Shown: piece by piece, positions 1 to 64,000 of the stretch
Layout of the letters: every line of letters starts with the position of its first letter
How positions within the stretch are numbered: the first letter of the stretch is position 1
Assembly (NCBI GenBank): GCA_037481655.1
Contig: JBBFLF010000003.1
Coordinates: 62,001 to 126,000 of the forward strand
Reading direction: 5' to 3'
Source of the DNA: Desulfobaccales bacterium
GTDB lineage: Bacteria; Desulfobacterota; Desulfobaccia; Desulfobaccales; 0-14-0-80-60-11
Length of the DNA stretch: 64,000 nt
Translations under genes and position numbers: made by a program
Notes under the pieces: generated by a model
The model's input: only the letters and a program-made list of their open reading frames with translations
What the model was told of the DNA's origin: nothing
The model's database searches: none

Positions 1-2064
1 GATGAAGGAGCCTTCCTGCTCCGCGTGGATGGCCACCGGCAGAACTACATCCGCCAGCTTGGCGGTGTCGGTGAGGAAGGCGTCCTGCACCACCATGAAC
101 TTCACCTTGCCCAAGAGCTTCTCGGTGCGGCTGCGGTTGGGGAGCCAGCGCAGGAGATCCCCGCCCAGGAGCCACAGGGCCTTGGGGGCGTCCGCCTCGT
201 CCTGCTCCAGTTTGTCCAGCACCTCCAGGAGATTGGGGCCGGGGGTCTGCACCGGTTTGTGCTCGCCCCAGAAGGCCGGCGCCGCCGGGGAATCCAGAGG
301 CAAAAGCCCCGGCAGCCGGTCGGGGAGCACCCCCAGCTCGCACACGCCCCGGGTGTTGGCCTTCTCCGCCACCGGGTAGAGGGCGCTGCCCGGGGTGCCG
401 GGTTTGCCCACCAGGAGGAAAAGGTCCGCCAAAGCCAGGGCGTTCATGTCGCCCTTGTCCTGACTTAAGAGCTCGGTGCCGAAGAGGATGGCCGGGGCCT
501 TGGCCTGGGCCAGGATGGCGGCCGCGGCCTCCAGGTCCGCCACCTCCACGCCCGCCCGGGTGGCGTATTCCTTGAGGCTGAACTTTTTCAGGCTCTCTTT
601 GAGCTCGTCAAAGCCCTGGGCGGAGATGGCCGGGGTGAGATCCGGGTGGGCGGTGATCAGGGCCTTCATCAGCCCGGCCACCACCAGGCGCTCGGCGCCG
701 GGCTTATAGCGCAGGCTGACGGTGGCCCAGCGGTCGAACTTGGTGCCCCGGGGATTGGCCACCACCAGCTTGAAGTCGTCCTTCAGCCGGGCGGCGTTGA
801 CGCCCCAGCCCAGAGGCGGCAGCTCCGGGGTGAGATCCGCCCCCAGGATGAGGGCGGCATCGGCCTGAGGGAGCTCCTCGAGGGAGCCCAGGACGAAGGT
901 GAAGCCGCTCCCCTTGGTGTCATCCTTGATGCCGAAGGGGGAGGTGTAGACCGGGGGCTTGGGATGGGGCCCGTCGGCCTCCTTCACCTCGGGCCAACCA
1001 AAGACCTGGCCCAGGGCGCTTAAGGCCTTGGCATAGTGCAGACGGCCGGGGTTGTCCAGGTTGTTGGTGCCCAGCCCCGCCCGGAAAAACTTCTGGAAGA
1101 GGTAATTGGCCTCGTTGGTTGCCCGGGGCGAGCCCACGCCGTAAAGGGCGCCGGGACCGGCCTCCTCCAGCACTGCCTTGAGGCCTCCCGCGGCGGCGGC
1201 CAGGGCCTCCTCCCAGGTGGCCTCCTGGAGCTCGCCGTTGACCCGCACCAAGGGGGTGCGCAGGCGCTCCGGGGAGTTGATGACCGGCCAGCCGAAGCGG
1301 CCCCGGCCGCAGAGGAGGGCGGTCTCGCCGTTGTAGACCCGCATGATCTCCCCGTCCTTGAGGTGCAGCTCATACGTGCAGCCGCCGCCGCAGAAGGGGC
1401 AGACCATCTCGGTCTTGGTGACCTCCCAGGCCCGGGCCCGGTATTTGAACTGCTTGTTGATGAGGGCCCCCACCGGGCAGATGTCGATGCAGGAGCCGCA
1501 GAACTCGCAGTCCAGGGGCAAAAGCCCGGAGCCCAGCTCGGTGAAGTAGCCCCGCTGCATGAAGTTGATGGCCATGGCCCCCACGTGGTCCCGGCAGAGG
1601 CGCACGCAGCGGCCGCAGGTGACGCAACGGTCGGTGTGCCGCTCCACCAGGAGGGACTCATAGTCCGGGGGTGAGGTGGCGGGCACGGCCGTCAGGTCCA
1701 CCTCCGGGACGCCCAGGGCGTGGGTCAGGTCCTGGAGCTCGCACTCGCCGCCCTTGTCGCAGATGGGGCACTCCAGGGCGTGGTTGATGAGCACCAGCTT
1801 CATGAGCTCCTGGCGGATGGCGGTGAGGCGCTCGGAGTTGGTCACCACCTCCTGGCCCTCGGCCACGTAGGTGGCGCAGGCCGGCAGGGGCCGGGGCGGC
1901 CCCGGCTTCACCTCCACCACGCAGATGCGGCAGGAGCCGATGGGCTTCAGGGCCGGATGATAGCAGAGATAGGGGATGTAGATGCCGTTTTCCCGGGCCA
2001 CCTCGAGGATGGTCTTGCCCGGTTCCGCCTGAATGGCCCGGCCGTCAATGGTAAGATTAACCAT
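1..2064 (-). CDS. nuoG: NADH-quinone oxidoreductase subunit G (3' end cut by window edge)
   Basis: This is the iron-sulfur and molybdopterin-like subunit of the complex I peripheral arm. Electrons pass through it from NuoF towards NuoB. The frame is open for all 688 codons from ATG 2064 to base 1, so the C-terminus is missing. The N-terminus is a 2Fe-2S ferredoxin domain (YLCYHP, GSCRICVVEV). It is followed by the His/Cys cluster (HALECPICDKGGEC), two 4Fe-4S motifs (CVTCGRCVRLC, CEFCGSCIDICPVGA) and the CPFCGGGC motif at the start of the molybdopterin oxidoreductase-like region. That region continues to AEQEGSF at the edge. It is last in the visible operon and about 130 bp downstream of nuoD. 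More nuo genes probably lie to the left. Confidence 0.93.
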   Translation of the reverse strand, partial: MVNLTIDGRAIQAEPGKTILEVARENGIYIPYLCYHPALKPIGSCRICVVEVKPGPPRPLPACATYVAEGQEVVTNSERLTAIRQELMKLVLINHALECPICDKGGECELQDLTHALGVPEVDLTAVPATSPPDYESLLVERHTDRCVTCGRCVRLCRDHVGAMAINFMQRGYFTELGSGLLPLDCEFCGSCIDICPVGALINKQFKYRARAWEVTKTEMVCPFCGGGCTYELHLKDGEIMRVYNGETALLCGRGRFGWPVINSPERLRTPLVRVNGELQEATWEEALAAAAGGLKAVLEEAGPGALYGVGSPRATNEANYLFQKFFRAGLGTNNLDNPGRLHYAKALSALGQVFGWPEVKEADGPHPKPPVYTSPFGIKDDTKGSGFTFVLGSLEELPQADAALILGADLTPELPPLGWGVNAARLKDDFKLVVANPRGTKFDRWATVSLRYKPGAERLVVAGLMKALITAHPDLTPAISAQGFDELKESLKKFSLKEYATRAGVEVADLEAAAAILAQAKAPAILFGTELLSQDKGDMNALALADLFLLVGKPGTPGSALYPVAEKANTRGVCELGVLPDRLPGLLPLDSPAAPAFWGEHKPVQTPGPNLLEVLDKLEQDEADAPKALWLLGGDLLRWLPNRSRTEKLLGKVKFMVVQDAFLTDTAKLADVVLPVAIHAEQEGSFI

Positions 2065-2108
2065 AAGCCTTATCCTGTTTGGGCGCTGCTCAGTCAGCCA
2101 GGTTATTT

Positions 2109-2138
2109 CACCCGGGAGCCGCCTTGGGAACCCGGGTG
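2109..2138 (-). promoter_or_regulatory. Intercistronic hairpin between nuoD and nuoG
   Basis: A perfect 8-bp inverted repeat, CACCCGGG/CCCGGGTG, lies in the 130-bp gap between nuoD and nuoG. There is no T-run after the stem, so it is not a classical terminator. It could be an mRNA-stability or processing hairpin that adjusts nuoG relative to upstream cistrons. Only the palindrome is seen; the role is inferred. Confidence 0.4.
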
Positions 2139-2194
2139 TCCAGGGACCATATCTGTATCGGGGGCCGCGCCGGATGGTGCTATCGGCGCAGCGC

Positions 2195-3388
2195 TCAGCA
2201 ATCCACGTCCGCCAGGACGATGTCCATGGTGCCGATGAGCGCGATGAGGTCGGCCAGGAGCCGGCCCCGGGCCAACTTGTCGGTGGCGTTCAGCACCACA
2301 AAGGAGGGCCGGCGGATCTTGATTCTCCAGGGCCGGCCGCTGCCGTCGCTGACGATATAGAAGCCCATCTCGCCTTTGGGCGCCTCAATGGCCTGGTAGA
2401 CCTCGCCCTTGGGCGGAGTCACGCCCTCCTGAATCAGCTTGAAGTGATTGATGAGGGCGGCGATGTCGGTGTAGACCTTCTCCTTGGGCGGCAAAGAGAT
2501 GCGGGGATCGTCCACCTTGATGTCGCCCTTGGGGAGCTTCTCCAGGGCCTGGCGCACGATCTTGGCGGACTCCAGCATCTCCTGCATGCGCACCAGATAG
2601 CGGGAATAGACGTCGCCTTCCCGGGTGCCCAAAGGAATGTTGAAATCAAAGTCCTCGTAGCTGGAGTAGGGGTTGTCCCGCCTCAGGTCCCAGTCCACCC
2701 CGGAGCCCCGGGCCATGGGGCCGGACCAGCCCCAGTCCAGGCACTCCTCCCTGGTCATGACGCCCACGCCCACAGTGCGCTTCTTCCAGATGGGGTTTTC
2801 GGTGAGCAGGGTGTCATAGTCCTTCCACTTGTTGGGGAAGTCCTTGACGAAGGCCAGGGCCTCGGGGACAAAGCCCTCGGGCAGGTCCGCGGCCACTCCG
2901 CCGATGCGAAAGTAGGCCGGGAACATGCGGCCGCCGGAGACCATCTCGCACAGGTCCATGATCTTTTCCCGCTCCCTAAAGCCGTAGAAGAGCGGGGTCA
3001 TGGCCCCCAGGTCGTGGGCGTGGGTCCCCAGCCAGAAGATGTGGGAGGCGATACGGGTGAGCTCGGCGATGATCACCCGGATGTACTGGGCCCGTTTGGG
3101 CACCTCGATGCCCAACAGCTTTTCCACCGCCAGGCAGAAGCCGAAGTTGTTGACTTCGCCGGCCAGGTAGTCCAGCCGGTTCATCAGGGGAATGCACTGG
3201 TGGTAGGTGCGGTTCTCGCAGAGCTTCTCAATGCCCCGGTGGAGGTAGCCCAGATCGGGCATGGCCCGGACGATGACCTCGCCGTCCAGCTCCACCAGCA
3301 CCCGGAGCACCCCATGGGTGCTGGGGTGGGAGGGCCCCACGTTGAGGAGCATGGTGTCGTATTGTTTTTCAGGCAGCACGGGTGTCAT
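2195..3388 (-). CDS. nuoD: NADH-quinone oxidoreductase subunit D
   Basis: This is the 49-kDa-type subunit that forms the quinone pocket with NuoB. The start is placed at ATG 3388 (MTPVLPEKQYDTML), giving 397 aa with an AAGGAAG ribosome site just upstream. An in-frame start 26 codons further up would run into nuoC. Recognisable motifs are NVGPSHPSTHGVLRV near the N-terminus, the YLHRGIEKL segment, and the C-terminal APKGEMGFYIVSDG and ADVDC end typical of the family. NuoC and NuoD are separate here, unlike the E. coli NuoCD fusion. It follows nuoC by about 30 bp. Confidence 0.96.
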   Translation of the reverse strand: MTPVLPEKQYDTMLLNVGPSHPSTHGVLRVLVELDGEVIVRAMPDLGYLHRGIEKLCENRTYHQCIPLMNRLDYLAGEVNNFGFCLAVEKLLGIEVPKRAQYIRVIIAELTRIASHIFWLGTHAHDLGAMTPLFYGFREREKIMDLCEMVSGGRMFPAYFRIGGVAADLPEGFVPEALAFVKDFPNKWKDYDTLLTENPIWKKRTVGVGVMTREECLDWGWSGPMARGSGVDWDLRRDNPYSSYEDFDFNIPLGTREGDVYSRYLVRMQEMLESAKIVRQALEKLPKGDIKVDDPRISLPPKEKVYTDIAALINHFKLIQEGVTPPKGEVYQAIEAPKGEMGFYIVSDGSGRPWRIKIRRPSFVVLNATDKLARGRLLADLIALIGTMDIVLADVDC

Positions 3389-3419
3389 AGTCGCTTCCTT
3401 GACCTGGGTGGCAAAAGCC

Positions 3420-3872
3420 TTACTGCCCCCGCTGGGGGAATTCCTTCCGCAAGGGGAAGCCCACAAAGTCCTCGGGCAGGAGGATCCGCTTCAGATTGGG
3501 GTGGCCCTTGAAGACAATGCCCATGAGGTCATAGGCCTCCCGCTCGTGGAAATCGGCGGTGCTGAACACACTCACCACCGAGTCGATGACCGGGGCCGCC
3601 CCGGGCAGCAGGCATTTCAGGGTGAGCCGGTCCCGATAGCGGTGGGAGTAAAGGTTGTACACCACCCCGAACCGGGGCTCGGCCGGGTAGTAGTCCACCG
3701 CGGCGATCATGGAGAGGTACTTGTAGCCCATCTCCGGGGCGTCCCGAAGGGCGGTGAGGATGGCCCGGATGGCCTTGGGGTTCACCACGATGGTGGTGTC
3801 GCCCCGAAACTCCACCACCTCCTGGACGTCCTCGGGAAAGCGCTCCTGCAAGAACTCAATTGCCCGGTGCAT
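3420..3872 (-). CDS. nuoC: NADH-quinone oxidoreductase subunit C
   Basis: A 150-aa, 30-kDa-type subunit of the complex I connecting module. The family core is visible: FGVVYNLYSHRYRDRLTLKC followed by FHEREAYDLMGIVFKGHPNLKRILLPEDF near the C-terminus. The ATG overlaps the nuoB stop by one base (TGATG), indicating translational coupling. It is an independent gene, not fused to nuoD. The N-terminus is shorter than in many homologues but begins with a plausible [15 protein letters not shown] helix. Confidence 0.95.
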   Translation of the reverse strand: MHRAIEFLQERFPEDVQEVVEFRGDTTIVVNPKAIRAILTALRDAPEMGYKYLSMIAAVDYYPAEPRFGVVYNLYSHRYRDRLTLKCLLPGAAPVIDSVVSVFSTADFHEREAYDLMGIVFKGHPNLKRILLPEDFVGFPLRKEFPQRGQ

Positions 3873-4393
3873 CAGGCCGCCTCCTTCCGGGCCGCCAGTT
3901 TCTCCCGGTACTGCTGGGTGAGGAAGGGGTCCCTGAGGATCTTTTCATGCAGCTTGAGGATGCCGTACAGCAGGCCCTCCGGCCGGGGCGGGCAGCCCGG
4001 GATGTAGACATCCACGGGCAGGTATTGGTCAATGCCCTGCACCACCGCATAGGAGTCGAAAATCCCGCCGGAGCAGGCGCAGGCCCCCATGGCAATGACC
4101 CACTTGGGCTCGCTCATCTGATCGTAGACCCGCTGGATGGCCGGCATCATCTTCTTGGTGACGGTGCCGGCGATGATGATGAGGTCCGCCTGCCGGGGGC
4201 TGGCCCGGAAGGCCTCCATGCCGAAGCGGGCGATGTCCCAGCGGTTGGCCGCGGTGACGATCATCTCGATGGCGCAGCAGGCCAAGCCGAAGGTGGCCGG
4301 CCACAGGCTGCTCTTCCTGGCCCAGTCCACCAGCTTTTCCAGCGAGGTGGTGAGGACGTTGTAACCCAGATGTTCTTCAATACCCATGCACAA
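3872..4393 (-). CDS. nuoB: NADH-quinone oxidoreductase subunit B
   Basis: A 173-aa PSST-type subunit that carries the terminal 4Fe-4S cluster N2, the electron donor to quinone. The ligand cysteines are visible in [16 protein letters not shown] and IPGCPPRPE. The N-terminus [19 protein letters not shown] is typical. It lies downstream of nuoA across an 89-bp gap and overlaps nuoC by one base. Confidence 0.97.
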
Positions 4394-4482
4394 GCTCCAT
4401 CAGACGGGGAGTCCGCCTTTGCTGGGTGGGCGGGGGCTGCTGAGCTCCCGCCGGCGGCCGAGGGGACGACCTCAGGCCGGGC

Positions 4483-4839
4483 TCATTCCCATTCCAGGGC
4501 GCCTTTGCCCCAGACGTAGGCCAGGCCCACGACCAGGACAAAGATGAAGATGGCCATCTCCACAAAGCCGAACCACCCCAGTTGCTTGAAGACCACGCCC
4601 CAGGGGTAGAGGAAGATGGCTTCCACGTCGAACACGATGAAGAACATGGCGATGACGTAGAACCGCACGTGGTAGCGGGTGCGGGCATCGCCGATGGGGT
4701 CCATGCCGCACTCATAGGGCATGTCCTTGGAGGGGAAATGCTTCTTTTTGCCCAAGAGCTCGGAGAGAAGCACAATGAGCCCCACCAGGCCGGCGGCAAT
4801 GACCATGTAAATGAGAATGGGCAGATAACTGATCAGCAT
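4483..4839 (-). CDS. nuoA: NADH-quinone oxidoreductase subunit A
   Basis: A 118-aa membrane subunit with three predicted transmembrane helices, at about residues 5-25, 62-82 and 88-108. The conserved loop YECGMDPIG and the segment FYVIAMFFIVFDVEAIFLYPW identify NuoA. It anchors the quinone-side entrance beside NuoH and NuoB/D. It is the second gene of the operon, 80 bp downstream of the nuoEF stop. Confidence 0.96.
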   Translation of the reverse strand: MLISYLPILIYMVIAAGLVGLIVLLSELLGKKKHFPSKDMPYECGMDPIGDARTRYHVRFYVIAMFFIVFDVEAIFLYPWGVVFKQLGWFGFVEMAIFIFVLVVGLAYVWGKGALEWE

Positions 4840-4919
4840 AGCGTGACCTTTAAACGAAGTCGTTCAGCCTCGGGCCGGGGGTGCCGGACTTTTGCTCCCG
4901 GGGCGGACTGGTCAGTTCT

Positions 4920-6779
4920 TCAGTGCGCCGCCGCGGCCTTCTCGTGCCGGAAGCAGACGCCGGTGGGGCAGCGGCCTTCCAGGTGCGCCAGGTAATCCGC
5001 CTTGAAGCGCTCCATCGTGGTCTTCAGGAAGGCGTAGGGGCTCCAGCCCAGGGCGCAGTTGGCGCTCTCCGTCATGATCTTGGAGAGCGACAGCATGCGC
5101 TCCAGGTCGGCTTCGGTGGCGGTGCCGTCCACCACCTTGCAGATCAGCTCATAGAGCACCCGGGTGCCCCGGCGGCAGGGCAGGCAGAAGCCGCAGGACT
5201 CGTGCTGGAAGAAGTAAAGCAGGCACTTGACCACGTCCACGATGCAGGTGCTGTCATCCAGGACCAGGTTGGTGCCGGAACCCACCGCCCCCTCCACCTC
5301 ATACATGGCCTTGTATTCGAGGGGGGTGTCCACCTGCTCCGGCAAGATGAAGCCGCAGGCAGCACCGCCGGGCTGCACCGCCTTGAGTGCATGCCCGGTG
5401 CGCACGCCGCCGCCGAACTGGTCAATGAGCTGCCGAAGCGGCAGGCCCATGTTGCATTCCACGATGCCCGGCCGGTTGACGTGGCCCACCACCTGGAAGA
5501 TCTTGGTGCCGGCGGAGTCCGGGGTGCCCTTGCTCTTGTACCACTCGGCGCCCTTTTTGATGATCTCCGGCACGCTGGCCAGAGACTCCACATTGTTGAC
5601 GATGGTGGGCTTGTTCCACACCCCCACGGTGCCGGGGAAGGGGGGCTTCACCCGGGGATAGCCCCGCTGGCCTTCGATGGAGTTGATGAGGGCGGTTTCC
5701 TCGCCGCACACATAGGAGCCGCCGCCGGTCTGGATCTGGATGCGGAAGCTGAAGCCGCTCCCCAGGATATTGTCGCCCAGGAAGCCCCGCTCCATGGCCT
5801 GGTTGATGGCGTTCTGCAGGCGGTACATGGAGAGGTAGTATTCGCCCCGGACGTAGATGTAGCCGAAGTTGGCGCCCACGGCATAGCCGGCGATGATCAT
5901 GCCCTCGATCACCCGATGGGGGTCGCCTTCCATGATGTAGCGGTCCTTGATGGTGCCGGGCTCGCCTTCGTCGGCGTTGCAGATGATGTATTTGGGGAAG
6001 ACCTTGAGCGGCCGGGTGAAGGACCACTTGAGCCCGGTGGGGAAGCCGGCGCCGCCCCGGCCCCTCAGGCCCGAGTCCTTGACCACGTTCACCACTTCCT
6101 CGTCGGTCATGGAGAGGGCTTTTTTCAGCCCCTCGTAGCCGCCCCGGGCCAGGTAGTCGTCGATGCTCATGGGGTCGATCTGATCGACGTTCTGGAGGAG
6201 CGGGGTCTCATCGGGGCTGGGCGGGTAAGCGCTCAGAGGGTTGGTGGTCCGCCTCAGCTGGGTGTAGTCCGGCGCCTTGCCGGCCCGGTAGTCGCTCAGG
6301 ATCTGGCGGATCTTGTCCGGGGTGAGGTGGCCGTGCACCACTTCGTTGATCTGCATGGCCGGCGCCACCTCGCACACCCCCAGGCAGGCGGTGAGCTCCA
6401 GGGTGAAGAGGCCGTCAGAAGTGGTCTCACCCACCTCCACCCCCAGCTCTTTCTTGAGGAAGCTCAGCATGTCCTCGGCGCCCAGCACGTGGCAGGGCGG
6501 GGACTCGCACAGCCGGATGATGTACTTCCCCCGGGGCTGGGTGGAGAACATGGTGTAAAAACTGAGCACCCCGTAGAGATAGGGGTAGGGGATGTCCATG
6601 GTCTGGGAGACCAGCTCCAGGGCCTCCATGGGGAGCCAGTTGCCGCAAAGGCGCTGCACCTGGTGCAGGGCAGGCAGGAGGCCGCCCTTGATCTGCTTGA
6701 AGCGGGTGCAGACATCCTTGATGCCGGCCACCTGGTCGGGACTCAGGGGAGCACTGACGGGGCGCTTGATTTCCAGCAT
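4920..6779 (-). CDS. nuoEF: Fused NADH-quinone oxidoreductase subunits E and F
   Basis: A single 619-aa protein carrying the whole NADH-input module. Residues about 1-165 are NuoE (24-kDa type), with the 2Fe-2S ligands in CESPPCHV and CLGVCEVAP. Residues about 190-619 are NuoF (51-kDa type), with the FMN/NADH-site motif RGRGGAGFPTGLKW, CNADEGEPGT, VCGEETALINSIEG and the 4Fe-4S site ESCGFCLPCRRGT. The two parts are joined by a linker of about 25 residues and no frame break is needed. It is the first gene of the operon, ahead of nuoA. In E. coli-type operons nuoE and nuoF are separate and follow nuoCD. Start ATG 6779 lies about 45 bases downstream of a predicted sigma-70 start site. Confidence 0.95.
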   Translation of the reverse strand: MLEIKRPVSAPLSPDQVAGIKDVCTRFKQIKGGLLPALHQVQRLCGNWLPMEALELVSQTMDIPYPYLYGVLSFYTMFSTQPRGKYIIRLCESPPCHVLGAEDMLSFLKKELGVEVGETTSDGLFTLELTACLGVCEVAPAMQINEVVHGHLTPDKIRQILSDYRAGKAPDYTQLRRTTNPLSAYPPSPDETPLLQNVDQIDPMSIDDYLARGGYEGLKKALSMTDEEVVNVVKDSGLRGRGGAGFPTGLKWSFTRPLKVFPKYIICNADEGEPGTIKDRYIMEGDPHRVIEGMIIAGYAVGANFGYIYVRGEYYLSMYRLQNAINQAMERGFLGDNILGSGFSFRIQIQTGGGSYVCGEETALINSIEGQRGYPRVKPPFPGTVGVWNKPTIVNNVESLASVPEIIKKGAEWYKSKGTPDSAGTKIFQVVGHVNRPGIVECNMGLPLRQLIDQFGGGVRTGHALKAVQPGGAACGFILPEQVDTPLEYKAMYEVEGAVGSGTNLVLDDSTCIVDVVKCLLYFFQHESCGFCLPCRRGTRVLYELICKVVDGTATEADLERMLSLSKIMTESANCALGWSPYAFLKTTMERFKADYLAHLEGRCPTGVCFRHEKAAAAH

Positions 6780-6828
6780 GATCCATCCACAGGAGAGAAA
6801 ATTGTGAAAATTTTCTTAATTCCCGTCT

Positions 6829-6857
6829 TTTTTAATCCCATCGCCGGAGGGTGTCAA
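6829..6857 (-). promoter_or_regulatory. Predicted sigma-70 promoter of the nuo operon
   Basis: On the minus strand a perfect -35 box TTGACA (6857-6852) is followed, after a 16-17 base spacer, by an A/T-rich -10 (TTAAAA or TAAAAA at about 6835-6829). This places a start site roughly 40-45 bases before the nuoEF ATG. The -10 is imperfect, so the prediction rests mainly on the consensus -35 and the position. Confidence 0.5.
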
Positions 6858-6932
6858 GACTTTTTTTGGGGAAAAACCCGACAGCGCCGAAAGTGGCGTG
6901 GGCGGCGCAAAATGAGCCCCCCAACGAGAGTC

Positions 6933-7523
6933 TTAGTGCTTCGGCGGGCGCAGGGTATGGAGGGTGAGGGCCTTGAGCCAGGCGGCGCTCTCCCGGAGCA
7001 CCATACGGGTGAGCCAGAGATAGCGGCGGCTGTGCCAGTAATGGCGCAACAGTCCCGGGGCCGCCAGGGGGTGGAGGATGATGCCATGGCGGCGGAAATG
7101 GCGCCGGAAGAGGAAAAGGGCCCGCCTGAGGTGCAACTGGTCGCTCACCAGGCCCACCTGCCGCAGACCCAGGTCCAGCACCAGGGGCAGGAGATGGAGG
7201 GCGGCGGTCTGGGTGGAGCGGCTTTTTTCCTCCAGGATGAGGCGGCTGTCCAGCTGCTCCCGGAGAGCCGGCTCCCCCTGCTCCTCGGCCCAGGCCCGGG
7301 CCGCCGCGGCCATGGCCCCCGCTTCGGTGAGTAAGGGCAGCCCCGGAACCGGCGCGGGGCCGCCGGAAAGGAGCAGATACGGGCGACCGGCCTGGGCCTG
7401 CCACACGGCCAGGGCGTGGAGCAGACGGGCCCGGGCGACGCGGCCGGGTTGACCTTCCGGGTTCAGCTTGGCCCCCAGGACGATGAGGCCGTCCAGGGGC
7501 GGGAGGTTTTCAGGACGCAACAT
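6933..7523 (-). CDS. YdcF/SanA-like DUF218 protein
   Basis: A 196-aa protein of the DUF218 (YdcF/SanA/ElyC) family, whose members are linked to envelope biogenesis but lack a defined general reaction. The start is set at ATG 7523 (MLRPENLPPLDGLIVLGAK) because a GAGGAAAG ribosome site precedes it. The longer upstream frame is Pro/Gly/Arg-rich and looks non-coding. Visible family features are DGLIVLGA at the beta-1 strand, YLLLSGG, the region EAGAMAAAARAW, and EEKSRSTQTAA corresponding to the conserved E-x-S-x(2)-T-x(2)-N element, here with Gln-Thr in place of the usual Thr-x-x-Asn. No membrane anchor is visible, unlike SanA. Confidence 0.75.
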   Translation of the reverse strand: MLRPENLPPLDGLIVLGAKLNPEGQPGRVARARLLHALAVWQAQAGRPYLLLSGGPAPVPGLPLLTEAGAMAAAARAWAEEQGEPALREQLDSRLILEEKSRSTQTAALHLLPLVLDLGLRQVGLVSDQLHLRRALFLFRRHFRRHGIILHPLAAPGLLRHYWHSRRYLWLTRMVLRESAAWLKALTLHTLRPPKH

Positions 7524-7641
7524 AACTTTCCTCAGGGCCAGGGGGTTGGGAACCCATTCCCCTCTCCTCACCCCTTTCCTCCAGCGAAGGGGTGGGGTGA
7601 AGAAGGGGAGGGGAAGGTGGGGGAAACCCCCGGCTCTCTCC

Positions 7642-8370
7642 TCACCGCCTCCGGCGCCGCTCCTTGCGGGCGGCGGTCTTCCAGGCGGGTTCATCCCGCC
7701 TCTTCGCCTTGGGTTTGGGGCCCTCTTTCACGAGGGCGGCCAGATCCACCCGCAGCTCCCCGGGCACCGGCGGCGGCCCCGCCGGCTTGGGCGGCCGGGC
7801 TGGCTCTTTGGTCGGCGGCGGGGCGCTGAGCTCCAGAAACTGCCGGGGCACCTCCCGGGTGAGGAAGAGCTCCTCCCCGTAGGCGATGAAGCTCACACCT
7901 TTGCGGGCCGCGGCCTGGGCCTGCACGGTCACCGGCACCGGCGAAGGCGCCCGGCGCTTCCCCAGCTTGAGGGCCATCTCCGGTGTGCGGGCCAGGATCA
8001 CCTCCTCACCCGCGGGTGCCTTCAGCCCCTCCTCCCAGACCCGGGCGTGGTGTTTGGGAGGAATGGCCATATATAAATAGGTGGGCACCGCTTCCCCCGG
8101 GCGGCGCAGCTCCGGCGGGGGCGGAGTGAGGCTGCGGACCCGGTCGCCCTGAAGCTCGATGGCGGGCGGACGGGCCAGGGCCGCCAGCTCCTCCAGGTGC
8201 TGGCGCCGCACCCAGGCCAGGCCCGGCTCCCCTGTCAGGGCGGCAAGCAGTCTCTTGACCGGCACAAAGCCCGCCTCATCCAGCACCAGGCCGAACTCGT
8301 CGGGCCGGTGGCCCAGGGCGTATTTCAGGGTGCGGGCCAGGTCCGCCAGATTTCGGGGGAGAGTGGTCAT
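7642..8370 (-). CDS. KptA/Tpt1-like RNA 2'-phosphotransferase homologue, catalytically divergent
   Basis: Residues about 8-190 align by eye with KptA/Tpt1, which removes a 2'-phosphate from RNA by NAD+-dependent ADP-ribose transfer. The fold markers are LARTLKYALGHRPDEFGLVLDEAGFVPV and a later APSPVPVTVQAQAAARKGVSF. Several positions expected for catalysis are changed. The usual Arg-His pair after the first helix is Gly-His (ALGHRP). The RAxQGHS element reads VRSLTPPPP. The HGT of YHGT is replaced by YMAIP. A Pro-rich stretch and a very basic tail ending KERRRRR are added at the C-terminus, as in nucleic-acid binders. It may be inactive or act on another substrate. It is divergently oriented to the next gene. 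Confidence 0.65.
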   Translation of the reverse strand: MTTLPRNLADLARTLKYALGHRPDEFGLVLDEAGFVPVKRLLAALTGEPGLAWVRRQHLEELAALARPPAIELQGDRVRSLTPPPPELRRPGEAVPTYLYMAIPPKHHARVWEEGLKAPAGEEVILARTPEMALKLGKRRAPSPVPVTVQAQAAARKGVSFIAYGEELFLTREVPRQFLELSAPPPTKEPARPPKPAGPPPVPGELRVDLAALVKEGPKPKAKRRDEPAWKTAARKERRRRR

Positions 8371-8530
8371 CAGCCCTCCTCAGACAGGGGGCTTTGGGGT
8401 CTCAGGGTCATCTGACCCGATTTCAAAGCAGAATGGCCTGTCTGTCCCACCATTATCAGAGGCGGCAAGAGGGTGCAAGGGTTGACAAGGCCAGGGATAA
8501 TGGTAATGTAATTTGATTGAATCACGTGCC

Positions 8531-9064
8531 ATGGGGGCCTATTTCAGCGAGGCGGACAAGCGGGTCCTCTGCCAGGCGGCGGTCATCGCCGAAGACATGA
8601 CCTCGGACTTTTACAAACTCTCCCACAGCCGCTGGCTCCGATCCCGCTACGATATCCTCACCCGGGAGCAACTCCGGGAGGAGGAGGTTTCACCCCACGC
8701 CCTGGCCATGGTGAGCCGCTATGACGGCCGGCTGCCGGACCGCTTCCTGCCGTCTGCGGCCTTTGACTATTACCGCATCTGCCTCCAGGACCCCAATATC
8801 CTGGCGGCGTTGCGCCGGCGGCCGGGACTGAGCCCCCTGGCCCTCTTGTGTTATGTGCTCACCCATGAGCTGGTACACATCGTGCGCTTCAGCCGCTTCG
8901 AGGCCCGCTTCGACGCCGGGGAGGCGGAACGGGCGGCGGAAGAGCGTCTGGTGCACCGGCTGACCCGGCAGATCCTGGCGCCGCTGCGCTGCCTGGATCT
9001 GGCGCCGGTGATTGATTTTTACGAGTCCCAACCCTCAGGAGGTCGGATGTATGCCCATCTATGA
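8531..9064 (+). CDS. Uncharacterised protein with HELVH zinc-metallopeptidase-like motif
   Basis: A 177-aa soluble protein of unknown function (183 aa if TTG 8513 is used). The motif [17 protein letters not shown] contains HExxH, with acidic residues (EAERAAEE) shortly after that could supply the third ligand as in minimal gluzincin folds. This is an inference from the motif only. Neither candidate start has a good ribosome site; ATG 8531 was preferred. The 3' end overlaps the next gene by 14 bases, so it is translationally linked to the FmdB-family protein. A TTGACA hexamer sits at 8482-8487 upstream, but no convincing -10 matches it. Confidence 0.7.
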
Positions 9065-9323
9065 GTATCAGTGCAGCGCCTGCGGTCACATCGTGGAGAA
9101 ATGGCAGAAGCTCTCCGAAGAGCCGCTCACGGTCTGTGCCGCCTGCGGTGGCCCGCTGCACAAGCTCATCAGCAACTGCGCCTTCCATCTCAAAGGTTCC
9201 GGCTGGTACGTCACCGACTACGCCGGCAGCCGGGCCAACTCCGCCACCAGCGACGCCGGCAAAGACAAAGCGGGCGACTCCTCCCCTGCGGCCGCGGACT
9301 CCGGCTCGACGTCCGTGAAGTGA
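9051..9323 (+). CDS. FmdB-family zinc-ribbon protein
   Basis: A 90-aa FmdB-family (putative regulatory) zinc ribbon. It begins [13 protein letters not shown], with a second Cys pair CAACGG about 20 residues later, followed by [17 protein letters not shown], the standard C-terminal signature of the family. A low-complexity Ala/Ser/Asp-rich tail follows. ATG 9051 is clear: AGGAGG lies 8 bases upstream, inside the end of the previous gene. The family was named from a regulator of formamidase genes; its molecular role is still vague. Confidence 0.88.
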
Positions 9324-9366
9324 ACCACCTGCTGACCTCCCTGGCAGGGAGAGAAAGAGAGCATCC

Positions 9367-9945
9367 GTGGCCGAAATCAAAAGCGCCCTGGAACTGGCCC
9401 TGGAGAAGGCCGAACGCTTCGGCAAGGCCTCCAAGGAAGAACTGGCCAAAGAACGCTATCACGAACAGGGCCGCCAACTGGCGGTCAACTACCTGAAAGG
9501 CGAAGGAGACCTGGAGGAGGAGCTGAAGAACCTCCCCCCCGAAGCCCTGGAACCGGTGCGCCAGGCGGTGAAGGAGGTGTTGCTGCGCAACATCACCCTG
9601 CCCCGGGATGAGACCGTGGACGAGCGGCAGCGCCGGGCTTTGGAGGGCCTGCTGGTGGCCGCCTCCAACAAGAAAGGCATGGGGCTCCTCAAAAAAGAGG
9701 TGGAGCAGATCTGGCAGCAGTTCCTCCAGGCCAGAAACGGCGCCTACCAGCAGCTCAAGGCCAGCTTCAGCCACCAGCTCACTTCCTACGCCCGGGCCCT
9801 GGAAGCCCAGTTGGGCGCCCGGGTGCGCCTGGAGGTGGAACACCTGCCCCAATTCCAGGAGGAGTGGCGGAAGTTCGAAACCCAGCTCATCAACCAGTTT
9901 GAGCCCGTCCTGGCCGACCGCAAGGAACGCATGGCCGCCCTGTAA
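9367..9945 (+). CDS. Conserved hypothetical alpha-helical protein
   Basis: A 192-aa protein starting at GTG 9367. It is highly charged and rich in Glu, Lys, Leu and Gln, and is probably all helical with coiled-coil stretches, for example residues 20-75 and 100-190. No transmembrane segment, cysteine or recognisable catalytic motif is present. It follows the FmdB gene by 43 bases on the same strand and may share its transcript. I do not recognise a function. Its length and complete frame with codon bias like its neighbours support a real gene. Confidence 0.75.
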   Translation: MAEIKSALELALEKAERFGKASKEELAKERYHEQGRQLAVNYLKGEGDLEEELKNLPPEALEPVRQAVKEVLLRNITLPRDETVDERQRRALEGLLVAASNKKGMGLLKKEVEQIWQQFLQARNGAYQQLKASFSHQLTSYARALEAQLGARVRLEVEHLPQFQEEWRKFETQLINQFEPVLADRKERMAAL

Positions 9946-9982
9946 CCGGAGGGGGCGCCCCCGATGGCCGGGGCCCCCTTCT

Positions 9983-10775
9983 TTATCCCCTCCTTCCCCC
10001 TCCTTCCCGGCGCCGCCCTGCCAGCAGGCGACGGAAGTTGTCCCCCAGGAGGCCCCGTTCCACCTCGGGCGGCAGCCCCAGGCGCCTTAAGCGGCTCAAT
10101 TGCGCTGCGGGGTCGCCGAAGGGGTAGTCGCTGCCAAAGAAGAGGCGCTCACTGCCATAGCGGCTCAGGTAATCCTCGATCTCCCCGGGGGAGGCCAGGG
10201 AGGTGTCGGCGTACACGAAGGGGAGGTCCCACACTCCGGCCCGGGCCAAGGCGTGGTAACCGCCGTTTAAGCCCCCCAGGTGGGGGATGATGAGGGGCAC
10301 GCCGGGGGGCAAGAGTTTCTCAATAAAAAACAGGGTATTGGCGAAGGTCTCCTCAAGCAGGATGGGAAGCCGCCGCTTTTCCACCTCCGCCAGGAACTCC
10401 CGGCAGCGGGGGTCCCCGTAGTGATATTCCGGCTCATCGGCGTGGCGGTGCCACTTGATGGCCGCATACTCCTCCCCCAGCTCCTCCCAGGCGAAGTCGT
10501 TCCAGACGAAAAAAATAGGGGAAGATCTCGATCTCCGGGTCCGTCAGCCCCAGGAGGTAGCGGTGGGCCCGGCGGCGGGTGGCCTGCCAGGCGGGGGTGT
10601 CGGTGAAGTTGGGATCATAGCGGTCGTAGACGTCCTCCACCGGGGGGATGAGGCCCGCCCCCCTGATGCCTGCGGCCAGAAGGCGCCCTCGCACTCCCTC
10701 CCAGGGCCTATGCACATTCTGGCAGCCGCAGTGCAGATGCGCGTCAATGACCTGGAAGGACCCCGGATTCTCCAT
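9983..10775 (-). pseudogene. Amidohydrolase-family (amidohydrolase_2) protein, split by a frameshift
   Basis: ATG 10775 with AGGAGG upstream begins MENPGSFQVIDAHLHC, the metal-binding HxH start of the amidohydrolase-2 (TIM-barrel) family. The frame continues to EIFPYFF and is then lost at a run of seven T (coding strand) near 10,510-10,516. Removing one T restores FVWNDFAWEELGEEYAAIKWH, a typical family segment. This leads into the frame that ends at 9983 with IPHLGG and RLFFGSDYPFGDP, which supply the later His/Asp ligands. The intact product would be about 263 aa. The break may be a real mutation, a sequencing error or transcriptional slippage on the homopolymer. Confidence 0.8.
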
Positions 10776-10792
10776 GATCCCCTCCTGCTTCC

Positions 10793-12226
10793 TCAATGCG
10801 CTGGGCCATATTCTCCGGGCGATCCGGTTGGTGTTTCCGACTGCCGGACAGGGGGTGGGATGTTTTTTTTCTGATGATGGTGGAAATAATGGAGCAGAAA
10901 AGCAAAGAGGTGGCTGCCGGCGGCCACGCCCACGATAAACCAGTCCAGGCGGCCCAGGAAGGCAAAGACAAGGATCAGATAGACGAAATCCCGGCTGGTC
11001 ATCTCCGCGACGACGGGCGTCGGCGAGAGGGCCGGAGAATGCAGCGGCCAAAGCCGCCGCCGGTGGGGATCGGTGAGCCACCAGCACCAGCCGTAGCCGG
11101 TGGTAAGAGGTAGCATCAGGACAAGATAAAGGAGTTGGCCGGTGACCCGATAGAGGCCCGCGGCGATGCTGAGAAAAATGACCAAGTTCAGCAGGGTGTC
11201 GCCGTAAAGGTCCAGAAACTGGCCCAGGCGCGTCTGCCGGAAGGTGAGGCGGGCCAACAGGCCGTCCAGGGAGTCCAGCACCAGCACCAGCGGCAAGAGC
11301 AAGGCCCCGGCCACGGTGCTCGGGTAAGTGCCCTCCAAAAAGAGGAGCGCCGCCAGCAGGCCCAGAGCCAGGTGCAGCAGAGTGATCTGGGTGGGGCGCA
11401 CCGGCCAGGTGGCCACGGTGGGGAGCAACGCCCGGGCCAGCCGCCGGTTGAGGGAGGACTCCAGCCAGCCTTCTCCCCAGGGTGAGCCGCTTAAGCCCGC
11501 CGCCAGACGCCGGGCTGCCACCTGGGTGTCCTCCGGACGGCCCAGGTAGGTGAGGGAGAAGGGCTCCGCAGCCACGGCCACCAGGCGCCCCTTGGCCTCC
11601 AGATACCGCAGGCCCGCCTCCAGCAGGGCCGCCAGATGGGGCTGGCATTTCCGGGGCTTTTGGGTTTCCCGCCGCCAGTGGTGCCACTCCTCCCAGGCCT
11701 CCGGGGAGAGATGGGCCAGCCCCACCGCCCGCCAGCCGGGGAGGCCGTGCTCCTCCAGGCGGGCAGTGAGGGCCGTCAGGTGGGGAGGGGCGTCCAGCGG
11801 CCAGGCGGGATCATCGGTGCACACCACCACGGCCTCCCCCGGGGCCACTGGGTGCCGGGCCAGGCGGGCCACCAGGGCCGGGGAGGGCACGCTGTCGGCG
11901 GTGAGGACCAGCCAGGATGAGGGGGGTTGGCTCTCCAAAGCCGTCCAGTCATGCGCCAGCTCCACGGTCCCCTCCGTGCGCCGGCGCAGGCGGGCGAGGG
12001 ACAGATTTACGACCGGCTGAAGCCCCGGGGGAGCCAGAAGGTAGACCTGCGGCACCCCGGCCTGCCAGCAGGAGAGGACCAGCCGCTCTAAGTGCGGCAG
12101 CCCCGCCACTTCCAGCAGGTGCCAGGGGCTCAGCCCCGGAGGCGGGTCCGGGGCCACCAAGATGAGGGCGCAGCGGGGCCGGGACGGGGCCGGGGACTCC
12201 GAGGCGGGGTAAGCTGGGGAGTCCAT
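10793..12226 (-). CDS. CDP-alcohol phosphatidyltransferase with N-terminal nucleotidyltransferase-like domain
   Basis: A 477-aa fusion. Residues about 20-250 resemble a sugar/inositol-phosphate nucleotidyltransferase (VAGLPHLERLVLSCWQAGV, LVLTADSVP), but the usual GxGTR nucleotide loop is not evident, so this part may be degenerate. Residues about 265-450 form a polytopic membrane domain with the CDP-alcohol phosphotransferase signature DSLDGLLAR-x8-G-x3-D-x3-D (ending LYGD). The architecture recalls bifunctional inositol-phosphate cytidylyltransferase/phospholipid synthases, which make inositol-containing lipids or the solute di-myo-inositol phosphate. The actual alcohol substrate cannot be read from sequence. 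The start overlaps the upstream Mth938-family gene by one base. Confidence 0.8.
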   Translation of the reverse strand: MDSPAYPASESPAPSRPRCALILVAPDPPPGLSPWHLLEVAGLPHLERLVLSCWQAGVPQVYLLAPPGLQPVVNLSLARLRRRTEGTVELAHDWTALESQPPSSWLVLTADSVPSPALVARLARHPVAPGEAVVVCTDDPAWPLDAPPHLTALTARLEEHGLPGWRAVGLAHLSPEAWEEWHHWRRETQKPRKCQPHLAALLEAGLRYLEAKGRLVAVAAEPFSLTYLGRPEDTQVAARRLAAGLSGSPWGEGWLESSLNRRLARALLPTVATWPVRPTQITLLHLALGLLAALLFLEGTYPSTVAGALLLPLVLVLDSLDGLLARLTFRQTRLGQFLDLYGDTLLNLVIFLSIAAGLYRVTGQLLYLVLMLPLTTGYGWCWWLTDPHRRRLWPLHSPALSPTPVVAEMTSRDFVYLILVFAFLGRLDWFIVGVAAGSHLFAFLLHYFHHHQKKNIPPPVRQSETPTGSPGEYGPAH

Positions 12227-12567
12227 CAGCAGGTGAGGTGCAAGGCCGCGGCCAGGCGGCGTTTGCCGGCGAGAGAGTTGATCACCCGGCAGGCCTCCCG
12301 GGTGGGCAGGGCCACCAGGTCAATCTGCCGTTCCCGGAGGTAGGCGGCCAGGGCCGGGTCCACCTCCAGGCGGCCGGGCTGGCCCTGGCCCACCACCAGC
12401 ACCTCGGGCCCTGCGGCCAGGGCCTCGGCCACGTCCTCCAGGAGCAGGAGATGGGCGTGCCGTCGCCACCAATTGGGGTTAAGGCCTCCGGGCCACAAAA
12501 GCACATCCTGACGGTAGGAGACGCCGTCAATGACGATGTGGCCGAAGTCATAGCTGTCGATGTGCAT
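12226..12567 (-). CDS. Mth938/DUF498 (NDUFAF3-like) domain protein
   Basis: A 113-aa protein starting MHIDSYDFGHIVIDGVSYRQDVLLWPGG, the characteristic N-terminus of the Mth938-like family that includes the human complex I assembly factor NDUFAF3. Later VLVVGQGQPGRLEVDP and VALPTREACRVIN match the family's Rossmann-like fold. ATG 12567 is preferred over upstream in-frame codons that lie inside the neighbouring Slp gene. Its stop overlaps the next start (TGATG). Its bacterial role is not established; proximity to a complex I operon may be coincidental. Confidence 0.82.
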   Translation of the reverse strand: MHIDSYDFGHIVIDGVSYRQDVLLWPGGLNPNWWRRHAHLLLLEDVAEALAAGPEVLVVGQGQPGRLEVDPALAAYLRERQIDLVALPTREACRVINSLAGKRRLAAALHLTC

Positions 12568-12616
12568 GGCCTGCGATGCCTCGCTCCCTTCCACCCCCCA
12601 CCTTCTCCCCCGGCTC

Positions 12617-13135
12617 TCAGCGGTTGTGGCCGCCGCGCCAGGGGTCAAAGTAGGGGGGCGTAAACCAATGCTCCAGCGCCGGGTCCCCATCATACCACTC
12701 CCGGGGGACCGGGTAGTAGTACTTTTCCCAGCGGGGGTACTCCCCCAGCTTCAGGTCCCGGGCCTGAAGGAGCAGCCGACCGTCCCGGCTGCCCGCCACG
12801 GTCCCGGTAACCGTTATCTGCCGGCCGGGCACATAGTAACTGGGGGGAAGAAAGCGCGGGCTCTCCACCAGAAATGTGTGGCCGCTGGCTGCGCCGCTGG
12901 GCTGACCCCGGGAATCCAGCTCCCGGTGGCGCACACTCAGCAGGCTTTTCCCCTCCGCATGGGTGAGGGAGAGAATCTCGCCGCCCAGGCGCACCTCCTG
13001 ACCCCGGAAGGCCTGGGGGTCGGAGGCCAGGGTCGCCATGCCGGCAGGGGTGAGGGCCGGGCCGGCCAGGTACGCCGGCGCACAGCCGCTGAGCCCGGCG
13101 GCCAACACCGAAACCAGGAGGAGAAATCTCCGCAT
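12617..13135 (-). CDS. Slp-family outer-membrane lipoprotein
   Basis: A 172-aa lipoprotein. The N-terminal signal MRRFLLLVSVLAAGLSGC has a lipobox LSGC with the lipidated Cys at residue 18. The mature part carries the Slp features RGQEVRLGGEILSL, a charged middle and GRQITVTGTVAGSRDG. The tail is rich in Tyr/Trp/Pro (YPRWEKYYYP, YFDPWRGG). Slp proteins are periplasm-facing outer-membrane lipoproteins induced by starvation in enterics. It is followed closely by the Mth938 gene. Confidence 0.85.
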   Translation of the reverse strand: MRRFLLLVSVLAAGLSGCAPAYLAGPALTPAGMATLASDPQAFRGQEVRLGGEILSLTHAEGKSLLSVRHRELDSRGQPSGAASGHTFLVESPRFLPPSYYVPGRQITVTGTVAGSRDGRLLLQARDLKLGEYPRWEKYYYPVPREWYDGDPALEHWFTPPYFDPWRGGHNR

Positions 13136-13268
13136 TCAATCTCCCCGGGACGCCTGCGGGACCCGCCCACAGGGCGGTCAAAGAGTCATTGCGACCAGGA
13201 AGCCCGACGCCATTTCCCAAGACTCTCCACCATGATCACCGCATTCAGGAGGAAGGCGCATTTAAAGC

Positions 13269-13298
13269 TTACCAAAAGCAAAACGCGATTTTTATGAT
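13269..13298 (+). promoter_or_regulatory. Possible promoter for the trmJ-like gene
   Basis: In the 298-bp space between the divergent slp and trmJ-like genes, an AT-rich island contains TTACCA (13269-13274) and TATGAT (13293-13298) spaced by 18 bases. The match to sigma-70 consensus is moderate, and the leader would be about 140 bases. Nothing else recognisable is in this intergenic stretch. Confidence 0.3.
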
Positions 13299-13445
13299 AA
13301 ATTCAGAGACAGACTGTTATTTGAAGAAGGGGCCAGGCGTTCACGACCCTGTTTCCCGTTCGGGCCCTCTTCCCCACCCCGGCATTGGGGAGAGGGGGGA
13401 CTGCTGCGCGCCCGCTTCCACCCCAGTTGCATTTTGGTTGTCAGG

Positions 13446-14285
13446 ATGTCCAGGTCACGCACACCCCATAAACCAGAAAACCAGGTCCGGCTGGAGAATG
13501 TGGCCGTCGTGCTGCACCGGCCCAAGCTCCCGGAAAACATCGGCGCCGCCGCCCGGGCCGCCTGCAATATGGGACTCACCCGCCTGGTGGTGGTGCAGCC
13601 CCACAGCCTGGACCCGGTGCGCATGCGCATGATGGCCACCCAGGCAGCGGCCCCGCTTTTGGAGGCCATGGAGGTCTACGACGACCTGGCCCAGGCCTTG
13701 GGGGCCTTTCAGTATGTGGTGGGCACCACCGCCCGTCAGGGGGGCCTGCGACGGGAGTTTCTCACCCCCCGGGAGATGGCCCACAAACTGGTGGAGATCA
13801 GCCGCCACAACCGGGTGGCCCTGCTCTTCGGGCCGGAGAACTGGGGCCTCACCAACGAGGAGCTGGCCCTCTGCCAGGCCCTGGTGACCATCCCCACGGC
13901 GGCGTGCTCCTCCCTCAACCTGGCCCAGGCGGTCATGGTGCTGGCCTACGAGGTCTTTACCGCCCGGCACACTGAACCCCGCTTCGTCCCCCGGCTGGCC
14001 AACGTCCAGGAGCTGGAGTCCATGTATGCCATGCTCAAGGACACCCTGGTGAAGATCCATTACATCGGCCACCAGAATCCGGATTACTGGATGTTTAATG
14101 TGCGGCGTTTCTTTAACCGCTTGGGCTTGCGGGCCCGGGAGACCCAGGTGGTAAAAGGCATCTGCCGGCAGATCGACTGGTATGTGACTTCCCGGCTGGC
14201 CGCGGCGGGATTGAGCCTCGACGACCAGGCAAAAGAGTTCGAGGGCCCCCAAGAGCGCGGGCCGGGGAAAGTCGTGGATTTTTAA
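13446..14285 (+). CDS. trmJ: TrmJ-like tRNA/rRNA 2'-O-methyltransferase (SPOUT family)
   Basis: A 279-aa SAM-dependent SPOUT methyltransferase of the SpoU/TrmJ group, which methylates ribose at tRNA position 32 in characterised members. The trefoil-knot motifs are clear: RPKLPENIGAAARAACNMG, LLFGPENWGLTNEEL and SSLNLAQAVMVLAYE. The C-terminal extension (about residues 175-279, ending PGKVVDF) is like that of the TrmJ family. ATG 13446 was chosen; a TTG 12 bases upstream is in frame. Exact target specificity is not visible. Confidence 0.85.
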   Translation: MSRSRTPHKPENQVRLENVAVVLHRPKLPENIGAAARAACNMGLTRLVVVQPHSLDPVRMRMMATQAAAPLLEAMEVYDDLAQALGAFQYVVGTTARQGGLRREFLTPREMAHKLVEISRHNRVALLFGPENWGLTNEELALCQALVTIPTAACSSLNLAQAVMVLAYEVFTARHTEPRFVPRLANVQELESMYAMLKDTLVKIHYIGHQNPDYWMFNVRRFFNRLGLRARETQVVKGICRQIDWYVTSRLAAAGLSLDDQAKEFEGPQERGPGKVVDF

Positions 14286-14363
14286 AGGATTTTGTGATAA
14301 TAACACTGGAAAAACCCGCACCAGGGATAAAAATACGCCCAATAACCGGCCAGGGGTGACCTC

Positions 14364-15827
14364 ATGAATCTGGCGCAACGACTTGTGCAGGAAAAGATCC
14401 TGACCCCCGAGCAACTGGGACTGGCACTGGCCCGCCAGAAACGCCAGCGGGGCTTTCTGGCCAAACACCTTCTGGAGCTGAATCTGGTGGCGCCGGAGGT
14501 GCTGAAAAGCCTCATCCCGCCCTTTCCCCCCGAACCGCAGAGCTTCCGGGAGCTGGGGGTGCCTGAGCCGATGTTGGCGGCCCTGTTCCTCAAACACGCC
14601 TACCACCGGGAGGTGATCACCTCCCGGGAGATGGCCGAGGCCCTAAAGATTCCCGAAACCCTGGTGGAGCAGCTCATCGAGTATCTCAAGGGCCAGAAAT
14701 ATCTGGATGTCAAACCCCGGGATCTCCTCCGGCCCGAGGTCACCCACCTGGCGGTGGAGCTGCGCTACGTCCTGAGCGACGCCGGCAAGCGCAAAGCCGA
14801 AGCCGAGATGGAGTTCAACAGCTACGTGGGGCCGGCGCCGGTGCCCCTGGAAGATTATTGGGACTGGGTGGAATACCAGACCATCCAGCAGGTGACCGTG
14901 GATGAACCCCGCCTCCGGGAGGTGCTGGCGGACTACGTCCTCACCGACGACTTCATCCAGAAGCTGGGGCCGGCGGTCTTAAGCGGCCGCTCCATCTTCC
15001 TCTACGGGCCCACCGGCAGCGGCAAGACGGTCCTGGCCAAGGCGGTGGGCGAGGCCTTTGAGGATCCGGTCTTTGTCCCCTATGCCCTCTATGTTTATGG
15101 GCAGATCATCCGCATCTTTGACGAGGTGAACCACCACCCGGTGCCGCCCTCCCACGACGTGCGGCGCCAGGACCGCCGCTGGGTGCTGTGCCGGCGGCCC
15201 TTTGTCATCGCCGGGGGGGAGATGACCGAGGACTCCCTGGAGCTGCGTTTCAATCCGGTGCTGCGGTACTACGAAGCCCCTCACCAGCTCCGGGCCAACA
15301 ACGGCGTCTTCCTGATTGACGACTTCGGCCGCCAGAAGATCTCCCCCCGCCACCTGCTGAACCGCTGGATGTATCCCCTGGAGACCCGGCAGGACTTCCT
15401 CACCCTTAACACCGGGCAGCAATTCGCCGTGCCTTTTGACCAGCTGGTGATCTTCGCCACCAACCTGGACCCCCACGGTCTGGCGGACCCGGCCTTTTTG
15501 AGGCGCATCCGCCACAAGATCTATGTGGGCCATGTGACCGAGGAGCAGTATCTGGAGATCTTCCGGCGGGTGTGCGCCCAGCAGAATCTCGCCTTCAATC
15601 TGGAGGCGGTCCGGGAGATGATGCGCACCGTCTATGCCAACCGGCCCATAAACGCCTGCCATCCCCGGGACCTGGTGGACAACCTCATTGACCGGGCCCG
15701 CTTTCTCAAGATCACCCCGGAACTCACCCGGGAGCAGCTGGAGGAGGCGGCCCGCAGTTACTTCGTCCCCGGCACCGGCATCATTGACTATGACGCCCTG
15801 CACGAAGAGCCCCGGCCGCTGATGTGA
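14364..15827 (+). CDS. AAA-family ATPase with MshEN-like N-terminal domain
   Basis: A 487-aa protein. Residues 1-60 (LAQRLVQEKILTPEQLGLALARQ...LLELNLVAPEVL) resemble the MshEN/GspE N-terminal domain found in type II secretion and pilus ATPases and in cyclic-di-GMP receptors. The C-terminal part is an AAA-type ATPase with Walker A GPTGSGKT, Walker B GVFLIDDFG, a sensor-like IFATNLDP and an arginine finger region DPAFLRRIRHKI. It is not a GspE because the secretion ATPase Asp/His boxes are absent. ATG 14364 follows a GGGGTGA ribosome site. It is a stand-alone gene, perhaps linked to motility or surface regulation; that role is inferred. Confidence 0.78.
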   Translation: MNLAQRLVQEKILTPEQLGLALARQKRQRGFLAKHLLELNLVAPEVLKSLIPPFPPEPQSFRELGVPEPMLAALFLKHAYHREVITSREMAEALKIPETLVEQLIEYLKGQKYLDVKPRDLLRPEVTHLAVELRYVLSDAGKRKAEAEMEFNSYVGPAPVPLEDYWDWVEYQTIQQVTVDEPRLREVLADYVLTDDFIQKLGPAVLSGRSIFLYGPTGSGKTVLAKAVGEAFEDPVFVPYALYVYGQIIRIFDEVNHHPVPPSHDVRRQDRRWVLCRRPFVIAGGEMTEDSLELRFNPVLRYYEAPHQLRANNGVFLIDDFGRQKISPRHLLNRWMYPLETRQDFLTLNTGQQFAVPFDQLVIFATNLDPHGLADPAFLRRIRHKIYVGHVTEEQYLEIFRRVCAQQNLAFNLEAVREMMRTVYANRPINACHPRDLVDNLIDRARFLKITPELTREQLEEAARSYFVPGTGIIDYDALHEEPRPLM

Positions 15828-15980
15828 CGGGAGAAGGGCCAAAGGCGTGGCCTTGTGCCCCTTAAGGATGGGAAGGGGAGGGTAGGGGAGGCTGGCGGAG
15901 GCCGCTACTCCCCGGCCCTCCTCCATTTTATATCCTTCTTATATCCTTCCCTGCCATGATGGCAGGGGCCGCCTTCCCGG

Positions 15981-16898
15981 CTAATCTTTCAGTCTTACCT
16001 GGAATTTCTCCACCAGGCGCACCGGATTGTAGGAGAGCTTGGCGGTCCGGAGGCCCGGCTCGCCCAGGTCCTGCTCCCGGTTGACAAAGGGCACCTGTGC
16101 CCAGGCGTGCTGGAGAAACTGCTGGTTGATGACCGCGTAGGCGCCCCGGAGCTCCGGATCGGCCTTTTCGATGTGAATCACCACCGTCTCCCGATTGAGG
16201 AGCTCCCCCAGGGTGAAGGCCACCACCCGGCTGTCCACCAGGAGCAGCCCGCCGGTGAGCTCCAGGGCGGTGAAATGTTCTAAAGCCTCTCTGACTGCCT
16301 CCCATTCCCCCGCCAAGCCCAGGTCCTCCTCACAGCGCCGGATGCGGCACCAGGCGTCGGCCAGCTCCCGGCAGGCCGGCAGGTGTGCCTCGGTCAGGGG
16401 TTCGTAGGTGAACTGATGCGCCCGGCGGAAGGCGTTGACGTGATTGCGCTTGTCGTGGAAGCGGCGACCGGCCAGCTGGATGAGGTCGGCAGTGGCATAG
16501 AGGTAGTCAAAGTGCTCCCGCTCCGGGGTGATCTCGAATTCCGGCGCCCCGGCCAGCTCCTGGGCCAGCCGGCCGTCGGCCCGGCTGAGGACCGGCGCGG
16601 GCTGGCCCTGCTCCTCCTTGAGCCACTCAAAGAAGCGGCGCACCACCGGCAGGCGGGGGGAAGGGCCCACCGGCGGCCAGACGTGCAGCTCTCCCGGGGT
16701 GGGCCGGCTGAGGAGCAGGAGATGCTCGCCCATAAGACACCAGGAAAGGCCATGGGGCCGCCGCCAGATGAAGAGATTGGTGAAGGTGAGCTCCGAGGTC
16801 TCCGGCTGATAGGCCCACAACCGGGGCTGAATCAGGTCCCGGTGTTCCAGGGTGAGGGGTTGAAAGTCCGGAAATTGGGGTAAAGATGCAATGGGCAT
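15981..16898 (-). CDS. DUF2156-family (LPG synthetase C-terminal domain-like) protein
   Basis: A 305-aa protein beginning MPIASLPQFPDFQPLTLEHRDLI at ATG 16898, with AAGGA about 10 bases upstream. It has the double-GNAT layout of the DUF2156 group related to the catalytic domain of lysylphosphatidylglycerol synthase: SELTFTNLFIWR early, then RRFHDKRNHVNAFRR, VIHIEKADPELRGAYAVINQQF and NREQDLGEPGLRTAKLSYNP. There is no membrane domain, so it is not a complete MprF. An aminoacyl or acyl transfer role is inferred from the fold. It is divergent to the response-regulator gene. Confidence 0.82.
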   Translation of the reverse strand: MPIASLPQFPDFQPLTLEHRDLIQPRLWAYQPETSELTFTNLFIWRRPHGLSWCLMGEHLLLLSRPTPGELHVWPPVGPSPRLPVVRRFFEWLKEEQGQPAPVLSRADGRLAQELAGAPEFEITPEREHFDYLYATADLIQLAGRRFHDKRNHVNAFRRAHQFTYEPLTEAHLPACRELADAWCRIRRCEEDLGLAGEWEAVREALEHFTALELTGGLLLVDSRVVAFTLGELLNRETVVIHIEKADPELRGAYAVINQQFLQHAWAQVPFVNREQDLGEPGLRTAKLSYNPVRLVEKFQVRLKD

Positions 16899-17100
16899 GT
16901 GCGAACATCCTTGACAGTCTGTAAAAAATGCCGACAGGCTTCGGGCCAGAAGCAGGCCCCGGTGATTTCCCCGGAGGCCGGGTAACTCCGGCCCGCTTCT
17001 GGCACTGCCGTTGCAAGTAAAGGGGCGGTTTCCCGGGAACCCCGGGCATTCCGACGGGGCGCCAGGCCGTGCGTCGCGGTCCGCTGCCCCGACCCACTCC

Positions 17101-17511
17101 ATGGTGCACTCCGGGGGGAAGGTGCCAAGACCCTGGAAAATTCTCGTGGCCGATCGCAACCGGCACGTGCGGGATCTGCTCCGGCGGGAATTGCGGGCCG
17201 AAGGCTATGAGGTGGCGGAGGCCTGGGACGGACATGAGGTCTGGCAGCGGCTCACCGGCCCGGACCCGCCGGATGTGCTCATCCTGGACCCGGACCTGCC
17301 CTATCTGGAAGACCTGGTGGAGATGGCCCAGTTCCAGGAACACCCTCCCACCGTGCCCTTGATCCTTTACATGTTCCGGGAGGAGGAACCGCAGGTCCCC
17401 CTGCCCCAGGCTGCCGCCCGGCTGGAGAAGCGGGAGGACCCCCGCCCCCTCAAGGAGGTGGTGGCCCGGATCCTGAAGCACCGCCAGGGAGGAGCCGGCC
17501 CCGGCGAGTAA
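17101..17511 (+). CDS. Response-regulator receiver-domain protein
   Basis: A single CheY-like receiver domain of 136 aa. WKILVADRNRHVRDLLRRELRAEGYEV gives beta-1 and the acidic pocket. VLILDPDLPYLEDLV holds the predicted phospho-acceptor Asp. The switch Thr/Ser strand reads VPLILYMF, and the usual Lys-Pro after beta-5 reads EKREDPRP. The one-residue acidic pocket (ADRN instead of DD) and missing Lys-Pro mean phosphorylation may be weak. No output domain or adjacent kinase is present. The start is uncertain: ATG 17101 was taken, with GTG codons just downstream also possible. Confidence 0.7.
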   Translation: MVHSGGKVPRPWKILVADRNRHVRDLLRRELRAEGYEVAEAWDGHEVWQRLTGPDPPDVLILDPDLPYLEDLVEMAQFQEHPPTVPLILYMFREEEPQVPLPQAAARLEKREDPRPLKEVVARILKHRQGGAGPGE

Positions 17512-17545
17512 AGGGTTTGAACGCCGCGGCTCCCGGCCGTCCCCC

Positions 17546-17821
17546 TCACTTGTCGGAGGGGGCTTTCTCCGGGCTGACCCCCGCCTTTTTCATCTCTTGG
17601 AGGTACTTCTCCGGATTCTTCTTGAAGAGGTCAATACAGGCAGCGCAACAGAAATAGATGCGCTGGCCCTGATAATCCACATAGATCCCCCGGTTGACCT
17701 GGGCCCCCATGACCGGGCAGAGAATCTGGGGCTGGCTGCCGGCAGGCTGGCCCCAAGCCGGCAAGGACAGGGCCGCCCACATGAGGAGGGGGAAAAGGGT
17801 AAGCCGGATAAAGCCTGACAT
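17546..17821 (-). CDS. Secreted YHS-domain protein
   Basis: A 91-aa protein with an N-terminal signal peptide (MSGFIRLTLFPLLMWAALSLPAWG) and a mature YHS-type metal-binding domain: CPVMGAQVNRGIYVDYQGQRIYFCC followed by CIDLFKKNPEKYL. The Cys residues (CPVM, CCAAC) are those that typically bind metal in TRASH/YHS proteins, suggesting a periplasmic copper or heavy-metal role. ATG 17821 has GGAGG upstream. The gene converges with the receiver-domain gene. Confidence 0.8.
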   Translation of the reverse strand: MSGFIRLTLFPLLMWAALSLPAWGQPAGSQPQILCPVMGAQVNRGIYVDYQGQRIYFCCAACIDLFKKNPEKYLQEMKKAGVSPEKAPSDK

Positions 17822-18104
17822 GGCGGTCCTCCACCGAAAAAAAAACGCAGTCAGAAAAAAAATCCATGATAAAGGCTTAAGATAGAGCGAGGGGTGCCGA
17901 TGAAGAGGGCAAGTCCTCTGACCCCTCCAACCGAGGCCCGGGATCGCCTGCGACCCGGGTCTCATCTTTTGAGGGGCAAAACCTCAGGCGGCCCAGATTT
18001 GCAAAGGTGGGGGGGGGATAGGAGTTTCGCCCGCCCCCCCGCTCCACTTAGGGTCTCAGCCTCTGGATCACCCCGTCCCGGCTTTTTCCTGACCCGGACC
18101 CCCT

Positions 18105-18320
18105 TCAGGGTCCCTTCCGGAGCCACATGAGCCCCAGGCCGACGAAAATGAGGGCGAAGGCGGCCAGGCTGCCCCATTGGTGCAGGAGCAAGAGGGCAAA
18201 GGAGGGCCGGCGCTGGCGGCGCAGATGGCCCCGGGTGAGGTTCACCACCAAAAGGAGCACCAGACCCGCCAAGGCCACCAGCTGTCCCAGGGGGCTCGCA
18301 TCCACGAGAATACTCCCCAA
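18105..18320 (-). CDS. Small two-helix membrane protein
   Basis: A 71-aa hydrophobic protein with two predicted transmembrane helices (QLVALAGLVLLLVVNL and GSLAAFALIFVGLGLMWL) joined by a basic loop (TRGHLRRQRRPSF). The start is TTG 18320, or GTG five codons later; no strong ribosome site is seen. The ends abut tRNA-Ser. No family recognised. The roughly 280 bases between this gene and the YHS gene hold nothing recognisable. Confidence 0.5.
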   Translation of the reverse strand: MGSILVDASPLGQLVALAGLVLLLVVNLTRGHLRRQRRPSFALLLLHQWGSLAAFALIFVGLGLMWLRKGP

Positions 18321-18326
18321 AAGAAA

Positions 18327-18419
18327 TGGCGGAGAGAGAGGGATTCGAACCCTCGGTGGGAGTTTCCCCCCACACTCGCTTAGCAGGCGAGCACCTTAGG
18401 CCTACTCGGTCATCTCTCC
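18327..18419 (-). tRNA. tRNA-Ser (anticodon GCT)
   Basis: A class II tRNA with a long variable arm. The acceptor stem GGAGAGA pairs with TCTCTCC, the anticodon arm is CTCGC-CTGCTAA-GCGAG (anticodon GCT), the T-loop is GGTTCGAATCCC, the discriminator is G and CCA is encoded (18329-18327). It decodes AGC/AGU. Confidence 0.95.
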
Positions 18420-18420
18420 G

Positions 18421-18968
18421 CGCCTCATTTATTATAGCGGCGCTCCCTCGGTTTGGCAAGGTGGAGAAGGCGGGGCGGGGCTATCCTCCAGGTTCTCCTC
18501 TGCCAGGTGGCGTAAGTCCAGACCTGGGTTTTCCCGTCGCCCCCCGCCTGGCCGCGGAGGTTCCCGCCGGCTCCCGCCGGCCCCGAGGCGCGTCCTGCCC
18601 CTGGGGACATCGCCCCCAATCCCTGCTATAATCCCCTTACCACCCGTGGCGCCATGGCTCCCAGGAGGGGACTTCCCCAGGATGCCGGTCAGCGGCCAGC
18701 CTCCGGCCCGGAGGATGACCTTTTCCAAGACCTTGGGGGCGTGCGCTTCGGGTGGCTGGCGCCCTCTTCGCAAACCAGAAAACCGCCTGAGACCTAGGCC
18801 CACGCCTGGGAGAGGAAGAAACCGGCTCTCCTGACCATCTTTCCCACTGAAGGATGCCGCGGCGAAGACGGAAACGGAATGAAATCGCTCAGACCCGGGA
18901 GGCGGAGGCATCTCCCGACAGGTGGGAGCCCTTAAGGGGCTGAAGCCATCAGCGCCGAGGAGGAGAGG
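18421..18968 (+). other. Gene-poor 548-bp leader ahead of the gasdermin operon; possible structured RNA
   Basis: No convincing protein gene is seen here. A sigma-70-like promoter (18604-18632) points towards the gasdermin gene. Downstream of it, CTCCCAGG (18658-18665) and CCTGGGAG (18805-18812) could close a roughly 155-nt structure containing further small hairpins, such as GGGGACTTCCCC. This may be an independent small RNA or a long structured 5' leader of about 330 nt. A 48-codon frame from ATG 18653 also exists but has no family resemblance. I see the inverted repeats and promoter; any function is inference. Confidence 0.35.
18604..18632 (+). promoter_or_regulatory. Predicted sigma-70 promoter upstream of the gasdermin operon
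   Basis: A perfect TATAAT (18627-18632) lies 17 bases after GGGACA (18604-18609, four of six matches to TTGACA). The predicted start at about 18,639 would leave a leader of about 330 nt before the gasdermin ATG, or it drives a separate small RNA. Confidence 0.45.
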
Positions 18969-19781
18969 ATGTGCACGTCAGCAAAGGACCGAAGTATTTC
19001 GTTTCTCAATGAAAATCTCGGCTACAACGTCATTGCCCTGCCCCGGGAACGCTTTGATCCCCTGATGGTTTTAGGGGGACCGCTCTCGGGCCTGAGATTT
19101 TTGGGCTATCTGGGCGACCTGGTGAAGACCAGGGCCCCTCTGCCCCCCGTGGAAGTGGATGACCCGATGCCGGACCTGGCCGGCCGCCGCAGCGATCTGC
19201 AGGAGGCCAAAGTCGGGCTCACCTTCCTGGAAACCCTCCTTAAGGCCCTGGGATGGCAGGGCGGTTCCCTGGCCCTGAGCTTTAAGGAGGCCGCCTTTAT
19301 CCAGATGGTGTATCGGGACGTCCGGCACGATTTCGTGGCGCCCATGTCCGTCCTCAACTATCTGGCCGAGGCGGCCGTCAACCCCCAGACACCGGAGATT
19401 TTCCGCCAATGCGAAGCCGTGGTGCTGGTCACCGACACCCTCAAATCCAACTGCTTCGGGGTCATGGCTTATGACCGGGACAAGCGGGCCCTGGACCTGG
19501 ACATCGGAGCCCTCCAGGAGGTGGTGGGAGTGGAGGCCGGCATCCTGGTGTCCCGGGAGTCGGAAGGGAACCTCCTCTATCGCGGCACCCGCCAGCTGCG
19601 GTTCGCCTTTCGGGGATTGCGGCTGGTTCTGGATGAAGAGCGCTCCCGCCTGGGGCTCGACCTGGAGGAGGAGATGATGGTGGCCAGGGCAAAAGCCGGG
19701 GAGGAGCCGCCTGCGGCTCTGCCCCTCGAGTCCTATGTGGTTCCCGTGACGGGGCAATTGCTGGAGATCAAGTTCAGTTGA
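18969..19781 (+). CDS. Bacterial gasdermin (pore-forming cell-death effector), probable
   Basis: A 270-aa protein that resembles bacterial gasdermins. These are held inactive by a short C-terminal peptide and, once cut by a partner protease, insert into the inner membrane as large pores that kill the cell and stop phage. The N-terminus is MCTSAKDRSISFL with Cys2, a candidate palmitoylation site as in known members. It is followed by LGYNVIALPRERFDPLMVLG, the most recognisable segment of the family. The length (about 270 aa) fits. The C-terminal part is a charged helix (EEEMMVARAKAGEEPP, about residues 233-248) and then SYVVPVTGQLLEIKFS, a plausible inhibitory tail. AGGAGGAGAGG precedes ATG 18969. 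Its stop lies 11 bases before the protease ATG. Confidence 0.82.
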   Translation: MCTSAKDRSISFLNENLGYNVIALPRERFDPLMVLGGPLSGLRFLGYLGDLVKTRAPLPPVEVDDPMPDLAGRRSDLQEAKVGLTFLETLLKALGWQGGSLALSFKEAAFIQMVYRDVRHDFVAPMSVLNYLAEAAVNPQTPEIFRQCEAVVLVTDTLKSNCFGVMAYDRDKRALDLDIGALQEVVGVEAGILVSRESEGNLLYRGTRQLRFAFRGLRLVLDEERSRLGLDLEEEMMVARAKAGEEPPAALPLESYVVPVTGQLLEIKFS

Positions 19782-19792
19782 GAGGGGGTCCC

Positions 19793-21163
19793 ATGCTCAT
19801 CGATGCGGACAACCCGTACCGGGGGGACTTCCCGGCGCGCCTTGAGTTGACGGCAGAGGATTTCAGCTTTGACCTCTCCGAGACCAACCGCCAGGCCCTG
19901 GGACGCACCGCAGCCTGGTCGGTGGTGGGGTATCTGGCGGCGGACTGCAACCTGGCGCCCTTGATGTTTGAGGACTTAAAAGAGATGAAGGCCGTGGGCT
20001 CCGGGCCCGACCTGCACGTCATGGCCCTCTTTGACGGCTCCCTGCTCACGGACGCCTTCTTTGCCCGCCTGCACCGCACCTCGAAACTCAGCGAGGATCT
20101 CCTTGCCAAATTCGGCGAACTGGAAACCCATAAGCCTGAGGTCCTCACCCTGGCTCTGCAGTTGGCGGGTTTCTATCCCGGAGAAAAACGGGTCCTCTTC
20201 CTGAGCGGCCACGGCCAGGGCTGGCGGGGGGCCCTCCTGGATGAGAACCGGGGACTGACCCGGTACCGACGAGACCCGGAGTGGCTGGTTCTCCCGGGGA
20301 CCTATGAGGAGTGTTTCAGAGGCCTTAGAGAATGCAACCGGCAGGTTCAGGAGGAACTGAACCGCCACCTGCCGGCGCCGGCGCCGGCAAAGCCCTATGA
20401 CATCGTGGCCTTTGATGCCTGCTATATGGGCAATATCGAGGCGGTGGCCACCCTGGCGGAGCAGGCTGACTTCCTGGTGGTGACCGAGGACCAGATGCCC
20501 GGCCAGGGCTTTCCCTATGGGCGGCTGCTGGCCGCCTTGGCAAAAGACCCAAAGCAGCCGCCTGAGACCTTCTGCCGGCTGCTGGTGGCGGAGACCAAGG
20601 ACTTTTACCATCTGCCGGGCAGACCGCGGTCCCGGGTCACTCAGGCGGCTCTGCGGAGCAAGAGTCTCCCTGAGGTGATTGCCGCTCTTTGCCGTTTAGT
20701 GCAAGACCTTTCCTCCCTCCTGGACGGTGATCCGGCAGTCCGCCAAGCAACCAGCTACACCCTGGACAAGGCCTATTATTTCACCGACACCGACAGCATT
20801 GACATAAAGGACATGGTGCTGAATCTGCTGGCTTGCCCCCTGCCGGTGGAGCTGCGGCAGGCGGCCGAGGCCTTCCTGGACGCCTGGTCGGCGATGGTGG
20901 TGGCCACCTCCGCCCCGGAAGAGGGCGGCGGCCGCCACGGGCTAGCCATCTACGCCCCCCGCCCGGAGAAATTTGACCTGGCCTACCTCAGGCTGGCCAA
21001 TACACTTCCTTACGGCCTCGGCATCTGGAGTTGGTTTTTGGCGCGCTATTACCTCCTGGTGCTGGGGGAAGAGGCTCCCCGTCATCCCCTGATCCGTGCC
21101 ATTGAGGACACCATGGCGGACATGATTCGCCAAGGGCTCTATCATCCACCCGGCCATCGCTAA
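19793..21163 (+). CDS. Caspase-like cysteine protease, clostripain family C11 (gasdermin activator)
   Basis: A 456-aa protease of clan CD, the clan of caspases and clostripain. The N-terminal family element WSVVGYLAADCNLAPLMFEDLKEM is followed by catalytic His140 in LSGHGQGW and catalytic Cys210 in IVAFDACYMGNIEAV. Proteases of this kind are encoded next to bacterial gasdermins and cut off their inhibitory tail. What triggers this one is not visible: no separate sensor domain (TPR, WD40, STAND) is fused. The trigger may be the C-terminal half (residues 230-456) or the membrane protein downstream. ATG 19793 with GAGGGGG upstream is preferred to TTG 19778, which overlaps the gasdermin stop. Confidence 0.88.
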   Translation: MLIDADNPYRGDFPARLELTAEDFSFDLSETNRQALGRTAAWSVVGYLAADCNLAPLMFEDLKEMKAVGSGPDLHVMALFDGSLLTDAFFARLHRTSKLSEDLLAKFGELETHKPEVLTLALQLAGFYPGEKRVLFLSGHGQGWRGALLDENRGLTRYRRDPEWLVLPGTYEECFRGLRECNRQVQEELNRHLPAPAPAKPYDIVAFDACYMGNIEAVATLAEQADFLVVTEDQMPGQGFPYGRLLAALAKDPKQPPETFCRLLVAETKDFYHLPGRPRSRVTQAALRSKSLPEVIAALCRLVQDLSSLLDGDPAVRQATSYTLDKAYYFTDTDSIDIKDMVLNLLACPLPVELRQAAEAFLDAWSAMVVATSAPEEGGGRHGLAIYAPRPEKFDLAYLRLANTLPYGLGIWSWFLARYYLLVLGEEAPRHPLIRAIEDTMADMIRQGLYHPPGHR

Positions 21164-21176
21164 GAAAGGAGACAGA

Positions 21177-21752
21177 ATGGACATCTGGATGGGAGTGGCG
21201 GCAATTCTGGTGGGGTTGGTGAGCTGTTTTTACGGCTATCCCGTCTTTCGAGTGCTTCTGGTGCTGGCAGGGCTGATTGTGGGCTACGGGCTCGGCCATC
21301 TCCTGGTGCAGAGCGGCCACCCCTGGGTCTCCCTGGGGATCGGCGTGGGGGCGGCGGTGCTGCTGGCGCTTTTGGCCTACCCCTTATGGAGCCTGGGGGT
21401 GGCCCTGAGTGGGGCCTCTTTGGGTTTCCTCATCTTCAGCGCCCTGGCCGCGGCGGCGGACGCCTCCTCGGGGCTCACCCTGGGGGCCGGCATCCTGGGA
21501 GCCGGGCTGGTGGGGCTGCTCTTCTATCAGCTCCGGGACCTGTTGGTGATGGTCACCACCGCCCTCAATGGCGCCCTGGAGGTGGTCCTGGGGGTGGGCT
21601 GGCTGGTGCCGGCCCTGGCCCTCCGGCGGGGACTGTCCGGCTGGCTGGGGGTGGCGGCCATCGTGGTTCTGGCCGCGGTGGGCTTTGCTGTGCAGTACGG
21701 CATGTTCAAGGACCGGCGCACCTATTCCACTCCTGCCGGGAAAACAGGCTGA
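21177..21752 (+). CDS. DUF4203-type multi-pass membrane protein, third gene of the gasdermin operon
   Basis: A 191-aa protein that is almost entirely membrane. About seven hydrophobic helices are packed with small residues (Gly/Ala/Leu), for example VAAILVGLVSCFYGYPVFRVLLVLAG and GVAAIVVLAAVGFAVQYG. The composition and spacing match DUF4203-like (TM7SF3-type) proteins. It starts 13 bases after the protease stop with AAGGAGA upstream, so it is very likely cotranscribed. In this context it could be a membrane sensor, a modulator of pore formation or an immunity component. None of these is shown by sequence. Confidence 0.75.
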   Translation: MDIWMGVAAILVGLVSCFYGYPVFRVLLVLAGLIVGYGLGHLLVQSGHPWVSLGIGVGAAVLLALLAYPLWSLGVALSGASLGFLIFSALAAAADASSGLTLGAGILGAGLVGLLFYQLRDLLVMVTTALNGALEVVLGVGWLVPALALRRGLSGWLGVAAIVVLAAVGFAVQYGMFKDRRTYSTPAGKTG

Positions 21753-21762
21753 AGCGACTGGA

Positions 21763-24384
21763 TCAGCGGGGGGCAGGAGGGCCGGATTCCTCCGGACCCC
21801 GGGGCCGGATGGGCCGGCCGTAGGCCCGGTTGGCCTGCAGGCGCCGGTTGAGGGCCTCCAGGCCCTCCCGGACCGAGGGCTCCATGACCACCAGCTCGCC
21901 CTGGGAGATGATGAGGCGCTTGAGCTGGGGGATGGTGACCCCCACCGTGGCCTTGAGATACACCGGCTGGATGTAGATGATGGACTCCCCGATGGGCAGG
22001 AGGATCATCTTGCCTCGGTCCACCAAAGAACCCTGCTGGCTCCAGAGGGTGAACTGCTCCGAGATGAGGGTGTCCTGGTTAATGAAGGCCTCCACCTGCT
22101 GGGGCCCGTGCACCAACACGCCCTTGGGGAACCGGAAGACCACCACCTTGCCGTAATTGGGGCCGTCGCAGCCCACCACGCACAGGGCCCGCAGGTTGGT
22201 GCGGTCCTTGGGGTTCATGGGGACCACCAGCATGAACTCGTCCGTCTCTTTGTCCAGGATGTTGAGAGTGAGATAGCGGGGCTCCATCCTCTCCATCTTG
22301 CCGGCGTGGGGCACGGCGGAAAATTCCCAGATATCCTCCTGCTTATAGAAGACCTCGGGATCGGTCTGGTGATAAACGGCATAAATGCTCATCTGAATAT
22401 TGAAGATATCCCGGGGATAGCGGAGGTGCAGCTTCAGCTCCTTCGGCAATTCCGCCAAGTCCCGGAGCAGTCCCGGGTAGATGCGGCTGTAAGCCCGGAT
22501 GATGGGATCCCGGGGATCCGCCAGATAGTAGGTCACCGTGCCGTCATAGGCGTCCACCACGATCTTCACGGAATTGCGGATGTAATTGAGGTCCTTGTTG
22601 TACGGCTGGGCATAGGGGTAGCGGTTGGAGATGGTGTAAGCGTCCTGAATCCAGTAAAGCCGCTTGGGGGTGACCACCAGATAGGGGTCCTTGTCCAGGA
22701 TGAAAAAGGGAGTGAGGGTGCGGATGCGCTCCAGGATGTTCCGCCGGAAGTGCATCCGGCTCTGCGGGATGGTCTGGGTGGTGAAGAAGATCTCCTTCTC
22801 CTTGAAATAGACCGCAAAGATGAGTTTCCGGAAGAGGGAGGCCATGGGCACCCCGCCCTTGCCGGTATAGTCCACCATGACGTTGGTGGAATCAATGGGA
22901 TAGCCGATCTCCCGGCTGTAGTTGGGGGCGATGATGGGCTTCAGATTTCCCAGGCCGTAATAGACGGCGGGCTCCTCAATTTCGAGACCGTAATCCGAGC
23001 GGGGCGGAATGCCCTGGAGGAACCAGGTCATGGGCTCCTCCCCCCGCTGGGCCGCGGGGATCATCACTGCCCCCAGGCCATGGGTGTATTTCAGCCGCTC
23101 GTTCAGCCAGTTTTTGGCTCCGGCGGGCAGTTTATCCAGCTCGATTTCCCGGGCCGCTAAGTATACCTGCTGGTATTGGCCCCCCACCGTATAACGGTCC
23201 ACATCCACGGAATTGAAGTCGTAGTAGGTGCGCAGCTCCTGTAGGTTCTGAAAGACTTCCAGGAGCACTTCCTTGTCCCACACCGGGATGTTGCGGAGCG
23301 CCGCCTGGACCTTGGGGGCCCGGACATCCCAGGGCAGGTCGGAGATGGGGTAGTCCCGGGTCTCCACCTGGGCCAGATTGTAGGCCTCCAAGGTGGCCTG
23401 GATGTTGTGGGTGATGTAGGGCCGCTCCCGGGCGATCTCATTGGGCTTGACGATATAGGTCTGCACCAGGTTGGGGAGAAAAGGGGAATAGCGGGCCCCC
23501 AGGGCCAGGAGGAAGAGGACCACGAAGGCCGCCAGCACCTTGACCCCCCGGCGGGTGTGGATGACCACGATGAGGGAGAGGGCTATCCCCAGAAGGAAGA
23601 TGAGGGAGAGCCAGATGAGGGGGATGATCACCCAGACTTCGGTGAAGCCGGGGCCATAGAACAGGGGCACATGGGCCCGGCTGTAGAGCAGGGTGTGGCG
23701 CTGCAGGATGAAGGACCAGGCGCCGATGGCGAAGGCCAAAAGGATGAGGAGGCTTAAGTGGGCCTTGGCCCCCCAGGGCAGGGGCAGGTCCTGGCCGGAG
23801 AGGAGGCGGCTCTCCCGCCAGTAAAGGAGGGAGAGGCCCAGAAAGGTCAGGATGACGGCGATGAGCAACTCCTGGAGAAGGAGCTGGTAGATGGGCAAGG
23901 AGAAGAGAAAGTAGCTCACATCCTTGCCGTAGAGGGGGTCCCGCAGCCCCGCCGGCGGCGCAAACAGGAACAACAGGGCGTCCTCCCAGCGGTAGTAGAG
24001 GGGAAAAGCCACAAAGGCCGCCAGGATAAAGCAGAAAGGCAGGTAGAGCTTCAGGGAGACCCGCCGGAAGCTCTCCAGGAGCCGCTGGTAGCGCAGGCGG
24101 GCCCAAAACTGGGGCGGAATCTCCTCCAGGGGCACCCGTCCCAGAAACCGGCCGGCAAACCAGAAGTTCAGAAAGAAGATGAGGAAGAACAGCAGGGTGA
24201 AGAAGGCAAACACCAGGTAGCGGTACAGGAGCCGCTGCCAGAAGTAGAGCCCGTATCCCAGAGACGAAAACCACCAGATGTCCACCAGAAAGTCGGTGAA
24301 CACCAGGCCGAAGAGGAGATAAAAGGCCCCCGCCAGCGCCACCAGGGCGGCGAGGAGCAGGATCCAGTAGGTCACACGGCGCAT
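21763..24384 (-). CDS. UPF0182 family (COG1615) membrane protein
   Basis: An 873-aa protein of the UPF0182 family, of unknown function. The N-terminal third holds seven transmembrane helices with family motifs (FTDFLVDIWWFSSLGY, YGKDVSYFLFSLPIY). The large extracytoplasmic remainder includes VQTYIVKPNEIARERPYITHNI, YTHGLGAVMIPA and YGKVVVFRFPKG, all typical. Length is usual for the family. It converges with the gasdermin operon, the two stops being 11 bases apart, with no obvious terminator between. ATG 24384 has GGAG upstream. Confidence 0.93.
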   Translation of the reverse strand: MRRVTYWILLLAALVALAGAFYLLFGLVFTDFLVDIWWFSSLGYGLYFWQRLLYRYLVFAFFTLLFFLIFFLNFWFAGRFLGRVPLEEIPPQFWARLRYQRLLESFRRVSLKLYLPFCFILAAFVAFPLYYRWEDALLFLFAPPAGLRDPLYGKDVSYFLFSLPIYQLLLQELLIAVILTFLGLSLLYWRESRLLSGQDLPLPWGAKAHLSLLILLAFAIGAWSFILQRHTLLYSRAHVPLFYGPGFTEVWVIIPLIWLSLIFLLGIALSLIVVIHTRRGVKVLAAFVVLFLLALGARYSPFLPNLVQTYIVKPNEIARERPYITHNIQATLEAYNLAQVETRDYPISDLPWDVRAPKVQAALRNIPVWDKEVLLEVFQNLQELRTYYDFNSVDVDRYTVGGQYQQVYLAAREIELDKLPAGAKNWLNERLKYTHGLGAVMIPAAQRGEEPMTWFLQGIPPRSDYGLEIEEPAVYYGLGNLKPIIAPNYSREIGYPIDSTNVMVDYTGKGGVPMASLFRKLIFAVYFKEKEIFFTTQTIPQSRMHFRRNILERIRTLTPFFILDKDPYLVVTPKRLYWIQDAYTISNRYPYAQPYNKDLNYIRNSVKIVVDAYDGTVTYYLADPRDPIIRAYSRIYPGLLRDLAELPKELKLHLRYPRDIFNIQMSIYAVYHQTDPEVFYKQEDIWEFSAVPHAGKMERMEPRYLTLNILDKETDEFMLVVPMNPKDRTNLRALCVVGCDGPNYGKVVVFRFPKGVLVHGPQQVEAFINQDTLISEQFTLWSQQGSLVDRGKMILLPIGESIIYIQPVYLKATVGVTIPQLKRLIISQGELVVMEPSVREGLEALNRRLQANRAYGRPIRPRGPEESGPPAPR

Positions 24385-24549
24385 GAGACCAGCTCCGGAT
24401 GGCGACTCATGATCATTTTAGGCGTCCGGACCCCTCCCGGGGGCTCATGGACAATCCTCCCCGGCTGCGGCCCGGGATGAGAGGCTTTTCTGAGGGGTGA
24501 GGCCGGTCGCGGTGCCGGCCGAACTCCCCTCTCCGGCAGGCCAGCGGAC

Positions 24550-27444
24550 TCAGGTGGCATTGGCCTTTCCCCAGCGCCGCACCAGCTTGTCAAACTCCAC
24601 CAGGATGATGACGCTGCTGGAGACCAGCCCGATACGCAGCCATTCCACCAAGCCGATGGGCTCCATCCGGAACAGCCATTGCATGGACGGCAGATAAATG
24701 GCGGCCAGCTGCGCCCCGATGGAGGCCAGGATGCCGAAGAACAGAAAAGGGTTGCTGAAGGGGTTGAGGCGAAAGACCGACTGGAGCTCCGAGCGGCTGT
24801 TCCAGGCCTGGAAGAACTGGAAGAAGACCATGGTGGTGACCGCCACGGTGCGGGCCTTTCCCAACGGCATCCCGGTTTTCAGGGCATAGAGGAACTCATA
24901 CACCACGCCGGCGGAGATCAGCAGGCTGATGTAAATGGTGCGCTCCACCAGCAAGCGGGACATGATGCCTTCCCGGGGGTCCCGGGGAGGCCTGAGCAGA
25001 ACGTCCTTCTCCCCCGGCTCAAAGCAGAGGGCCAGCACCTGGAGGCCGTTGGTGACCAGGTTGATCCACAGAAGCTGCGCCGGCAGGTAGGGGATGGGCA
25101 ACCCCAAAATCACCGTGGCCAAAATTGAGATAATGGCGGCGATGCCGGTGGGGATGAGGAAGAAGGTCACTTTGCGGATGTTGTCGAAGACCACCCGGCC
25201 CAACTCCACCGCCCGATAGATGCTGACGAAGTTATCATCGGCGATGATCATGTCCGCCGCTTCCTTGGCCACATCCGTGCCGGTCTTGCCCATGGCCACG
25301 CCGATGTGGGCCGCCTTGAGGGCCGGGGCGTCATTGACGCCGTCCCCGGTGACGGCCACAATCTCGCCCTGCTTCAGCAGCTGCTGGGTGATGCGCAGCT
25401 TGTGATGGGGCGCCACCCGGGCATAGACGGAGACCTTGCGCACCAGGTGAAAGAGGGCGGTATCGCTCATGGTCTCAATCTCTTTGCCCGTGAGCACCCG
25501 GCGCACCGCCCCTTCCGGCCCGGCCCGGCGCACCAGGGCCGCCAGCACCTCCTTGAGGAAGGCAAAGAGCTCCATGTCGCTCATGGCGGAAATCTGCCGC
25601 CCGATGAGGGTGCGGGGTTCATGGCCGGGGATGCCCGACTGCCGGGCCAGGATGCTGGCGACCTCCCGGGTGACCAGAAAGAGCTCTTCATCGGTCATGG
25701 TCTCCACCGGCTTGGCCAGGAGATCCTCCGCCGCCTCCTCCTCGGGGATGATGCCCAACTGGCGGGCGATGGCCTCGGCGGTGACGGCGTGATCCCCGGT
25801 GATCATCACCACCCGGATGCCCGCCTGGCGACAGCCGGCCACGGCCTCAATGGCCTCCGGCCGGGGAGGATCGATCATCCCCTGCAGGCCGGCAAAGGTG
25901 AGGTCGTGCTGCAGGTCCTTCAGGCGGATCTCCGTCTGCTCCGCCGGCACCTCCTTGTAGGCCATGCCCAGGACCCGTAAGCCTTGACGGGCAAAATGGT
26001 TGGCCACCTGGGGGACATCCTCCCAGGCCTCGAAGCGGCAGGCCGAACACAGATCCAACAGGCGCTCCGGCGCCCCCTTGACGAAGATGAGGTTCCGATC
26101 CCCGGCGCGGTGCAGGGAGGCCATATAGCCCCGGTCGGATTCAAAGGGGATGAGGAAGAGCTGGGGATAGCGGTCCCGCTCCTCCTCGGGCTTGAGCCCC
26201 GCCTTCATAGCGGCCACGATGAGGGCGGCCTCGGTGGGGTCGCCGTCCACCTGATAGCGGCCCCCCTCCTGATAGACATCCGATTCGTTGCACAACAGCC
26301 CGATGCGAAAGAGAAAGAGCAGGTCCGAGTCGGCCTCCGCCTGGATGGGGCGCCCCTCCTCCAGGATTTCGCCGGTGGGTTCATAGCCGGTGCCGGTGAG
26401 CTCATAGATGCGCCGGCCGTCATAGACCAGCCGCACTGTCATTTCGTTCTTGGTCAACGTGCCGGTCTTGTCGGAGCAGATCACGGTGGTGCTGCCCAGG
26501 GTCTCCACCGCCGGCAGCCGGCGGATGATGGCGTTTTGCTGGGCCATGCGGGCCACCCCGATGGCCAGGGTGATGGTCACCACGATGGGGAGACCCTCCG
26601 GGATGGTGGCCACCGCCGCCGCCACCGCGGTCATGAACATGTCCGCCGGCTTTTCCCCGATGAGGATGCCCACCAGAAACAGCACGGCCGACGCCAACAG
26701 CACCAGGATGCCGATGAAATTGGCGAAGCGGTCGAACTTCTCCTGCAGGGGGGCCCGGGTGACCTGCAATTCCTGCACGTCCCGGGCGATGCGGCCCAAC
26801 ACGGTGCGGGAGCCGGTGGCCACCACCACCCCTTTGGCCCGGCCGTTCACCACCACGGCCCCCATGAAGGCCATATTCACCTGATCCCCCGGGGTCAGGT
26901 TGGGGTCCGGCAGGGGGTGTGTCACCTTTTCCACCGGCACCGACTCGCCGGTGAGCATGGACTCGTCGGTCCTCAGCTCAATGGTCTTGATGAGACGGAT
27001 ATCCGCCGGCACCCGGGAGCCGGAGGCCAGAAAGACAATATCCCCCGGCACCAGCTCCTCGCTGTTGACCTCCACCTCCCGGCCGTCCCGGAGCACCCGG
27101 GCCTTGGCCACCACCATCTTTTTCAAGGCCTGGACGGTCTTGGCCGCCTTCACTTCCTGGACGAAACCCACCAGGGCATTGAGGAGCAGGATGGCGATGA
27201 TGATGCCGGAATCCCGGTACTCCTGCAGTGCAGCGGTGACCACCGCGGCAATGAGGAGGATATAGATGAGGGGACTGGTGAACTGGTTCAGAAAGATCTT
27301 GAGATAGCTGATCTTTTCTTCTTCCGCCAGTTTGTTGGGGCCGAAGCGACGCAGGCGTTCCCGGACCTCCTCGGAACTCAATCCCTGGTCCGAGGTGTTC
27401 AGTTCCGTGAACACCTGCTGGATGTCCTGCTGATACCATTCCAT
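24550..27444 (-). CDS. Cation-transporting P-type ATPase (Ca2+-type, P2) with an internal triplication
   Basis: An ATP-driven cation pump of 964 aa from ATG 27444; an in-frame TTG at 27489 would add 15 residues. The N-terminal cation-ATPase domain is followed by TGES (actuator), the phosphorylation motif CSDKTGTLTKNE, KGAPERLLDLC (nucleotide domain), TGDHAVTAEAIA, VAVTGDGVNDAPALK and a C-terminal six-helix transport domain. The layout is close to SERCA/PMR1-like bacterial pumps. Between the TGDH and GDGVND motifs there is an extra segment made of three 38-residue units. Units 1 and 2 are additional and unit 3 (LTGKEIETMSD) is the normal family segment. The pump probably exports Ca2+ or a related cation. 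Confidence 0.92.
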   Translation of the reverse strand: MEWYQQDIQQVFTELNTSDQGLSSEEVRERLRRFGPNKLAEEEKISYLKIFLNQFTSPLIYILLIAAVVTAALQEYRDSGIIIAILLLNALVGFVQEVKAAKTVQALKKMVVAKARVLRDGREVEVNSEELVPGDIVFLASGSRVPADIRLIKTIELRTDESMLTGESVPVEKVTHPLPDPNLTPGDQVNMAFMGAVVVNGRAKGVVVATGSRTVLGRIARDVQELQVTRAPLQEKFDRFANFIGILVLLASAVLFLVGILIGEKPADMFMTAVAAAVATIPEGLPIVVTITLAIGVARMAQQNAIIRRLPAVETLGSTTVICSDKTGTLTKNEMTVRLVYDGRRIYELTGTGYEPTGEILEEGRPIQAEADSDLLFLFRIGLLCNESDVYQEGGRYQVDGDPTEAALIVAAMKAGLKPEEERDRYPQLFLIPFESDRGYMASLHRAGDRNLIFVKGAPERLLDLCSACRFEAWEDVPQVANHFARQGLRVLGMAYKEVPAEQTEIRLKDLQHDLTFAGLQGMIDPPRPEAIEAVAGCRQAGIRVVMITGDHAVTAEAIARQLGIIPEEEAAEDLLAKPVETMTDEELFLVTREVASILARQSGIPGHEPRTLIGRQISAMSDMELFAFLKEVLAALVRRAGPEGAVRRVLTGKEIETMSDTALFHLVRKVSVYARVAPHHKLRITQQLLKQGEIVAVTGDGVNDAPALKAAHIGVAMGKTGTDVAKEAADMIIADDNFVSIYRAVELGRVVFDNIRKVTFFLIPTGIAAIISILATVILGLPIPYLPAQLLWINLVTNGLQVLALCFEPGEKDVLLRPPRDPREGIMSRLLVERTIYISLLISAGVVYEFLYALKTGMPLGKARTVAVTTMVFFQFFQAWNSRSELQSVFRLNPFSNPFLFFGILASIGAQLAAIYLPSMQWLFRMEPIGLVEWLRIGLVSSSVIILVEFDKLVRRWGKANAT

Positions 27445-27660
27445 AGTGGTTACCAAAAAAGAAGAAAGGGTGGGCGCAGCACACCCCAAGGATATGGCCC
27501 ATGGCCGAGCGGGGCACCCTGGTCCGGCCAGCGCATTGGCTGACTATTATACCAGATTTTCCCGGTCCGCACGTGGATTCGCGTCACAGCCGCCGTCAGG
27601 GAGCGGAAAAACGGCCGCCAGACCAAGGATGGCGGCTCCCCGACTGGACGGCCTCAGGCC

Positions 27661-28908
27661 TCAGCGGCGCCGGGGGCGACGATGGTGGGAGGGTCTCGGC
27701 CCAGACTTGCGAGGAGGGTTGTTGGCCACCTGCGGCCGGGTGGCGGCCAGACGCCGGAGGGCCTGCTCCCGGTTGGCGACCGCCTTGAGGGCGGGACGGG
27801 CCTCAAAGGCCCCCAGACGTACCGCCGTCTCCAGGTCCCGCCGGGCGGCTTCGTTCTGCCCCAGGTGGGCGTAGGCCACCCCCCGGTGACTGTAGGCCTC
27901 AGGGGCCGTGCTCCCCAAATCCAGAGCCCGGCTGAGATCAGCCACGGCCGGTTCGTAGCGCCCGAGACGCACCTGGAGGATCCCCCTCCGGAGATAGGCC
28001 TCGGCCTGGCGGGGCTTAAGCTGGATGGCCCGGCTGTAATCCTCCAGGGCGGCCTCCTCCAGCCCCAGCTGCTCCTTCAGATGCCCCGAGAAAAGATAAA
28101 TCTCGGCATCCGCCCGACCGGCGGAGAGGGCTTGCTCCAGAGCCTCCAGGGCCTGAGAGAGATCCCCCAGACGCTCGTTCACCCGGGCGATGGCGAGGTG
28201 AACCCGGGGGAGGTCGGAGGATTGGGGAGGCAGCACTTGCACAGCCTGCCGGAAATCCGTCAGGGCCGCCTGATAGTGCCCCAAGGCCTCAAAGGCCTGC
28301 CCCCGGAGGATCCAGGGCAAGGGGGAGCCCGGCCGTTGGCCCGACGCCAGGGACAGGTCCCGCACCGCGTCCCGGTAGCGTTGCAGTTCCAAGGCGCTCA
28401 GGCCCCGCAGATACCGGAGCCGGCCTGAATCGGCCCCCAGCTCCATCGCCCGGCCCAAAGCGGCAAAGGCCTGGGCATAGTCCCGCCGGGCCACCGCCTT
28501 TTCCGCCTCCCGCACCTGCCGCAGGGCGGCCTGCTGCCGCTCGGCCTGTTGTCGCAGGAGCTGCTCCGCCTTGGCCAGGGGATCTGCAAAGGGACGCGGG
28601 AAAGTCAATAGCAGGAAGCCCATGAGGAGGATGGCCACCCCCGACACTAGCCCGGCAATCAGCGGGTGATCCTGAATCAGGATGAAGGCGCGCTCCAGCG
28701 GCCTTAAGTCCCCCAGGCGCCGGTACCAGCGAACCCGGGAGCGATGCTGAACCTGCTCCCGGAGATGCCGGGTGACCGCCTCGGGAGAGGGTTCTCCCCT
28801 GAAGTCATGGCCGGTTTGCGGCCGGTGCAGGCCACAGGTGGGACACCGAACCGCATAGGGGGAGACCTCCCCGCCGCACCGGGGGCAGATATACCTCTCT
28901 GACGCCAT
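27661..28908 (-). CDS. Zinc-ribbon, single-pass membrane, TPR-repeat protein
   Basis: A 415-aa protein. An N-terminal zinc ribbon (YICPRCGG...VRCPTCG) lies before a basic stretch and one transmembrane helix at about residues 82-103 (LIAGLVSGVAILLMGFLLL). A coiled-coil-like segment follows, then about seven TPR repeats, for example AYLRRGILQVRLGRYEPAVADLSRALDLG, and a very basic tail (SHHRRPRRR). It is likely a scaffold on the inner membrane; partners are not identifiable. The 216-bp gap to the ATPase start shows no other gene. Confidence 0.82.
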   Translation of the reverse strand: MASERYICPRCGGEVSPYAVRCPTCGLHRPQTGHDFRGEPSPEAVTRHLREQVQHRSRVRWYRRLGDLRPLERAFILIQDHPLIAGLVSGVAILLMGFLLLTFPRPFADPLAKAEQLLRQQAERQQAALRQVREAEKAVARRDYAQAFAALGRAMELGADSGRLRYLRGLSALELQRYRDAVRDLSLASGQRPGSPLPWILRGQAFEALGHYQAALTDFRQAVQVLPPQSSDLPRVHLAIARVNERLGDLSQALEALEQALSAGRADAEIYLFSGHLKEQLGLEEAALEDYSRAIQLKPRQAEAYLRRGILQVRLGRYEPAVADLSRALDLGSTAPEAYSHRGVAYAHLGQNEAARRDLETAVRLGAFEARPALKAVANREQALRRLAATRPQVANNPPRKSGPRPSHHRRPRRR

Positions 28909-29119
28909 CTCCGCCGCTCCTTCCCCTCGCGCCCGCTACAAAAACCTTGCCAGCCGGCATCCTCGGTCTTGGCTGAAGCTTTTCAGGTCGCAGCCGGTGT
29001 CTCTGCCTCCCCATGTGTCAGGGGCAACCCATAATTGTTCACAATTCTGAACTGTTAGACTTCCGCTGGCCCTGGCCCCACTTTAGGCTCTCACAAGGAC
29101 ACTATCAAGCCGGAAAGCG

Positions 29120-29148
29120 AAAAAAAAAGCGGAACCGCAATTCCGCTT
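29120..29148 (-). terminator. Rho-independent terminator, originally downstream of tRNA-Asp
   Basis: Read on the minus strand, an 8-bp stem AAGCGGAA/TTCCGCTT with a 6-base loop is followed by a run of about eight T. It lies just beyond the displaced 3' tRNA-Asp fragment (29155-29184). It therefore probably terminated the tRNA before the element inserted, and now may serve the integrase. Confidence 0.8.
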
Positions 29149-29154
29149 GCAAGG

Positions 29155-29184
29155 GTGGCGGGGACGACGGGATTTGAACCCGCG
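29155..29184. repeat. Left attachment repeat (3' end of tRNA-Asp duplicated)
   Basis: A 30-base segment identical to 46551-46580, corresponding to the T-arm, acceptor 3' strand and CCA of tRNA-Asp. It is not a functional tRNA because the sequence diverges right after CGCG. It marks the left boundary of the integrated element. Confidence 0.92.
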
Positions 29185-29214
29185 CCCTTTTTTTCTAAGC
29201 TTCTCATATTCTTT

Positions 29215-30333
29215 TTAAATTTTAATTGGTTTTTCCTCTGCGGACGGCATATGGACGGTCGATATAGAATCGTCTTCGATCATGCCCCTCATGGCTTCCG
29301 TCACTAGTTTCCCATACCTCCTGAAAGCCGTAACCGTTTTGTGGCCCGTGGCCTCCATCACCATGCGCTCGGAGTAACTCGCCATAAGTTTCTGGGTAGC
29401 AAAGGAATGCCTGGTGCCCTGATAGGGGCTGATGTTGAGCCCTGCCGCCCGGGCTGCCTTTGTCCAGGCCCTCCGCACACTGGCGTATGAAAGAGGCCGG
29501 CCTTTCAGGCCGGTAAAGACAAAGCCCGACAAGGCTCGGGGCAGGGCCATAAGTGCCGCCTTGACTTGGGAGTTGAGGGGGATCTTCCTTACATCTCCCT
29601 CCTTGGTATACGGTTTCCATTCCCCCAGGTCCATGCTGGCCTTGATGGTGATGTAAGCCTGGCCCTTGAGATGGACGCAGTCCCAGGTCAGGGCCCTGGC
29701 CTCCCCGAGGCGACACCCCTGCTTCATGCACAAGAGAAACAGCGTCCGGTAAGGCTCCCGGCAGTTGGCCAAGATGCGGGCCTGCTCCTCCGGCGTGAGC
29801 CACTTGGTGTCCGGTTCCCTCTTGGGCACCCTGGGAAACTTGGGCATGACCGCGATGTCCTTGCGGTCCAAGGCTTCGGCCATGAGTTTGTGCAGCGCCC
29901 CCAGGATGTTCGTTACCGTCTTGGCCGACAGGTGTTCTGGGAGTTGGTTCCGGAAATCCTTGATGTGCCCGTCCCGGATGTCCCGGATGGACATCCGGCC
30001 AAAGAAGGGGACGAAATAGCTCCTGGAATACCGTTTGATTTCCCTGAAATAAGCTCGGCTGATGAGCCGCCGCTCCACCTCGGCTTGAAGCCTGGTGAGC
30101 CAAGCGGCCACATAGTTCTCGAACTGAAGTGACCTTATCTCCTTGGTGACGTATTCCTTGGGGTCGAACTTTCCCGCCCCGATCTGATGCCGGATGGTGG
30201 CCAGCAATTGCTCCGCCCTGGCCAACGAGTCCAGCGGGAAACCATACTGGTCGGTGTAAATCTTCTGTCGAGTGCCTTGATACCAGATGTAGATAGAGCA
30301 AGTCAAAAAAAATACCCTCGCATCTTCGAACAA
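29215..30333 (-). CDS. Tyrosine recombinase / phage integrase, N-terminus possibly truncated
   Basis: A 372-aa integrase. The N-terminal arm-binding and core-binding region (FDPKEYV..., FVPFFGRMSIRDIRDGHIKDF) is followed by the catalytic domain. Visible active-site motifs are Arg in GCRLGEARALTW, a Lys in the beta-hairpin, GTRHSFATQK (HxxR), TGHK and the nucleophile Tyr in FRRYGKL. It lies 30 bases inside the left att repeat and reads towards it, as expected for the enzyme that inserted the element. The first dozen or so codons (MFEDARVFFLTC) overlap antisense hsdM sequence and do not look integrase-like. The native start was therefore probably lost at the junction near 30,300. Confidence 0.9.
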   Translation of the reverse strand: MFEDARVFFLTCSIYIWYQGTRQKIYTDQYGFPLDSLARAEQLLATIRHQIGAGKFDPKEYVTKEIRSLQFENYVAAWLTRLQAEVERRLISRAYFREIKRYSRSYFVPFFGRMSIRDIRDGHIKDFRNQLPEHLSAKTVTNILGALHKLMAEALDRKDIAVMPKFPRVPKREPDTKWLTPEEQARILANCREPYRTLFLLCMKQGCRLGEARALTWDCVHLKGQAYITIKASMDLGEWKPYTKEGDVRKIPLNSQVKAALMALPRALSGFVFTGLKGRPLSYASVRRAWTKAARAAGLNISPYQGTRHSFATQKLMASYSERMVMEATGHKTVTAFRRYGKLVTEAMRGMIEDDSISTVHMPSAEEKPIKI

Positions 30334-31587
30334 AACGATGAGATCAGGCTTAAGCCTCGTAGTCTTGCTTACATTGTGAGCGAACTTCAGAAATATTCAC
30401 TACTGAGCACTCATATCGATATTAAAGGTAAGGCATATGAGGAGCTTGTGGGTGCAAACCTTCGCGGTGATCGTGGCGAATTCTTCACTCCCCGAAACGT
30501 CATGCACATGACCGTGGAGATACTCGATCCCCGTGATGATGAAAGGGTGCTCGACCCGGCATGTGGGACGGGCGGTTTTCTTGTTATTGCCATGAATAAG
30601 GTTCACGCTCGGCTCGAAGCACAGCTTATGAATGAACTGGGCAGGCTAAAAACCGAATGGAGGGACGAAGAGAAGAGGGTTTTTCAGGAACGCGTTCGGG
30701 AAATTGCTGAAAGCAATTTCTTTGGCTTCGACCTGAATCCTGACCTGGTCAAGGCCACCAAGATGAATATGGTCATGAACAATGACGGCAGTGGCAATAT
30801 CTTCCAGACTAATTCTCTGCTTCCGCCCCACGAGTGGGATGCAGACTTCCGACGCGACCTTGCCAAGGCTTTGGGAATTAAGGAATCCTCCATCAGAAAC
30901 GCCAGCTCTATCGGTTTCTTTGATGTAATAGTCACCAATCCACCCTTTGGCAGTAAGATTCCTATCAAAGACCCCCACATCCTTGGGCAATATGACCTAG
31001 CCCACATTTGGCGGAAGGATAAGAACGACCGAACCCGTTGGACAAAGACCAACAAATTGCAAAATTCAGTTCCGCCGGAACAACTCTTTGTTGAGCGTTG
31101 CATCCAACTTCTCAAGCCAGGCGGTAGACTCGGTATTGTTCTGCCGGATTCCATTCTGGGTTCGCCAGGCCTCGGTTACATCCGGCATTGGCTGATAAGG
31201 AATACCCAGACCATCGCCAGCATTGATCTTCACCTCGATACTTTTCAGCCAAGAAATGGCACCCAGACTTCGGTACTTATTCTTAGGAAAAAAACACTCG
31301 AACAGATACATGAGGAAGAACGAACCGGCCGAATGGCAGATTACCCTATATTCATGGCTGTTGTTGACCGCATCGGTCACGACAAGCGTGGCAATCCTAT
31401 TTTCAAGCGAGACAAACACGGAAATGAAATTCTTGTTCCGGAGACTGAAATCATTTCCATCGGCGAAATAGCCAATGGTTCCAAAACTGCCAAAGTTGAA
31501 TCAAAGCGCAAAGTTATAGATGACCAGACGCCCTTAGTGGTAAAAGCCTTTAAGAAGTGGTGGGAACAGGAAGGATTGTCATGGTAG
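30301..31587 (+). pseudogene. hsdM: Type I restriction-modification methyltransferase subunit, 5'-truncated hsdM
   Basis: Encodes the catalytic and C-terminal parts of HsdM, the N6-adenine methyltransferase of type I systems. It starts abruptly at KKYPRIFEQNDEIRL, which corresponds to the interior of the protein. Then come the invariant DVKG-like IDIKGKAYEELVGANLRGDRGEFFTPR, SAM motif I DPACGTGGF and catalytic NPPFG. The N-terminal helical domain of roughly 150-200 residues is absent; upstream codons (an open frame back to ATG 30187) are antisense to the integrase. It overlaps hsdS by 7 bases. No hsdR is present in the window. Base composition is much more AT-rich than the chromosome. Confidence 0.85.
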
Positions 31588-32411
31588 ATTCAAATACCGC
31601 CCAAAAGGCTATTTGTGCGCATCCTGTTGTTTCACCTGTTTTTCCCGAGGAGGAATTCCATTGGACAACGGTTCGCCTCCGAGAAGTGCTTGATCGAGGT
31701 TTGCGACTAGAGGGCAAGGTTTTCGGCATCGAGGGCAGGCATGCAAGGGAGACGCTGAAGCGTTGCAAATGGCCTATAGTTAGCGTCGGAGGCGAAAATG
31801 GTTTGGCGAAGTCCATAACAGTCCCCGGGAGAGTTAAACGTAAGTATCTTTCATCAGACGCCCCGGAGGCTATCGGATTCCTCGGAAGTTCTGAAATGCT
31901 TGATGTCAAACCTGTTCCTTATAAATGGGTTTTTAAAAATGAACCAAAATATCAGCAATTTAAAATCAGAGAAGGATTGGTTCTGATTTCCTGTTCCGGT
32001 ACTATAGGAAATGTCACTTATGTCTCAAAAACCCTTAATAATTTTATGATAAGCCAACATGCTATAAGAATCTCGGCAGACTTCCCCGGTTATATTTATG
32101 CATTTCTGAAGACCAGTATCGGACAAGCTCTTGTCAAAACAAATATGTATGGTGCTGTCGTTAGCGAAATAGAACCACATCACTTTGACAATGTCTTAAT
32201 TCCGGACCCACCACCAATCCTGAAAAAGCGCATCCATGACCTGATTTTGGAATCATATAAATTGCGGGACGAATCCAATGAACTTTTAGACCAAGCTGAA
32301 CAGCTTCTTTACTATGCTCTGAATTTACCTCCCATTGATAATATCAGGCCGCAATATTTCGACCCGTCTTTCGAAGTGCGCAATTTCATTGTGAAATTTG
32401 TCGCAAATTGA
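31581..32411 (+). CDS. hsdS: Type I restriction-modification specificity subunit, N-terminal half (frameshifted hsdS)
   Basis: 276 aa from ATG 31581 (AGGAAGG upstream, inside the hsdM end). It contains a first target-recognition domain with LVLISCSGTIGNVTYVS and NFMISQHAIRIS, then a conserved coiled-coil spacer (LILESYKLRDESNELLDQAEQLLYYALN). The frame ends at FVKFVAN-type codons near 32,400. There, dropping one T of an AAATTTG run would continue directly into the second ORF. It is either a natural half-HsdS that could pair with the next product, or a broken gene. Confidence 0.82.
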   Translation: MVDSNTAQKAICAHPVVSPVFPEEEFHWTTVRLREVLDRGLRLEGKVFGIEGRHARETLKRCKWPIVSVGGENGLAKSITVPGRVKRKYLSSDAPEAIGFLGSSEMLDVKPVPYKWVFKNEPKYQQFKIREGLVLISCSGTIGNVTYVSKTLNNFMISQHAIRISADFPGYIYAFLKTSIGQALVKTNMYGAVVSEIEPHHFDNVLIPDPPPILKKRIHDLILESYKLRDESNELLDQAEQLLYYALNLPPIDNIRPQYFDPSFEVRNFIVKFVAN

Positions 32412-33063
32412 TTGTCGTCTTGGCGCTACCTATCATGTCCCCATTGTGGACGCTATTTTGAAAAAGCTGCGAAAAGAAGCAGTCGAGGTTACCAGCATTA
32501 GCGACCCCCGCATTAGCAAGCGAATTATCTTACCTGGTCGTTTTGCTCGCGTCTACGTCCAGGAAGGACAAGGGACAGTCTTCTTTGGGGGTAAACAAAT
32601 CTTTGAACTTGACCCTTCCAACAAGAAGTATCTGTCGCTAATCCATCATAGCAAAAGAATCAAGGATCAACTCCGGCTCGAAAAGAATATGGTTCTGATC
32701 ACATGTAGCGGAACAATAGGAAGGGTCACGCTGGTGCCTGAGCATTGGGAAGGATGGACTGCAAATCAACATATTATTCGGGTTGTGCCGTCATCCGATG
32801 AAATAGCGGGCTACCTTTATGTCTTCTTAACTAGTGATTATGGGCGTGAACTCATTACCCGTTTCACTTATGGAGCCGTTGTTCATGAGATAGATGACCG
32901 CCATGTAAGCCAGGTAGCCGTTCCTTTGCTCAAAGACAAATATGTTCAGCACGAAATCAATCGCATTGCCCTCGAGGCAAACGAAAAACGAACCCAAGCC
33001 TACTACGCCGAGCAGCAAGCCATACGTATAACCAACGAGGAAGTGGTCCATGCTGAATCATAA
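32398..33063 (+). CDS. hsdS: Type I restriction-modification specificity subunit, C-terminal half (frameshifted hsdS)
   Basis: 221 aa carrying the second target-recognition domain. SQIDCRLGATYHVPIV matches the usual RLDAxYHxP start of the second half. MVLITCSGTIGRVTLV and ANQHIIRV parallel the first TRD, and FTYGAVVHEIDDRHVSQVAVPL parallels MYGAVVSEIEPHHFDNVLIP. It begins at an in-frame TTG inside the end of the first half, a 14-base overlap in another frame. The 229 bases after it are AT-rich with no gene that I can support. Confidence 0.8.
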   Translation: MSQIDCRLGATYHVPIVDAILKKLRKEAVEVTSISDPRISKRIILPGRFARVYVQEGQGTVFFGGKQIFELDPSNKKYLSLIHHSKRIKDQLRLEKNMVLITCSGTIGRVTLVPEHWEGWTANQHIIRVVPSSDEIAGYLYVFLTSDYGRELITRFTYGAVVHEIDDRHVSQVAVPLLKDKYVQHEINRIALEANEKRTQAYYAEQQAIRITNEEVVHAES

Positions 33064-33292
33064 AATATCCTTTGTTAAAAGTTCTTCCCAGATATCCCGA
33101 ATAACAGTTTTATAAATGATGATAATTTTATTGAATAGATAACCGCGAAATATAACTTGAAAGTGCACCCCCAATAGCCTTCGTGAATATTCCTGTTAAG
33201 CCGGGAAAAACCAAAGAAATCAAGAAAATTTATCAAGGGCGGAGGAAGCAAGAGTAGTTGACAAATCAAGCAAAGATAAGTTGTTAAGGTAA

Positions 33293-33691
33293 CTATTTTT
33301 TTAATAGTTCCAAATCATAAAAACTAATGTCCTCAGATTTCATCACACAGTTCACAATGGCGCTGATGGTTTGATGTCTTAATTCGGCCATTTTTATAAC
33401 ATCACCAACTATGAATAATCTCATCAATTGTTTAGGATTAAAGCGGTAAATAGTGTAAAATTGAACCCAGGTCTTTAATTTAAAAAAGTCTTCATTTGGT
33501 CTTAAAACATATATATTTATTAAATAATGACACCCTTCTCTTTCGGGCCTAGAATTTCGCTGAGAAGTGGTCTTACATGTAAGGATAGGGTCGTCGGGAC
33601 CGGGATTATTGATAATGATGAATAACTTATCGGCTATTCCCCCATCAGAGAATTGATAATTTTTATGTAAAAAGACTGTTCCCCGTTTCAT
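33293..33691 (-). CDS. Uncharacterised partner of the Panacea-domain gene (candidate toxin)
   Basis: A 132-aa basic protein of no recognised family. It begins MKRGTVFLHKNYQFSDGGIADKLFIIIN, a pattern (basic N-terminus, hydrophobic beta-strand, DKLFIII) reminiscent of small beta-barrel toxins of the PemK/MazF type, though that is a weak visual likeness. CKTTSQ and GCHYLINIYVL follow. Its start overlaps the stop of the Panacea-domain gene by 4 bases, the arrangement expected of a toxin-antitoxin pair. The strong AT bias differs from the chromosome. Confidence 0.7.
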   Translation of the reverse strand: MKRGTVFLHKNYQFSDGGIADKLFIIINNPGPDDPILTCKTTSQRNSRPEREGCHYLINIYVLRPNEDFFKLKTWVQFYTIYRFNPKQLMRLFIVGDVIKMAELRHQTISAIVNCVMKSEDISFYDLELLKK

Positions 33692-34272
33692 TTATCAAAT
33701 AATGATTTCACTTCCCGCATTTCATTTATTCTCTCTTTAGCTTCCGCCAAAGATAAAGAATCAACTTTATCATCTATGGCTAATAAATAATCTATTTCAG
33801 CATTTTCACCCTTGGTATTGATCGTCTTATCCCATGGCATATTAGGCAAATGTGAAATATCAGTCATATCATCTGCCTGGGCATCCCTAAAAATTTCTGC
33901 TAATTGCTCCATTAACCTAATTTCTCTTTTACTGAAATAACGCTTATCAAAATTGCATCGCGGAACCATTTTAAAGAATTCAAAGTTTAAGGTCTTTTTT
34001 GGGATATAAATACACTTAGTCAGGTCTTCACCGGGGTTATTAAGTTCAAAGAATAAATCCTTGGGAACCGGCCCCATTTCCCAGGCATAATACTTCAGGC
34101 CGGTTACTGATTTGGCGGTTTGTTTAAAATGCAGAAAATCGAGAAAATAAAGCAACTTGAACAGCTTAAGTTTCCCACAATACCTCGTATTTCTTAGGAA
34201 AAATATGATCGCATGGATCAATTTCTCCCGAGAAAAATCAATCAAAACCGGCTGATTTTCATTAATGCGCAT
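33688..34272 (-). CDS. Panacea/SocA-like (DUF4065) domain protein, candidate antitoxin
   Basis: 194 aa. The N-terminal two-thirds match the Panacea (DUF4065) domain: KLIHAIIFFLRNTRYCGKLKLFKLLYFLDF, then KYYAWEMGPVPKDLFFEL with the hallmark Y-x(3)-GPVP segment. Panacea-domain proteins act as antitoxins for many unrelated toxins, and SocA is a ClpXP adaptor-type antitoxin. It is the first gene of a two-gene minus-strand operon and overlaps its partner by 4 bases (ATGA). Confidence 0.85.
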   Translation of the reverse strand: MRINENQPVLIDFSREKLIHAIIFFLRNTRYCGKLKLFKLLYFLDFLHFKQTAKSVTGLKYYAWEMGPVPKDLFFELNNPGEDLTKCIYIPKKTLNFEFFKMVPRCNFDKRYFSKREIRLMEQLAEIFRDAQADDMTDISHLPNMPWDKTINTKGENAEIDYLLAIDDKVDSLSLAEAKERINEMREVKSLFDK

Positions 34273-34599
34273 TGCTCTTGGGCTTAGCAGGGTCTGACGG
34301 ATGATGAAATTCTTTTATGATACTCCCAAAATGGAATCTAACGGGAGGTATAAAAAACCACTTATCCCGAGAGACAATCGCCGCCCCGGAGGACGGCGGA
34401 AGATCTCTTCTGGACGTGGCAAATGGGTCTAAACTCATAATCGGCATTTTTTGAGTGATGTCAAGAAAAATATTCCTTCATAATGAAGTCGGGGTTCCAT
34501 CAGAAATCCTCAGCCCTAGTGATGATGCGCCTCCTGACGCCGAAAGAGAAAGTATATACGGACCGCAGGAGCCGCCAGGTGGCCCAAGCTCCATTTGAC
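34273..34599. other. Intergenic 327 bp between the Panacea pair and the endolysin
   Basis: This stretch marks the change from AT-rich to GC-rich DNA within the element. A 61-codon minus-strand frame (34262-34447) has no family resemblance and was not accepted as a gene. No clear promoter or terminator is seen. Confidence 0.4.
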
Positions 34600-35331
34600 C
34601 TAAATCGATCTGAGGAATTTTTCAGCCAAGGCCGCAATCTCCTGGGCCCGGTCCAGGGCGCTGATGCACCGGCGGGCGTTTACGAAGTCGGCCTGTCGCT
34701 CGTTGATGAAGTCTATCAGCTTTTTGCCGGTGAATGCCCCCGTGCGGAACCCGTCCACCAGGATAAACAGGGCGATCTCCGGCTCCAGGGCCAGGTCCGG
34801 CTGCCCCACCAAGTCCTTCCTTATTATCCGGGCATACTTCTCATAGTTAGCCCGGCCGGTGATCTGAACATACCCCCTGCCGCGGTAGCGGTAGCCGTCC
34901 CCGGGTTGCGTGTTTCCCAGGTCCCGTCGGCCCTCATACTTCTCGAAATATGACCTGGGCCCCCTCTCATGGATGGGCTGGAATGTCCCCCCTGTCTCCC
35001 ACTCCACCGTGGCCAGCACATAGGCGATCTGCGCCGGCAAGGAGAGGCCCTGCTTACGGCACTCGGCAATGATGGCCGCGATGGTCCCCTCCCGGGTGGA
35101 GAAATCGTAAGGCTGGCCCTCCGGAACGGACGCTCTCGAGTCATCCGGCACTACCTCCAGATACTCCGCCGCTACCCAGCCGACCGTGCCGTCCTCCAGT
35201 TCCACCGGCACCCAGCCTGTGGTGTCCAGGGGGTCAATGACATCCCCCCGGGACAGGGTGCCCTCAATGGGGAAGCGCTTCCCGGGCCCCCCACGAATAT
35301 TTAAGTGGTTAGCCGTTACTCGGAGAGGCAT
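34600..35331 (-). CDS. Phage endolysin: bacterial SH3 domain plus GH19 chitinase-like lysozyme
   Basis: 243 aa. Residues 1-60 form a bacterial SH3 domain ([22 protein letters not shown]...[22 protein letters not shown]) that probably binds the cell wall. The rest is a GH19/chitinase class I-like fold used as a muramidase: [61 protein letters not shown]. The catalytic Glu is likely in VEWETG. ATG 35331 has AAGGTGAG upstream and overlaps the preceding small gene. It is the last gene of a lysis cassette. No signal peptide is present, so export would need a holin. Confidence 0.88.
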
Positions 35332-35515
35332 CACTCACCTTCATGGCTGGCAGTCTCAGCCAGAACCCCACCTCATATTTCCGAGGGAAGGCCAACTCGT
35401 TCACCAGCCCGTCCCGGTCCATTCGGATAGGGCCGCCTTCCATCTCGGGGTGCTCCACCGCGAGGAGGACTGACCCGTCCTCCAGGTGTTTAAGCAGAAG
35501 CACCGGCCTGTCCAT
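35309..35515 (-). CDS. Small phage protein in the lysis cassette
   Basis: 68 aa, starting [26 protein letters not shown] directly after the holin-like stop (TAA-ATG adjacent), with GGAGG as ribosome site. It overlaps the endolysin start by 23 bases. No recognised domain; it is a mixed beta-type small protein ([23 protein letters not shown]). Tight coupling to both neighbours supports a real gene. Confidence 0.7.
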
Positions 35516-35920
35516 TTAACCCTCCGCTTCGCTGGGAGTATTCATCCAGCCCCGCGCTTTCTCCCAGATCACCTTGGCCTGCGCCTGGAGCTTCCCGCTC
35601 TGCCAGGCATTGGCCACCGAGTTGGCGCCGTAAATGCCGGCCACGCTCACCACCGTGGACGTGAGCAGATTCCCCAGGGCCGCCACCATCTCCGGCTTGA
35701 TGAGCCCGAACACCGCCGCCCAGATCACCAGGCTGACATTCCCCACCAGCACCCCCAGACAAAGCCGGGACATGGAGAACTCCCCGGAGCCTGGGTCCGT
35801 AACCAACTCTGACAGGCGATGGGGTTGCGGGGCCTTGAGGGCCGCCCGCACCTCCTCCCGGATGATGCGTTCATACATCCGGCCCAAGGCTTCCACTTCA
35901 CTCACACTCATTTCCTTCAT
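35516..35920 (-). CDS. Holin-like membrane protein
   Basis: 134 aa with a charged N-terminal helix (SEVEALGRMYERIIREEVRAAL), two predicted transmembrane helices (about residues 52-74 LCLGVLVGNVSLVIWAAVFGLI and 77-100 MVAALGNLLTSTVVSVAGIYG) and a basic C-terminal tail. This layout and the position immediately upstream of the endolysin are those of a phage holin; the family itself is not certain. Confidence 0.68.
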   Translation of the reverse strand: MKEMSVSEVEALGRMYERIIREEVRAALKAPQPHRLSELVTDPGSGEFSMSRLCLGVLVGNVSLVIWAAVFGLIKPEMVAALGNLLTSTVVSVAGIYGANSVANAWQSGKLQAQAKVIWEKARGWMNTPSEAEG

Positions 35921-36017
35921 CGGGGTGTCCCCTAAGGGATAATAAGACTTGACGGCTCAGCAAAAATTCTCCTGCTTGTATAACATGAATTTTTGATAAA
36001 GAAGGACTGGTTATGGG

Positions 36018-36374
36018 TCATCCTTTCCCCCTCACCACGCCCCCGCTGGGGTCATGGTAGTGCCGGTTCAGAGCGTCCCACAGGTCCCGGTTGTCGGCTT
36101 TGAGCTCCTCCCGGCCCTTCTTCCACTCCAGGAACTCAGACCGGGGAATAAACATATCGGTCAGAGAAATACGGCAGGTCATCTGAAACTCTCTGATCCC
36201 CTTTAGCTCCGCCTTGATCTCCGCCAAATCGGCCTGGATATGCTTGAGGTCGCCATTCCCGCCATTTCCGAAGACTTTCTGGCCGTATTTGAGGATGGCC
36301 AGGATGATAACTCCGCCTGCCACGGCCATGGCAAACACCGCTAGGAAGACCGGATGATTGCTGGCCTCCATCAT
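36018..36374 (-). CDS. Small membrane-anchored coiled-coil phage protein
   Basis: 118 aa with one N-terminal transmembrane helix (VFLAVFAMAVAGGVIILAIL) and then a charged helical region (DLKHIQADLAEIKAELKGIREFQ) likely to form a coiled coil. It is similar in design to spanin-like or tail-associated small proteins. Its start overlaps the speD-like stop by 4 bases. The first two codons are both ATG. No family assigned. Confidence 0.65.
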   Translation of the reverse strand: MMEASNHPVFLAVFAMAVAGGVIILAILKYGQKVFGNGGNGDLKHIQADLAEIKAELKGIREFQMTCRISLTDMFIPRSEFLEWKKGREELKADNRDLWDALNRHYHDPSGGVVRGKG

Positions 36375-36820
36375 CCACCCCCCAGCACCCGCCGTTCCCG
36401 GTCCATGTAGCCCTGCACCACCGCCAGATTGCGGGGGAATTCCAGACCGCGGTTGGTCAGCTTCAGGTGATAATGGCCGGCTTTAAACCAGCTCTCAGAG
36501 AACTCCACGGCGGCGGCGATGTCGAATGGCTTGCAACTGAACAGGTCAAGCGCGGCAAAACCCTTCTCTGGCCAGGTATGAATGCTCACATGGCTTTCGG
36601 CAATCATCACCACACCCGAGATGCCGCTGTCCTCATGACCAGGCAAGGGCCTATATTTGAAGACGTAGGGAGGCATGATCTTGGTCATCCCCAGAATATC
36701 CGGGGCGCGGTCCAGAAACTCATAGACCGCATCAAGATCGGCCAACACCATCGGGTCGCACTCATAAAGGTCCACCTTCAGGTGCGGCCCAAGCGCTTCG
36801 GCAAAGTCTGTCGCCCTCAT
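36371..36820 (-). CDS. speD: S-adenosylmethionine decarboxylase proenzyme homologue (SpeD family) on a mobile element
   Basis: 149 aa of the prokaryotic SpeD class 1B. The self-cleavage site that makes the pyruvoyl cofactor is intact: AESHVSIHTWPEKGFAALDLFSC, cleaved between Glu and Ser. The Cys in LFSC is the expected proton donor. Chromosomal SpeD makes decarboxylated AdoMet for spermidine synthesis. Homologues on phages and elsewhere have been shown in some cases to decarboxylate ornithine or arginine instead, so the substrate is open. No speE (spermidine synthase) is adjacent. It overlaps the next gene by 4 bases. Confidence 0.88.
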   Translation of the reverse strand: MRATDFAEALGPHLKVDLYECDPMVLADLDAVYEFLDRAPDILGMTKIMPPYVFKYRPLPGHEDSGISGVVMIAESHVSIHTWPEKGFAALDLFSCKPFDIAAAVEFSESWFKAGHYHLKLTNRGLEFPRNLAVVQGYMDRERRVLGGG

Positions 36821-36839
36821 TCATTGTGCCCTCCCCCTT

Positions 36840-39800
36840 TTACAGCAATGCGCCTATTTCATAGAATTTCTGTGCCTTTTTGCGTTTCTCCTTCTGCATG
36901 AGCATGTCATGTAAGGTTGACGCCTCCTGGTCCTTGACATCCCGGGCCTTTTTCTTAGTCACGAGCAGACCAGCTATCGAGCTCTTATCTTCCTCACCTG
37001 TTCCTTTCGGCTCATAGGTGACTTCACGGCGAGCCTTCCGGAGCAGGGTCTCCACCAGTGTGTCCCGGTCATCGCGGTCCATATCCTGCCACCTGCGCCC
37101 CTGGAACTGCTTGAAAGCCTCATAGGTCTGGCGGGCCGTCAGCTCATAGTAATCTTCCGGTCTCCAAGGCTTGCGGATACCTTGTTCCAGGCGGTAGCTT
37201 GGAGGCATTTTCACCGTAGCCGCGGCCTCCGTGGACATAAAGGCGTTGCCCAGGCGAGCCAGCTCCACCACCCGGGCGTCCAGGGCTTCCAGCTTCACCC
37301 GCTTCTGCTCCGGCGTCAGAGCCTTGCTAGCATAGACCTGCTGGCGCTCTTTTTTGACCTTGCTCAACTCGTCCATAATCTTCCGGGCCACCCGGGCATA
37401 CATGGCCTCGGGGTGCTCCTCCAAAAACTGCTCCAGCCTGGCTTTGTCGCCGGATTGCCAGAGGGTCTTCCAGCCCTGGTCGGCCAGCAAAACCTCCTGA
37501 TAGCGCTCAAAGAAGTCGTTGACGCTCTTGGCTCGCCAGCCCGTCGGCGGCTTGGTGAAGAAGGTGCGGACCCCCCAGACCTGCTGGATTTTGTCTTGGG
37601 CTGGCTGGGGAATATCCTCTACCATCCCTGTCTTGCGTAGGAGGAGGTCGATCCCGGGCAGGAAGTAGTTGGCCCCCAGGCCGCCCGTCCATTGGCGGAT
37701 GAAATGCTCCATTTGCACCGGCGAAATGTCCGTCAGCCTGCCCACGGCCTTGGCGGTCTCCGTGGTCCACGGCTTGGCCCGCAGACCAGCGGGGAGGCGC
37801 TGGAGGCTGATGTCCTCTATGGGCCTACCGCGGAAGAAGTCATAGTTGGCCTTGGCCTCGATGTAGGGCCGGGCTATGGTAGGGATGATCTCCGGGGTGG
37901 CCGCATCCCAGGCGGCGGCCATGGCAGACTTCACGCCCTTGGGGTCCTTGGTGAGCATGGCTTCCACCAGGCGCTCCGCCACGGAACCGAACAGAATGCC
38001 AGCCTCGAAGGGCTTGGGAATCCGTAAGAGGGGAGCATTCTTTCCCAGGGGGAGGTGCCAGAAGTAGTTGCGCTCCCAGTCCTCCAGCTCTTTGTAGCGG
38101 TCGTCATCACGGGCCAAGAGATAAATGAGCACTGATACCCCAGCCAGCATGGCCAGCCGGCGGGCCACCGCCTTGCGGTTAGGGCCGGTGAGTTCCGTGG
38201 CCAGCTTGTCCATGCCCTGGACGGAGGCGTTCCAGAAGGGAATCGTCACGTTCAGGTAGCGCACCGTTGGGTGGCCCCCGGCCCGGCTGAAATCCAAGGT
38301 GGTGCGCCTGGCCTCGTGGATGGCCTCGGCATGGCTCAGGCCCTTTTCCCTGGCCTGTTTGTAGATGGAAAACCTGGTTAGGTTCTCCAGGTAGGCGGAG
38401 GCATAGCGCAGGGCGTGCAGGGGATTGGCGAAGTATTTTACCTGGCTCTCTTTGCCTTTGAGGTAATCCGCCGTGATTTTCTCCGGCTCCACAAAGCTCT
38501 CAGCCAAGGTGGCCATGGGCCCACCGCCGGATTCCCACTGCCGATAGAACTCCATGGTGGCCGGATCTTTGGAAATCAGCAGATAAGCATCCCTAAACCA
38601 CTTGAGTGGGTTGAAGCCGAAACGGGAGAATATCCAGGCTTGGATGATGTCCCGGATTGGGTTGCGGCCCAAGGAGAATTCCGGCACCAGGATGGCCCCG
38701 CTCCGGAGCATGTCCGCCGGAATGCGGGCAATCTGCATCAGAATACCCATCTCGGCCGGCATTAAGTTCTGGGCGGCAGCATAAAGGTCTGGCGGCAGTT
38801 TCAGCCACCGCCGCTTGCCGTCCCGGTAGTAGGGTACGCAGCCGGGCTCCGGCGGCAGGGGCGAACGGGCCCAGACCCGGTTCTGGAAATCCATCAGGCC
38901 GGCTCGGGCGGAAGGCCGGAAGGTCAGTAGGGGCCTCAGCAGGTCGTGCTGGTTCAGGAATTGCTCGAAAACCGCCGTGGTCTCCGGGGCCACCGCCCTG
39001 GCGGTTTCCCGGTCTGTAATGTAGCGGTTGACAAACTCCGCCACCTGCTCTGTCTTCTTCCGGACATAGCGCTTGAAAGATTTGCTGTCAGCTTCGCTGG
39101 CCCGTTGGTCGGCAATGCGCCGGAGCTCCCGCCGCATTTCCGGGGTGCCCCGCTCAATCAAAAGCCCCACAAGGTCATATTGGTCGTCAATGGCATGGCC
39201 GAGTTCGTGAGAGAGGGTCTTCTCACTGGTGGCAAACCGTAGTCTGATTTGGCCAGCAAGCTCTTCAGAAATCAGGCCCTCGGCCACTTCCTCCTTGAGC
39301 ATCCGGCTGAATTCCCCCAGCCTCCGCCCCCGCAGGGTGGCCACCACCTTCACGTCCACCTTGAGTTCCCGGGCCAAGTCCAGAAGCTCCTGGCGAAGCT
39401 GAGCATCAATCTCCTGCTTCTGGTTAAAGTCCACCGGCACATACTTGGCGGGAACCTCGTAGACTTCGGCGTCCTCGTAGGCCTTGCCGGTGATGTACGC
39501 CGCCCGATAGACCTTGTTCCGGGCGTAGGCCCACTGGGCCTTGTAGGCCAGTTCAATCCAGGTCTGCAAGGGGGAGAGAATCTGCTTTTCGGAACCCTTG
39601 ATCTGCTTGATGACGTTGCTGGACACGCCCTGGGCGGCCAGGTGCGCCGCTATGTAGTCATTGGTCTGGTCCAGCAGACGCTTGAAGGGGGCATAAAACT
39701 GGTTTTTCGCCTTGATTGCCTTATAGGTTAATTCGTCAATGAAGCCCACCTGGAGCAGGGGCTGTAGGTTCATCTCATCGGACCACTCCAGCAAGGAAAG

Positions 39801-42800
39801 GCCGGTATCCATCAGCACGCGCAAGTCATCGCCATATTTGCGTGTCAGGGCGGCGAGAACCGCCTTGCTTTCCTCCGGATGGACCCCCTTGATTTCGCCC
39901 GCCATCCGGTTGCCGAACTCCCCGGCCAGCTCAAGGTCGCGCTGGGCCACCAGGAAGACCTCGAAGTCGTCCATCACCTCGTCCACCGTCTGGCCGCGTC
40001 GTTTTGCCAGTTCCCGCAACGGCTCCAGCCGGCGGTTGAAACTGGGGCCCTTGCGAACCAGGTCGTCGCCGGTGAACACCACCTCTTTCAGGTCGGGGTC
40101 AAAGTCCATCCGGTCCTGATAGACATACTCGCCGGTCAGGCCCTGGCGCACCCGGCCTTCCACCCCCCGCATGAAGGAGAGGGCGTTGGTGATGTGTTCC
40201 CCGTGCGGCACCTTGGCCCCGGCCCGGACGGCCCGCTCCGCCAGTCTCTCCCAGGCTGCCCACCGGTCCACCACTTGGTCATAGAACCTTTGGGCCTTTT
40301 CCACCAGCTTGTCTTTGAGACCCTTGGCGGTGGAGACTACATCCCGGGACTCCCGAGGCTCCGTCGGGGCCAGATATTTTTCCCGGTAAGCCTCAATAGC
40401 CTCCTGTTCCTTTGGACGGAGAGAGTACTTGGGGGTCTTGCCTTTTTGCCCGGGAGAAACTATATTTTCAACAGAAAGTTTGCTTTGGCCCTCAGCGTCC
40501 GGGGTTCCTTTCTCCGGCCCTTGCGGAAAGGAGCTTAAAGAGGGGGCTATGCCGGGTTTAGCCGCAACGGGTACGCGCCGTTCCCAAAGCAACTCGAATT
40601 TTTCAATATACTCAGGTCGTCCCAACCACGCAGATTTAATCGTGTAGAAATCTTCTGCTTCTCCCGGGGTCAACTCAATCGCCGCAATTTTGTTTAAGCC
40701 GTTCGGCTTTACCAACAGTAGAGCGGCTCCTCCTCCCTTCCTGATTTGAACATAGTTGGCTGCCACGTCATGAATAAAGGATTCCACATTGGGGTAGCCC
40801 AGTTTTAGAATTTTCTTCTCGTGCCTGGCTTTGATATGGATTAACCCAAAACCGCTCCGGGCTTCCTCTTTTCCCACCTGCAATCTGACAGGTCCGGCTT
40901 GCCTGCGGATGATCTGCGCCGCTTCTTTGTCAACTTCCCCGAAGTTTATGGACCCGTCGGGAGTTTTGACAAAATCCTCCGGCAAGTTACCCGTCTTCTC
41001 ATAATTCGCTGTGCCTCTCACTTTGTAACGGATGGGCTCCCCGAATACGTCCTCCTCCCGGGGCCGCCGCTGCCAGACCTCACCTCTTTCAATCCGTCGG
41101 AATGTGCCCTCCCAGGTGGGCCGGAAGGCCTCCCAAATCTGCCGGAAGAAGTCCAGAATTTTCTGAAAGATGCTGTGGGGTTTCTCAGTCGGCTTCCAGG
41201 TTTCATACGCCCGGGCCGCGGCTTCCCAGTCGCCGAACTCCTTGAGGATGGCCTGGCGCTCCTTGTCGGTCAGCACCAAGTCCGCGGCGGCATGAAACAC
41301 CTCGTGGCGCAGGGTCTGCCGGCCCTCACCTTTGGCCAGGGTGATGATGCCGCCGCCGTCGATGACCTGCCACGCGCCGGCGAGCACATAATCCTCGGCA
41401 TTTTGCTGGATACCCCTGATGTCCTCCTCTGAGTATCCAGCCGCTCGGAGAGCCGCCGCATCCGGCAAGAGAATGTCACCATTCAGGCGAATAGCAATCT
41501 CAAGGCCTTGGTGGGGCAGGAGCACTCGGTAGCCGTCAAAAAATCGCGCCCGTCGAACCTCCAGGCCGGGGAAGGCCGCCTCCACCATCTCCTGGGTGAC
41601 CTTGCCCTCCTCACCGGCAGGGCTTATAATTTCTTTAGCCCCTGCTCCCATGGAGGGACGAAAACGCGTAGGCCCTTCATGCGTAGGCTTGGCGGAACCG
41701 TACACTTCCCCAGGTTCACCAGGGGCTCCTTTCCAGCCGGTCAAAAGCCATGTCTCCCTTTCTCCAAACCGGTATTTGGAGAGAATGGCGACATGGTTTT
41801 CAAAGCCTATTTCCACCCGCTTGCCCTCTTCCGGCCCTGATTCTTTGCGGATATCTCCTTTGGCGATGACCTCCACCATTTTCCGGGCGATGGCCTCGCC
41901 GTCCTCGCCCTCAGCGTTCCGCTTGGCGATGATGTGGGTAACCCCATAGCCGCCCTTGAAATCCTTCTCCGGGTTCCCTGGCTTGCCCCAGTAAAACGAG
42001 ATGTCCCCCAGGTCCTCCCGCCACATGGCTCCCGGCACGTCCGCGTGCTCGGCAATAACCCGCTCCATGGCCTCCCGGCCCCGGCGAATGTTTTCGTCAA
42101 CGGTCAGACGATACTTTGGGGAAGTTTGTTTGGAAGTCCCGTAATATTCCTGCAAAATGTCCTTCCGTATCGGCTTGCCTTGCTCCAAAGCTTTATCTAT
42201 TGCAACGTTGTGCCAGAGATATTCCCTCCCCAAATATTTTTCGACATTCCCGATATTGAATAACCACACATGATTGGCTAGTTTTCCTTCCTTCCTGTTA
42301 CTCGGTATGGCCATATATTCCTGCAAGGCCTTCTGCTTAGCCTTGCTATCTTCGTTACGGACCTCTGGCCACGCTTCAACAGTAAATTCGACTTCTCTGC
42401 CCGCAGGCTCCAGCTTTGTAGGGAAGGTGATTATGGCGTAGGTTTCCCCAGAATCACTGACAAGGCGGGTGAATTTGATAGGGTCGCCTGGCTTGCGCAA
42501 GGACGCCGCAAGAAATTCGCTTGCGGTCATTTCGTGGGGCAGGGGGGCGAACGCTGCCTCGCCGCCCGCTTCATTTAAGACATCTTTGGGGACAGGTTTT
42601 CCGGACAGATATGCCGACCTTACTGCATTAACCTGGTCCTCCTCCCAATTTTTATGTAATTCACCACTACTCCACTTCCTGATGCTCTTGTATTCACCCT
42701 TGGTCATCTGCCAAGGTTCTTTCTCCCTGACTCGATCAAGCCATTCTGTTAATGCTTTCTCTGCGCTCTCCAAATCCCGGAGCCAGCTTCTCGGGATTAC

Positions 42801-43553
42801 CGCATGACTTTCCCAGGTTTTGTCAGCCGCTGGCACTGGTATGATGTGTTTATAATCCACATCCCTATTGGTGACATGAATTCCTTGGGGCGTTCTCCTG
42901 ACAGTGAAACCAATAGAGTTTGCCAACCTCTTGAGCCGTTCATACGCCTGACTCATCTCCTGAGGAGTGGCCCGGTCTGGCCCTTCTTTCTCTTTGGTCT
43001 CTTTTTCACCCTCTTTGATTTCCTTAGTAACCTCCTGTTCTTTCGGGGCATTCTCTGTCTGTTTAGTCCAAAAAGCAACAATCTTCTCATAGACTTGTGC
43101 TGGCACCCAGCCATGGAGAGGATACAGTATCATTTCCGTCCGACCGTCTTTCAGAGAGTCAACTGTCAACCTGCCGAAAGGAAAATAGAAAGTATATGCG
43201 AAGTTGGAGTTTTTACCGGTATCAACATATTTGGTTGGTATGGGTTGGTTCCCCGTGCCATGTTTGATGTCAGAGTCTGGGAACAGGTCAATAGCAGATT
43301 GACTAAAATAATTATATTCACCGGTCTTCTTGAGTTGAATAACCATGCGGGATGGTAATTTCAGTCTTGCGAAATAGAATCCCAATTCCGGTTTCCATTC
43401 CAGCCTTGCGAGTAACCATTTGAATATTTTAGGAACGTTATACTGTTCAGCTCCTTGTGTGATTTCAGCCTTAGTCGGCCATCCTTGAGGTGGTTCTGTG
43501 GCATCCTCTTTTTTTGTACCCACAAATTCATTTTCCTTCTTCCACCCCACCAA
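36840..43553 (-). CDS. Giant phage polyvalent protein (about 2,237 aa) with two HExxH motifs, PBECR-like nuclease and LPD38-like regions
   Basis: A very large multidomain protein of the phage polyvalent class, which are packaged in virions and injected with the DNA. Visible regions: a zinc-protease-like LRHEVFHAAADLV at about residue 750; a probable barnase/EndoU/ColicinE5-like (PBECR) nuclease at about 890-990 (GFGLIHIKARHEKKI ... DFYTIKSAWLG); a second metalloprotease motif LSHELGHAIDDQYD at about 1,450; and an LPD38-like segment at about 1,620-1,790 (LGRNPIRDIIQAW, FSIYKQAREKGLSHAEAI, TLDFSRAGG). A hydrophobic helix (MLAGVSVLIYLLA) and a helical C-terminus follow. The start is uncertain: the frame is open a little above ATG-like 43553 and overlaps the 139-aa ORF in another frame. 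The two may be one protein interrupted by a frameshift. Confidence 0.82.
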   Translation of the reverse strand: MVGWKKENEFVGTKKEDATEPPQGWPTKAEITQGAEQYNVPKIFKWLLARLEWKPELGFYFARLKLPSRMVIQLKKTGEYNYFSQSAIDLFPDSDIKHGTGNQPIPTKYVDTGKNSNFAYTFYFPFGRLTVDSLKDGRTEMILYPLHGWVPAQVYEKIVAFWTKQTENAPKEQEVTKEIKEGEKETKEKEGPDRATPQEMSQAYERLKRLANSIGFTVRRTPQGIHVTNRDVDYKHIIPVPAADKTWESHAVIPRSWLRDLESAEKALTEWLDRVREKEPWQMTKGEYKSIRKWSSGELHKNWEEDQVNAVRSAYLSGKPVPKDVLNEAGGEAAFAPLPHEMTASEFLAASLRKPGDPIKFTRLVSDSGETYAIITFPTKLEPAGREVEFTVEAWPEVRNEDSKAKQKALQEYMAIPSNRKEGKLANHVWLFNIGNVEKYLGREYLWHNVAIDKALEQGKPIRKDILQEYYGTSKQTSPKYRLTVDENIRRGREAMERVIAEHADVPGAMWREDLGDISFYWGKPGNPEKDFKGGYGVTHIIAKRNAEGEDGEAIARKMVEVIAKGDIRKESGPEEGKRVEIGFENHVAILSKYRFGERETWLLTGWKGAPGEPGEVYGSAKPTHEGPTRFRPSMGAGAKEIISPAGEEGKVTQEMVEAAFPGLEVRRARFFDGYRVLLPHQGLEIAIRLNGDILLPDAAALRAAGYSEEDIRGIQQNAEDYVLAGAWQVIDGGGIITLAKGEGRQTLRHEVFHAAADLVLTDKERQAILKEFGDWEAAARAYETWKPTEKPHSIFQKILDFFRQIWEAFRPTWEGTFRRIERGEVWQRRPREEDVFGEPIRYKVRGTANYEKTGNLPEDFVKTPDGSINFGEVDKEAAQIIRRQAGPVRLQVGKEEARSGFGLIHIKARHEKKILKLGYPNVESFIHDVAANYVQIRKGGGAALLLVKPNGLNKIAAIELTPGEAEDFYTIKSAWLGRPEYIEKFELLWERRVPVAAKPGIAPSLSSFPQGPEKGTPDAEGQSKLSVENIVSPGQKGKTPKYSLRPKEQEAIEAYREKYLAPTEPRESRDVVSTAKGLKDKLVEKAQRFYDQVVDRWAAWERLAERAVRAGAKVPHGEHITNALSFMRGVEGRVRQGLTGEYVYQDRMDFDPDLKEVVFTGDDLVRKGPSFNRRLEPLRELAKRRGQTVDEVMDDFEVFLVAQRDLELAGEFGNRMAGEIKGVHPEESKAVLAALTRKYGDDLRVLMDTGLSLLEWSDEMNLQPLLQVGFIDELTYKAIKAKNQFYAPFKRLLDQTNDYIAAHLAAQGVSSNVIKQIKGSEKQILSPLQTWIELAYKAQWAYARNKVYRAAYITGKAYEDAEVYEVPAKYVPVDFNQKQEIDAQLRQELLDLARELKVDVKVVATLRGRRLGEFSRMLKEEVAEGLISEELAGQIRLRFATSEKTLSHELGHAIDDQYDLVGLLIERGTPEMRRELRRIADQRASEADSKSFKRYVRKKTEQVAEFVNRYITDRETARAVAPETTAVFEQFLNQHDLLRPLLTFRPSARAGLMDFQNRVWARSPLPPEPGCVPYYRDGKRRWLKLPPDLYAAAQNLMPAEMGILMQIARIPADMLRSGAILVPEFSLGRNPIRDIIQAWIFSRFGFNPLKWFRDAYLLISKDPATMEFYRQWESGGGPMATLAESFVEPEKITADYLKGKESQVKYFANPLHALRYASAYLENLTRFSIYKQAREKGLSHAEAIHEARRTTLDFSRAGGHPTVRYLNVTIPFWNASVQGMDKLATELTGPNRKAVARRLAMLAGVSVLIYLLARDDDRYKELEDWERNYFWHLPLGKNAPLLRIPKPFEAGILFGSVAERLVEAMLTKDPKGVKSAMAAAWDAATPEIIPTIARPYIEAKANYDFFRGRPIEDISLQRLPAGLRAKPWTTETAKAVGRLTDISPVQMEHFIRQWTGGLGANYFLPGIDLLLRKTGMVEDIPQPAQDKIQQVWGVRTFFTKPPTGWRAKSVNDFFERYQEVLLADQGWKTLWQSGDKARLEQFLEEHPEAMYARVARKIMDELSKVKKERQQVYASKALTPEQKRVKLEALDARVVELARLGNAFMSTEAAATVKMPPSYRLEQGIRKPWRPEDYYELTARQTYEAFKQFQGRRWQDMDRDDRDTLVETLLRKARREVTYEPKGTGEEDKSSIAGLLVTKKKARDVKDQEASTLHDMLMQKEKRKKAQKFYEIGALL

Positions 43554-43780
43554 AATGCTAGATTCTGACGGGAACCGGTGATCTCATGCACGTAAATGTT
43601 ACCGTCGGCATCCTGTTTGATAATGCCGACATGCTTTGTTCCTCCAGCAAGGCCACCCAATACAGGCGCATAGTAGACTACCCTGTCCCCTAAATTGAAA
43701 CCGGCCTCCTGCAAGCGTTTAAGCTCCGCTTCACGGCGAGGGGCCCTCTCAGCCTCAAGCGCATCTCTGTATTCTTTCAC
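43361..43780 (-). CDS. Short phage ORF overlapping the giant protein, probably its N-terminal part
   Basis: 139 codons from GTG 43780, overlapping the upstream gene's stop as GTGA. Residues 1-75 (helix AERAPRREAELKRLQEAG, then GDRVVYYAPVLGGLAGGTKHVGIIKQDADGNIYVHEITGSR) look like a real domain. The last 50 residues look like out-of-frame reading of the giant protein. The most economical view is that the domain belongs to the N-terminus of the 2,237-aa protein and a frameshift lies near 43,545-43,590. A programmed frameshift or two separate genes are alternatives. Confidence 0.55.
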   Translation of the reverse strand: MKEYRDALEAERAPRREAELKRLQEAGFNLGDRVVYYAPVLGGLAGGTKHVGIIKQDADGNIYVHEITGSRQNLAFWWGGRRKMNLWVQKKRMPQNHLKDGRLRLKSHKELNSITFLKYSNGYSQGWNGNRNWDSISQD

Positions 43781-46353
43781 CCTCCGGTTGTGTATCTCTG
43801 TGAGCCGTTTCTGGCCGACAAGTTCTTCAACCTATTGAAGACCTCCTGGAGGCGCACCCGGCTACGGGCATAGGCGTTGAACAGGTGTAGCAGGTCCACC
43901 ACTATTGGGTCTGTCTCACCCAAGAACTTCACCCGAGCCAACCCGTCCTCAAAATTGAGCCCCGCCTCCCGGATGTCCTGAAGGATTTCTGCGGCCTGGG
44001 CCAGTTGGGGGGCTATGCCCACATCGAAGCGGTCACCATTTCGGATCTGCTGCTCCAGCTTGGCCATGCGAGGGGCCACCATCGCCAAGGCGCCGGTAAT
44101 GTTCCGCAGGCGGTCATCGGTTCTTTCTGCCAGCAATTCCAAAGCACCGCTCTTGCCGTAAGCGGCCGCAAAAAGGGCATTGCGGATACGGTTCAGACCA
44201 GCTTGGTTCAGATTGCCGTCAGCGGTATAGTAGTTGGCCAGCTCATTGGGCGAGACAATCCTCTGCATGAAAGCCCTGATGAACGGAGCATTGGCCGTGG
44301 TGTTGATCTCCCCCCGGTCATTGGGTTCAAAAAGCGAGAGGATGTCGGTATGGAGCAGAGCCCGGGCATCATTCTGGGCCTGCTCCATGGGGCTAAAGGC
44401 GGCGGTAGACGCCAGGTTGAACTCCCTTGCAAGGACTACCCTTTCCTCCGGCCTCACCTCTCCTTGCCGCACCCGCACCAGCACAGGCTTCTGTGTCGCC
44501 TTGATAGCCTCCGGGTCCAGGCCGAATTCGGCAGCATGGTCAATCAGCCACTGCTTATACCGCCGCGCCTGTTCCCGATTGGCTTTATAGGCCCGACGTA
44601 GAGCGATGGTGCGGGCATTGCCGGACTCCACAATGCCGTCTGGGCCCACGATGGGAGCACCGTCCGAAGCCAGAGGGTTGTCTCCCAGAAGTTCAGGCCG
44701 CAGGTTGTTCTCTATGCGGCTGATCTGAAGTTCCGAGGCTGCCCGCGTGCGGTCCCGCGGCTGTAACTCCTGAGGGAATGCGGGGTTCTCATTAAGCAGG
44801 TCATCATGGGACGTGACCAGGGCATCCACGTCGAGGACCGCAAAGCGTGTGGGAACCTCCCGGCCGGTAGGGGTGATGGCCACAGATTGCCGGCCTTCGC
44901 TAATTGATTCCGGGGTTGCCTGCGTTTGGCTTGTGGGCTCCGAAGGTTTCGTTATGGGTTCTACCACCAAAACAGGCATAAGTTCGAGCCCCATGGCCTT
45001 GGCCACTAGCGCCCGGTGCCGGCCTTCATGGGTTTTGGTGGCAATATCCAGGATAGGCAAGGGCATTTGCTTGCCCTGTTCAACCCTTGTAGCGTATTTC
45101 CTCACTAGATTTTCATCAAAGGTGGTTCGGCCTGCTTTATCTAAAAATGCGTCTGGGGCCATGTATTCGATGCAACCTACAATCCCCTTTTCTCTGGCGA
45201 AATATTGAGGATTTTTCAAAAGGTTATCGTAGTAGGGCATGTCAGTGGTTTGAAGATTGAATGGTTCCCGAGGAACCTGGGGCCCTCTCGTAGGAGGGGG
45301 CTCCGGCACAATAGTTTCTGGCTCTGGGGCGGGCGGTCTCGGGCCAGCCGCCAACCCGGCAATGGTTCTGTCTGCTCTGGAAAGCAGGTGATAATTCTGC
45401 CGGATCAGCTCATGCAGTTGCCGAGCCGCATCCAGGTCACCCGCATCCTCAACCCTGCGGTAAAGCTCCTCTACCCGGGTTGCCAGAGGCCCCAACCTGC
45501 TTTCGCCAGCCTCCGGCAGGCTGAACAATCTGAGGACCTCCGGTCTGTGTGCGGTAATCAGGCTCTGGACTTCCAGGGCCGCCCGTGGGTCACCCTCTTC
45601 ATCCAACCGCCGGAAGAGTGTTTCCAGCCGGCGCATGAAGTCTGGTTCCCCGCCTGCCAGCCGCTCATCCCTCACCAGGTCCTTGATCTCGCCGGCGCTC
45701 TGCGTCATGGGCTGCGACGCCAGGCGGTGCAGGTGTTCCCAGTTCAGTTGGGTCAAACCTTGCTGATTGGCGGCCAGAAGCTCATGTAACTGCCTGGCTG
45801 CATTTACATCACCGGTCTCTTCCACTTTGCGGTATAGCGCTTCCACCCTGTCCGCTAGAGGCTTTAGTCCCTTGCCAACCGCCGGGTCAGGCGACCGAAA
45901 GGCCTCCACCACCTCAGGCCGGTGGGCCAGAAGCAGGTTGTGAATTTCCTGGGCCGCCCTGGGATCGCCGGTCTCATCCACCATCCGGAAGAGGGCGTCC
46001 AGTCTCTGCACCAAGGGCCGACCCTCCGGAGGCATCATGGGCCGCCCGGTCAGGTCCAGGGGCCGGGCCGTCCTCTCGGGCTCTGTCAAGGGAGCTTCAC
46101 GCAGGAGGTCGGCCTCCAGGTCGCCCATAGGCGGCACCGAAGGCTGCTCCGGCACCGGGATGGGTTCGGCGACGGCGGCGGCAGGAGTCGGCGTAGTCCG
46201 GTAAGTGGGCGAGGTTTCAGGCAGTCTGGCAATCCGTTCAGCTTCCGCCTGTCGAGCCGCTTCTTCAGCTCGGGCTCTGGCCGCGGCCTCCATGGCCGCC
46301 AGCCCTGCCGCCGCGGTGGGGCCGGTACGAGGTGAAGTAATCCCCTCTGGCAA
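43777..46353 (-). CDS. Large phage polyvalent protein with ParB-like and DdrB-ParB-like domains
   Basis: 858 aa from TTG 46353. The N-terminal 100 residues are low complexity, rich in Ala/Glu/Pro. Then come four related repeats of roughly 60-80 residues (LDALFRMVDETGDPRAAQEIH, ALYRKVEETGDVNAARQLHE, TLFRRLDEEGDPRAALEVQ, ELYRRVEDAGDLDAARQLHE). A ParB-like segment follows (HEGRHRALVAKAMGLELMPV). Last is a long DdrB-like ParB-superfamily domain (NNLRPELLGDNPLASDGAPIVGPDG, ESGNARTIALRRAY). Such domains occur in polyvalent proteins of temperate phages and plasmids. The weak TTG start only 200 bases from the right att repeat suggests that the native N-terminus may have been lost. The 198 bases between start and repeat hold nothing recognisable. 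Confidence 0.8.
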   Translation of the reverse strand: MPEGITSPRTGPTAAAGLAAMEAAARARAEEAARQAEAERIARLPETSPTYRTTPTPAAAVAEPIPVPEQPSVPPMGDLEADLLREAPLTEPERTARPLDLTGRPMMPPEGRPLVQRLDALFRMVDETGDPRAAQEIHNLLLAHRPEVVEAFRSPDPAVGKGLKPLADRVEALYRKVEETGDVNAARQLHELLAANQQGLTQLNWEHLHRLASQPMTQSAGEIKDLVRDERLAGGEPDFMRRLETLFRRLDEEGDPRAALEVQSLITAHRPEVLRLFSLPEAGESRLGPLATRVEELYRRVEDAGDLDAARQLHELIRQNYHLLSRADRTIAGLAAGPRPPAPEPETIVPEPPPTRGPQVPREPFNLQTTDMPYYDNLLKNPQYFAREKGIVGCIEYMAPDAFLDKAGRTTFDENLVRKYATRVEQGKQMPLPILDIATKTHEGRHRALVAKAMGLELMPVLVVEPITKPSEPTSQTQATPESISEGRQSVAITPTGREVPTRFAVLDVDALVTSHDDLLNENPAFPQELQPRDRTRAASELQISRIENNLRPELLGDNPLASDGAPIVGPDGIVESGNARTIALRRAYKANREQARRYKQWLIDHAAEFGLDPEAIKATQKPVLVRVRQGEVRPEERVVLAREFNLASTAAFSPMEQAQNDARALLHTDILSLFEPNDRGEINTTANAPFIRAFMQRIVSPNELANYYTADGNLNQAGLNRIRNALFAAAYGKSGALELLAERTDDRLRNITGALAMVAPRMAKLEQQIRNGDRFDVGIAPQLAQAAEILQDIREAGLNFEDGLARVKFLGETDPIVVDLLHLFNAYARSRVRLQEVFNRLKNLSARNGSQRYTTGG

Positions 46354-46550
46354 GCGTGCGAGCTACTCTATCGGGGAGGAGCACCCCCGGGAGGTGATGA
46401 GGCCCGCTCTGGAGATGGTGGCGCTGGCAGGAAAATGAAAATCCCCGCCCAAGGCAGGCCTGAACGGGGACAATCTGAAGGACGGACGGTCTACGGACGC
46501 AAGAAAAGCCGCACTTATAGGCAGTACGGCTAATAATTTCAATAAGATAA

Positions 46551-46580
46551 GTGGCGGGGACGACGGGATTTGAACCCGCG
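46551..46580. repeat. Right attachment repeat (3' end of intact tRNA-Asp)
   Basis: A 30-base sequence identical to 29155-29184. Here it forms the T-arm, acceptor strand and CCA of the intact tRNA-Asp, so the element inserted into the tRNA 3' end and regenerated it. Confidence 0.92.
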
Positions 46581-46629
46581 ACCTCCGGCGTGACAGGCCG
46601 GCGTTCTCACCGGGCTGAACTACGTCCCC
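46552..46629 (-). tRNA. tRNA-Asp (anticodon GTC)
   Basis: The acceptor stem GGGGACG pairs with CGTCCCC, the D-arm is GTTCAGCCCGGTGAGAAC, the anticodon arm is GCCGG-CCTGTCA-CGCCGG with anticodon GTC, the T-loop is GGTTCAAATCCC, the discriminator is G and CCA is encoded. It serves as the integration site of the adjacent element. Confidence 0.95.
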
Positions 46630-46635
46630 GTTTTT

Positions 46636-47035
46636 TTAGTCCAAAGCCCAAAGTCCAAAGCCCAAGGTCCAAAGTCCAAGGTCCAAGGTCCAAAGTCTGA
46701 AGCCCAACTTCCAAAGTCTTACCGTTTCAAGAGGCCATAAATGGGTGAATTAAATTCTTTTGTCCTGAAATGGCCGCACACCACATTCCCTCTTCTAAAA
46801 CCCCCTCAGCCCTTGGCCCCGACTTTGGACCATGGACCATGGACTGTCATTAATACACCTGGGAAATTCTCCTTTCCAAAGCAGCCTCAGCCCTTGGCCC
46901 CGACTTTGGACCTTGGACCATGGACCTTGGACCTTGGACTGTCATTAATACACCTGAAATTCTCCTTTCCAAAGCAGCCTCAGCCCTTGGCCCCGACTTT
47001 GGACCTTGGACCTTGGACCTTGGACTATCATTAAT
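46636..47035. repeat. Tandem heptamer and roughly 95-bp repeats between tRNA-Asp and lon
   Basis: Bases 46,640-46,710 are built of imperfect heptamers (CCAAAGT/CCAAGGT variants). From about 46,800 to 47,035 a longer unit recurs about three times: CAGCCCTTGGCCCCGACTT, then GGACC(T/A)TGG heptamers, then GACTGTCATTAATACACCT and a CTCCTTTCCAAAGCAGCCT stretch. The heptamers in the two parts are reverse complements of each other, so the block can fold on itself. It has a 97-codon open frame but the translation is just the repeat. It fills the 400-bp gap before lon. Confidence 0.85.
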
Positions 47036-49481
47036 GCGCCTGGATCTCCGGAATCTCCGGCGGCGGCAGGAAGGCCGGTTCCGGGGCCACCGGCGGCGGC
47101 GCCGGCTTGAAGAGCCGCTCGGGGTCATCCAGCACCAGGGCCAGCTTCAGCACCTCGTCCATGTGATCCACGGGCACCAGCTCCACCGCCTTGAGGATGC
47201 GGGCCGGGATCTCCTTGATGTCCTTTTCATTGTCCCGGGGGATGATGACCAGCTTCATCTGGTGGCGGTGGGCGGCGATGATCTTCTCCTTGAGCCCGCC
47301 GATGGGGAGCACCCGCCCCCTCAGCGTGATCTCCCCGGTCATGGCCACGTCCCGCTTCACCGGGATCTGCAGCAGGGCGGAGACGATGCTCGTCGCCATG
47401 GTGATGCCGGCGGAGGGGCCGTCCTTGGGGATGGCGCCCTCGGGCACGTGGATGTGCAGGTCGATCTTGCGGTAGAAGTCCCGGGCCAGCCCCAGGCTCT
47501 CGGCTACCGAGCGCACATAGGACAGGGCCGCCTGGGCCGACTCCTGCATCACTTCGCCCAGCTTGCCGGTGATGAGGAGCTTGCCCCGGCCGGGCAGCAC
47601 CACCACCTCGATCTGCAGGAGCTCGCCTCCGAACTCCGTCCAGGCCAAGCCGTTGGTGAGGCCGATCTCGTCTTTCTCCTCGGTCTTGCCGTAGCGGTAC
47701 TTGGGCACCCCCAAATACTGGGGCACGGACTGGCTGGTGACCCGCACCTTGTGGTCCTTGCCCTTCTCCGCCACTTCCCGGGCCACCTTGCGGCAGATGG
47801 CGGCGATCTCCCGCTCCAGGTTGCGCACCCCCGCCTCCCGGGTGTACTGGCGGATGATGGTGTAGATGGCGTTCTCCGAGAACTGGATGTTCTCCAGCGT
47901 CAGGCCGTTGGCCTGGGCCTGCTTGGGGATGAGGAACTTTTCCGCAATGTGGAGTTTTTCCACCTCGGTGTAGCCGGGGATGCGGATGATCTCCATGCGG
48001 TCCTGCAGCGGCAGGGGGATGGAGTAAAGATTGTTGGCCGTGGTGATGAACATCACCTCGGAGAGGTCATAGTCGCAGTCCAGGTAATGGTCGTTGAAGG
48101 CGACGTTCTGCTCCGGATCCAGCACCTCCAGGAGCGCCGCGGAAGGATCGCCCCTAAAATCAGTGCTCATCTTGTCCACTTCATCCAGGCAGAAGACCGG
48201 GTTGTTGCTCTTGGCCTTGCGCAGGGACTGGATGATCTTGCCCGGGAGCGCCCCGATGTAGGTGCGCCTATGGCCCCGGATTTCCGCCTCATCCCGCACG
48301 CCGCCCAGGGAGAGGCGCACGAAGTTGCGGCCCAAGGCCCGGGCCACGGAGCGGGCCAGCGAAGTCTTGCCCACTCCCGGCGGCCCCACCAGACAGAGGA
48401 TGGGGCCCTTCATCTTCTTCACCAGGCTCTGCACCGCCAGGTATTCCAGGATGCGCTCCTTGGGCTTCTCCAGGCCGTAATGGTCTTCGTCCAGGATGCG
48501 CTGGGCCTCGGCGATGTCGTAGCGGTCCTTGGTCTTCTCATACCAGGGGAGGGACAGGAGCCAGTCAATGTAGTTGCGGGAAACGGTGGCCTCGGCGCTC
48601 ATGGGGCTCATGAGCTTGAGTTTTTTCAGCTCGTGCTTCACCTTCTGGGTGGCCTCGGCACTCATGCGCTTGCGCCTGAGGCGCCGCTCCAGCTCCTGGA
48701 TCTCGCTTTTGAGGTCCTCCTTTTCCCCCATCTCCTTCTGGATGGCCCGCATCTGCTCGTTGAGATAGTACTCCCGCTGGGTCTTTTCCATCTGCTTCTT
48801 GACCCGGTTCTTGATGCGGTGCTCGATGGTGAGGACCTCGTTTTCCTGGTTGAGGAGCGTCAGGACTCGCTCCAGGCGTTTCACCGGGTCCAGGTTCTCC
48901 AGGAGGGCCTGCTTCTCTTCGGTCTTGACCGCCAGGTGCCCGGCCACGGAGTCGGCCAGGCGGCCCGGATCCTCCAGGCCGGCCACGGACTGCAGGGCCT
49001 CCTGGGGCACCTTCTTGTTCAGCTTGCAATAGGTCTCAAAGCTCTCCACCACCGCCCGGCGCAGGGCCTCGGCCTCGGGGGAGGGCTCCCAGACCTCGTG
49101 CAGCTCCTCGGCCTCCACCTGGAAAAAGTGGGGGCTGGGGAGGTATTGGCGCACATAGGCCCGATACTTGCCCTCAATGAGGACCTTGACGGTGCCGTCC
49201 GGGAGCCTCAGCATCTGCAGGATGGCGGCCAGGGTGCCCACCCGGTGGATTTCGCTCTCCTTGGGCTCATCCCGCCGGGCGTCCTTCTGAGTGCACAGGA
49301 GCACGTACTTGTCCTGGCCCATGGCATGGTCCAGGGCGGCGATGGAGCGCTCCCGGCCGATGAACAGCGGCACCACCATGTGGGGGAAGACCACAATGTC
49401 CCGAAGCGGCAGGAGCGGCACCGTCTGATGGCGCTTGCCGTTTTGGTCCCCCTTGGACGGACGGTTCAGGCGAAACATCAT
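47031..49481 (-). CDS. lon: ATP-dependent protease Lon
   Basis: 816 aa, usual length for Lon A. The N-terminal LON domain ([26 protein letters not shown]) is followed by a coiled coil and the AAA module with Walker [10 protein letters not shown] and Walker [12 protein letters not shown]. The C-terminal serine protease domain has the catalytic Ser in PKDGPSAGI and the partner Lys in [10 protein letters not shown]. It degrades misfolded and regulatory proteins in the cytoplasm. ATG 49481 overlaps the clpX stop by 4 bases. The gene's 3' end reaches the last copy of the tandem repeat. Confidence 0.97.
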
Positions 49482-50761
49482 TTTTCCACCACCATCCCGG
49501 GCTTATCCCAGGTCGCCTCCTCCGGCGGCGTGATGTACTTGAAGATGGGCGCCGCCTGGTGAAGCACAAAGTCCTCGTTGATGAGGCACTCCTTGACGTT
49601 TTTGAGGGAGGGGAGCTCGTACATCAGGTCCAGCATGGCCCCCTCCAGGATGGCCCGCAGGCCCCGGGCGCCGGACTTGCGCTTCAGGGCTTCCCGGGCC
49701 ACGGCCACCAGGGCCTCGGGAGTGAACTCCAGGCTGACCCGGTCCATCTCCAAAAGCTTCTGGTACTGCTTGATGAGGGCGTTTTTGGGCTTGGTGAGGA
49801 TGTCCACCAGGGCCGCCTCATCCAGCTCGTCCAAGGTGGCGATGACCGGCAGCCGCCCCACGAATTCCGGGATGAGCCCGAACTTCAGGAGGTCCTGGGG
49901 CTGCACCTGAGCCAGAATCTCCCCCAGAGCCAGGGCCTTTTTCCCCTGGATGTCGGCGCCAAAGCCCATGGCCTTCTTGCCGATGCGGGCCCCGATGATG
50001 TCCTCCAGGCCGTTGAAGGCCCCGCCGCAGATGAACAGGATGTTGGTGGTGTCCACCTTGATGAACTCCTGCTGCGGGTGCTTGCGGCCGCCCTTGGGGG
50101 GCACGGAGGCCATGGTGCCTTCGATGATCTTCAAGAGCGCCTGCTGCACCCCCTCCCCGGAGACATCCCGGGTGATGGAGGGGGAATCGCTCTTGCGGGC
50201 GATCTTGTCCACTTCGTCAATGTAGACAATGCCCCTCGAGGCCTTGTCCACGTCGTAGTCCGCGGCCTGCAGCAGGTTGAGGATGATATTTTCCACATCC
50301 TCGCCCACATACCCCGCCTCAGTGAGGGTGGTGGCGTCGGCGATGGTGAAGGGCACATTCAAGATGCGGGCCAGCGTCTGGGCCAGCAGGGTCTTGCCCG
50401 AGCCGGTGGGGCCGATGAGCAGGATGTTGCTCTTCTGGAGCTCCACCCCGTTCAGATCCACCCGGGAGTTGATGCGCTTATAGTGATTGTACACCGCCAC
50501 GGAGAGGATCTTCTTGGCCCGCTCCTGGCCGATGACGTATTCGTCGATCTGCTTTTTGATGGCCGCCGGCTCCGGAATGGAGAGCCGGGTCTGCTTGGCC
50601 TCCTCCTTCTCGTACTCCTCGGCGATGATGTCGTTGCACAACTCAATGCATTCGTCGCAGATGTAAACCCCAGGTCCGGCAATGAGCTTTTTCACCTCGC
50701 TCTGGCTCTTGCCGCAGAAGGAGCATAAAAGGTCAGTGGTCTTGTCGCTGCGCTTGCTCAT
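49478..50761 (-). CDS. clpX: ATP-dependent Clp protease ATP-binding subunit ClpX
   Basis: 427 aa from ATG 50761, with GGAGG about 10 bases upstream. The N-terminal zinc-binding domain (LLCSFCGKS ... ICDECIELC) recognises adaptors and substrates. The AAA+ core shows [15 protein letters not shown], Walker [15 protein letters not shown], the pore loop and the IGF-type ClpP-docking region. Together with the upstream clpP it forms the ClpXP unfoldase-protease. It overlaps lon by 4 bases. Confidence 0.97.
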
Positions 50762-50824
50762 GCGCTCTGTCCTCCCCAAACCCGTCTGGGTTTGGCGTTA
50801 TCCTGATGCAACGGGGGCAGCCTC

Positions 50825-50869
50825 TAGGGGCCGCCGCCCGGAAGGGCCGGGTCCTGGCCCCGCCCCCTA
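50825..50869 (-). promoter_or_regulatory. GC-rich hairpin between clpP and clpX
   Basis: In the 163-bp gap upstream of clpX, TAGGGGCC and its partner GGCCCC...CCCCTA can form a strong stem with an inner hairpin. No T-run follows, so it may act as an attenuating or processing structure between clpP and clpX. Confidence 0.3.
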
Positions 50870-50924
50870 AGGTTATCGGCAGCCAGCCCCGGTTTCATGA
50901 CCGCCACGGCTTTTCCGGCCGGCG

Positions 50925-51524
50925 TTATACCGGGGTGGCCAGGCTGCGGCGTTCGATGACCTCGTCCACGATGCCGTAGGATTTGGCCTCATAGCCGCTC
51001 ATATAGAAATCCCGGTCCGTATCCTGCTGGATGCGCTCGATGGGCTGGCCGGTGTGCTGGGCCAGGATACGGTTCAGATCCTCCCGCAGCCGCAGGATTT
51101 CCCGGGCCTGAATGTCCACGTCGGTGGCCTGCCCCGAAAAGCTCCCCATCACCTGATGGATGAGGATGCGGGAATGGGGCAGGGCATAGCGCTTGCCCTT
51201 CTCGCCCGCGGCCAACAGGAGCGCCCCCATGCTGGCCGCCTGGCCCACGCAGTAGGTGGCCACCGGCGAGCGGATGTACTGCATGGTGTCGTAAATGGCC
51301 AAACCGGCGGTCACCAGCCCGCCCGGCGAATTGATGTAAAAGTGGATCTCCCGATCCGAGTCCTCCGCCTCCAAAAACAGGAGCTGGGCAATGATGAGGT
51401 TGGCCACCTCGTCGGTGACCGCGGTGCCCAGAAAGATGATCCGGTCCTTGAGGAGGCGGGAATAGATGTCATAAGCCCTCTCCCCGCGGCTGGACTGCTC
51501 CACCACAATGGGAATCAACTGCAT
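50925..51524 (-). CDS. clpP: ATP-dependent Clp protease proteolytic subunit
   Basis: 199 aa, standard ClpP length. The catalytic Ser lies in [12 protein letters not shown] and the catalytic His in [10 protein letters not shown]; the Asp is in the following helix region. [14 protein letters not shown] and FYINSPGG are family hallmarks. AAGGAGTAAGG precedes the ATG; the start lies two bases after the tig stop, so tig and clpP are coupled. Confidence 0.98.
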
Positions 51525-51526
51525 CC

Positions 51527-52846
51527 TTACTCCTTGGGCGGGGCCTCGGCCTCAGGGGCCAGCTCGGCCTGCCCGATGATGAGTTTCATGATCTTTTCGT
51601 CCCGGAGCTGCTGTCTCAGCGGCTCCAGCAGGTTGTTCTGCCGGTAATACTGCCTGACCTCCTCCACCGGCCGGCCCAGGGTCTCGGCGTAGCGGGCCAG
51701 GGTCTCTTCCACCTCCGCCTCGCTCACCTCCAGCTTCTCGGCCTGGGCGAGGCGGTCCAGGATTAGCCGGCATTTCACCCGAAATTCGGCTTTGGGCGCC
51801 AGGTTCTCCAGCATCCGGGAGTGATCCAGGCCTTCCACGTTCACCCCGTAGGACTGGAGCCGGGCCAGCTGCTCCCGGAGCATCGCCTCCTGCTCCCGCC
51901 GGATGAGGGAGGGGGGCACCTCAAAAGGATGAGCGGCCGCCAACTTCTCCAGGACCTGCTGCTCCAGGTGGGCCTGCCGCTCCCGTTCCTTTTTCTTAAT
52001 AATATCGCTTCTCACGGCCTCCCGCAAGTCGGCCAGGGTCTGGAAGTTGCCGCCCAGACTCTGGGCGAAGGCGTCATCCAGCTCGGGGATCACCTGCTCC
52101 TTGATCTCGTGGAGCTTCACGGCAAACTCGATGACCTTGCCCGCCAGGAGGGGATTGAAGAAATCCGGCGGCAGCTCCACGCTGAAGCGGGTCTCGCCCC
52201 CGGGCAGAAGGCCGATGAGGTTCTTTTCAAACTCCGGGTTGAACTTGCCTGCCCCCACTTCCAGGTAGATATTCTCGCCCTTGCCCTCCGCCAGTTCCTC
52301 CCCGGCGTAATAGGCCTGGTAATCCAAAATGACAAAGTCCCCTTCCTTCACCGGCCGGGCCTCAGGAACCGGCTGCAAGGTGGCATTGTGCTCCCGGATC
52401 TCCGCCAGCCGGGCGTCCACCATCTCCTCGGTGACCTCGGCCCCGGGATCGGTGAGCTTAAGGCCCCGGTAGTCGGCCAGCTCAAATTCCGGGGGCACCT
52501 CCAGCTCCACCACGAAGCGGTAGTCCTCCCCCGGCACCACCGGCGGCACCGGCTCCGGCCAATGGAAGTTCAGCGGGATGAGGGCCTGCTCCTGGAGGGC
52601 CTCCCCCAAAGAGCGGCGCACCAGGTCATCAGAAACTTCCTGCTCCACCTGCTTTTTGTAATACATCTCCAGGACCGGCCGGGGCACCTTGCCGGGGCGA
52701 AAGCCCTTGACCTTGGCCCGCTTGCCCAGATCCCGGTAAGCCCGGTCCACCGCCTGGGTGACCTCCTCCTTGGGCACCACAATGGCCAGCTTGCGTTTGA
52801 TGGGACTTAAAGTCTCCACTTCTACCTGAATGGGGATGGGTGTCAT
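51527..52846 (-). CDS. tig: Trigger factor (ribosome-associated chaperone and prolyl isomerase)
   Basis: 439 aa from ATG 52846. The ribosome-binding N-terminal domain includes [17 protein letters not shown], the signature region. The FKBP-type PPIase domain ([20 protein letters not shown]) and the long helical C-terminal substrate domain follow. It starts the minus-strand cluster tig-clpP-clpX-lon, which couples folding and degradation of new proteins. Confidence 0.95.
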
Positions 52847-52931
52847 TGCCGAATCCAACTTTCCTTATCTGATTTTGTGGTGATATCACCGGACAAAAGG
52901 CCCGGCGGAGCCGCCACGCCACATACGAGAG

Positions 52932-53013
52932 TGCGAGAGGGGGGACTCGAACCCCCACGGTGAACCCGCTGGATCCTAAGTCCAGTGCGTCTGCCAGATT
53001 CCGCCACTCTCGC
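52932..53013 (-). tRNA. tRNA-Leu (anticodon TAG)
   Basis: A class II tRNA: the acceptor stem GCGAGAG pairs with CTCTCGC, the D-arm starts TGGCGGAATCTGGCAGACGC, the anticodon arm CTGGA-CTTAGGA-TCCAG has anticodon TAG, a variable arm is present, and the T-loop is GGTTCGAGTCCC. CCA is not encoded. It lies upstream of tig on the same strand. Confidence 0.94.
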
Positions 53014-53111
53014 AGGTTACGGCATTATTGTAAATCTATTTTCCCCACCCCGGCAAGTCAAGGCGCCAGCCCCACCGCCCTTTTCCTGCCAGACGTCCCG
53101 CCCCCCCACCA

Positions 53112-53140
53112 TTGCCCCCCACCCCCGCCGATGCTATAAT
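53112..53140 (+). promoter_or_regulatory. Predicted sigma-70 promoter of the M18 aminopeptidase gene
   Basis: TTGCCC (53112-53117) and a perfect TATAAT (53135-53140) are spaced by 17 bases and point towards the aminopeptidase start at 53297. The transcript leader would contain the palindromic repeat at 53201-53285. Confidence 0.5.
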
Positions 53141-53200
53141 GAGCGGAGCTTTGAGGGGAGGGCCGGGGGAGCGGTGGCTCCCCCGCCCTCCCCTCACACT

Positions 53201-53285
53201 CCCCTCCCAACCCCCTATAAGGGGTTGGGGGAGAGGGTCTGGGAGAGGGGGCAGGGGTCCACGACCCCTGGCCCCCTCTCCCAAA
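53201..53285 (+). repeat. Palindromic interspersed repeat, copy A
   Basis: An 85-base GC-rich element made of two hairpins: CCAACCCCCTATAAGGGGTTGG and GGGAGAGGGGGCAGGGGTCC...CCTGGCCCCCTCTCCC. A nearly identical sequence lies in reverse orientation at 61794-61880. It sits in the 5' leader of the aminopeptidase gene, ending just before its ribosome site. Confidence 0.8.
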
Positions 53286-53296
53286 GGGAGGCGCAC

Positions 53297-54715
53297 GTGG
53301 CGGACGTGGTGGACAAGGAGCAGGTGGAGCAGCTCAGGGAGCGGCTTACGGTCAGTCCCAAGTTGGTGTGGGACCAGGTGGATGAGGCGGAGCGGGCCGA
53401 GATCATGGCCTATGCCGAGCGTTACAAGCGTTTTCTCAATCGGGCCAAGACGGAGCGGGAGGCGGTGGCGGAGATTGAGGCCCAGGCCCGGGCGGCGGGG
53501 TTCGTGGATTTGGCCAAAGGCGAGCCCGGGGAGCGGTGTTTTTACAACTACAAGGGCAAGACCATCGCCTTGGTGGTGCGGGGCCGCCGGCCGCTCACCG
53601 ACGGCCTGCGTCTGGTGGCGGCTCATATTGACGCTCCCCGCCTGGACCTGAAGCAGTATCCGCTGTATGAGGACACCGACATGGTGTTCCTCAAGACCCA
53701 CTACTATGGCGGCATCAAGAAATACCAGTGGCTGGCCCGGCCGCTGGCATTGCACGGGGTGGTCCTCAAGGCCGACGGCACCCGGGTGGAGCTCAGCGTG
53801 GGCGAACATCCTGACGACCCGGTCTTCACGGTTTTGGACCTCCTGCCGCATCTGGCCCGCAAGGTGCAGATGGACAAGAAGGTCTCCGAGGCCTTCGAGG
53901 GCGAGAAGCTCAATGTGCTGGTGGGCTCTCTGCCTTTGGGGGACAAGGACACCAAGGAGCGCTTCAAGCTGGCGCTGTTGAAATACCTGGAGGACACTTA
54001 CGGCATTACCGAAGAGGACCTGGTGAGCGCCGAGCTGGAGGTGGTGCCTGCCGGTCCGGCCCGGGATGTGGGTTGGGACCGCAGCCTGGTGGCAGCTTAC
54101 GGCCAGGACGACCGTTCCTGCGCCTACCCGGCCCTGGAGGCCATCCTGAACTTGAGCGAGCCGGAGCACACCTGCATGGCCCTCTTCTATGACAAGGAGG
54201 AGGTGGGGAGCGACGGCAACACCTCGGCCAAGAGCTGCCTGTTGGAGGAGCTGGTGGAGCAGCTCCTGGAGCGGGAAGGCTTAAGCCCGCTGTTGCGGCG
54301 CCGGGTGCTCATGGCCTCCCGGGCCATCTCCGCGGACGTCAACGGCGCTTTGGACCCTGACTACCCCGAGGTGCATGAAAAGCGGAACGCCGCCAAGCTG
54401 GGCTACGGCGTCTGCCTCACCAAATACACCGGCCACGGCGGCAAGTACATGGCCAACGACGCCCACGCCGAGTATCTGGCCTGGCTTCGGCGCATCTTCA
54501 ACGAGGCCGGGGTCATCTGGCAGGCGGCCCACCTGGGCAAGGTGGACGAAGGGGGCGGCGGCACCATCGCCAAGTATTTGGCGGTGCACGGCCTGGAGAT
54601 CATCGACTCCGGGCCGCCGGTCCTCTCCATGCATTCGCCTTTCGAGGTGGCCTCCAAGGCCGATTTATATATGACTTTCAAGGCCTTCCGGACCTTTTTC
54701 CAGGCGCCGGCCTGA
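53297..54715 (+). CDS. M18-family metalloaminopeptidase
   Basis: 472 aa from GTG 53297, with GGGAGG upstream. A dinuclear zinc aminopeptidase of family M18 (aspartyl aminopeptidase/ApeA group). Metal and catalytic motifs are visible: AAHIDAPRLDLK (His and the Asp), YDKEEVGSDGN (Glu-Glu), SADVNGALDPDY and the C-terminal MHSPFEVASKADLY with the last His. It acts on acidic or neutral N-terminal residues in the cytoplasm. The upstream frame back to 52985 covers the tRNA-Leu and the repeat and is not coding. Confidence 0.93.
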   Translation: MADVVDKEQVEQLRERLTVSPKLVWDQVDEAERAEIMAYAERYKRFLNRAKTEREAVAEIEAQARAAGFVDLAKGEPGERCFYNYKGKTIALVVRGRRPLTDGLRLVAAHIDAPRLDLKQYPLYEDTDMVFLKTHYYGGIKKYQWLARPLALHGVVLKADGTRVELSVGEHPDDPVFTVLDLLPHLARKVQMDKKVSEAFEGEKLNVLVGSLPLGDKDTKERFKLALLKYLEDTYGITEEDLVSAELEVVPAGPARDVGWDRSLVAAYGQDDRSCAYPALEAILNLSEPEHTCMALFYDKEEVGSDGNTSAKSCLLEELVEQLLEREGLSPLLRRRVLMASRAISADVNGALDPDYPEVHEKRNAAKLGYGVCLTKYTGHGGKYMANDAHAEYLAWLRRIFNEAGVIWQAAHLGKVDEGGGGTIAKYLAVHGLEIIDSGPPVLSMHSPFEVASKADLYMTFKAFRTFFQAPA

Positions 54716-54914
54716 GGCGGGTGTTTTTCTCTTCCTGGGAGCCGGTGTAGCGGTTATATTCATTTATGGGCAGGGGGGCCGGTAAGGCGCCGGTTCCTTC
54801 GACCTTCGCCTTCTTCAAAAAACTCCCTTATCAGCCCTCTTTATAGGGTGAGAGGGAGGCGAGGGGCTCCTCCCCTGGCCCCTGCTTGCGACAGCCAACA
54901 ACCCGGATTGCATC

Positions 54915-55502
54915 ATGGGCAAGTTTTTTACCCGGTTTAAATTCAAGGAGGCGGACCCCACCGGGGCCACCTGGGGGAATATCGCCAATTTTTACAGTCT
55001 CCTCCTCTTTCTCATCGCCATCCCCTTCGTGCTTATTGTGGCCCTGGTGTGGCTCACCGGCATTTTGGGCTTCAGCACCTGGATCTTCGCCGGCTTTGCG
55101 GTGCTCCTGGCCATTGCGGTGTATCGGGCCTGGCGGGGCTGGGAGAACTTCAAGCAGCGCATGGCCGCCCAATCCGGCGACTTCCAGGACCTCATGCGGG
55201 AGGCCGCCAGAAGCGGCAAGGACGTGGAGATTTCCCTCCTGAACGGTGTCCTGACCCTGCGCTATAAAGGGCGGGGGAACTGGCCCGAAGCCCTGCCGGG
55301 GGCCCGGCCGGAGCTCTTGGCCCTGGCGCCGCCGGACGAGGTGGTGGAGGCGGAAGAAGTGACGGTGGCCCCGGTCCCCCTCACCCCGGAGCGCATGCGC
55401 CAGGAGTTGGAGGGCTTTCTGCGTCTCAAAGAGGAAGGGGTCATCACCCCCGAGGAATTCGACCGCATCAAGGCGGGCCTGATGGAGCGCCTCAGCGCCT
55501 AG
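54915..55502 (+). CDS. Two-helix membrane protein with C-terminal SHOCT domain
   Basis: 195 aa. Two transmembrane helices (about residues 25-50 and 52-72) are followed by a cytoplasmic basic/amphipathic segment and a C-terminal SHOCT domain (LEGFLRLKEEGVITPEEFDRIKAGLM), a short oligomerisation module. The function is unknown. The ATG lies 199 bases after the aminopeptidase stop; no strong ribosome site. After it, a GC-rich imperfect hairpin (55514-55560) related to the palindromic repeat may terminate transcription. Confidence 0.78.
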   Translation: MGKFFTRFKFKEADPTGATWGNIANFYSLLLFLIAIPFVLIVALVWLTGILGFSTWIFAGFAVLLAIAVYRAWRGWENFKQRMAAQSGDFQDLMREAARSGKDVEISLLNGVLTLRYKGRGNWPEALPGARPELLALAPPDEVVEAEEVTVAPVPLTPERMRQELEGFLRLKEEGVITPEEFDRIKAGLMERLSA

Positions 55503-55657
55503 CAAAAAGCAAAAGGGGAGAGGGGGCCAGGGAGAAGAAACTCCCGCGGCCCATCTCCCCCAACCTCTTTTCCCACAACCCTACCGGGAGTCAGCGGCCA
55601 AAGACAAGAAGGGGGGTAAAGCCACTGCTCCCCAGCCTCCCCCTGCAAACCCCTGCC

Positions 55658-56299
55658 TCATGCCTCACTCGGCTCCTCCGGCCGGATCTCCTCCTTCCCC
55701 AGGGCGAAGGCCGGGCCGGCGGTGAGGGAGGTGGAATCCCAAAAGTCCCGGCGGTAGCGGTAGTAATCGTGCAGGCGTCCCAGGCAGTGGATGAGGCGGC
55801 TTAAGGCCTCGTCCCCCAGCCGGTCCAGGCAGGTCTGGAAAAAGACCAGGAAGGCCGCCGGCAGGTAAAACCCCTCCTTGCCCACGCTCCCCTGAAAATT
55901 CAGGCGCCAGGAGCCGTCCTGCATCTGGTAAAAGTCGGCCTGGTAGCGGCGCTCCGGCGCGGTGGGCGGCGCCGGCCCCAGGCTCACGGCCCCCAACGGC
56001 AGGCGGGGCCGTTTGGGCGGGCCTTCCTCCGTCAGCACCAAACCCCGCACCTGCTCGAGAAAATCCATGAGCTCCTTGGCCACCCGGGTCTCATTCTGTT
56101 CTGCCAGTTCAAAGAGAATCCGGGCATAGAGATAGAGGGCCAGGAGGATGGTGTCGCCCTCCTGATCCTGGCTGTTATACCAATACACCGCCGGGACAGC
56201 CAGATTGCCGGCATAGAAATCCACCCGCACGGTGGTCTTGTGAATGCCCCGGTCCCGGATGAAACGGGACAGCCAGCGTTTCAGCATAGACACCTTCAA
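55658..56299 (-). CDS. Conserved hypothetical protein
   Basis: 213 aa, soluble, Leu/Tyr/Arg-rich. Segments such as VDFYAGNLAVPAVYWYNSQDQEGDTILLALYLYARILFELAE suggest an alpha/beta protein. No known catalytic motif is evident. ATG 56299 overlaps the stop of the zinc-ribbon protein upstream by 4 bases, indicating that they are expressed together. Confidence 0.72.
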   Translation of the reverse strand: MKVSMLKRWLSRFIRDRGIHKTTVRVDFYAGNLAVPAVYWYNSQDQEGDTILLALYLYARILFELAEQNETRVAKELMDFLEQVRGLVLTEEGPPKRPRLPLGAVSLGPAPPTAPERRYQADFYQMQDGSWRLNFQGSVGKEGFYLPAAFLVFFQTCLDRLGDEALSRLIHCLGRLHDYYRYRRDFWDSTSLTAGPAFALGKEEIRPEEPSEA

Positions 56300-57210
56300 G
56301 GTTGGGATGCCGGCGGTGCTTCCACCACCGCCAGGGTAAAGCCGTAGCCGGCTTCCGCCAGGTCAGGGGGCACGCCGTAAAACACCAGGGTGAAGGGGCG
56401 GCGCTCCTGGGGGGCCAGGATTGCCTCCCGGCCCCGGGGAGTCTGCAGCCGTCGGTCAATCTCCGCCGGGGCCAGCGTCAGGAGCTCCTTTTCCGTAAAC
56501 GTAGCCCCGGCATAGGCGAGGCGCTGGGCCACCTCCCGATGCTGGGCGTCCAGCAGCGCCGCTTTCAGCTTCACCGGCCCCCGGGCCTTCTCCCCCTCGT
56601 TCACCACCTCTCCCGTGAGGACCAGGAGCCCCCCGGCCTGGGGGTGCACCAGGCGGCCGAAATTGGCCTCCCCCAATTCAATGCGGATCTCCCGGAGCTC
56701 CGCCGGCGTGGGCGGCGGTGTGGGCATCTTCAGCTCGACGGGGGAGGGCGGCGCTGCCACCGGCCCTGCGGCCCGCTTCTGGGTGAGAAGGGGGACAAGT
56801 CGCCAGGCGGCCACACCGGCCCCGGCCAGCACCAGGATAATGATGGCCGCCATCCACCAGCGCCGGTGGGCTCCCACCGGACTCGGCACCGCAGAAGGAG
56901 TCGACGCCGAGGGAGGGGAGGGCTCCTGCTGTGCCGGACCGGACAGAGATGCCTCCGGTGCCGGGATGACCGTCTGGGCTTCCGGGAGCGGCTCTAAGGG
57001 TGCCCCGGGCATCTCCTGAAGCTGCGGCTCCGGAGGCGACGGTTCGGGCGCAGGCGCCGGGGCCGGCTCCCCCGCCGGACGGTCCGGGTCGGGGCGCCGG
57101 ATAACAAAGGTATGGCCGCAGCGGGAACAGCGTCCCTTGACGCTCTCCCCCCGGATCAGGCTCTCATCCAGCTCAAAGCGGGTGCCGCACTCTGGACAGG
57201 TGACCACCAT
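56296..57210 (-). CDS. MJ0042-type zinc-ribbon membrane protein (DUF3426-like)
   Basis: 304 aa from ATG 57210. The N-terminal zinc finger MVVTCPECGTRFELDESLIRG...GRCSRCGHTFVIRR is the MJ0042 type. A long Pro/Glu/Ala-rich linker leads to a transmembrane helix (WWMAAIIILVLAGAGVAAWRLV). The C-terminal extracytoplasmic domain (VLTGEVVNEGEKARGPVKLKAALLDAQ) is DUF3426-like, probably an immunoglobulin-like fold. The role is unknown. Confidence 0.83.
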   Translation of the reverse strand: MVVTCPECGTRFELDESLIRGESVKGRCSRCGHTFVIRRPDPDRPAGEPAPAPAPEPSPPEPQLQEMPGAPLEPLPEAQTVIPAPEASLSGPAQQEPSPPSASTPSAVPSPVGAHRRWWMAAIIILVLAGAGVAAWRLVPLLTQKRAAGPVAAPPSPVELKMPTPPPTPAELREIRIELGEANFGRLVHPQAGGLLVLTGEVVNEGEKARGPVKLKAALLDAQHREVAQRLAYAGATFTEKELLTLAPAEIDRRLQTPRGREAILAPQERRPFTLVFYGVPPDLAEAGYGFTLAVVEAPPASQP

Positions 57211-57414
57211 GGACGCTGCTCGGGTATTGACGGGTTCCACTCCCCTCCCGCCCCGGAGGGAGCCGGAGCGCAGGCTGGACCCGGAGGCCGGGTGCCAAAG
57301 GAAAGGGGCCTCCTTCACCACCCCCTCAACCTCTCCGCCGGTTAAAGGGTGGGGCAGGGGAGTTTGACATGGGCCGAGGGAATCAGGCTCCGCCGCCCGC
57401 CTCTCACCGGTCTC

Positions 57415-57443
57415 AGATTAATCCCTGGTCCAGGCAATGTCAA
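57415..57443 (-). promoter_or_regulatory. Predicted sigma-70 promoter of the zinc-ribbon/hypothetical pair
   Basis: On the minus strand TTGACA (57443-57438) and TAATCT (57420-57415) are spaced by 17 bases. The start would be about 200 bases above ATG 57210. Confidence 0.45.
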
Positions 57444-57518
57444 ACATTTCGCTGGAGAAGGGCCCCAGCGATTCCCCCGGTCACCGGCGCGGCGCCGGCA
57501 TCCCTGGATGCTTTTCCG

Positions 57519-57547
57519 TTTACAGGCCCGGCGGAATCATTTATAAA
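57519..57547 (+). promoter_or_regulatory. Predicted sigma-70 promoter of the small protein-dnaJ-moaC-dksA operon
   Basis: TTTACA (57519-57524) and TATAAA (57542-57547), each five of six to consensus, with an optimal 17-base spacer. The start site falls about 26 bases before the first ATG, with AAGGAG in between. Confidence 0.6.
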
Positions 57548-57579
57548 TGAAGGGATAGCAAGCAAGGAGACCAAAAGTC

Positions 57580-57978
57580 ATGGCCGCCAGCAGACCCGGG
57601 GCGCCCCGGGGCATCCCGGATTGTTTAAAGAAACGACGCCTCTTGCACGATCAGGAGATCAGCCCGGACCTCTGCCGCCAACTGGGGGAGAAGTTCCTGG
57701 CTCTTGAGTGGTGGGAGGATGCCCTGGAGTTTTTCCAGAAGGGGCAGGTAAGCGAGGGCCTGGCCCGCCTCCGGGAGCTGGCGATTCACAGCGGCGACGC
57801 CCATCTTATGGGCCGCCTGGGAGAGACGGATCCGGCCGTCTGGCGGCAGGTGGCGGATGTCGCCCTGGCCCAGGGCAAGCTCCATTTCGCCCACCGGGCC
57901 CTCAAAGCCGCCGGGGACGACGAGGCCGCCGCGGCCGTGGCCGCCCGGCTCTGCGGGCCGCCCGCGGCCCAGGAGTGA
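57580..57978 (+). CDS. Small helical protein preceding the DnaJ-like gene
   Basis: 132 aa, probably all helical, with a short TPR-like pattern (KFLALEWWEDALEFFQKGQVSEGLARLRELAI and QVADVALAQGKLHFAHRALKAAG). It is the first gene of a tight operon: AAGGAG precedes its ATG and its stop is 3 bases before the DnaJ-like ATG. It could be a J-protein partner; this is inferred from context only. Confidence 0.72.
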   Translation: MAASRPGAPRGIPDCLKKRRLLHDQEISPDLCRQLGEKFLALEWWEDALEFFQKGQVSEGLARLRELAIHSGDAHLMGRLGETDPAVWRQVADVALAQGKLHFAHRALKAAGDDEAAAAVAARLCGPPAAQE

Positions 57979-57981
57979 GAC

Positions 57982-59016
57982 ATGACCGCCCGGGACTGCT
58001 ACCGCATCCTCAAGGTCTCCCCCCGCTCCAGTTGGGAGGAGATCAAAAGCAGTTTCCGGGCCCGGGTATGGGAATGCCATCCGGATCGCCACCCCGGTGA
58101 TCCCCAGGCTGCGGCCCGTTTCCGCCGCCTGATGGAGGCCTATGATTACTTAAGGCGCCGGCGACACCTGAGGCGGGCGGAGGCCGGCACCTTTTACCGC
58201 ACCACCTCCCGGATGGCCGATGAGGCGCTGGAAGAGTTCTTCGGCATCTCCGCCCGGTCTCCCGTCAGCCGCTCCGCCGGCCCCGATTTCCGCTACGACC
58301 TGCGCATTTCTTTTCTCGCCGCCCTCAAAGGCGTGGAACAGACCATCGAAATCCCCCGCATTCACCCCTGCTACGCCTGTGACCGCAGCGGACGCCAGCC
58401 CGGCCCCCGGGAGGTCTGCCCGGACTGCCAGGGCAAGGGCCGCCGGCCCCTGGGTCCGGGGCTGCTCAGCAAGACCGGGCCCCTCTGCCGCCGCTGCCAG
58501 GGGCTGGGGGAGGTCCTGCCTCCGGACTGCCCGGTCTGTCAGGGCCTGGGATACCTGGTGCGACACCACCATGTGCGGGTCATCGTCCCCCCGGGCACTG
58601 AAGACGGCACCCGCCTGCGCTTTGAGGGCCAGGGCGGGGACGGCGTCTTTGACGGCCCCCCCGGCAACCTGGAGGTGGTCATCTCGGTGGAGCCCCATGA
58701 ATTCTTCGCCCGCCGGGGTTTCGATCTCTATTGCCGGCTGCCGGTCTCCTTTGCCCAGGCTGCCTTGGGGGGCGCGGTGATGGTCCCCACCCTGGAGGGA
58801 GAGCGGCCCCTGTATCTGCCCCGGGGGACGCAGTCCGGACACCTTTTCCGCTTTGTAGGGGCCGGTCTCTCCCGGGGGCCGCACCGGCCGCCGGGGGATC
58901 AGATCATCGAGGTGGTGGTCACCACCCCGGAGAACCTTTCCCCGGCCCAGCGGCGTCTGTTGGAGGAATTTGTGGAGCTGGAGGGCCAAAGTCGGAGCCC
59001 CGCCGCCCATGAGTGA
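57982..59016 (+). CDS. DnaJ-like co-chaperone
   Basis: 344 aa. The J-domain (CYRILKVSPRSSWEEIKSSFRARVWECHPDRHPGDPQ) has the HPD tripeptide needed to stimulate Hsp70. The Gly/Phe linker is short. The zinc domain keeps four CxxC pairs (CYAC, CPDC, CRRC, CPVC), though the first lacks the usual GxG. The C-terminal substrate domain (PPGTEDGTRLRFEGQGGDG) is normal. It is shorter than DnaJ (about 375 aa) and is probably a second, specialised J-protein. Its stop overlaps the moaC start. Confidence 0.88.
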   Translation: MTARDCYRILKVSPRSSWEEIKSSFRARVWECHPDRHPGDPQAAARFRRLMEAYDYLRRRRHLRRAEAGTFYRTTSRMADEALEEFFGISARSPVSRSAGPDFRYDLRISFLAALKGVEQTIEIPRIHPCYACDRSGRQPGPREVCPDCQGKGRRPLGPGLLSKTGPLCRRCQGLGEVLPPDCPVCQGLGYLVRHHHVRVIVPPGTEDGTRLRFEGQGGDGVFDGPPGNLEVVISVEPHEFFARRGFDLYCRLPVSFAQAALGGAVMVPTLEGERPLYLPRGTQSGHLFRFVGAGLSRGPHRPPGDQIIEVVVTTPENLSPAQRRLLEEFVELEGQSRSPAAHE

Positions 59017-59506
59017 GTTCAGCCACCTGGACGAGCAGGGCCGCCTGCGCATGGTGGAGGTGGGGGACAAGCCCATTACCCGCCGGGAGGCCGCAGCCGC
59101 CTGCCGCCTCCGGGTGGGGCCCCGCATCTTCTCCCTGCTGCTGGCGGGGCAGCTCCCCAAGGGAGACGTCTGGGCGGCAGCCCGGCTGGCGGGCATCATG
59201 GCCGCCAAAAACACGGCCCAGCTCATCCCTTTGTGCCACCCCCTGCCGCTCACCGGTGTGGAGATCACCTTTGCGCCCCTGCCGGAGGAGGAGGCGGTGG
59301 CCATCACCGCCCGGGTGCGCACCGAAGCCCGCACCGGGGTGGAAATGGAGGCCCTCACCGCCTGTGCGGTGGCCGCCCTCACCGTGTATGATATGTGCAA
59401 GGCGGTGGACAAGGGTATGATCATTGAGAATCTCCGCCTGCTGGAGAAAAGCGGCGGCAGAAGCGGTACATATCAGGCAGACACGGAGTCCGGCTCAGGT
59501 CCATGA
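59009..59506 (+). CDS. moaC: Cyclic pyranopterin monophosphate synthase
   Basis: 165 aa. Converts the MoaA product into cyclic pyranopterin monophosphate in molybdenum-cofactor synthesis. Signatures include KGDVWAAARLAGIMAAKNTAQLIPLCHPLPLTGVEI and GVEMEALTACAVAALTVYDMCKAVDKGM, with the conserved Lys/Asp active-site residues. ATG 59009 lies inside the dnaJ-like end (8-base overlap), and the stop overlaps the dksA-like start (ATGA). Confidence 0.95.
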   Translation: MSEFSHLDEQGRLRMVEVGDKPITRREAAAACRLRVGPRIFSLLLAGQLPKGDVWAAARLAGIMAAKNTAQLIPLCHPLPLTGVEITFAPLPEEEAVAITARVRTEARTGVEMEALTACAVAALTVYDMCKAVDKGMIIENLRLLEKSGGRSGTYQADTESGSGP

Positions 59507-59868
59507 ACAGCAAAGAACTGGAATATTTTAGGACCGTGCTCCATGAGCACCTGGAAGACCTCCTGGGCAAGGCCGACACCACAAGAAGCGGCATGACGGG
59601 TGACGGCGCCGCTCCCCTCCCTGACCCCACAGACCGGGCCGCCTTGGAAACGGACCGCAATTTCACCCTGCGCATCCGGGACCGGGAACGCAAGCTCATC
59701 TTAAAGATCCGGGAAGCCCTGGAGCGCATCGACGAAGGCACTTACGGCATCTGCGAAATCTGCGGCGGCGAGATCTCCCTGAAGCGCCTCAAGGCCCGCC
59801 CGGTGACCACCATGTGCATCCAGTGCAAGTCCCGCATGGAGGCCCTGGAGCGTTCCCGGCGGCAATGA
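59503..59868 (+). CDS. dksA: DksA/TraR-family zinc-finger transcription factor
   Basis: 121 aa. A helical coiled-coil arm (residues about 1-80, with LIDEGTYG-like IDEGTYGICEICG at its end) is followed by a four-Cys zinc finger CEICGGEISLKRLKARPVTTMCIQC. DksA binds the RNA-polymerase secondary channel and helps ppGpp. The coiled-coil tip needed for activity (an Asp pair) is plausible but was not checked by alignment. The overlap with moaC suggests coexpression. Confidence 0.88.
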   Translation: MNSKELEYFRTVLHEHLEDLLGKADTTRSGMTGDGAAPLPDPTDRAALETDRNFTLRIRDRERKLILKIREALERIDEGTYGICEICGGEISLKRLKARPVTTMCIQCKSRMEALERSRRQ

Positions 59869-59939
59869 TGTCTTTCTCCCGGCCCTGATCGGCTGACGCG
59901 GGCGGCGGGAAGCCCCCGGCCGCTGTCTGTCCGTCCCCC

Positions 59940-60968
59940 ATGCACCCGCCACTCGACCCCACTGACTACACCCTGCCGGAACTGGAGGAGATGCTGGCCC
60001 ACTGGGGTCACCCGCGCTTTCGGGCCCGCCAGCTCCTCAAGTGGGTCTATAAAGGCACCACCGATTGGGCCCTCATGACCGACCTGGCCAAGGGCCTCCG
60101 GCAGGAGCTGGCGGAACAGCTCACCCTCACCGGCCCCGCCCTGGAACTGGTCCAGGAGTCCCACGACGGCACCCGCAAATTCCGCTGGCGCCTCCTGGAC
60201 GGCGAGGCCATCGAATCCGTCCTCATCCCCGAAGGCGATCACTATACCCTGTGCCTCTCTTCCCAGGCCGGTTGCGCCATGGGTTGCCGCTTCTGCCTCA
60301 CCGCCCTGGGGGGCTTCCGGCGGAACCTCACCCCCGGGGAGGTCGTCCGCCAGGTGCTGGCGGTGCGCACCCAGCTCTCCGGGGACCTCCCCCTCACCAA
60401 CCTGGTGTTCATGGGCATGGGAGAACCTCTGGCCAATTTCGCCGCGGTGGTCAAGGCCATCCGCATCCTCCAGGCGCCCTGGGGGCTCAACTTCTCCCGC
60501 CGCCGGGTGACGGTCTCCACCGTGGGGCTGGCCCCCCTGATCCCCCGCCTGGGGGAGGAGGTGCCGGTGAACCTCACCGTCTCCTTAAACGCGGTGGACG
60601 ACGCCACCCGAAGCGCCCTGATGCCGGTGAACGACCGCTATCCGTTGAAGGAAGTGCTGGCGGCCTGCCGCCGCTTCCCCTTGCCGCCGCATCGGCGCAT
60701 CACCTTCGCCTACGTGCTCCTGCACGGGGTCAACGATTCTCCCGCCGAGGCCCGGGAGCTGGTGCGGCTGCTCAAGGGCTTTCGGGCCAAGGTCAACCTC
60801 ATCCCCTTCAACCCGCACCCCCGACTCCCCTTTGAAGCCCCCCGGCCGGAGCGGGTGGCGGCCTTTCAGGAGATCATCCACCGGGCCCATCTGCCCGTTT
60901 TCATCCGGGAGAGCCGGGGCGCAGACATCGCCGCGGCCTGCGGCCAGCTGGCGGTGGAGCCGGTGTGA
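59940..60968 (+). CDS. rlmN: Dual-specificity 23S rRNA (A2503) and tRNA (A37) methyltransferase, radical SAM
   Basis: 342 aa, usual length. The radical-SAM cluster lies in GCAMGCRFCLTALGG (CxxxCxxC). YTLPELEEMLAHWGHPRFRARQLLKWVY at the N-terminus, GEPLANFAAVVKAIRIL, the C-terminal NLIPFNPHPRLPFEAP and VFIRESRGADIAAACGQL (with the second methyl-carrying Cys) are characteristic. It methylates C2 of adenine 2503 of 23S rRNA. 71 bases separate it from the dksA-like gene. Confidence 0.96.
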   Translation: MHPPLDPTDYTLPELEEMLAHWGHPRFRARQLLKWVYKGTTDWALMTDLAKGLRQELAEQLTLTGPALELVQESHDGTRKFRWRLLDGEAIESVLIPEGDHYTLCLSSQAGCAMGCRFCLTALGGFRRNLTPGEVVRQVLAVRTQLSGDLPLTNLVFMGMGEPLANFAAVVKAIRILQAPWGLNFSRRRVTVSTVGLAPLIPRLGEEVPVNLTVSLNAVDDATRSALMPVNDRYPLKEVLAACRRFPLPPHRRITFAYVLLHGVNDSPAEARELVRLLKGFRAKVNLIPFNPHPRLPFEAPRPERVAAFQEIIHRAHLPVFIRESRGADIAAACGQLAVEPV

Positions 60969-61121
60969 GAAGAGGCGTGGGGTCGCATACCACGTCTGCC
61001 CTTTCCCCTTGGCATTCCTGGCGGAAGCAGGTATGTAGAGACAAGCGGCTGTTGGAGGAATGAAAGGGCCAGGGGCTGACACCCGGCCCCACCGGAGAAA
61101 GATTTCCCAAGGAGACGCACA

Positions 61122-61778
61122 ATGCCGGTCAAGGATTGGATGAGCAGAAAGCTGATCGTCGTGGATGCCGAGGCCTCCATCATGCAGGCCTCCAAGCTCA
61201 TGAAGCAGCATGGCATTCAACACCTGCCGGTCCTGAAGGACGGACGCCTGGCCGGCATCATCTCCGACCGGGACCTCAAGGAGGCCTCCCCCTCCAAGGC
61301 CACCGCCCTGGACATCCATGAGCTCTATTACCTGTTGGACACCATCCCGGTGAAGACGGTGATGCCCCGCCAGCTCTACACCATCAGCCCCCAGGCCACC
61401 CTGGAGAAGGCCGCCGCGGTGATGCTGAAACACAACATCTCCGCCCTGCCGGTGGTGGACGACCAGGGGCATCTGGAGGGCATCATCACCAAAGGCGACA
61501 TCTTCCGGGCCTTCGTGGCCATCAGCGGCATCAACCAGGCGGAGCTGGCCATGGGCTTCGCCCTGGAGGACCGCCCCGGCTCCATCAAGGAGGTCACGGA
61601 CGTCATCCGGGCCCACGGCGGCCGCATCGCCAGCATCCTCACCGGCTACGAGAACGCCCCGGAGGGCTGGCGCTTCGTCTTCATCCGGGCCCGGGACATC
61701 AACGACGAAGCCGCCCTGGAAGCCGAACTCCGGGAGCGCTTCAAGGTTATCTACTTCCTGCACGACAAGGTGGACTGA
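61122..61778 (+). CDS. CBS-pair and ACT-domain protein (AcuB-like)
   Basis: 218 aa. Two CBS motifs (residues about 4-60 and 75-130: MQASKLMKQHGIQHLPVLKDGRLAGIISDRDL and LEKAAAVMLKHNISALPVVDDQGHLEGIITKGD) are followed by an ACT domain (ALEDRPGSIKEVTDVIRAHGGRIASIL). Such proteins sense adenine nucleotides or small ligands; AcuB-type proteins are named from acetoin use. AAGGAGA lies before the ATG. It precedes the malic-enzyme gene by 168 bases, with palindromic repeat copy B in between. Confidence 0.88.
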   Translation: MPVKDWMSRKLIVVDAEASIMQASKLMKQHGIQHLPVLKDGRLAGIISDRDLKEASPSKATALDIHELYYLLDTIPVKTVMPRQLYTISPQATLEKAAAVMLKHNISALPVVDDQGHLEGIITKGDIFRAFVAISGINQAELAMGFALEDRPGSIKEVTDVIRAHGGRIASILTGYENAPEGWRFVFIRARDINDEAALEAELRERFKVIYFLHDKVD

Positions 61779-61793
61779 GGGCCTGCAGAGAGA

Positions 61794-61880
61794 TTTTGGG
61801 AGAGGGGGCCAGGGATCAACGACCCCTGCCCCCTCTCCCAAACCCACTCCCCCAACCCCTTGTAGGGGTTAAAAGGGGAG
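61794..61880 (-). repeat. Palindromic interspersed repeat, copy B (inverted)
   Basis: The reverse complement of this segment closely matches the repeat at 53201-53285: the same two hairpins, with substitutions mostly compensatory or in loops (for example TCGTTGA versus TCCACGA in the apex). It lies between the CBS-ACT gene and the malic-enzyme gene. Confidence 0.8.
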
Positions 61881-61946
61881 GTAAATGCGAGGGCTACTCA
61901 ACCCCCCGGCCCTCACTCACCCACAATATCGGGACCTGACACGCTT

Positions 61947-64000
61947 ATGACCATGGAATCCGATGCTCTGGCTTATCGGCGGCGTTACCGCGGTCTCATC
62001 GGGGTGAAAAGCAAGATGCCCATCCGGGACCGCTCGGTCTTAAGCCGCATCTACACCCCCGGGGTGGGCGCGGTGTGCCGGGAGATTGATAAAGACCCCC
62101 TGACCTCCTACCAGCTCACCTGCCGGGGCAACTCCATCGCCCTCATCTCCGATGGCAGCGCCACTTACGAATTCGGCAACGTGGGCGCCTTGGCGGTCCT
62201 CCCCAAGCTGGAGGCCAAAAGCGTTCTGTTCAAGACCTTCGCCAACGTGGACGCGGTGCCCATCGCCCTGAACACCCAGGACCCGTACGAGATCATCGAG
62301 ATCCTGCGCTGCCTGGCCCCCACCTTCGGGGGCCTGTGCCTGGAGAGCATCGCCGCGCCCAAGTGCTTCACGGTGGAAAACCGCATCCGCCGGGCCGTCC
62401 GGGTGTCGGTCCTGCACCATGAGTTCCACGCCGCCGGCATCATCGTGCTGGCCGCCCTGTGGAACGCCCTCAAGGTGGTGGGGAAAAGGGTGGAGGAGGT
62501 GCGCATCGTCATCGCCGGCGCCGGCGCCTCCGGCATCGGCGTGGCCCAGGGACTCCTGGTCTCCGGGGTGGACAACATCGTGCTCTGCGACCGTTACGGC
62601 GCCATCCACACCTACCGCACCGAGGGCATGAACTTCGCCAAAAGCGAGATCTCCCGCCTGGTGCGGCCCCGGCACCTGAAAGGCCCCTTGTCCGAAGTCA
62701 TCAAGGGCGCGGACGTCTTCATCGGTCTGTCCACCAAAAACATCCTCACCCGGGAGATGGTGGCTTCCATGGCGCCGGACCCCATCGTCTTCGCCTTGGC
62801 CCTGCCGGAGCCGGAGATCAGCGAGGCCGAGGCCAAGGCCGGCGGCGCCGCGGTGGTGGCCACCGGGCTGGCGGAAAGCGAAAACCAGATCCGCTCCTCC
62901 CTGGTCACCCCCGGCATCTTCCGGGGCTGCCTGGACGTGGGCGCGGAGCGCTTCAACATTGAGATGTACCTGGCCGCGGCCCGGGCCTTGGCGGGCATGA
63001 TTCCGGAAGAAAAGCTCTCGGCCACCAACATCATCCCCCGGCAGATGGACTGGCACATCTCCCCGGTGGTAGCCGAAGCGGTGGCCCGGGCGGCTCAGGC
63101 CTCGGGAGTGGCCAAGATCGGCCCCGAGGTCATGCCCCCGGAGCGGGTATATGAGCGCACCGAGCGCTACATCTACGAAGGCGAGCTGGCTTGGCTCCCC
63201 CAGGAGGGCCAGGATTACGGCCAGCTCTCCATCGAGGAGGAGGCCCTGGAAGTGCACCGCCGCTACCAGGGGGTGATCCAGGTGTATGCCAAGGTGCCCA
63301 TCAAGGATGAGGTCATCTACGGGCGTTTATATGCTCCTCCGGCGGTGGCCGAGGTGGTCCAGAAGATCCTGGCCGACCCCATGGCGGCCTACGATTTCAC
63401 CGCCAAAAGCAACCTGGTGGCCATCGTCAGCGACGGCAGCGCGGTCCTGGGTCTGGGCAACCTGGGCCCCCGGGCGGCCCTGCCGGTGATGGAAGGCAAA
63501 GCGGTGCTCTTCAAGACCTTTGGCGGGGTGGAGGCCTTTCCCTTGTGCGTCGGCACCCAGGAACCGGATCTCCTGGTCCGGCTGGTGGAAGTCATCGCTC
63601 CGGCCTTCGGTGGCATCAACCTGGAGGACATCTCCAGCCCCCGCTGCTTCGACATCGAACGCCGCCTCCGGGAGAGCCTGGACATCCCCGTCTTTCACGA
63701 CGACCAGCACGGCACCGCCATCGTCACCCTGGCGGGGCTGATCAACGCCCTGAAGCTGGTGGACCGCCGGCTCGAGGAGGTGAAGATCGTCTTCAACGGC
63801 GCCGGGGCCAGCGCCATTGCCACCGCCCGCCTGCTCATGAAGGCCGGGGCGCAGAATATCATCGTCTGCGACACCAAGGGCGCCATCTACCGGGGCCGGG
63901 GAGTGGGCATGAACGCCATCAAAGAGGAGCTGGCCGCCCTCACCAACCCGGAGCGCCTGAAAGGCTCCCTGGCCGACGTCCTTGCGGGGGCCGAGGTCTT
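61947..64000 (+). CDS. Tandem-duplicated malic enzyme-like protein (3' end cut by window edge)
   Basis: The frame is open for 684 codons from ATG 61947 to the edge and contains two malic-enzyme units in tandem. Unit 1 (residues about 10-410) has IYTPGVGAVCREI, SDGSATYEFGNVGALAVLP, the Lys of EAKSVLFK and a Rossmann GAGASGIG. Its metal-binding segments are altered (LESIAAP for the usual LEDI, VLHHEFHAAG for FHDDQHGTA). Unit 2 (from about residue 430) keeps LEDISSPRCF and VFHDDQHGTAIV and the Rossmann NGAGASAIA, but its Tyr segment reads LYAPPAV instead of YTPGV. Malic enzymes oxidatively decarboxylate malate to pyruvate with NAD(P)+. Unit 1 is probably a regulatory or structural pseudo-domain. 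Confidence 0.85.
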   Translation, partial: MTMESDALAYRRRYRGLIGVKSKMPIRDRSVLSRIYTPGVGAVCREIDKDPLTSYQLTCRGNSIALISDGSATYEFGNVGALAVLPKLEAKSVLFKTFANVDAVPIALNTQDPYEIIEILRCLAPTFGGLCLESIAAPKCFTVENRIRRAVRVSVLHHEFHAAGIIVLAALWNALKVVGKRVEEVRIVIAGAGASGIGVAQGLLVSGVDNIVLCDRYGAIHTYRTEGMNFAKSEISRLVRPRHLKGPLSEVIKGADVFIGLSTKNILTREMVASMAPDPIVFALALPEPEISEAEAKAGGAAVVATGLAESENQIRSSLVTPGIFRGCLDVGAERFNIEMYLAAARALAGMIPEEKLSATNIIPRQMDWHISPVVAEAVARAAQASGVAKIGPEVMPPERVYERTERYIYEGELAWLPQEGQDYGQLSIEEEALEVHRRYQGVIQVYAKVPIKDEVIYGRLYAPPAVAEVVQKILADPMAAYDFTAKSNLVAIVSDGSAVLGLGNLGPRAALPVMEGKAVLFKTFGGVEAFPLCVGTQEPDLLVRLVEVIAPAFGGINLEDISSPRCFDIERRLRESLDIPVFHDDQHGTAIVTLAGLINALKLVDRRLEEVKIVFNGAGASAIATARLLMKAGAQNIIVCDTKGAIYRGRGVGMNAIKEELAALTNPERLKGSLADVLAGAEV

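Follow-up and report, generated by a model that had tools for sequence, protein, structure and literature searches.

A SpeD-family gene directly before the lysis genes of a defective Desulfobaccales prophage, probably encoding an arginine decarboxylase

The window analyzed here (the whole stretch of 64,000 nucleotides from a Desulfobaccales contig) contains a prophage of 17.4 kb, which is bounded by two copies of a 34-nt direct repeat that are 97% identical and lie 17,396 bp apart: attL at 29155–29188 and attR at 46551–46584, the latter inside the 3' end of the tRNA-Asp(gtc) gene that is the integration target (46552–46629, minus strand; ARAGORN). The core of the repeat occurs twice in the whole genome. 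At the left end of the element lies a tyrosine integrase gene (29215–30333, minus strand; Pfam Phage_integrase, 2.3e-19), whose product shares 82% identity with its counterpart in a sister prophage, and beyond it an N-terminally short N6 methyltransferase gene with two specificity-subunit ORFs (30187–33063, plus strand; Pfam, PADLOC). The alignment of the methyltransferase to its best model covers only the C-terminal portion (positions 288–715 of 723), and no restriction subunit was detected among the element proteins scanned with Pfam and PADLOC. A SocA/Panacea-domain gene and, next to it in the same orientation, a 132-aa ORF (33293–34272) are a possible toxin–antitoxin pair, and a 14-nt tandem repeat of the AGTCCAAAGCCCAA type is found at 46638–46700, just outside the tRNA gene.

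The remaining genes discussed here all lie on the minus strand and, in the order of that strand, encode the N-terminal part of a giant protein (43777–46353; Pfam ddrB-ParB, 4.7e-38); a 139-aa ORF between the two giant-protein fragments that has no family match (43361–43780); the C-terminal part of the giant, virion-type polyvalent protein, of 2237 aa (36840–43553; Pfam LPD38, 8.4e-41, and PBECR1, 1.9e-12, the latter a nuclease-like domain); a SpeD-family proenzyme (36371–36820); a 118-aa membrane/coiled-coil protein, the first of the lysis cassette, which has a hydrophobic peak at residue 9 and homologues in both L070 and L197 (36018–36374); a holin-like membrane protein of 134 aa, recognized by its hydrophobic segment, its position and its sister-phage homologues (35516–35920); and an endolysin with SH3 and GH19-like parts (34600–35334; Pfam SH3_3; PHROG 181 endolysin, 1.9e-35).

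In sister prophages from the same taxonomic order, the ddrB and LPD38 parts form a single ORF, the length of which runs from 4361 to at least 4866 aa. The LPD38/PBECR1 part in the window is 81% identical to the 4361-aa sister ORF over 1539 columns, and the two fragments cover sister residues 74–912 and 2811–4346, while residues 913–2810 have no counterpart in the window. Furthermore, the region upstream of the giant gene holds virion genes (head-closure, head-tail adaptor or others) in a sister prophage (G003:C29) and in the 42-kb viral contig of L070, and nine proteins encoded in these structural regions match nothing in the window. The element is a defective, deleted prophage, in which integrase, attachment sites and lysis genes are kept and the head and tail module is gone; the present role of its SpeD in phage growth is consequently moot.

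The SpeD gene itself is an intact ORF of 149 aa, and its product contains the pyruvoyl-forming site ESHVSIHTWPE. It matches Pfam AdoMet_dc (E 3.4e-30) and exceeds the cut-off of the NCBIfam AdoMet decarboxylase equivalog TIGR03330 (86.1 bits, cut-off 75.65). Ser76, His81 and Cys96 align with S63, H68 and C83 of the Thermotoga maritima AdoMet decarboxylase (AdoMetDC) and are invariant in our alignments, and an AlphaFold2 model (pLDDT 86) superimposes on the T. maritima structure 1vr7 with a Z score of 17.9 (2.4 Å, 116 residues). By its AdoMet_dc domain, class 1b fold, pyruvoyl serine and catalytic histidine and cysteine, the protein fits the SpeD class 1b superfamily. Its gene starts about 20 nt beyond the giant gene and its end overlaps the 118-aa membrane-protein gene by 4 nt. 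Much of the original prediction is borne out by these data: a complete SpeD with the expected site lies on the minus strand, ORF and family scores being in agreement; it is part of a mobile element, as the repeat at the tRNA-Asp gene and the integrase indicate; its gene overlaps that of a small membrane protein by 4 nt, which probably couples the two; and the element lacks speE, the genome's sole spermidine-synthase match lying on another contig (C4).

The host genome has three SpeD homologues: that of the window, one on contig C24 that is 52% identical to it, and one on contig C25 that is 27% identical. The window protein and the C24 copy belong to a widespread subfamily marked by a shared 'MTKIMPPYVFKY' stretch (MTKIMPP) and a DRGLEFPR-like end; Desulfobacca and Desulfobaccales MAGs are among the closest named genomes that encode a member of it. 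SpeD relatives were found in 41 of the 59 genomes searched, and many genomes of the same order have one copy of each chromosomal type. The C24 copy is not beside speE, and it also scores above the TIGR03330 cut-off. As to the remainder of the polyamine genes, the spermidine synthase family found on C4 is present in 28 of 29 genomes of the order; on contig C6 an agmatinase gene, with a product above the TIGR01230 cut-off, adjoins a deoxyhypusine-synthase-like (SpeY-like) gene; and LysA is the only protein of the genome with the PF02784 (Orn/Arg decarboxylase) fold. The host may have other arginine decarboxylase (ADC) families (OKR-type, PvlArgDC).

A genome scan yielded 342 confirmed relatives, and gene neighbourhoods of the MTKIMPP subfamily were counted for the best 80 of these (L084–L163). 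An agmatinase (SpeB) gene was present in the flank of 27 of these best 80 loci, in 24 cases on the same strand and no more than 400 bp downstream of SpeD, and a spermidine synthase (SpeE) gene in none of the 80. The three flanking SpeB proteins that were scanned (L153, L105, L158) all scored above the TIGR01230 agmatinase cut-off. SpeY was found at one of the best 80 loci, L158, where SpeD, SpeY and SpeB stand together; this row is the cluster type of the assayed SpeD-family arginine decarboxylases (SpeDA), the genes of which are reported, in the accessible text of Li et al. 2023 (PMC10407285), to sit in clusters with speB and speY. A control set comprised 20 loci from relatives in the phylum: 14 with SpeDs of other type, three of the subfamily and three of the C25 type. 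Among the other-type loci, 10 of 14 had SpeE within about 3 kb (two of these 10 also had SpeB); the subfamily loci had SpeB in all three cases and SpeE in none, and the C25-type loci had SpeB or SpeE in none of three. In two genomes (G055, G056) SpeB neighbours the MTKIMPP copy and SpeE the other one, and in a third (G044) the MTKIMPP copy stands by SpeB and the other copy has neither neighbour. In genomes of the host order, SpeB does not adjoin the subfamily gene; clustering of the SpeDA type (with SpeB or SpeY, not SpeE) holds for the subfamily but not for the window locus, which is that of a phage.

Residues that may bear on the substrate were also compared. We scored the sequences for P-x-G-[any]-[S/T] ahead of the ESH site, and determined that this motif is present in 14 of the 16 other-type SpeDs that could be scored (5 of the 21 remained unscored as the pattern was unmatched) and absent from all 97 subfamily members, the window protein included. 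The two exceptions are the SpeD of pelagiphage HTVC201P, an assayed ADC, and that of its sister HTVC121P. In the portion of PMC10407285 available, a proline conserved in AdoMetDC is described as not conserved in SpeDA; the proline of the P-x-G motif may be the one named there. Conversely, the catalytic strand of the window protein, HTWPEKGFAALDLFSC (HTWPE..AALDLF), is closer to that of the T. maritima AdoMetDC than to that of its own subfamily (HTFPEK.YLSLDIFSC). The window protein has a glutamate (that of ESH) and an isoleucine where the C25 copy of the host has glutamine and phenylalanine. Diagnostic residues of SpeD-type ornithine decarboxylases (SpeDC) are given as Gln, Thr, Phe and Tyr in the text seen of PMC10407285, and with the positions taken from that partial text, the window protein lacks them at its Glu and Ile. 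The C25 copy (L003:1462–1863, plus strand), which keeps the P-x-G motif, carries AQSHISFHTWPEFGY, resembling the SpeDC diagnostics.

For phylogenetic placement, 135 sequences were extracted, of which 102 were different; rows shorter than 125 aa and L041–L043 were excluded, and the outgroup rows, L083 and the speH_1 of phage MaAM05 were left out as long branches, resulting in an unrooted tree of 97 rows. This replaced a first, rooted tree in which the window protein stood at the base, a position due to the distant outgroup. In the unrooted tree the window protein pairs with that of L070 (support 93/89), both on long branches; nine phage copies including it form a clade (90/94), which is sister to the 21 copies of the host family (87/76). 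The AU test does not reject a constrained tree in which the window protein is placed with the host family (p 0.226). The phage clade falls short of firm support; the window protein groups with phage genes and not clearly with the host copy.

Subfamily SpeDs are encoded on 13 viral contigs. In five of the 13, genes for a membrane protein and for an endolysin or holin come immediately after SpeD (L070, L073, L036/L074, L076, L077; lysins by Pfam), and three have it after capsid-region genes (L034, L035/L072, L075); the other copies, by eye, lie near ribonucleotide reductase genes or elsewhere, in a count that leaves aside the surroundings of L038/L079 and L040/L082. L070 belongs to the same phage group as the window element, as its LPD38 protein is 57% identical, its holin and membrane protein are matched and its SpeD is in the same place; this phage has structural genes. 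Intact SpeDs are also found in the same slot of L073 and of L197, a prophage from another family of the phylum, in which the membrane-protein gene follows. In G123, the genome that holds L197, no other SpeD was found, and the congener G046 yielded none. The gene for the 118-aa membrane protein is present in sister phages without an intact SpeD as well. A scan of viral contigs for LPD38 relatives returned nothing, although L070 and L073, which were found via SpeD, carry such proteins. The presence of SpeD right before the lysis genes in apparently different phage backbones points to a link between late infection and the supply of agmatine or polyamines; in part, the position could reflect a general preference of cargo genes for the gaps that separate late modules. 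In a separate case, Microcystis phage MaAM05 (L169, MW495066) has the row speH_2-speH_1-speE-speB, a near-complete polyamine route, in which speH_1 resembles the MTKIMPP subfamily.

Nine LPD38 elements have a readable slot, and their contents vary: four hold an intact SpeD (the window, L070, L073, L197), three a relic-like ORF and two (L054, L198) neither. The three relic-like ORFs, which come from sister prophages (L049:16653–17048, plus strand; L051:3981–4376, minus strand; L053:5086–5568, plus strand), look like catalytically dead SpeDs. In the alignment, the L053 ORF has Gly, Met and Asp at the positions of Ser76, His77 and His81 and retains the cysteine. When 1292 ORFs were searched with a profile, those of L051 and L049 came first after the true SpeDs, and that of L053 ranked directly under two unrelated ORFs; against the L197 SpeD, each of the three beat 1000 of 1000 shuffles, which the 117-aa ORF of L054 did not. 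Against five other SpeDs, the shuffle scores of the slot ORFs were not significant or only marginal. A single-sequence model of the L053 protein (pLDDT 57) had the T. maritima AdoMetDC as its best match at second look (Z 7.0, 4.1 Å, 103 residues), tied with ribosomal protein S6 permutants (Z 6.9), and Z scores below 8 may reflect a common arrangement; Foldseek gave no significant match for this model. The aligned stretches between slot proteins and SpeD are short, hhalign gave probabilities of 2% and 0.04%, Pfam assigned no family, PHROGs returned insignificant matches only, and a viral scan with the L053 protein found no relatives. We conclude that the L049, L051 and L053 proteins are likely catalytically dead SpeD relics. 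The dead AdoMetDC prozyme of trypanosomes tunes its partner. By analogy, one might speculate, on long odds, that the slot is a SpeD-fold locus that switches between active ADC (window, L070, L073, L197) and fast-diverging dead relics, and that the dead forms might pair with host SpeDA subunits and tune polyamine output at lysis.

Taken together, we favour with reasonable confidence the interpretation that the window SpeD is a phage-borne, pyruvoyl-dependent L-arginine decarboxylase (SpeDA), a cargo of the late module that feeds the host agmatinase and is misnamed AdoMetDC by family models. We read the subfamily as SpeDA because of its SpeB neighbourhood without SpeE, the absence of the P-x-G motif, and the reports on gene clusters and on the proline in the available part of PMC10407285; this reading has against it that the window copy passes the TIGR03330 equivalog cut-off and has the AdoMetDC-like strand. 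Arginine specificity, which the original prediction had listed among several possibilities, is accordingly the best supported of them (27 SpeB and no SpeE among the best 80 of 342 relatives; P-x-G absent), and the substrate is probably arginine, not AdoMet. The proenzyme would cleave itself at Ser76 and convert arginine to agmatine and CO2; the host agmatinase (SpeB) would turn agmatine into putrescine, and longer polyamines might come from SpeY, the deoxyhypusine-synthase-like protein encoded beside the agmatinase, or from SpeE. SpeD is presumably a late gene: it comes after the gene of the giant virion protein, and its 4-nt overlap probably couples its translation to that of the lysis cassette, so that it could raise agmatine and polyamine supply as DNA is packaged and lysis is set. 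The phage might benefit through polyamines for packaging, or through a shifted use of arginine and protons at lysis; we infer both the late expression and the benefit. In the present genome, the gene would be an additional copy of an ADC gene, whether expressed or silent.

A true AdoMetDC, with which the phage would raise decarboxylated AdoMet for host SpeE and hence spermidine, is suggested by the TIGR03330 and AdoMet_dc matches, the T. maritima-like strand, the presence of SpeE in the host and the phage AdoMetDCs described in the accessible part of PMC9992855, yet we regard it as unlikely given that SpeB stands beside 27 and SpeE beside none of the 80 subfamily loci counted (the best of 342 relatives), and that the P-x-G motif is absent from the window protein and present in the C25 speD of the host. 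An assignment as AdoMetDC by elimination, from host SpeE and the SpeDC-like C25 copy, had been considered and was dropped on the SpeB-linked neighbourhood. Ornithine is a very improbable substrate: phage SpeDC enzymes do exist, as far as PMC9992855 was available, but the window protein has Glu and Ile against the Gln and Phe of the C25 copy, residues that resemble the diagnostics in the part of PMC10407285 seen, and the subfamily goes with agmatinase, for which an ornithine decarboxylase has no need. That the enzyme depletes AdoMet near a restriction–modification system as an anti-methylation device, as had been proposed, is hardly tenable. Methyltransferase and specificity ORFs do lie about 3 kb away in the element, and L070 has a weak methyltransferase-like match about 4 kb from its SpeD; nevertheless, the substrate is probably arginine, the subfamily occurs with agmatinase and never, among the loci counted, with SpeE, the methyltransferase is partial, the scanned element proteins include no restriction subunit, and no restriction–modification cluster was evident, by eye, beside the other intact phage SpeDs whose flanks were read.

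The gene could also be a captured host housekeeping gene without a phage role, left behind in a decaying prophage. The nearest cellular relatives of the window protein are the order's own copies (at most 56% identical), the element has no structural genes, and grouping with the host family is not rejected. We nonetheless find this doubtful, since the window protein groups with that of L070, a related phage with structural genes and SpeD in the same slot, since intact copies occupy the same slot in L073 and L197, and since no speD other than the prophage copy was found in G123. Clustering with a host speD next to speE, which the original prediction had named as the sign of capture, was not found, as the phage copies form a clade (90/94) and the host copy of the subfamily is not beside speE; the part that stands is that a grouping with the host family is compatible with the data (AU p 0.226). 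The phage-borne arginine decarboxylase remains our preferred reading.

These results have implications beyond the prophage. As the neighbourhood links the MTKIMPP subfamily (the host C24-type copies, L084–L163) to agmatinase, its members are probably misannotated as AdoMetDC by family models, and errors at the AdoMetDC step may affect the polyamine pathways annotated in many genomes. If the subfamily is indeed SpeDA, TIGR03330 does not separate AdoMetDC from ADC activity.

Among known systems, the SpeDA enzymes of PMC10407285, as described in its available text, resemble the window protein in their class 1b fold, the conserved Ser, His and Cys, their speB or speY clusters and possibly, as read here, the proline difference, and also in their occurrence in Woesearchaeota and Melainabacteria-like genomes, whose members that text reports to be ADCs; they differ in that the window gene is on a prophage beside lysis genes and is known here from its sequence. 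The T. maritima AdoMetDC (1tlu, 1vr7) shares the fold and the catalytic residues, but is 39% identical to the window protein; it carries the P-x-G motif, and the MTKIMPP stretch is missing from it. The SpeDs of cyanophages (e.g., S-PM2), assayed as AdoMetDC according to the accessible part of PMC9992855, are likewise phage auxiliary genes of the family, but belong to another subfamily, are 33% identical to the window protein and in some cases lie near DNA-polymerase clamp genes. A search of the literature at the level of titles found no paper on SpeD beside lysis genes or on pyruvoyl ADCs in phages or prophages. The SpeD homologue of pelagiphage HTVC201P, an assayed ADC that the part of PMC9992855 seen describes as a separate emergence, is, like the window protein, phage-borne and without the P-x-G motif; the two proteins align at 16% identity, and the HTVC201P gene adjoins exonuclease and ribonucleotide reductase genes, not lysis genes. 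Phage SpeD-type ADCs are already known, as the available text of PMC9992855 records, and the window case is distinct from them in its subfamily and in its link to lysis genes.

Follow-up and report, generated by a model that had tools for sequence, protein, structure and literature searches.

A DarB/DdrB-type polyvalent protein in three reading frames, truncated and with an exchanged middle module, probably a remnant in a tRNA-Asp-integrated element of a Desulfobaccales bacterium

Introduction

Polyvalent proteins have been proposed to be injected, to counter restriction and to be processed by their own zincins (Iyer et al. 2017, PMC5512222). About 36% carry one to five zincin domains, and about 8% of them more than one; a zincin combines an HExxH helix with a Glu on a later helix, and the DdrB-ParB and LPD38 domains are phage-only (PMC5512222). 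The jhp1044-type proteins of Helicobacter join DdrB-ParB with PBECR domains and display extensive domain mosaicism (PMC5512222). Among the DarB-like giants of Bcep22-like phages, JC1 gp69 (4,515 aa) was detected in purified virions (PMC9144972). An N-terminal signal targets P1 DarB to the phage capsid (PMC9024508).

Here, we analyse a 64,000-nt stretch of a Desulfobaccales contig, referred to as the window, for which an initial annotation made from the sequence described a giant polyvalent virion protein with two HExxH sites and an N-terminal domain in a different frame. We compared the locus with relatives from the same bacterial family as the window genome and consider it probable that the window holds the remnant of a DarB/DdrB-type polyvalent protein, truncated, module-swapped and frame-broken, in a tRNA-Asp prophage without virion genes (Table 1).

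Results

One polyvalent protein divided among three frames

The 2,237-codon frame begins with TTG and contains zero internal stops. As annotated, it carries HEVFH and HELGH, starting at exactly residues 750 and 1449, and two or more HExxH motifs appeared in 0 of 2,000 shuffles of the protein. Profile searches recovered both the PBECR nuclease and the LPD38-like region that had been read in this frame as Pfam matches (PBECR1, PF18809, residues 509-608; LPD38, PF18857, residues 1817-1981). The 858-aa ORF directly upstream, which had been overlooked, matches ddrB-ParB (Pfam, E 4.7e-38), and with DdrB-ParB, PBECR1 and LPD38 all above Pfam cut-offs across two ORFs the description as a giant polyvalent protein holds. 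The 139-aa ORF indeed overlaps the long ORF by exactly 193 nt; it had been taken for the N-terminal domain and is instead the middle piece, the N-terminal part being the 858-aa ORF.

Table 1 Features of the element and of the polyvalent protein, in window coordinates.
Feature	Position	Strand	Detail
Attachment repeat, copy of the tRNA-Asp 3' end, distal element end	29155..29188		34-nt direct repeat
Tyrosine integrase adjoining attachment repeat	29215..30333	-	Pfam Phage_integrase E 2.3e-19
SH3/GH19 endolysin	34600..35334	-	PHROG endolysin E 1.9e-35
134-aa ORF of lysis region, holin-like position	35516..35920	-	No family match
SpeD-like AdoMet decarboxylase, directly downstream of giant gene	36371..36820	-	Pfam AdoMet_dc E 3.4e-30
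C-terminal ORF of polyvalent protein	36840..43553	-	Residues 649-2179 81% identical to G006:C50
Conserved C-terminal scaffold	37224..40376	-	Residues 1060-2110, interrupted by zincin 2
LPD38 domain	37611..38105	-	Pfam PF18857 E 8.4e-41
HELGH, zincin-like site 2	39195..39209	-	Residues 1449-1453; invariant H, G, H
Predicted second PBECR-like nuclease domain	40419..40913	-	Residues 881-1045, between HExxH sites; absent from initial annotation
HEVFH, zincin-like site 1	41292..41306	-	Residues 750-754
Module without counterpart in close relatives	41634..43830	-	139-aa ORF and long-ORF residues 1-640
PBECR1 nuclease domain	41730..42029	-	Pfam PF18809 E 1.9e-12
139-aa ORF, middle piece of polyvalent protein	43361..43780	-	No family match
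A_AAA_AAG heptamer, dnaX-like, 139-aa frame	43508..43514	-	Candidate -1 slippery site, disfavoured
Frame break 2, 139-aa ORF to long ORF	43545..43585	-	Long frame opens 43,583
N-terminal remaining piece, 858 aa	43777..46353	-	DdrB-ParB domain at 44467-44868
Frame break 1, 858-aa ORF to 139-aa frame	43800..43840	-	Coding signal switch
Attachment repeat inside tRNA-Asp	46551..46584		97% identical to 29155-29188
tRNA-Asp, integration site	46552..46629	-	

In the relatives, DdrB-ParB and LPD38 share one ORF. Their uninterrupted giant ORFs (4,361 codons in G006:C50, 5,154 codons stop-to-stop in G006:C29 and 4,603 codons in G019:C24) contain, in the same order, counterparts of the 858-aa ORF and of the last two thirds of the 2,237-aa ORF. 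Residues 1-469 and 462-845 of the 858-aa ORF align with residues 453-912 and 994-1377 of the G006:C29 protein, while the stretch of the 2,237-aa ORF listed in Table 1 corresponds to residues 2811-4346 of the G006:C50 protein; identity is 80% to G006:C29 over residues 643-2179 and 63% to G019 over residues 1053-2182. Since the single ORF of the relatives matches the outer pieces, the 858-, 139- and 2,237-codon ORFs appear to be parts of one protein. Judged by this homology, two frame breaks have spread one DarB-type polyvalent protein over three frames in the window: the relatives form the single polypeptide expected of polyvalent proteins, whereas the window copy does not.

The three pieces could instead be separate, translationally coupled genes, the long ORF beginning at an internal GTG or TTG. 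Such coupling would fit the 4-nt GTGA (43,777-43,780) by which the end of the 858-aa ORF overlaps the 139-aa ORF, and the ORF that holds the LPD38 part has just about 1,200 codons in many homologues, so splits do occur in the wider family. However, every closest relative has one fused ORF, the codon signal of the 139-aa frame starts upstream of the GTG of the 139-aa ORF, and a Shine-Dalgarno-like GGAGG abuts that GTG, which makes coupled genes quite unlikely.

The single broken gene also appears to have lost its beginning. Homology to the relatives begins with the very first codon of the 858-aa ORF, at a point corresponding to ~450 residues into the G006:C29 protein; a stop precedes this codon, and no clear ribosome-binding site was seen. 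By this alignment, the window copy lacks the first ~450 residues and the 858-aa ORF is 5'-truncated. The G006 genome carries two related giant genes (C29, 5,154 codons; C50, 4,361 codons), of which the C50 copy is without the first ~420 residues and has a GTG start after an AAGGA site.

A helicase-type middle exchanged for an unrelated module

Between the conserved outer parts, the window copy and its relatives differ. The relatives carry AAA_34 helicase domains at the position of the module: the middle of G006:C50 matches AAA_34 (E 8.8e-112), Helicase_C_4 (E 5e-84) and, below cut-off, a methylase, and the middle of G006:C29 is of the same kind (82.7% identity over 3,090 residues). For the 139-aa ORF and residues 1-470 of the long ORF, searches that were order-, class- and phylum-wide and covered all searched collections returned no homologue, so that ~750 window residues are without any homologue apart from the PBECR1 domain. 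The 5' part of the module has a GC content of 44-51%, versus ~60% in its surroundings. Sequence comparison thus points to a module exchange, in which the helicase-type middle gave way to an AT-richer module that is unrelated to it and carries PBECR1. In the PBECR1 homologues, WG, G, W and T are invariant, and the domain shows the BECR-core pattern of a His in the N-terminal helix (THII) and a terminal LLTG.

Two frame breaks at and within the module

The frameshift that had been called for near 43,545-43,590 corresponds to an observed change of frame, and the codon signal prefers the long frame from about 43,553 on; a single shift is insufficient, as a second break is needed at about 43,840-43,800, where homology to the relatives also stops. 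Both breaks fall where no homologue exists. Of the causes that had been offered for the break (programmed frameshifting, mutation or sequencing error), mutation or error is the likelier.

The 139-aa frame reaches the long frame by a -1 step, and A_AAA_AAG (43,514-43,508), the only such heptamer, is a perfect match and lies in the right frame and direction for a -1 shift that would join the two. Codon shuffles give this heptamer in 4.4% of cases and some heptamer in 37%. Reading of the 139-aa frame as far as the heptamer predicts a long-frame score of no more than 1.75 bits (99th percentile) for the 16 preceding codons, yet these favour the long frame by +19.9 bits; a base model trained on the module gives the same sign more weakly (+6.2 versus a 99th percentile of 3.8). 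These scores are noisy, in that one later 20-codon segment, necessarily long-frame, scores the opposite way in an AT-richer stretch. The long-frame coding signal before the heptamer implies that the frame probably changes upstream of it, which disfavours a programmed shift there. The RNA downstream of the heptamer, folded from 11 nt past it (43,497-43,415), is not unusually structured (z -0.45), and a shift at the heptamer would leave the first break unsolved. We therefore regard programmed frameshifting as extremely unlikely.

The C-terminal 1,050 codons of the long ORF are under purifying selection (dN/dS 0.13 versus G006:C50), and the window copy has 10 unique changes versus 7, 6 and 24 in the relatives, with no marked excess. 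An open 2,237-codon ORF under purifying selection is unusual for an old relic, and these values imply that the breaks are recent, or errors. If both breaks were sequencing or assembly errors, the true gene would be one long frame with the swapped module, in keeping with the strong purifying selection, the otherwise perfectly open frame, the unbroken giant genes of the relatives and the shared direction of the two shifts. On the other hand, the two breaks lie within about 300 nt of each other, yet several host genes of the window (UPF0182, P-type ATPase and Lon) match their profiles from end to end without a break, and errors cannot explain the other truncations, at the 5' end of the giant gene and in HsdM. 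Errors at both breaks are accordingly unlikely, albeit worth bearing in mind. The most probable cause of both breaks, which fall at or in the swapped module, is ordinary mutation, or possibly sequence error, and not programming.

Zincin-like sites, a second nuclease domain and the C-terminal scaffold

The two HExxH sites of the long ORF differ in how widely they are conserved, site 2 being broadly kept and site 1 kept in close relatives only. Site 2 reads HE[LVIA]GH in 17 of 18 homologous loci plus the window, down to about 20-28% identity. Glu 1476, 1502 and 1506 are invariant in its homologues, and helices are predicted both at the HExxH and at the downstream Glu 1502/1506, in agreement with the zincin pattern (PMC5512222). 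Three close relatives have the domain of site 1, where the motif reads HEVFH, HEVFH and HEAFH and a nearby Glu is kept; in a distant relative it is degenerate (HEVFE). Neither site has a Pfam zincin match above cut-off, a PDB profile search with zincin 2 returned only chance HLA matches, and the profiles of zincin 1 and zincin 2 show no detectable kinship beyond the motif. The structure model of zincin 1 and the second nuclease domain was poor (pLDDT 45), and its Foldseek matches were meaningless. We therefore call site 2 zincin-like, a fold assignment suggested by its motif conservation. In a same-genus relative (L014, G008:C65), the site reads HNLGH and the second nuclease domain is absent; this copy also has the most unique changes (24), and its zincin 2 looks inactive.

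Residues 881-1045 probably form a second, predicted PBECR-like nuclease domain. Its HI-motif His is invariant and a Ser/Thr near the end occurs in all six aligned sequences; it aligns with the PBECR1 profile at E 1.7e-4, though with a probability of only 49.5%, and has no Pfam match.

The C-terminal scaffold was found in 62 genome loci and at least 80 viral loci with an alignment as query; scans of viral and genome contigs with a single protein query returned nothing. An AlphaFold model of the scaffold (pLDDT 82, pTM 0.72) aligns along its entire length with phage LPD proteins (TM 0.6-0.7) and gave no significant match in the PDB. Its two halves (residues 1060-1400 and 1560-2110) flank zincin 2. 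The spacing between the halves is at most about 130 residues, and mostly <80, in 43 homologues that gave no zincin match, compared with about 160 where the domain is inserted. The C-terminal scaffold is thus continuous apart from zincin 2, whose insertion is optional.

A tRNA-Asp-integrated element without recognised virion genes

The giant gene lies in an element of 17.4 kb between the tRNA-Asp attachment repeats, flanked by host genes for a TPR protein, a P-type ATPase and UPF0182 on one side and by lon on the other. Between tRNA-Asp and lon, a tandem array of 14-nt units and a 70-nt repeat present three times occupy 46638-46714 and 46782-47025. From the tRNA, the order is giant gene, SpeD-like gene, small ORFs, lysin, Panacea ORF, type I methylase/specificity genes and integrase. 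The integrase is 82% identical to that of G006:C50, and homology to the integrase end of G006:C50 stops exactly at the distal repeat. The lysin is 62% identical to that of the G006:C29 prophage, and homologues of the 134-aa ORF occur near the giant gene in G006:C29, G008 and G019; from its position, this ORF may encode the holin.

SpeD-like homologues lie beside the giant gene also at L047 (G118; 18516-18914) and L119 (14007-14441), and this polyamine gene seems to travel with the giant phage gene. At 33688-34272, a Panacea (SocA-like antitoxin) ORF sits beside a 132-aa ORF without a family match, possibly as a toxin-antitoxin pair. At 30187-33063, a type I methylase ORF is accompanied by a specificity part split over two overlapping ORFs, and no restriction subunit was seen with them. 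This methylase (HsdM) ORF starts within antisense integrase sequence and is thus 5'-truncated. In the related prophage (L011, 4158-11329), the integrase-to-lysin interval contains, as identified by eye, a DNA cytosine methylase, a Vsr-like gene and other restriction/repair-type genes, and is likely a defence hotspot.

Of the components of an intact prophage, an integrase and attachment sites are present; terminase, portal, capsid and tail genes were not recognised, and no head, portal or terminase match was obtained among the scanned ORFs of the element. Neither the head-closure gene of the related prophage nor the 416 N-terminal residues of its giant protein occur anywhere in the window genome. 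The virion-gene neighbourhood is missing for the window giant and present for that of G006:C29, so that the annotation as a virion protein finds no support for the window copy. The truncated 858-aa ORF and the truncated HsdM add further damage that favours decay, and the element is a prophage remnant, a relic without recognised virion genes.

Two functional readings were weighed against decay. A capsid-less satellite that depends on a helper phage and keeps the giant injected protein as a working part would account for the retained integrase, attachment repeats and lysin and for purifying selection on the giant gene, and the G006:C50 giant also lacks its first ~420 residues alongside the same integrase type. 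We nevertheless consider it very unlikely: the window gene is 5'-truncated without a clear start and has two frame breaks, HsdM is truncated, the left part of G006:C50 differs and shows no tRNA-Asp, and no packaging or capsid-remodelling gene was recognised. There is likewise only a very slim chance of a functional split, in which a satellite-like element exchanged the middle for a new nuclease module and has its separate or recoded pieces packaged by a helper phage.

Discussion

The window protein belongs to a known class, and its activities would follow from those of its class. The intact relatives encode a single chain of about 4,400-5,150 residues which, by analogy with DarB-like homologues, would be loaded into the phage head and enter the next cell with the DNA. 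There, the N-terminal DdrB-ParB part and the helicase part may protect the DNA from restriction, BECR-type domains may cut RNA, and zincin-like domains may cleave the chain into working units, or cleave host proteins. The intact relatives agree with the scheme of injection, antirestriction and zincin processing proposed for this class (PMC5512222), which already includes the self-processing suggested by the initial annotation. Packaging, injection, antirestriction, RNase and protease activities are thus presumed for this class. The remnant in the window would have arisen through loss of the first ~450 residues, a swap of the middle and two breaks, leaving the 858-, 139- and 2,237-codon ORFs. 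Because the window copy has neither N-terminus nor helicase part, and no virion genes nearby, its delivery on its own is unlikely.

We regard the locus as for the most part an unremarkable relic whose swapped-in segment is of interest, and as an example of modular evolution. It provides a clean before/after comparison of one polyvalent protein across a whole-module exchange, and it highlights a zincin family and a BECR-like domain for which Pfam has no model.

Among known systems, jhp1044-type proteins of Helicobacter match the window protein in the PBECR1 region only and, unlike it, showed no LPD38 scaffold match in their records. Phage-type polyvalent proteins share with it the combination of DdrB-ParB, PBECR1, LPD38 and zincin-like domains in a very large chain; the window copy differs in being three-frame, 5'-truncated and away from virion genes, and in having zincin and second nuclease domains without a Pfam model. 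The DarB-like Bcep22-like giants are related through the C-terminus, where JC1 gp69 is homologous to the window protein (E 4e-9), and in both the gene precedes the lysis module. Neither the methylase nor the SF2 helicase of the P1/Bcep22 DarB-like proteins occurs in the window ORFs; the relatives carry AAA_34/Helicase_C_4 and the weak methylase match, whereas the window copy is without the helicase/methylase middle and the N-terminus. The most similar system is the G006:C29 prophage (MAG Yes49-14), which has the same integrase type, a homologous lysin and a homologous giant gene whose product is 80% identical to the window protein over the C-terminal 1,540 residues, and in which, unlike in the window, an unbroken frame of 5,154 codons encodes the giant protein next to head-closure and virion genes.
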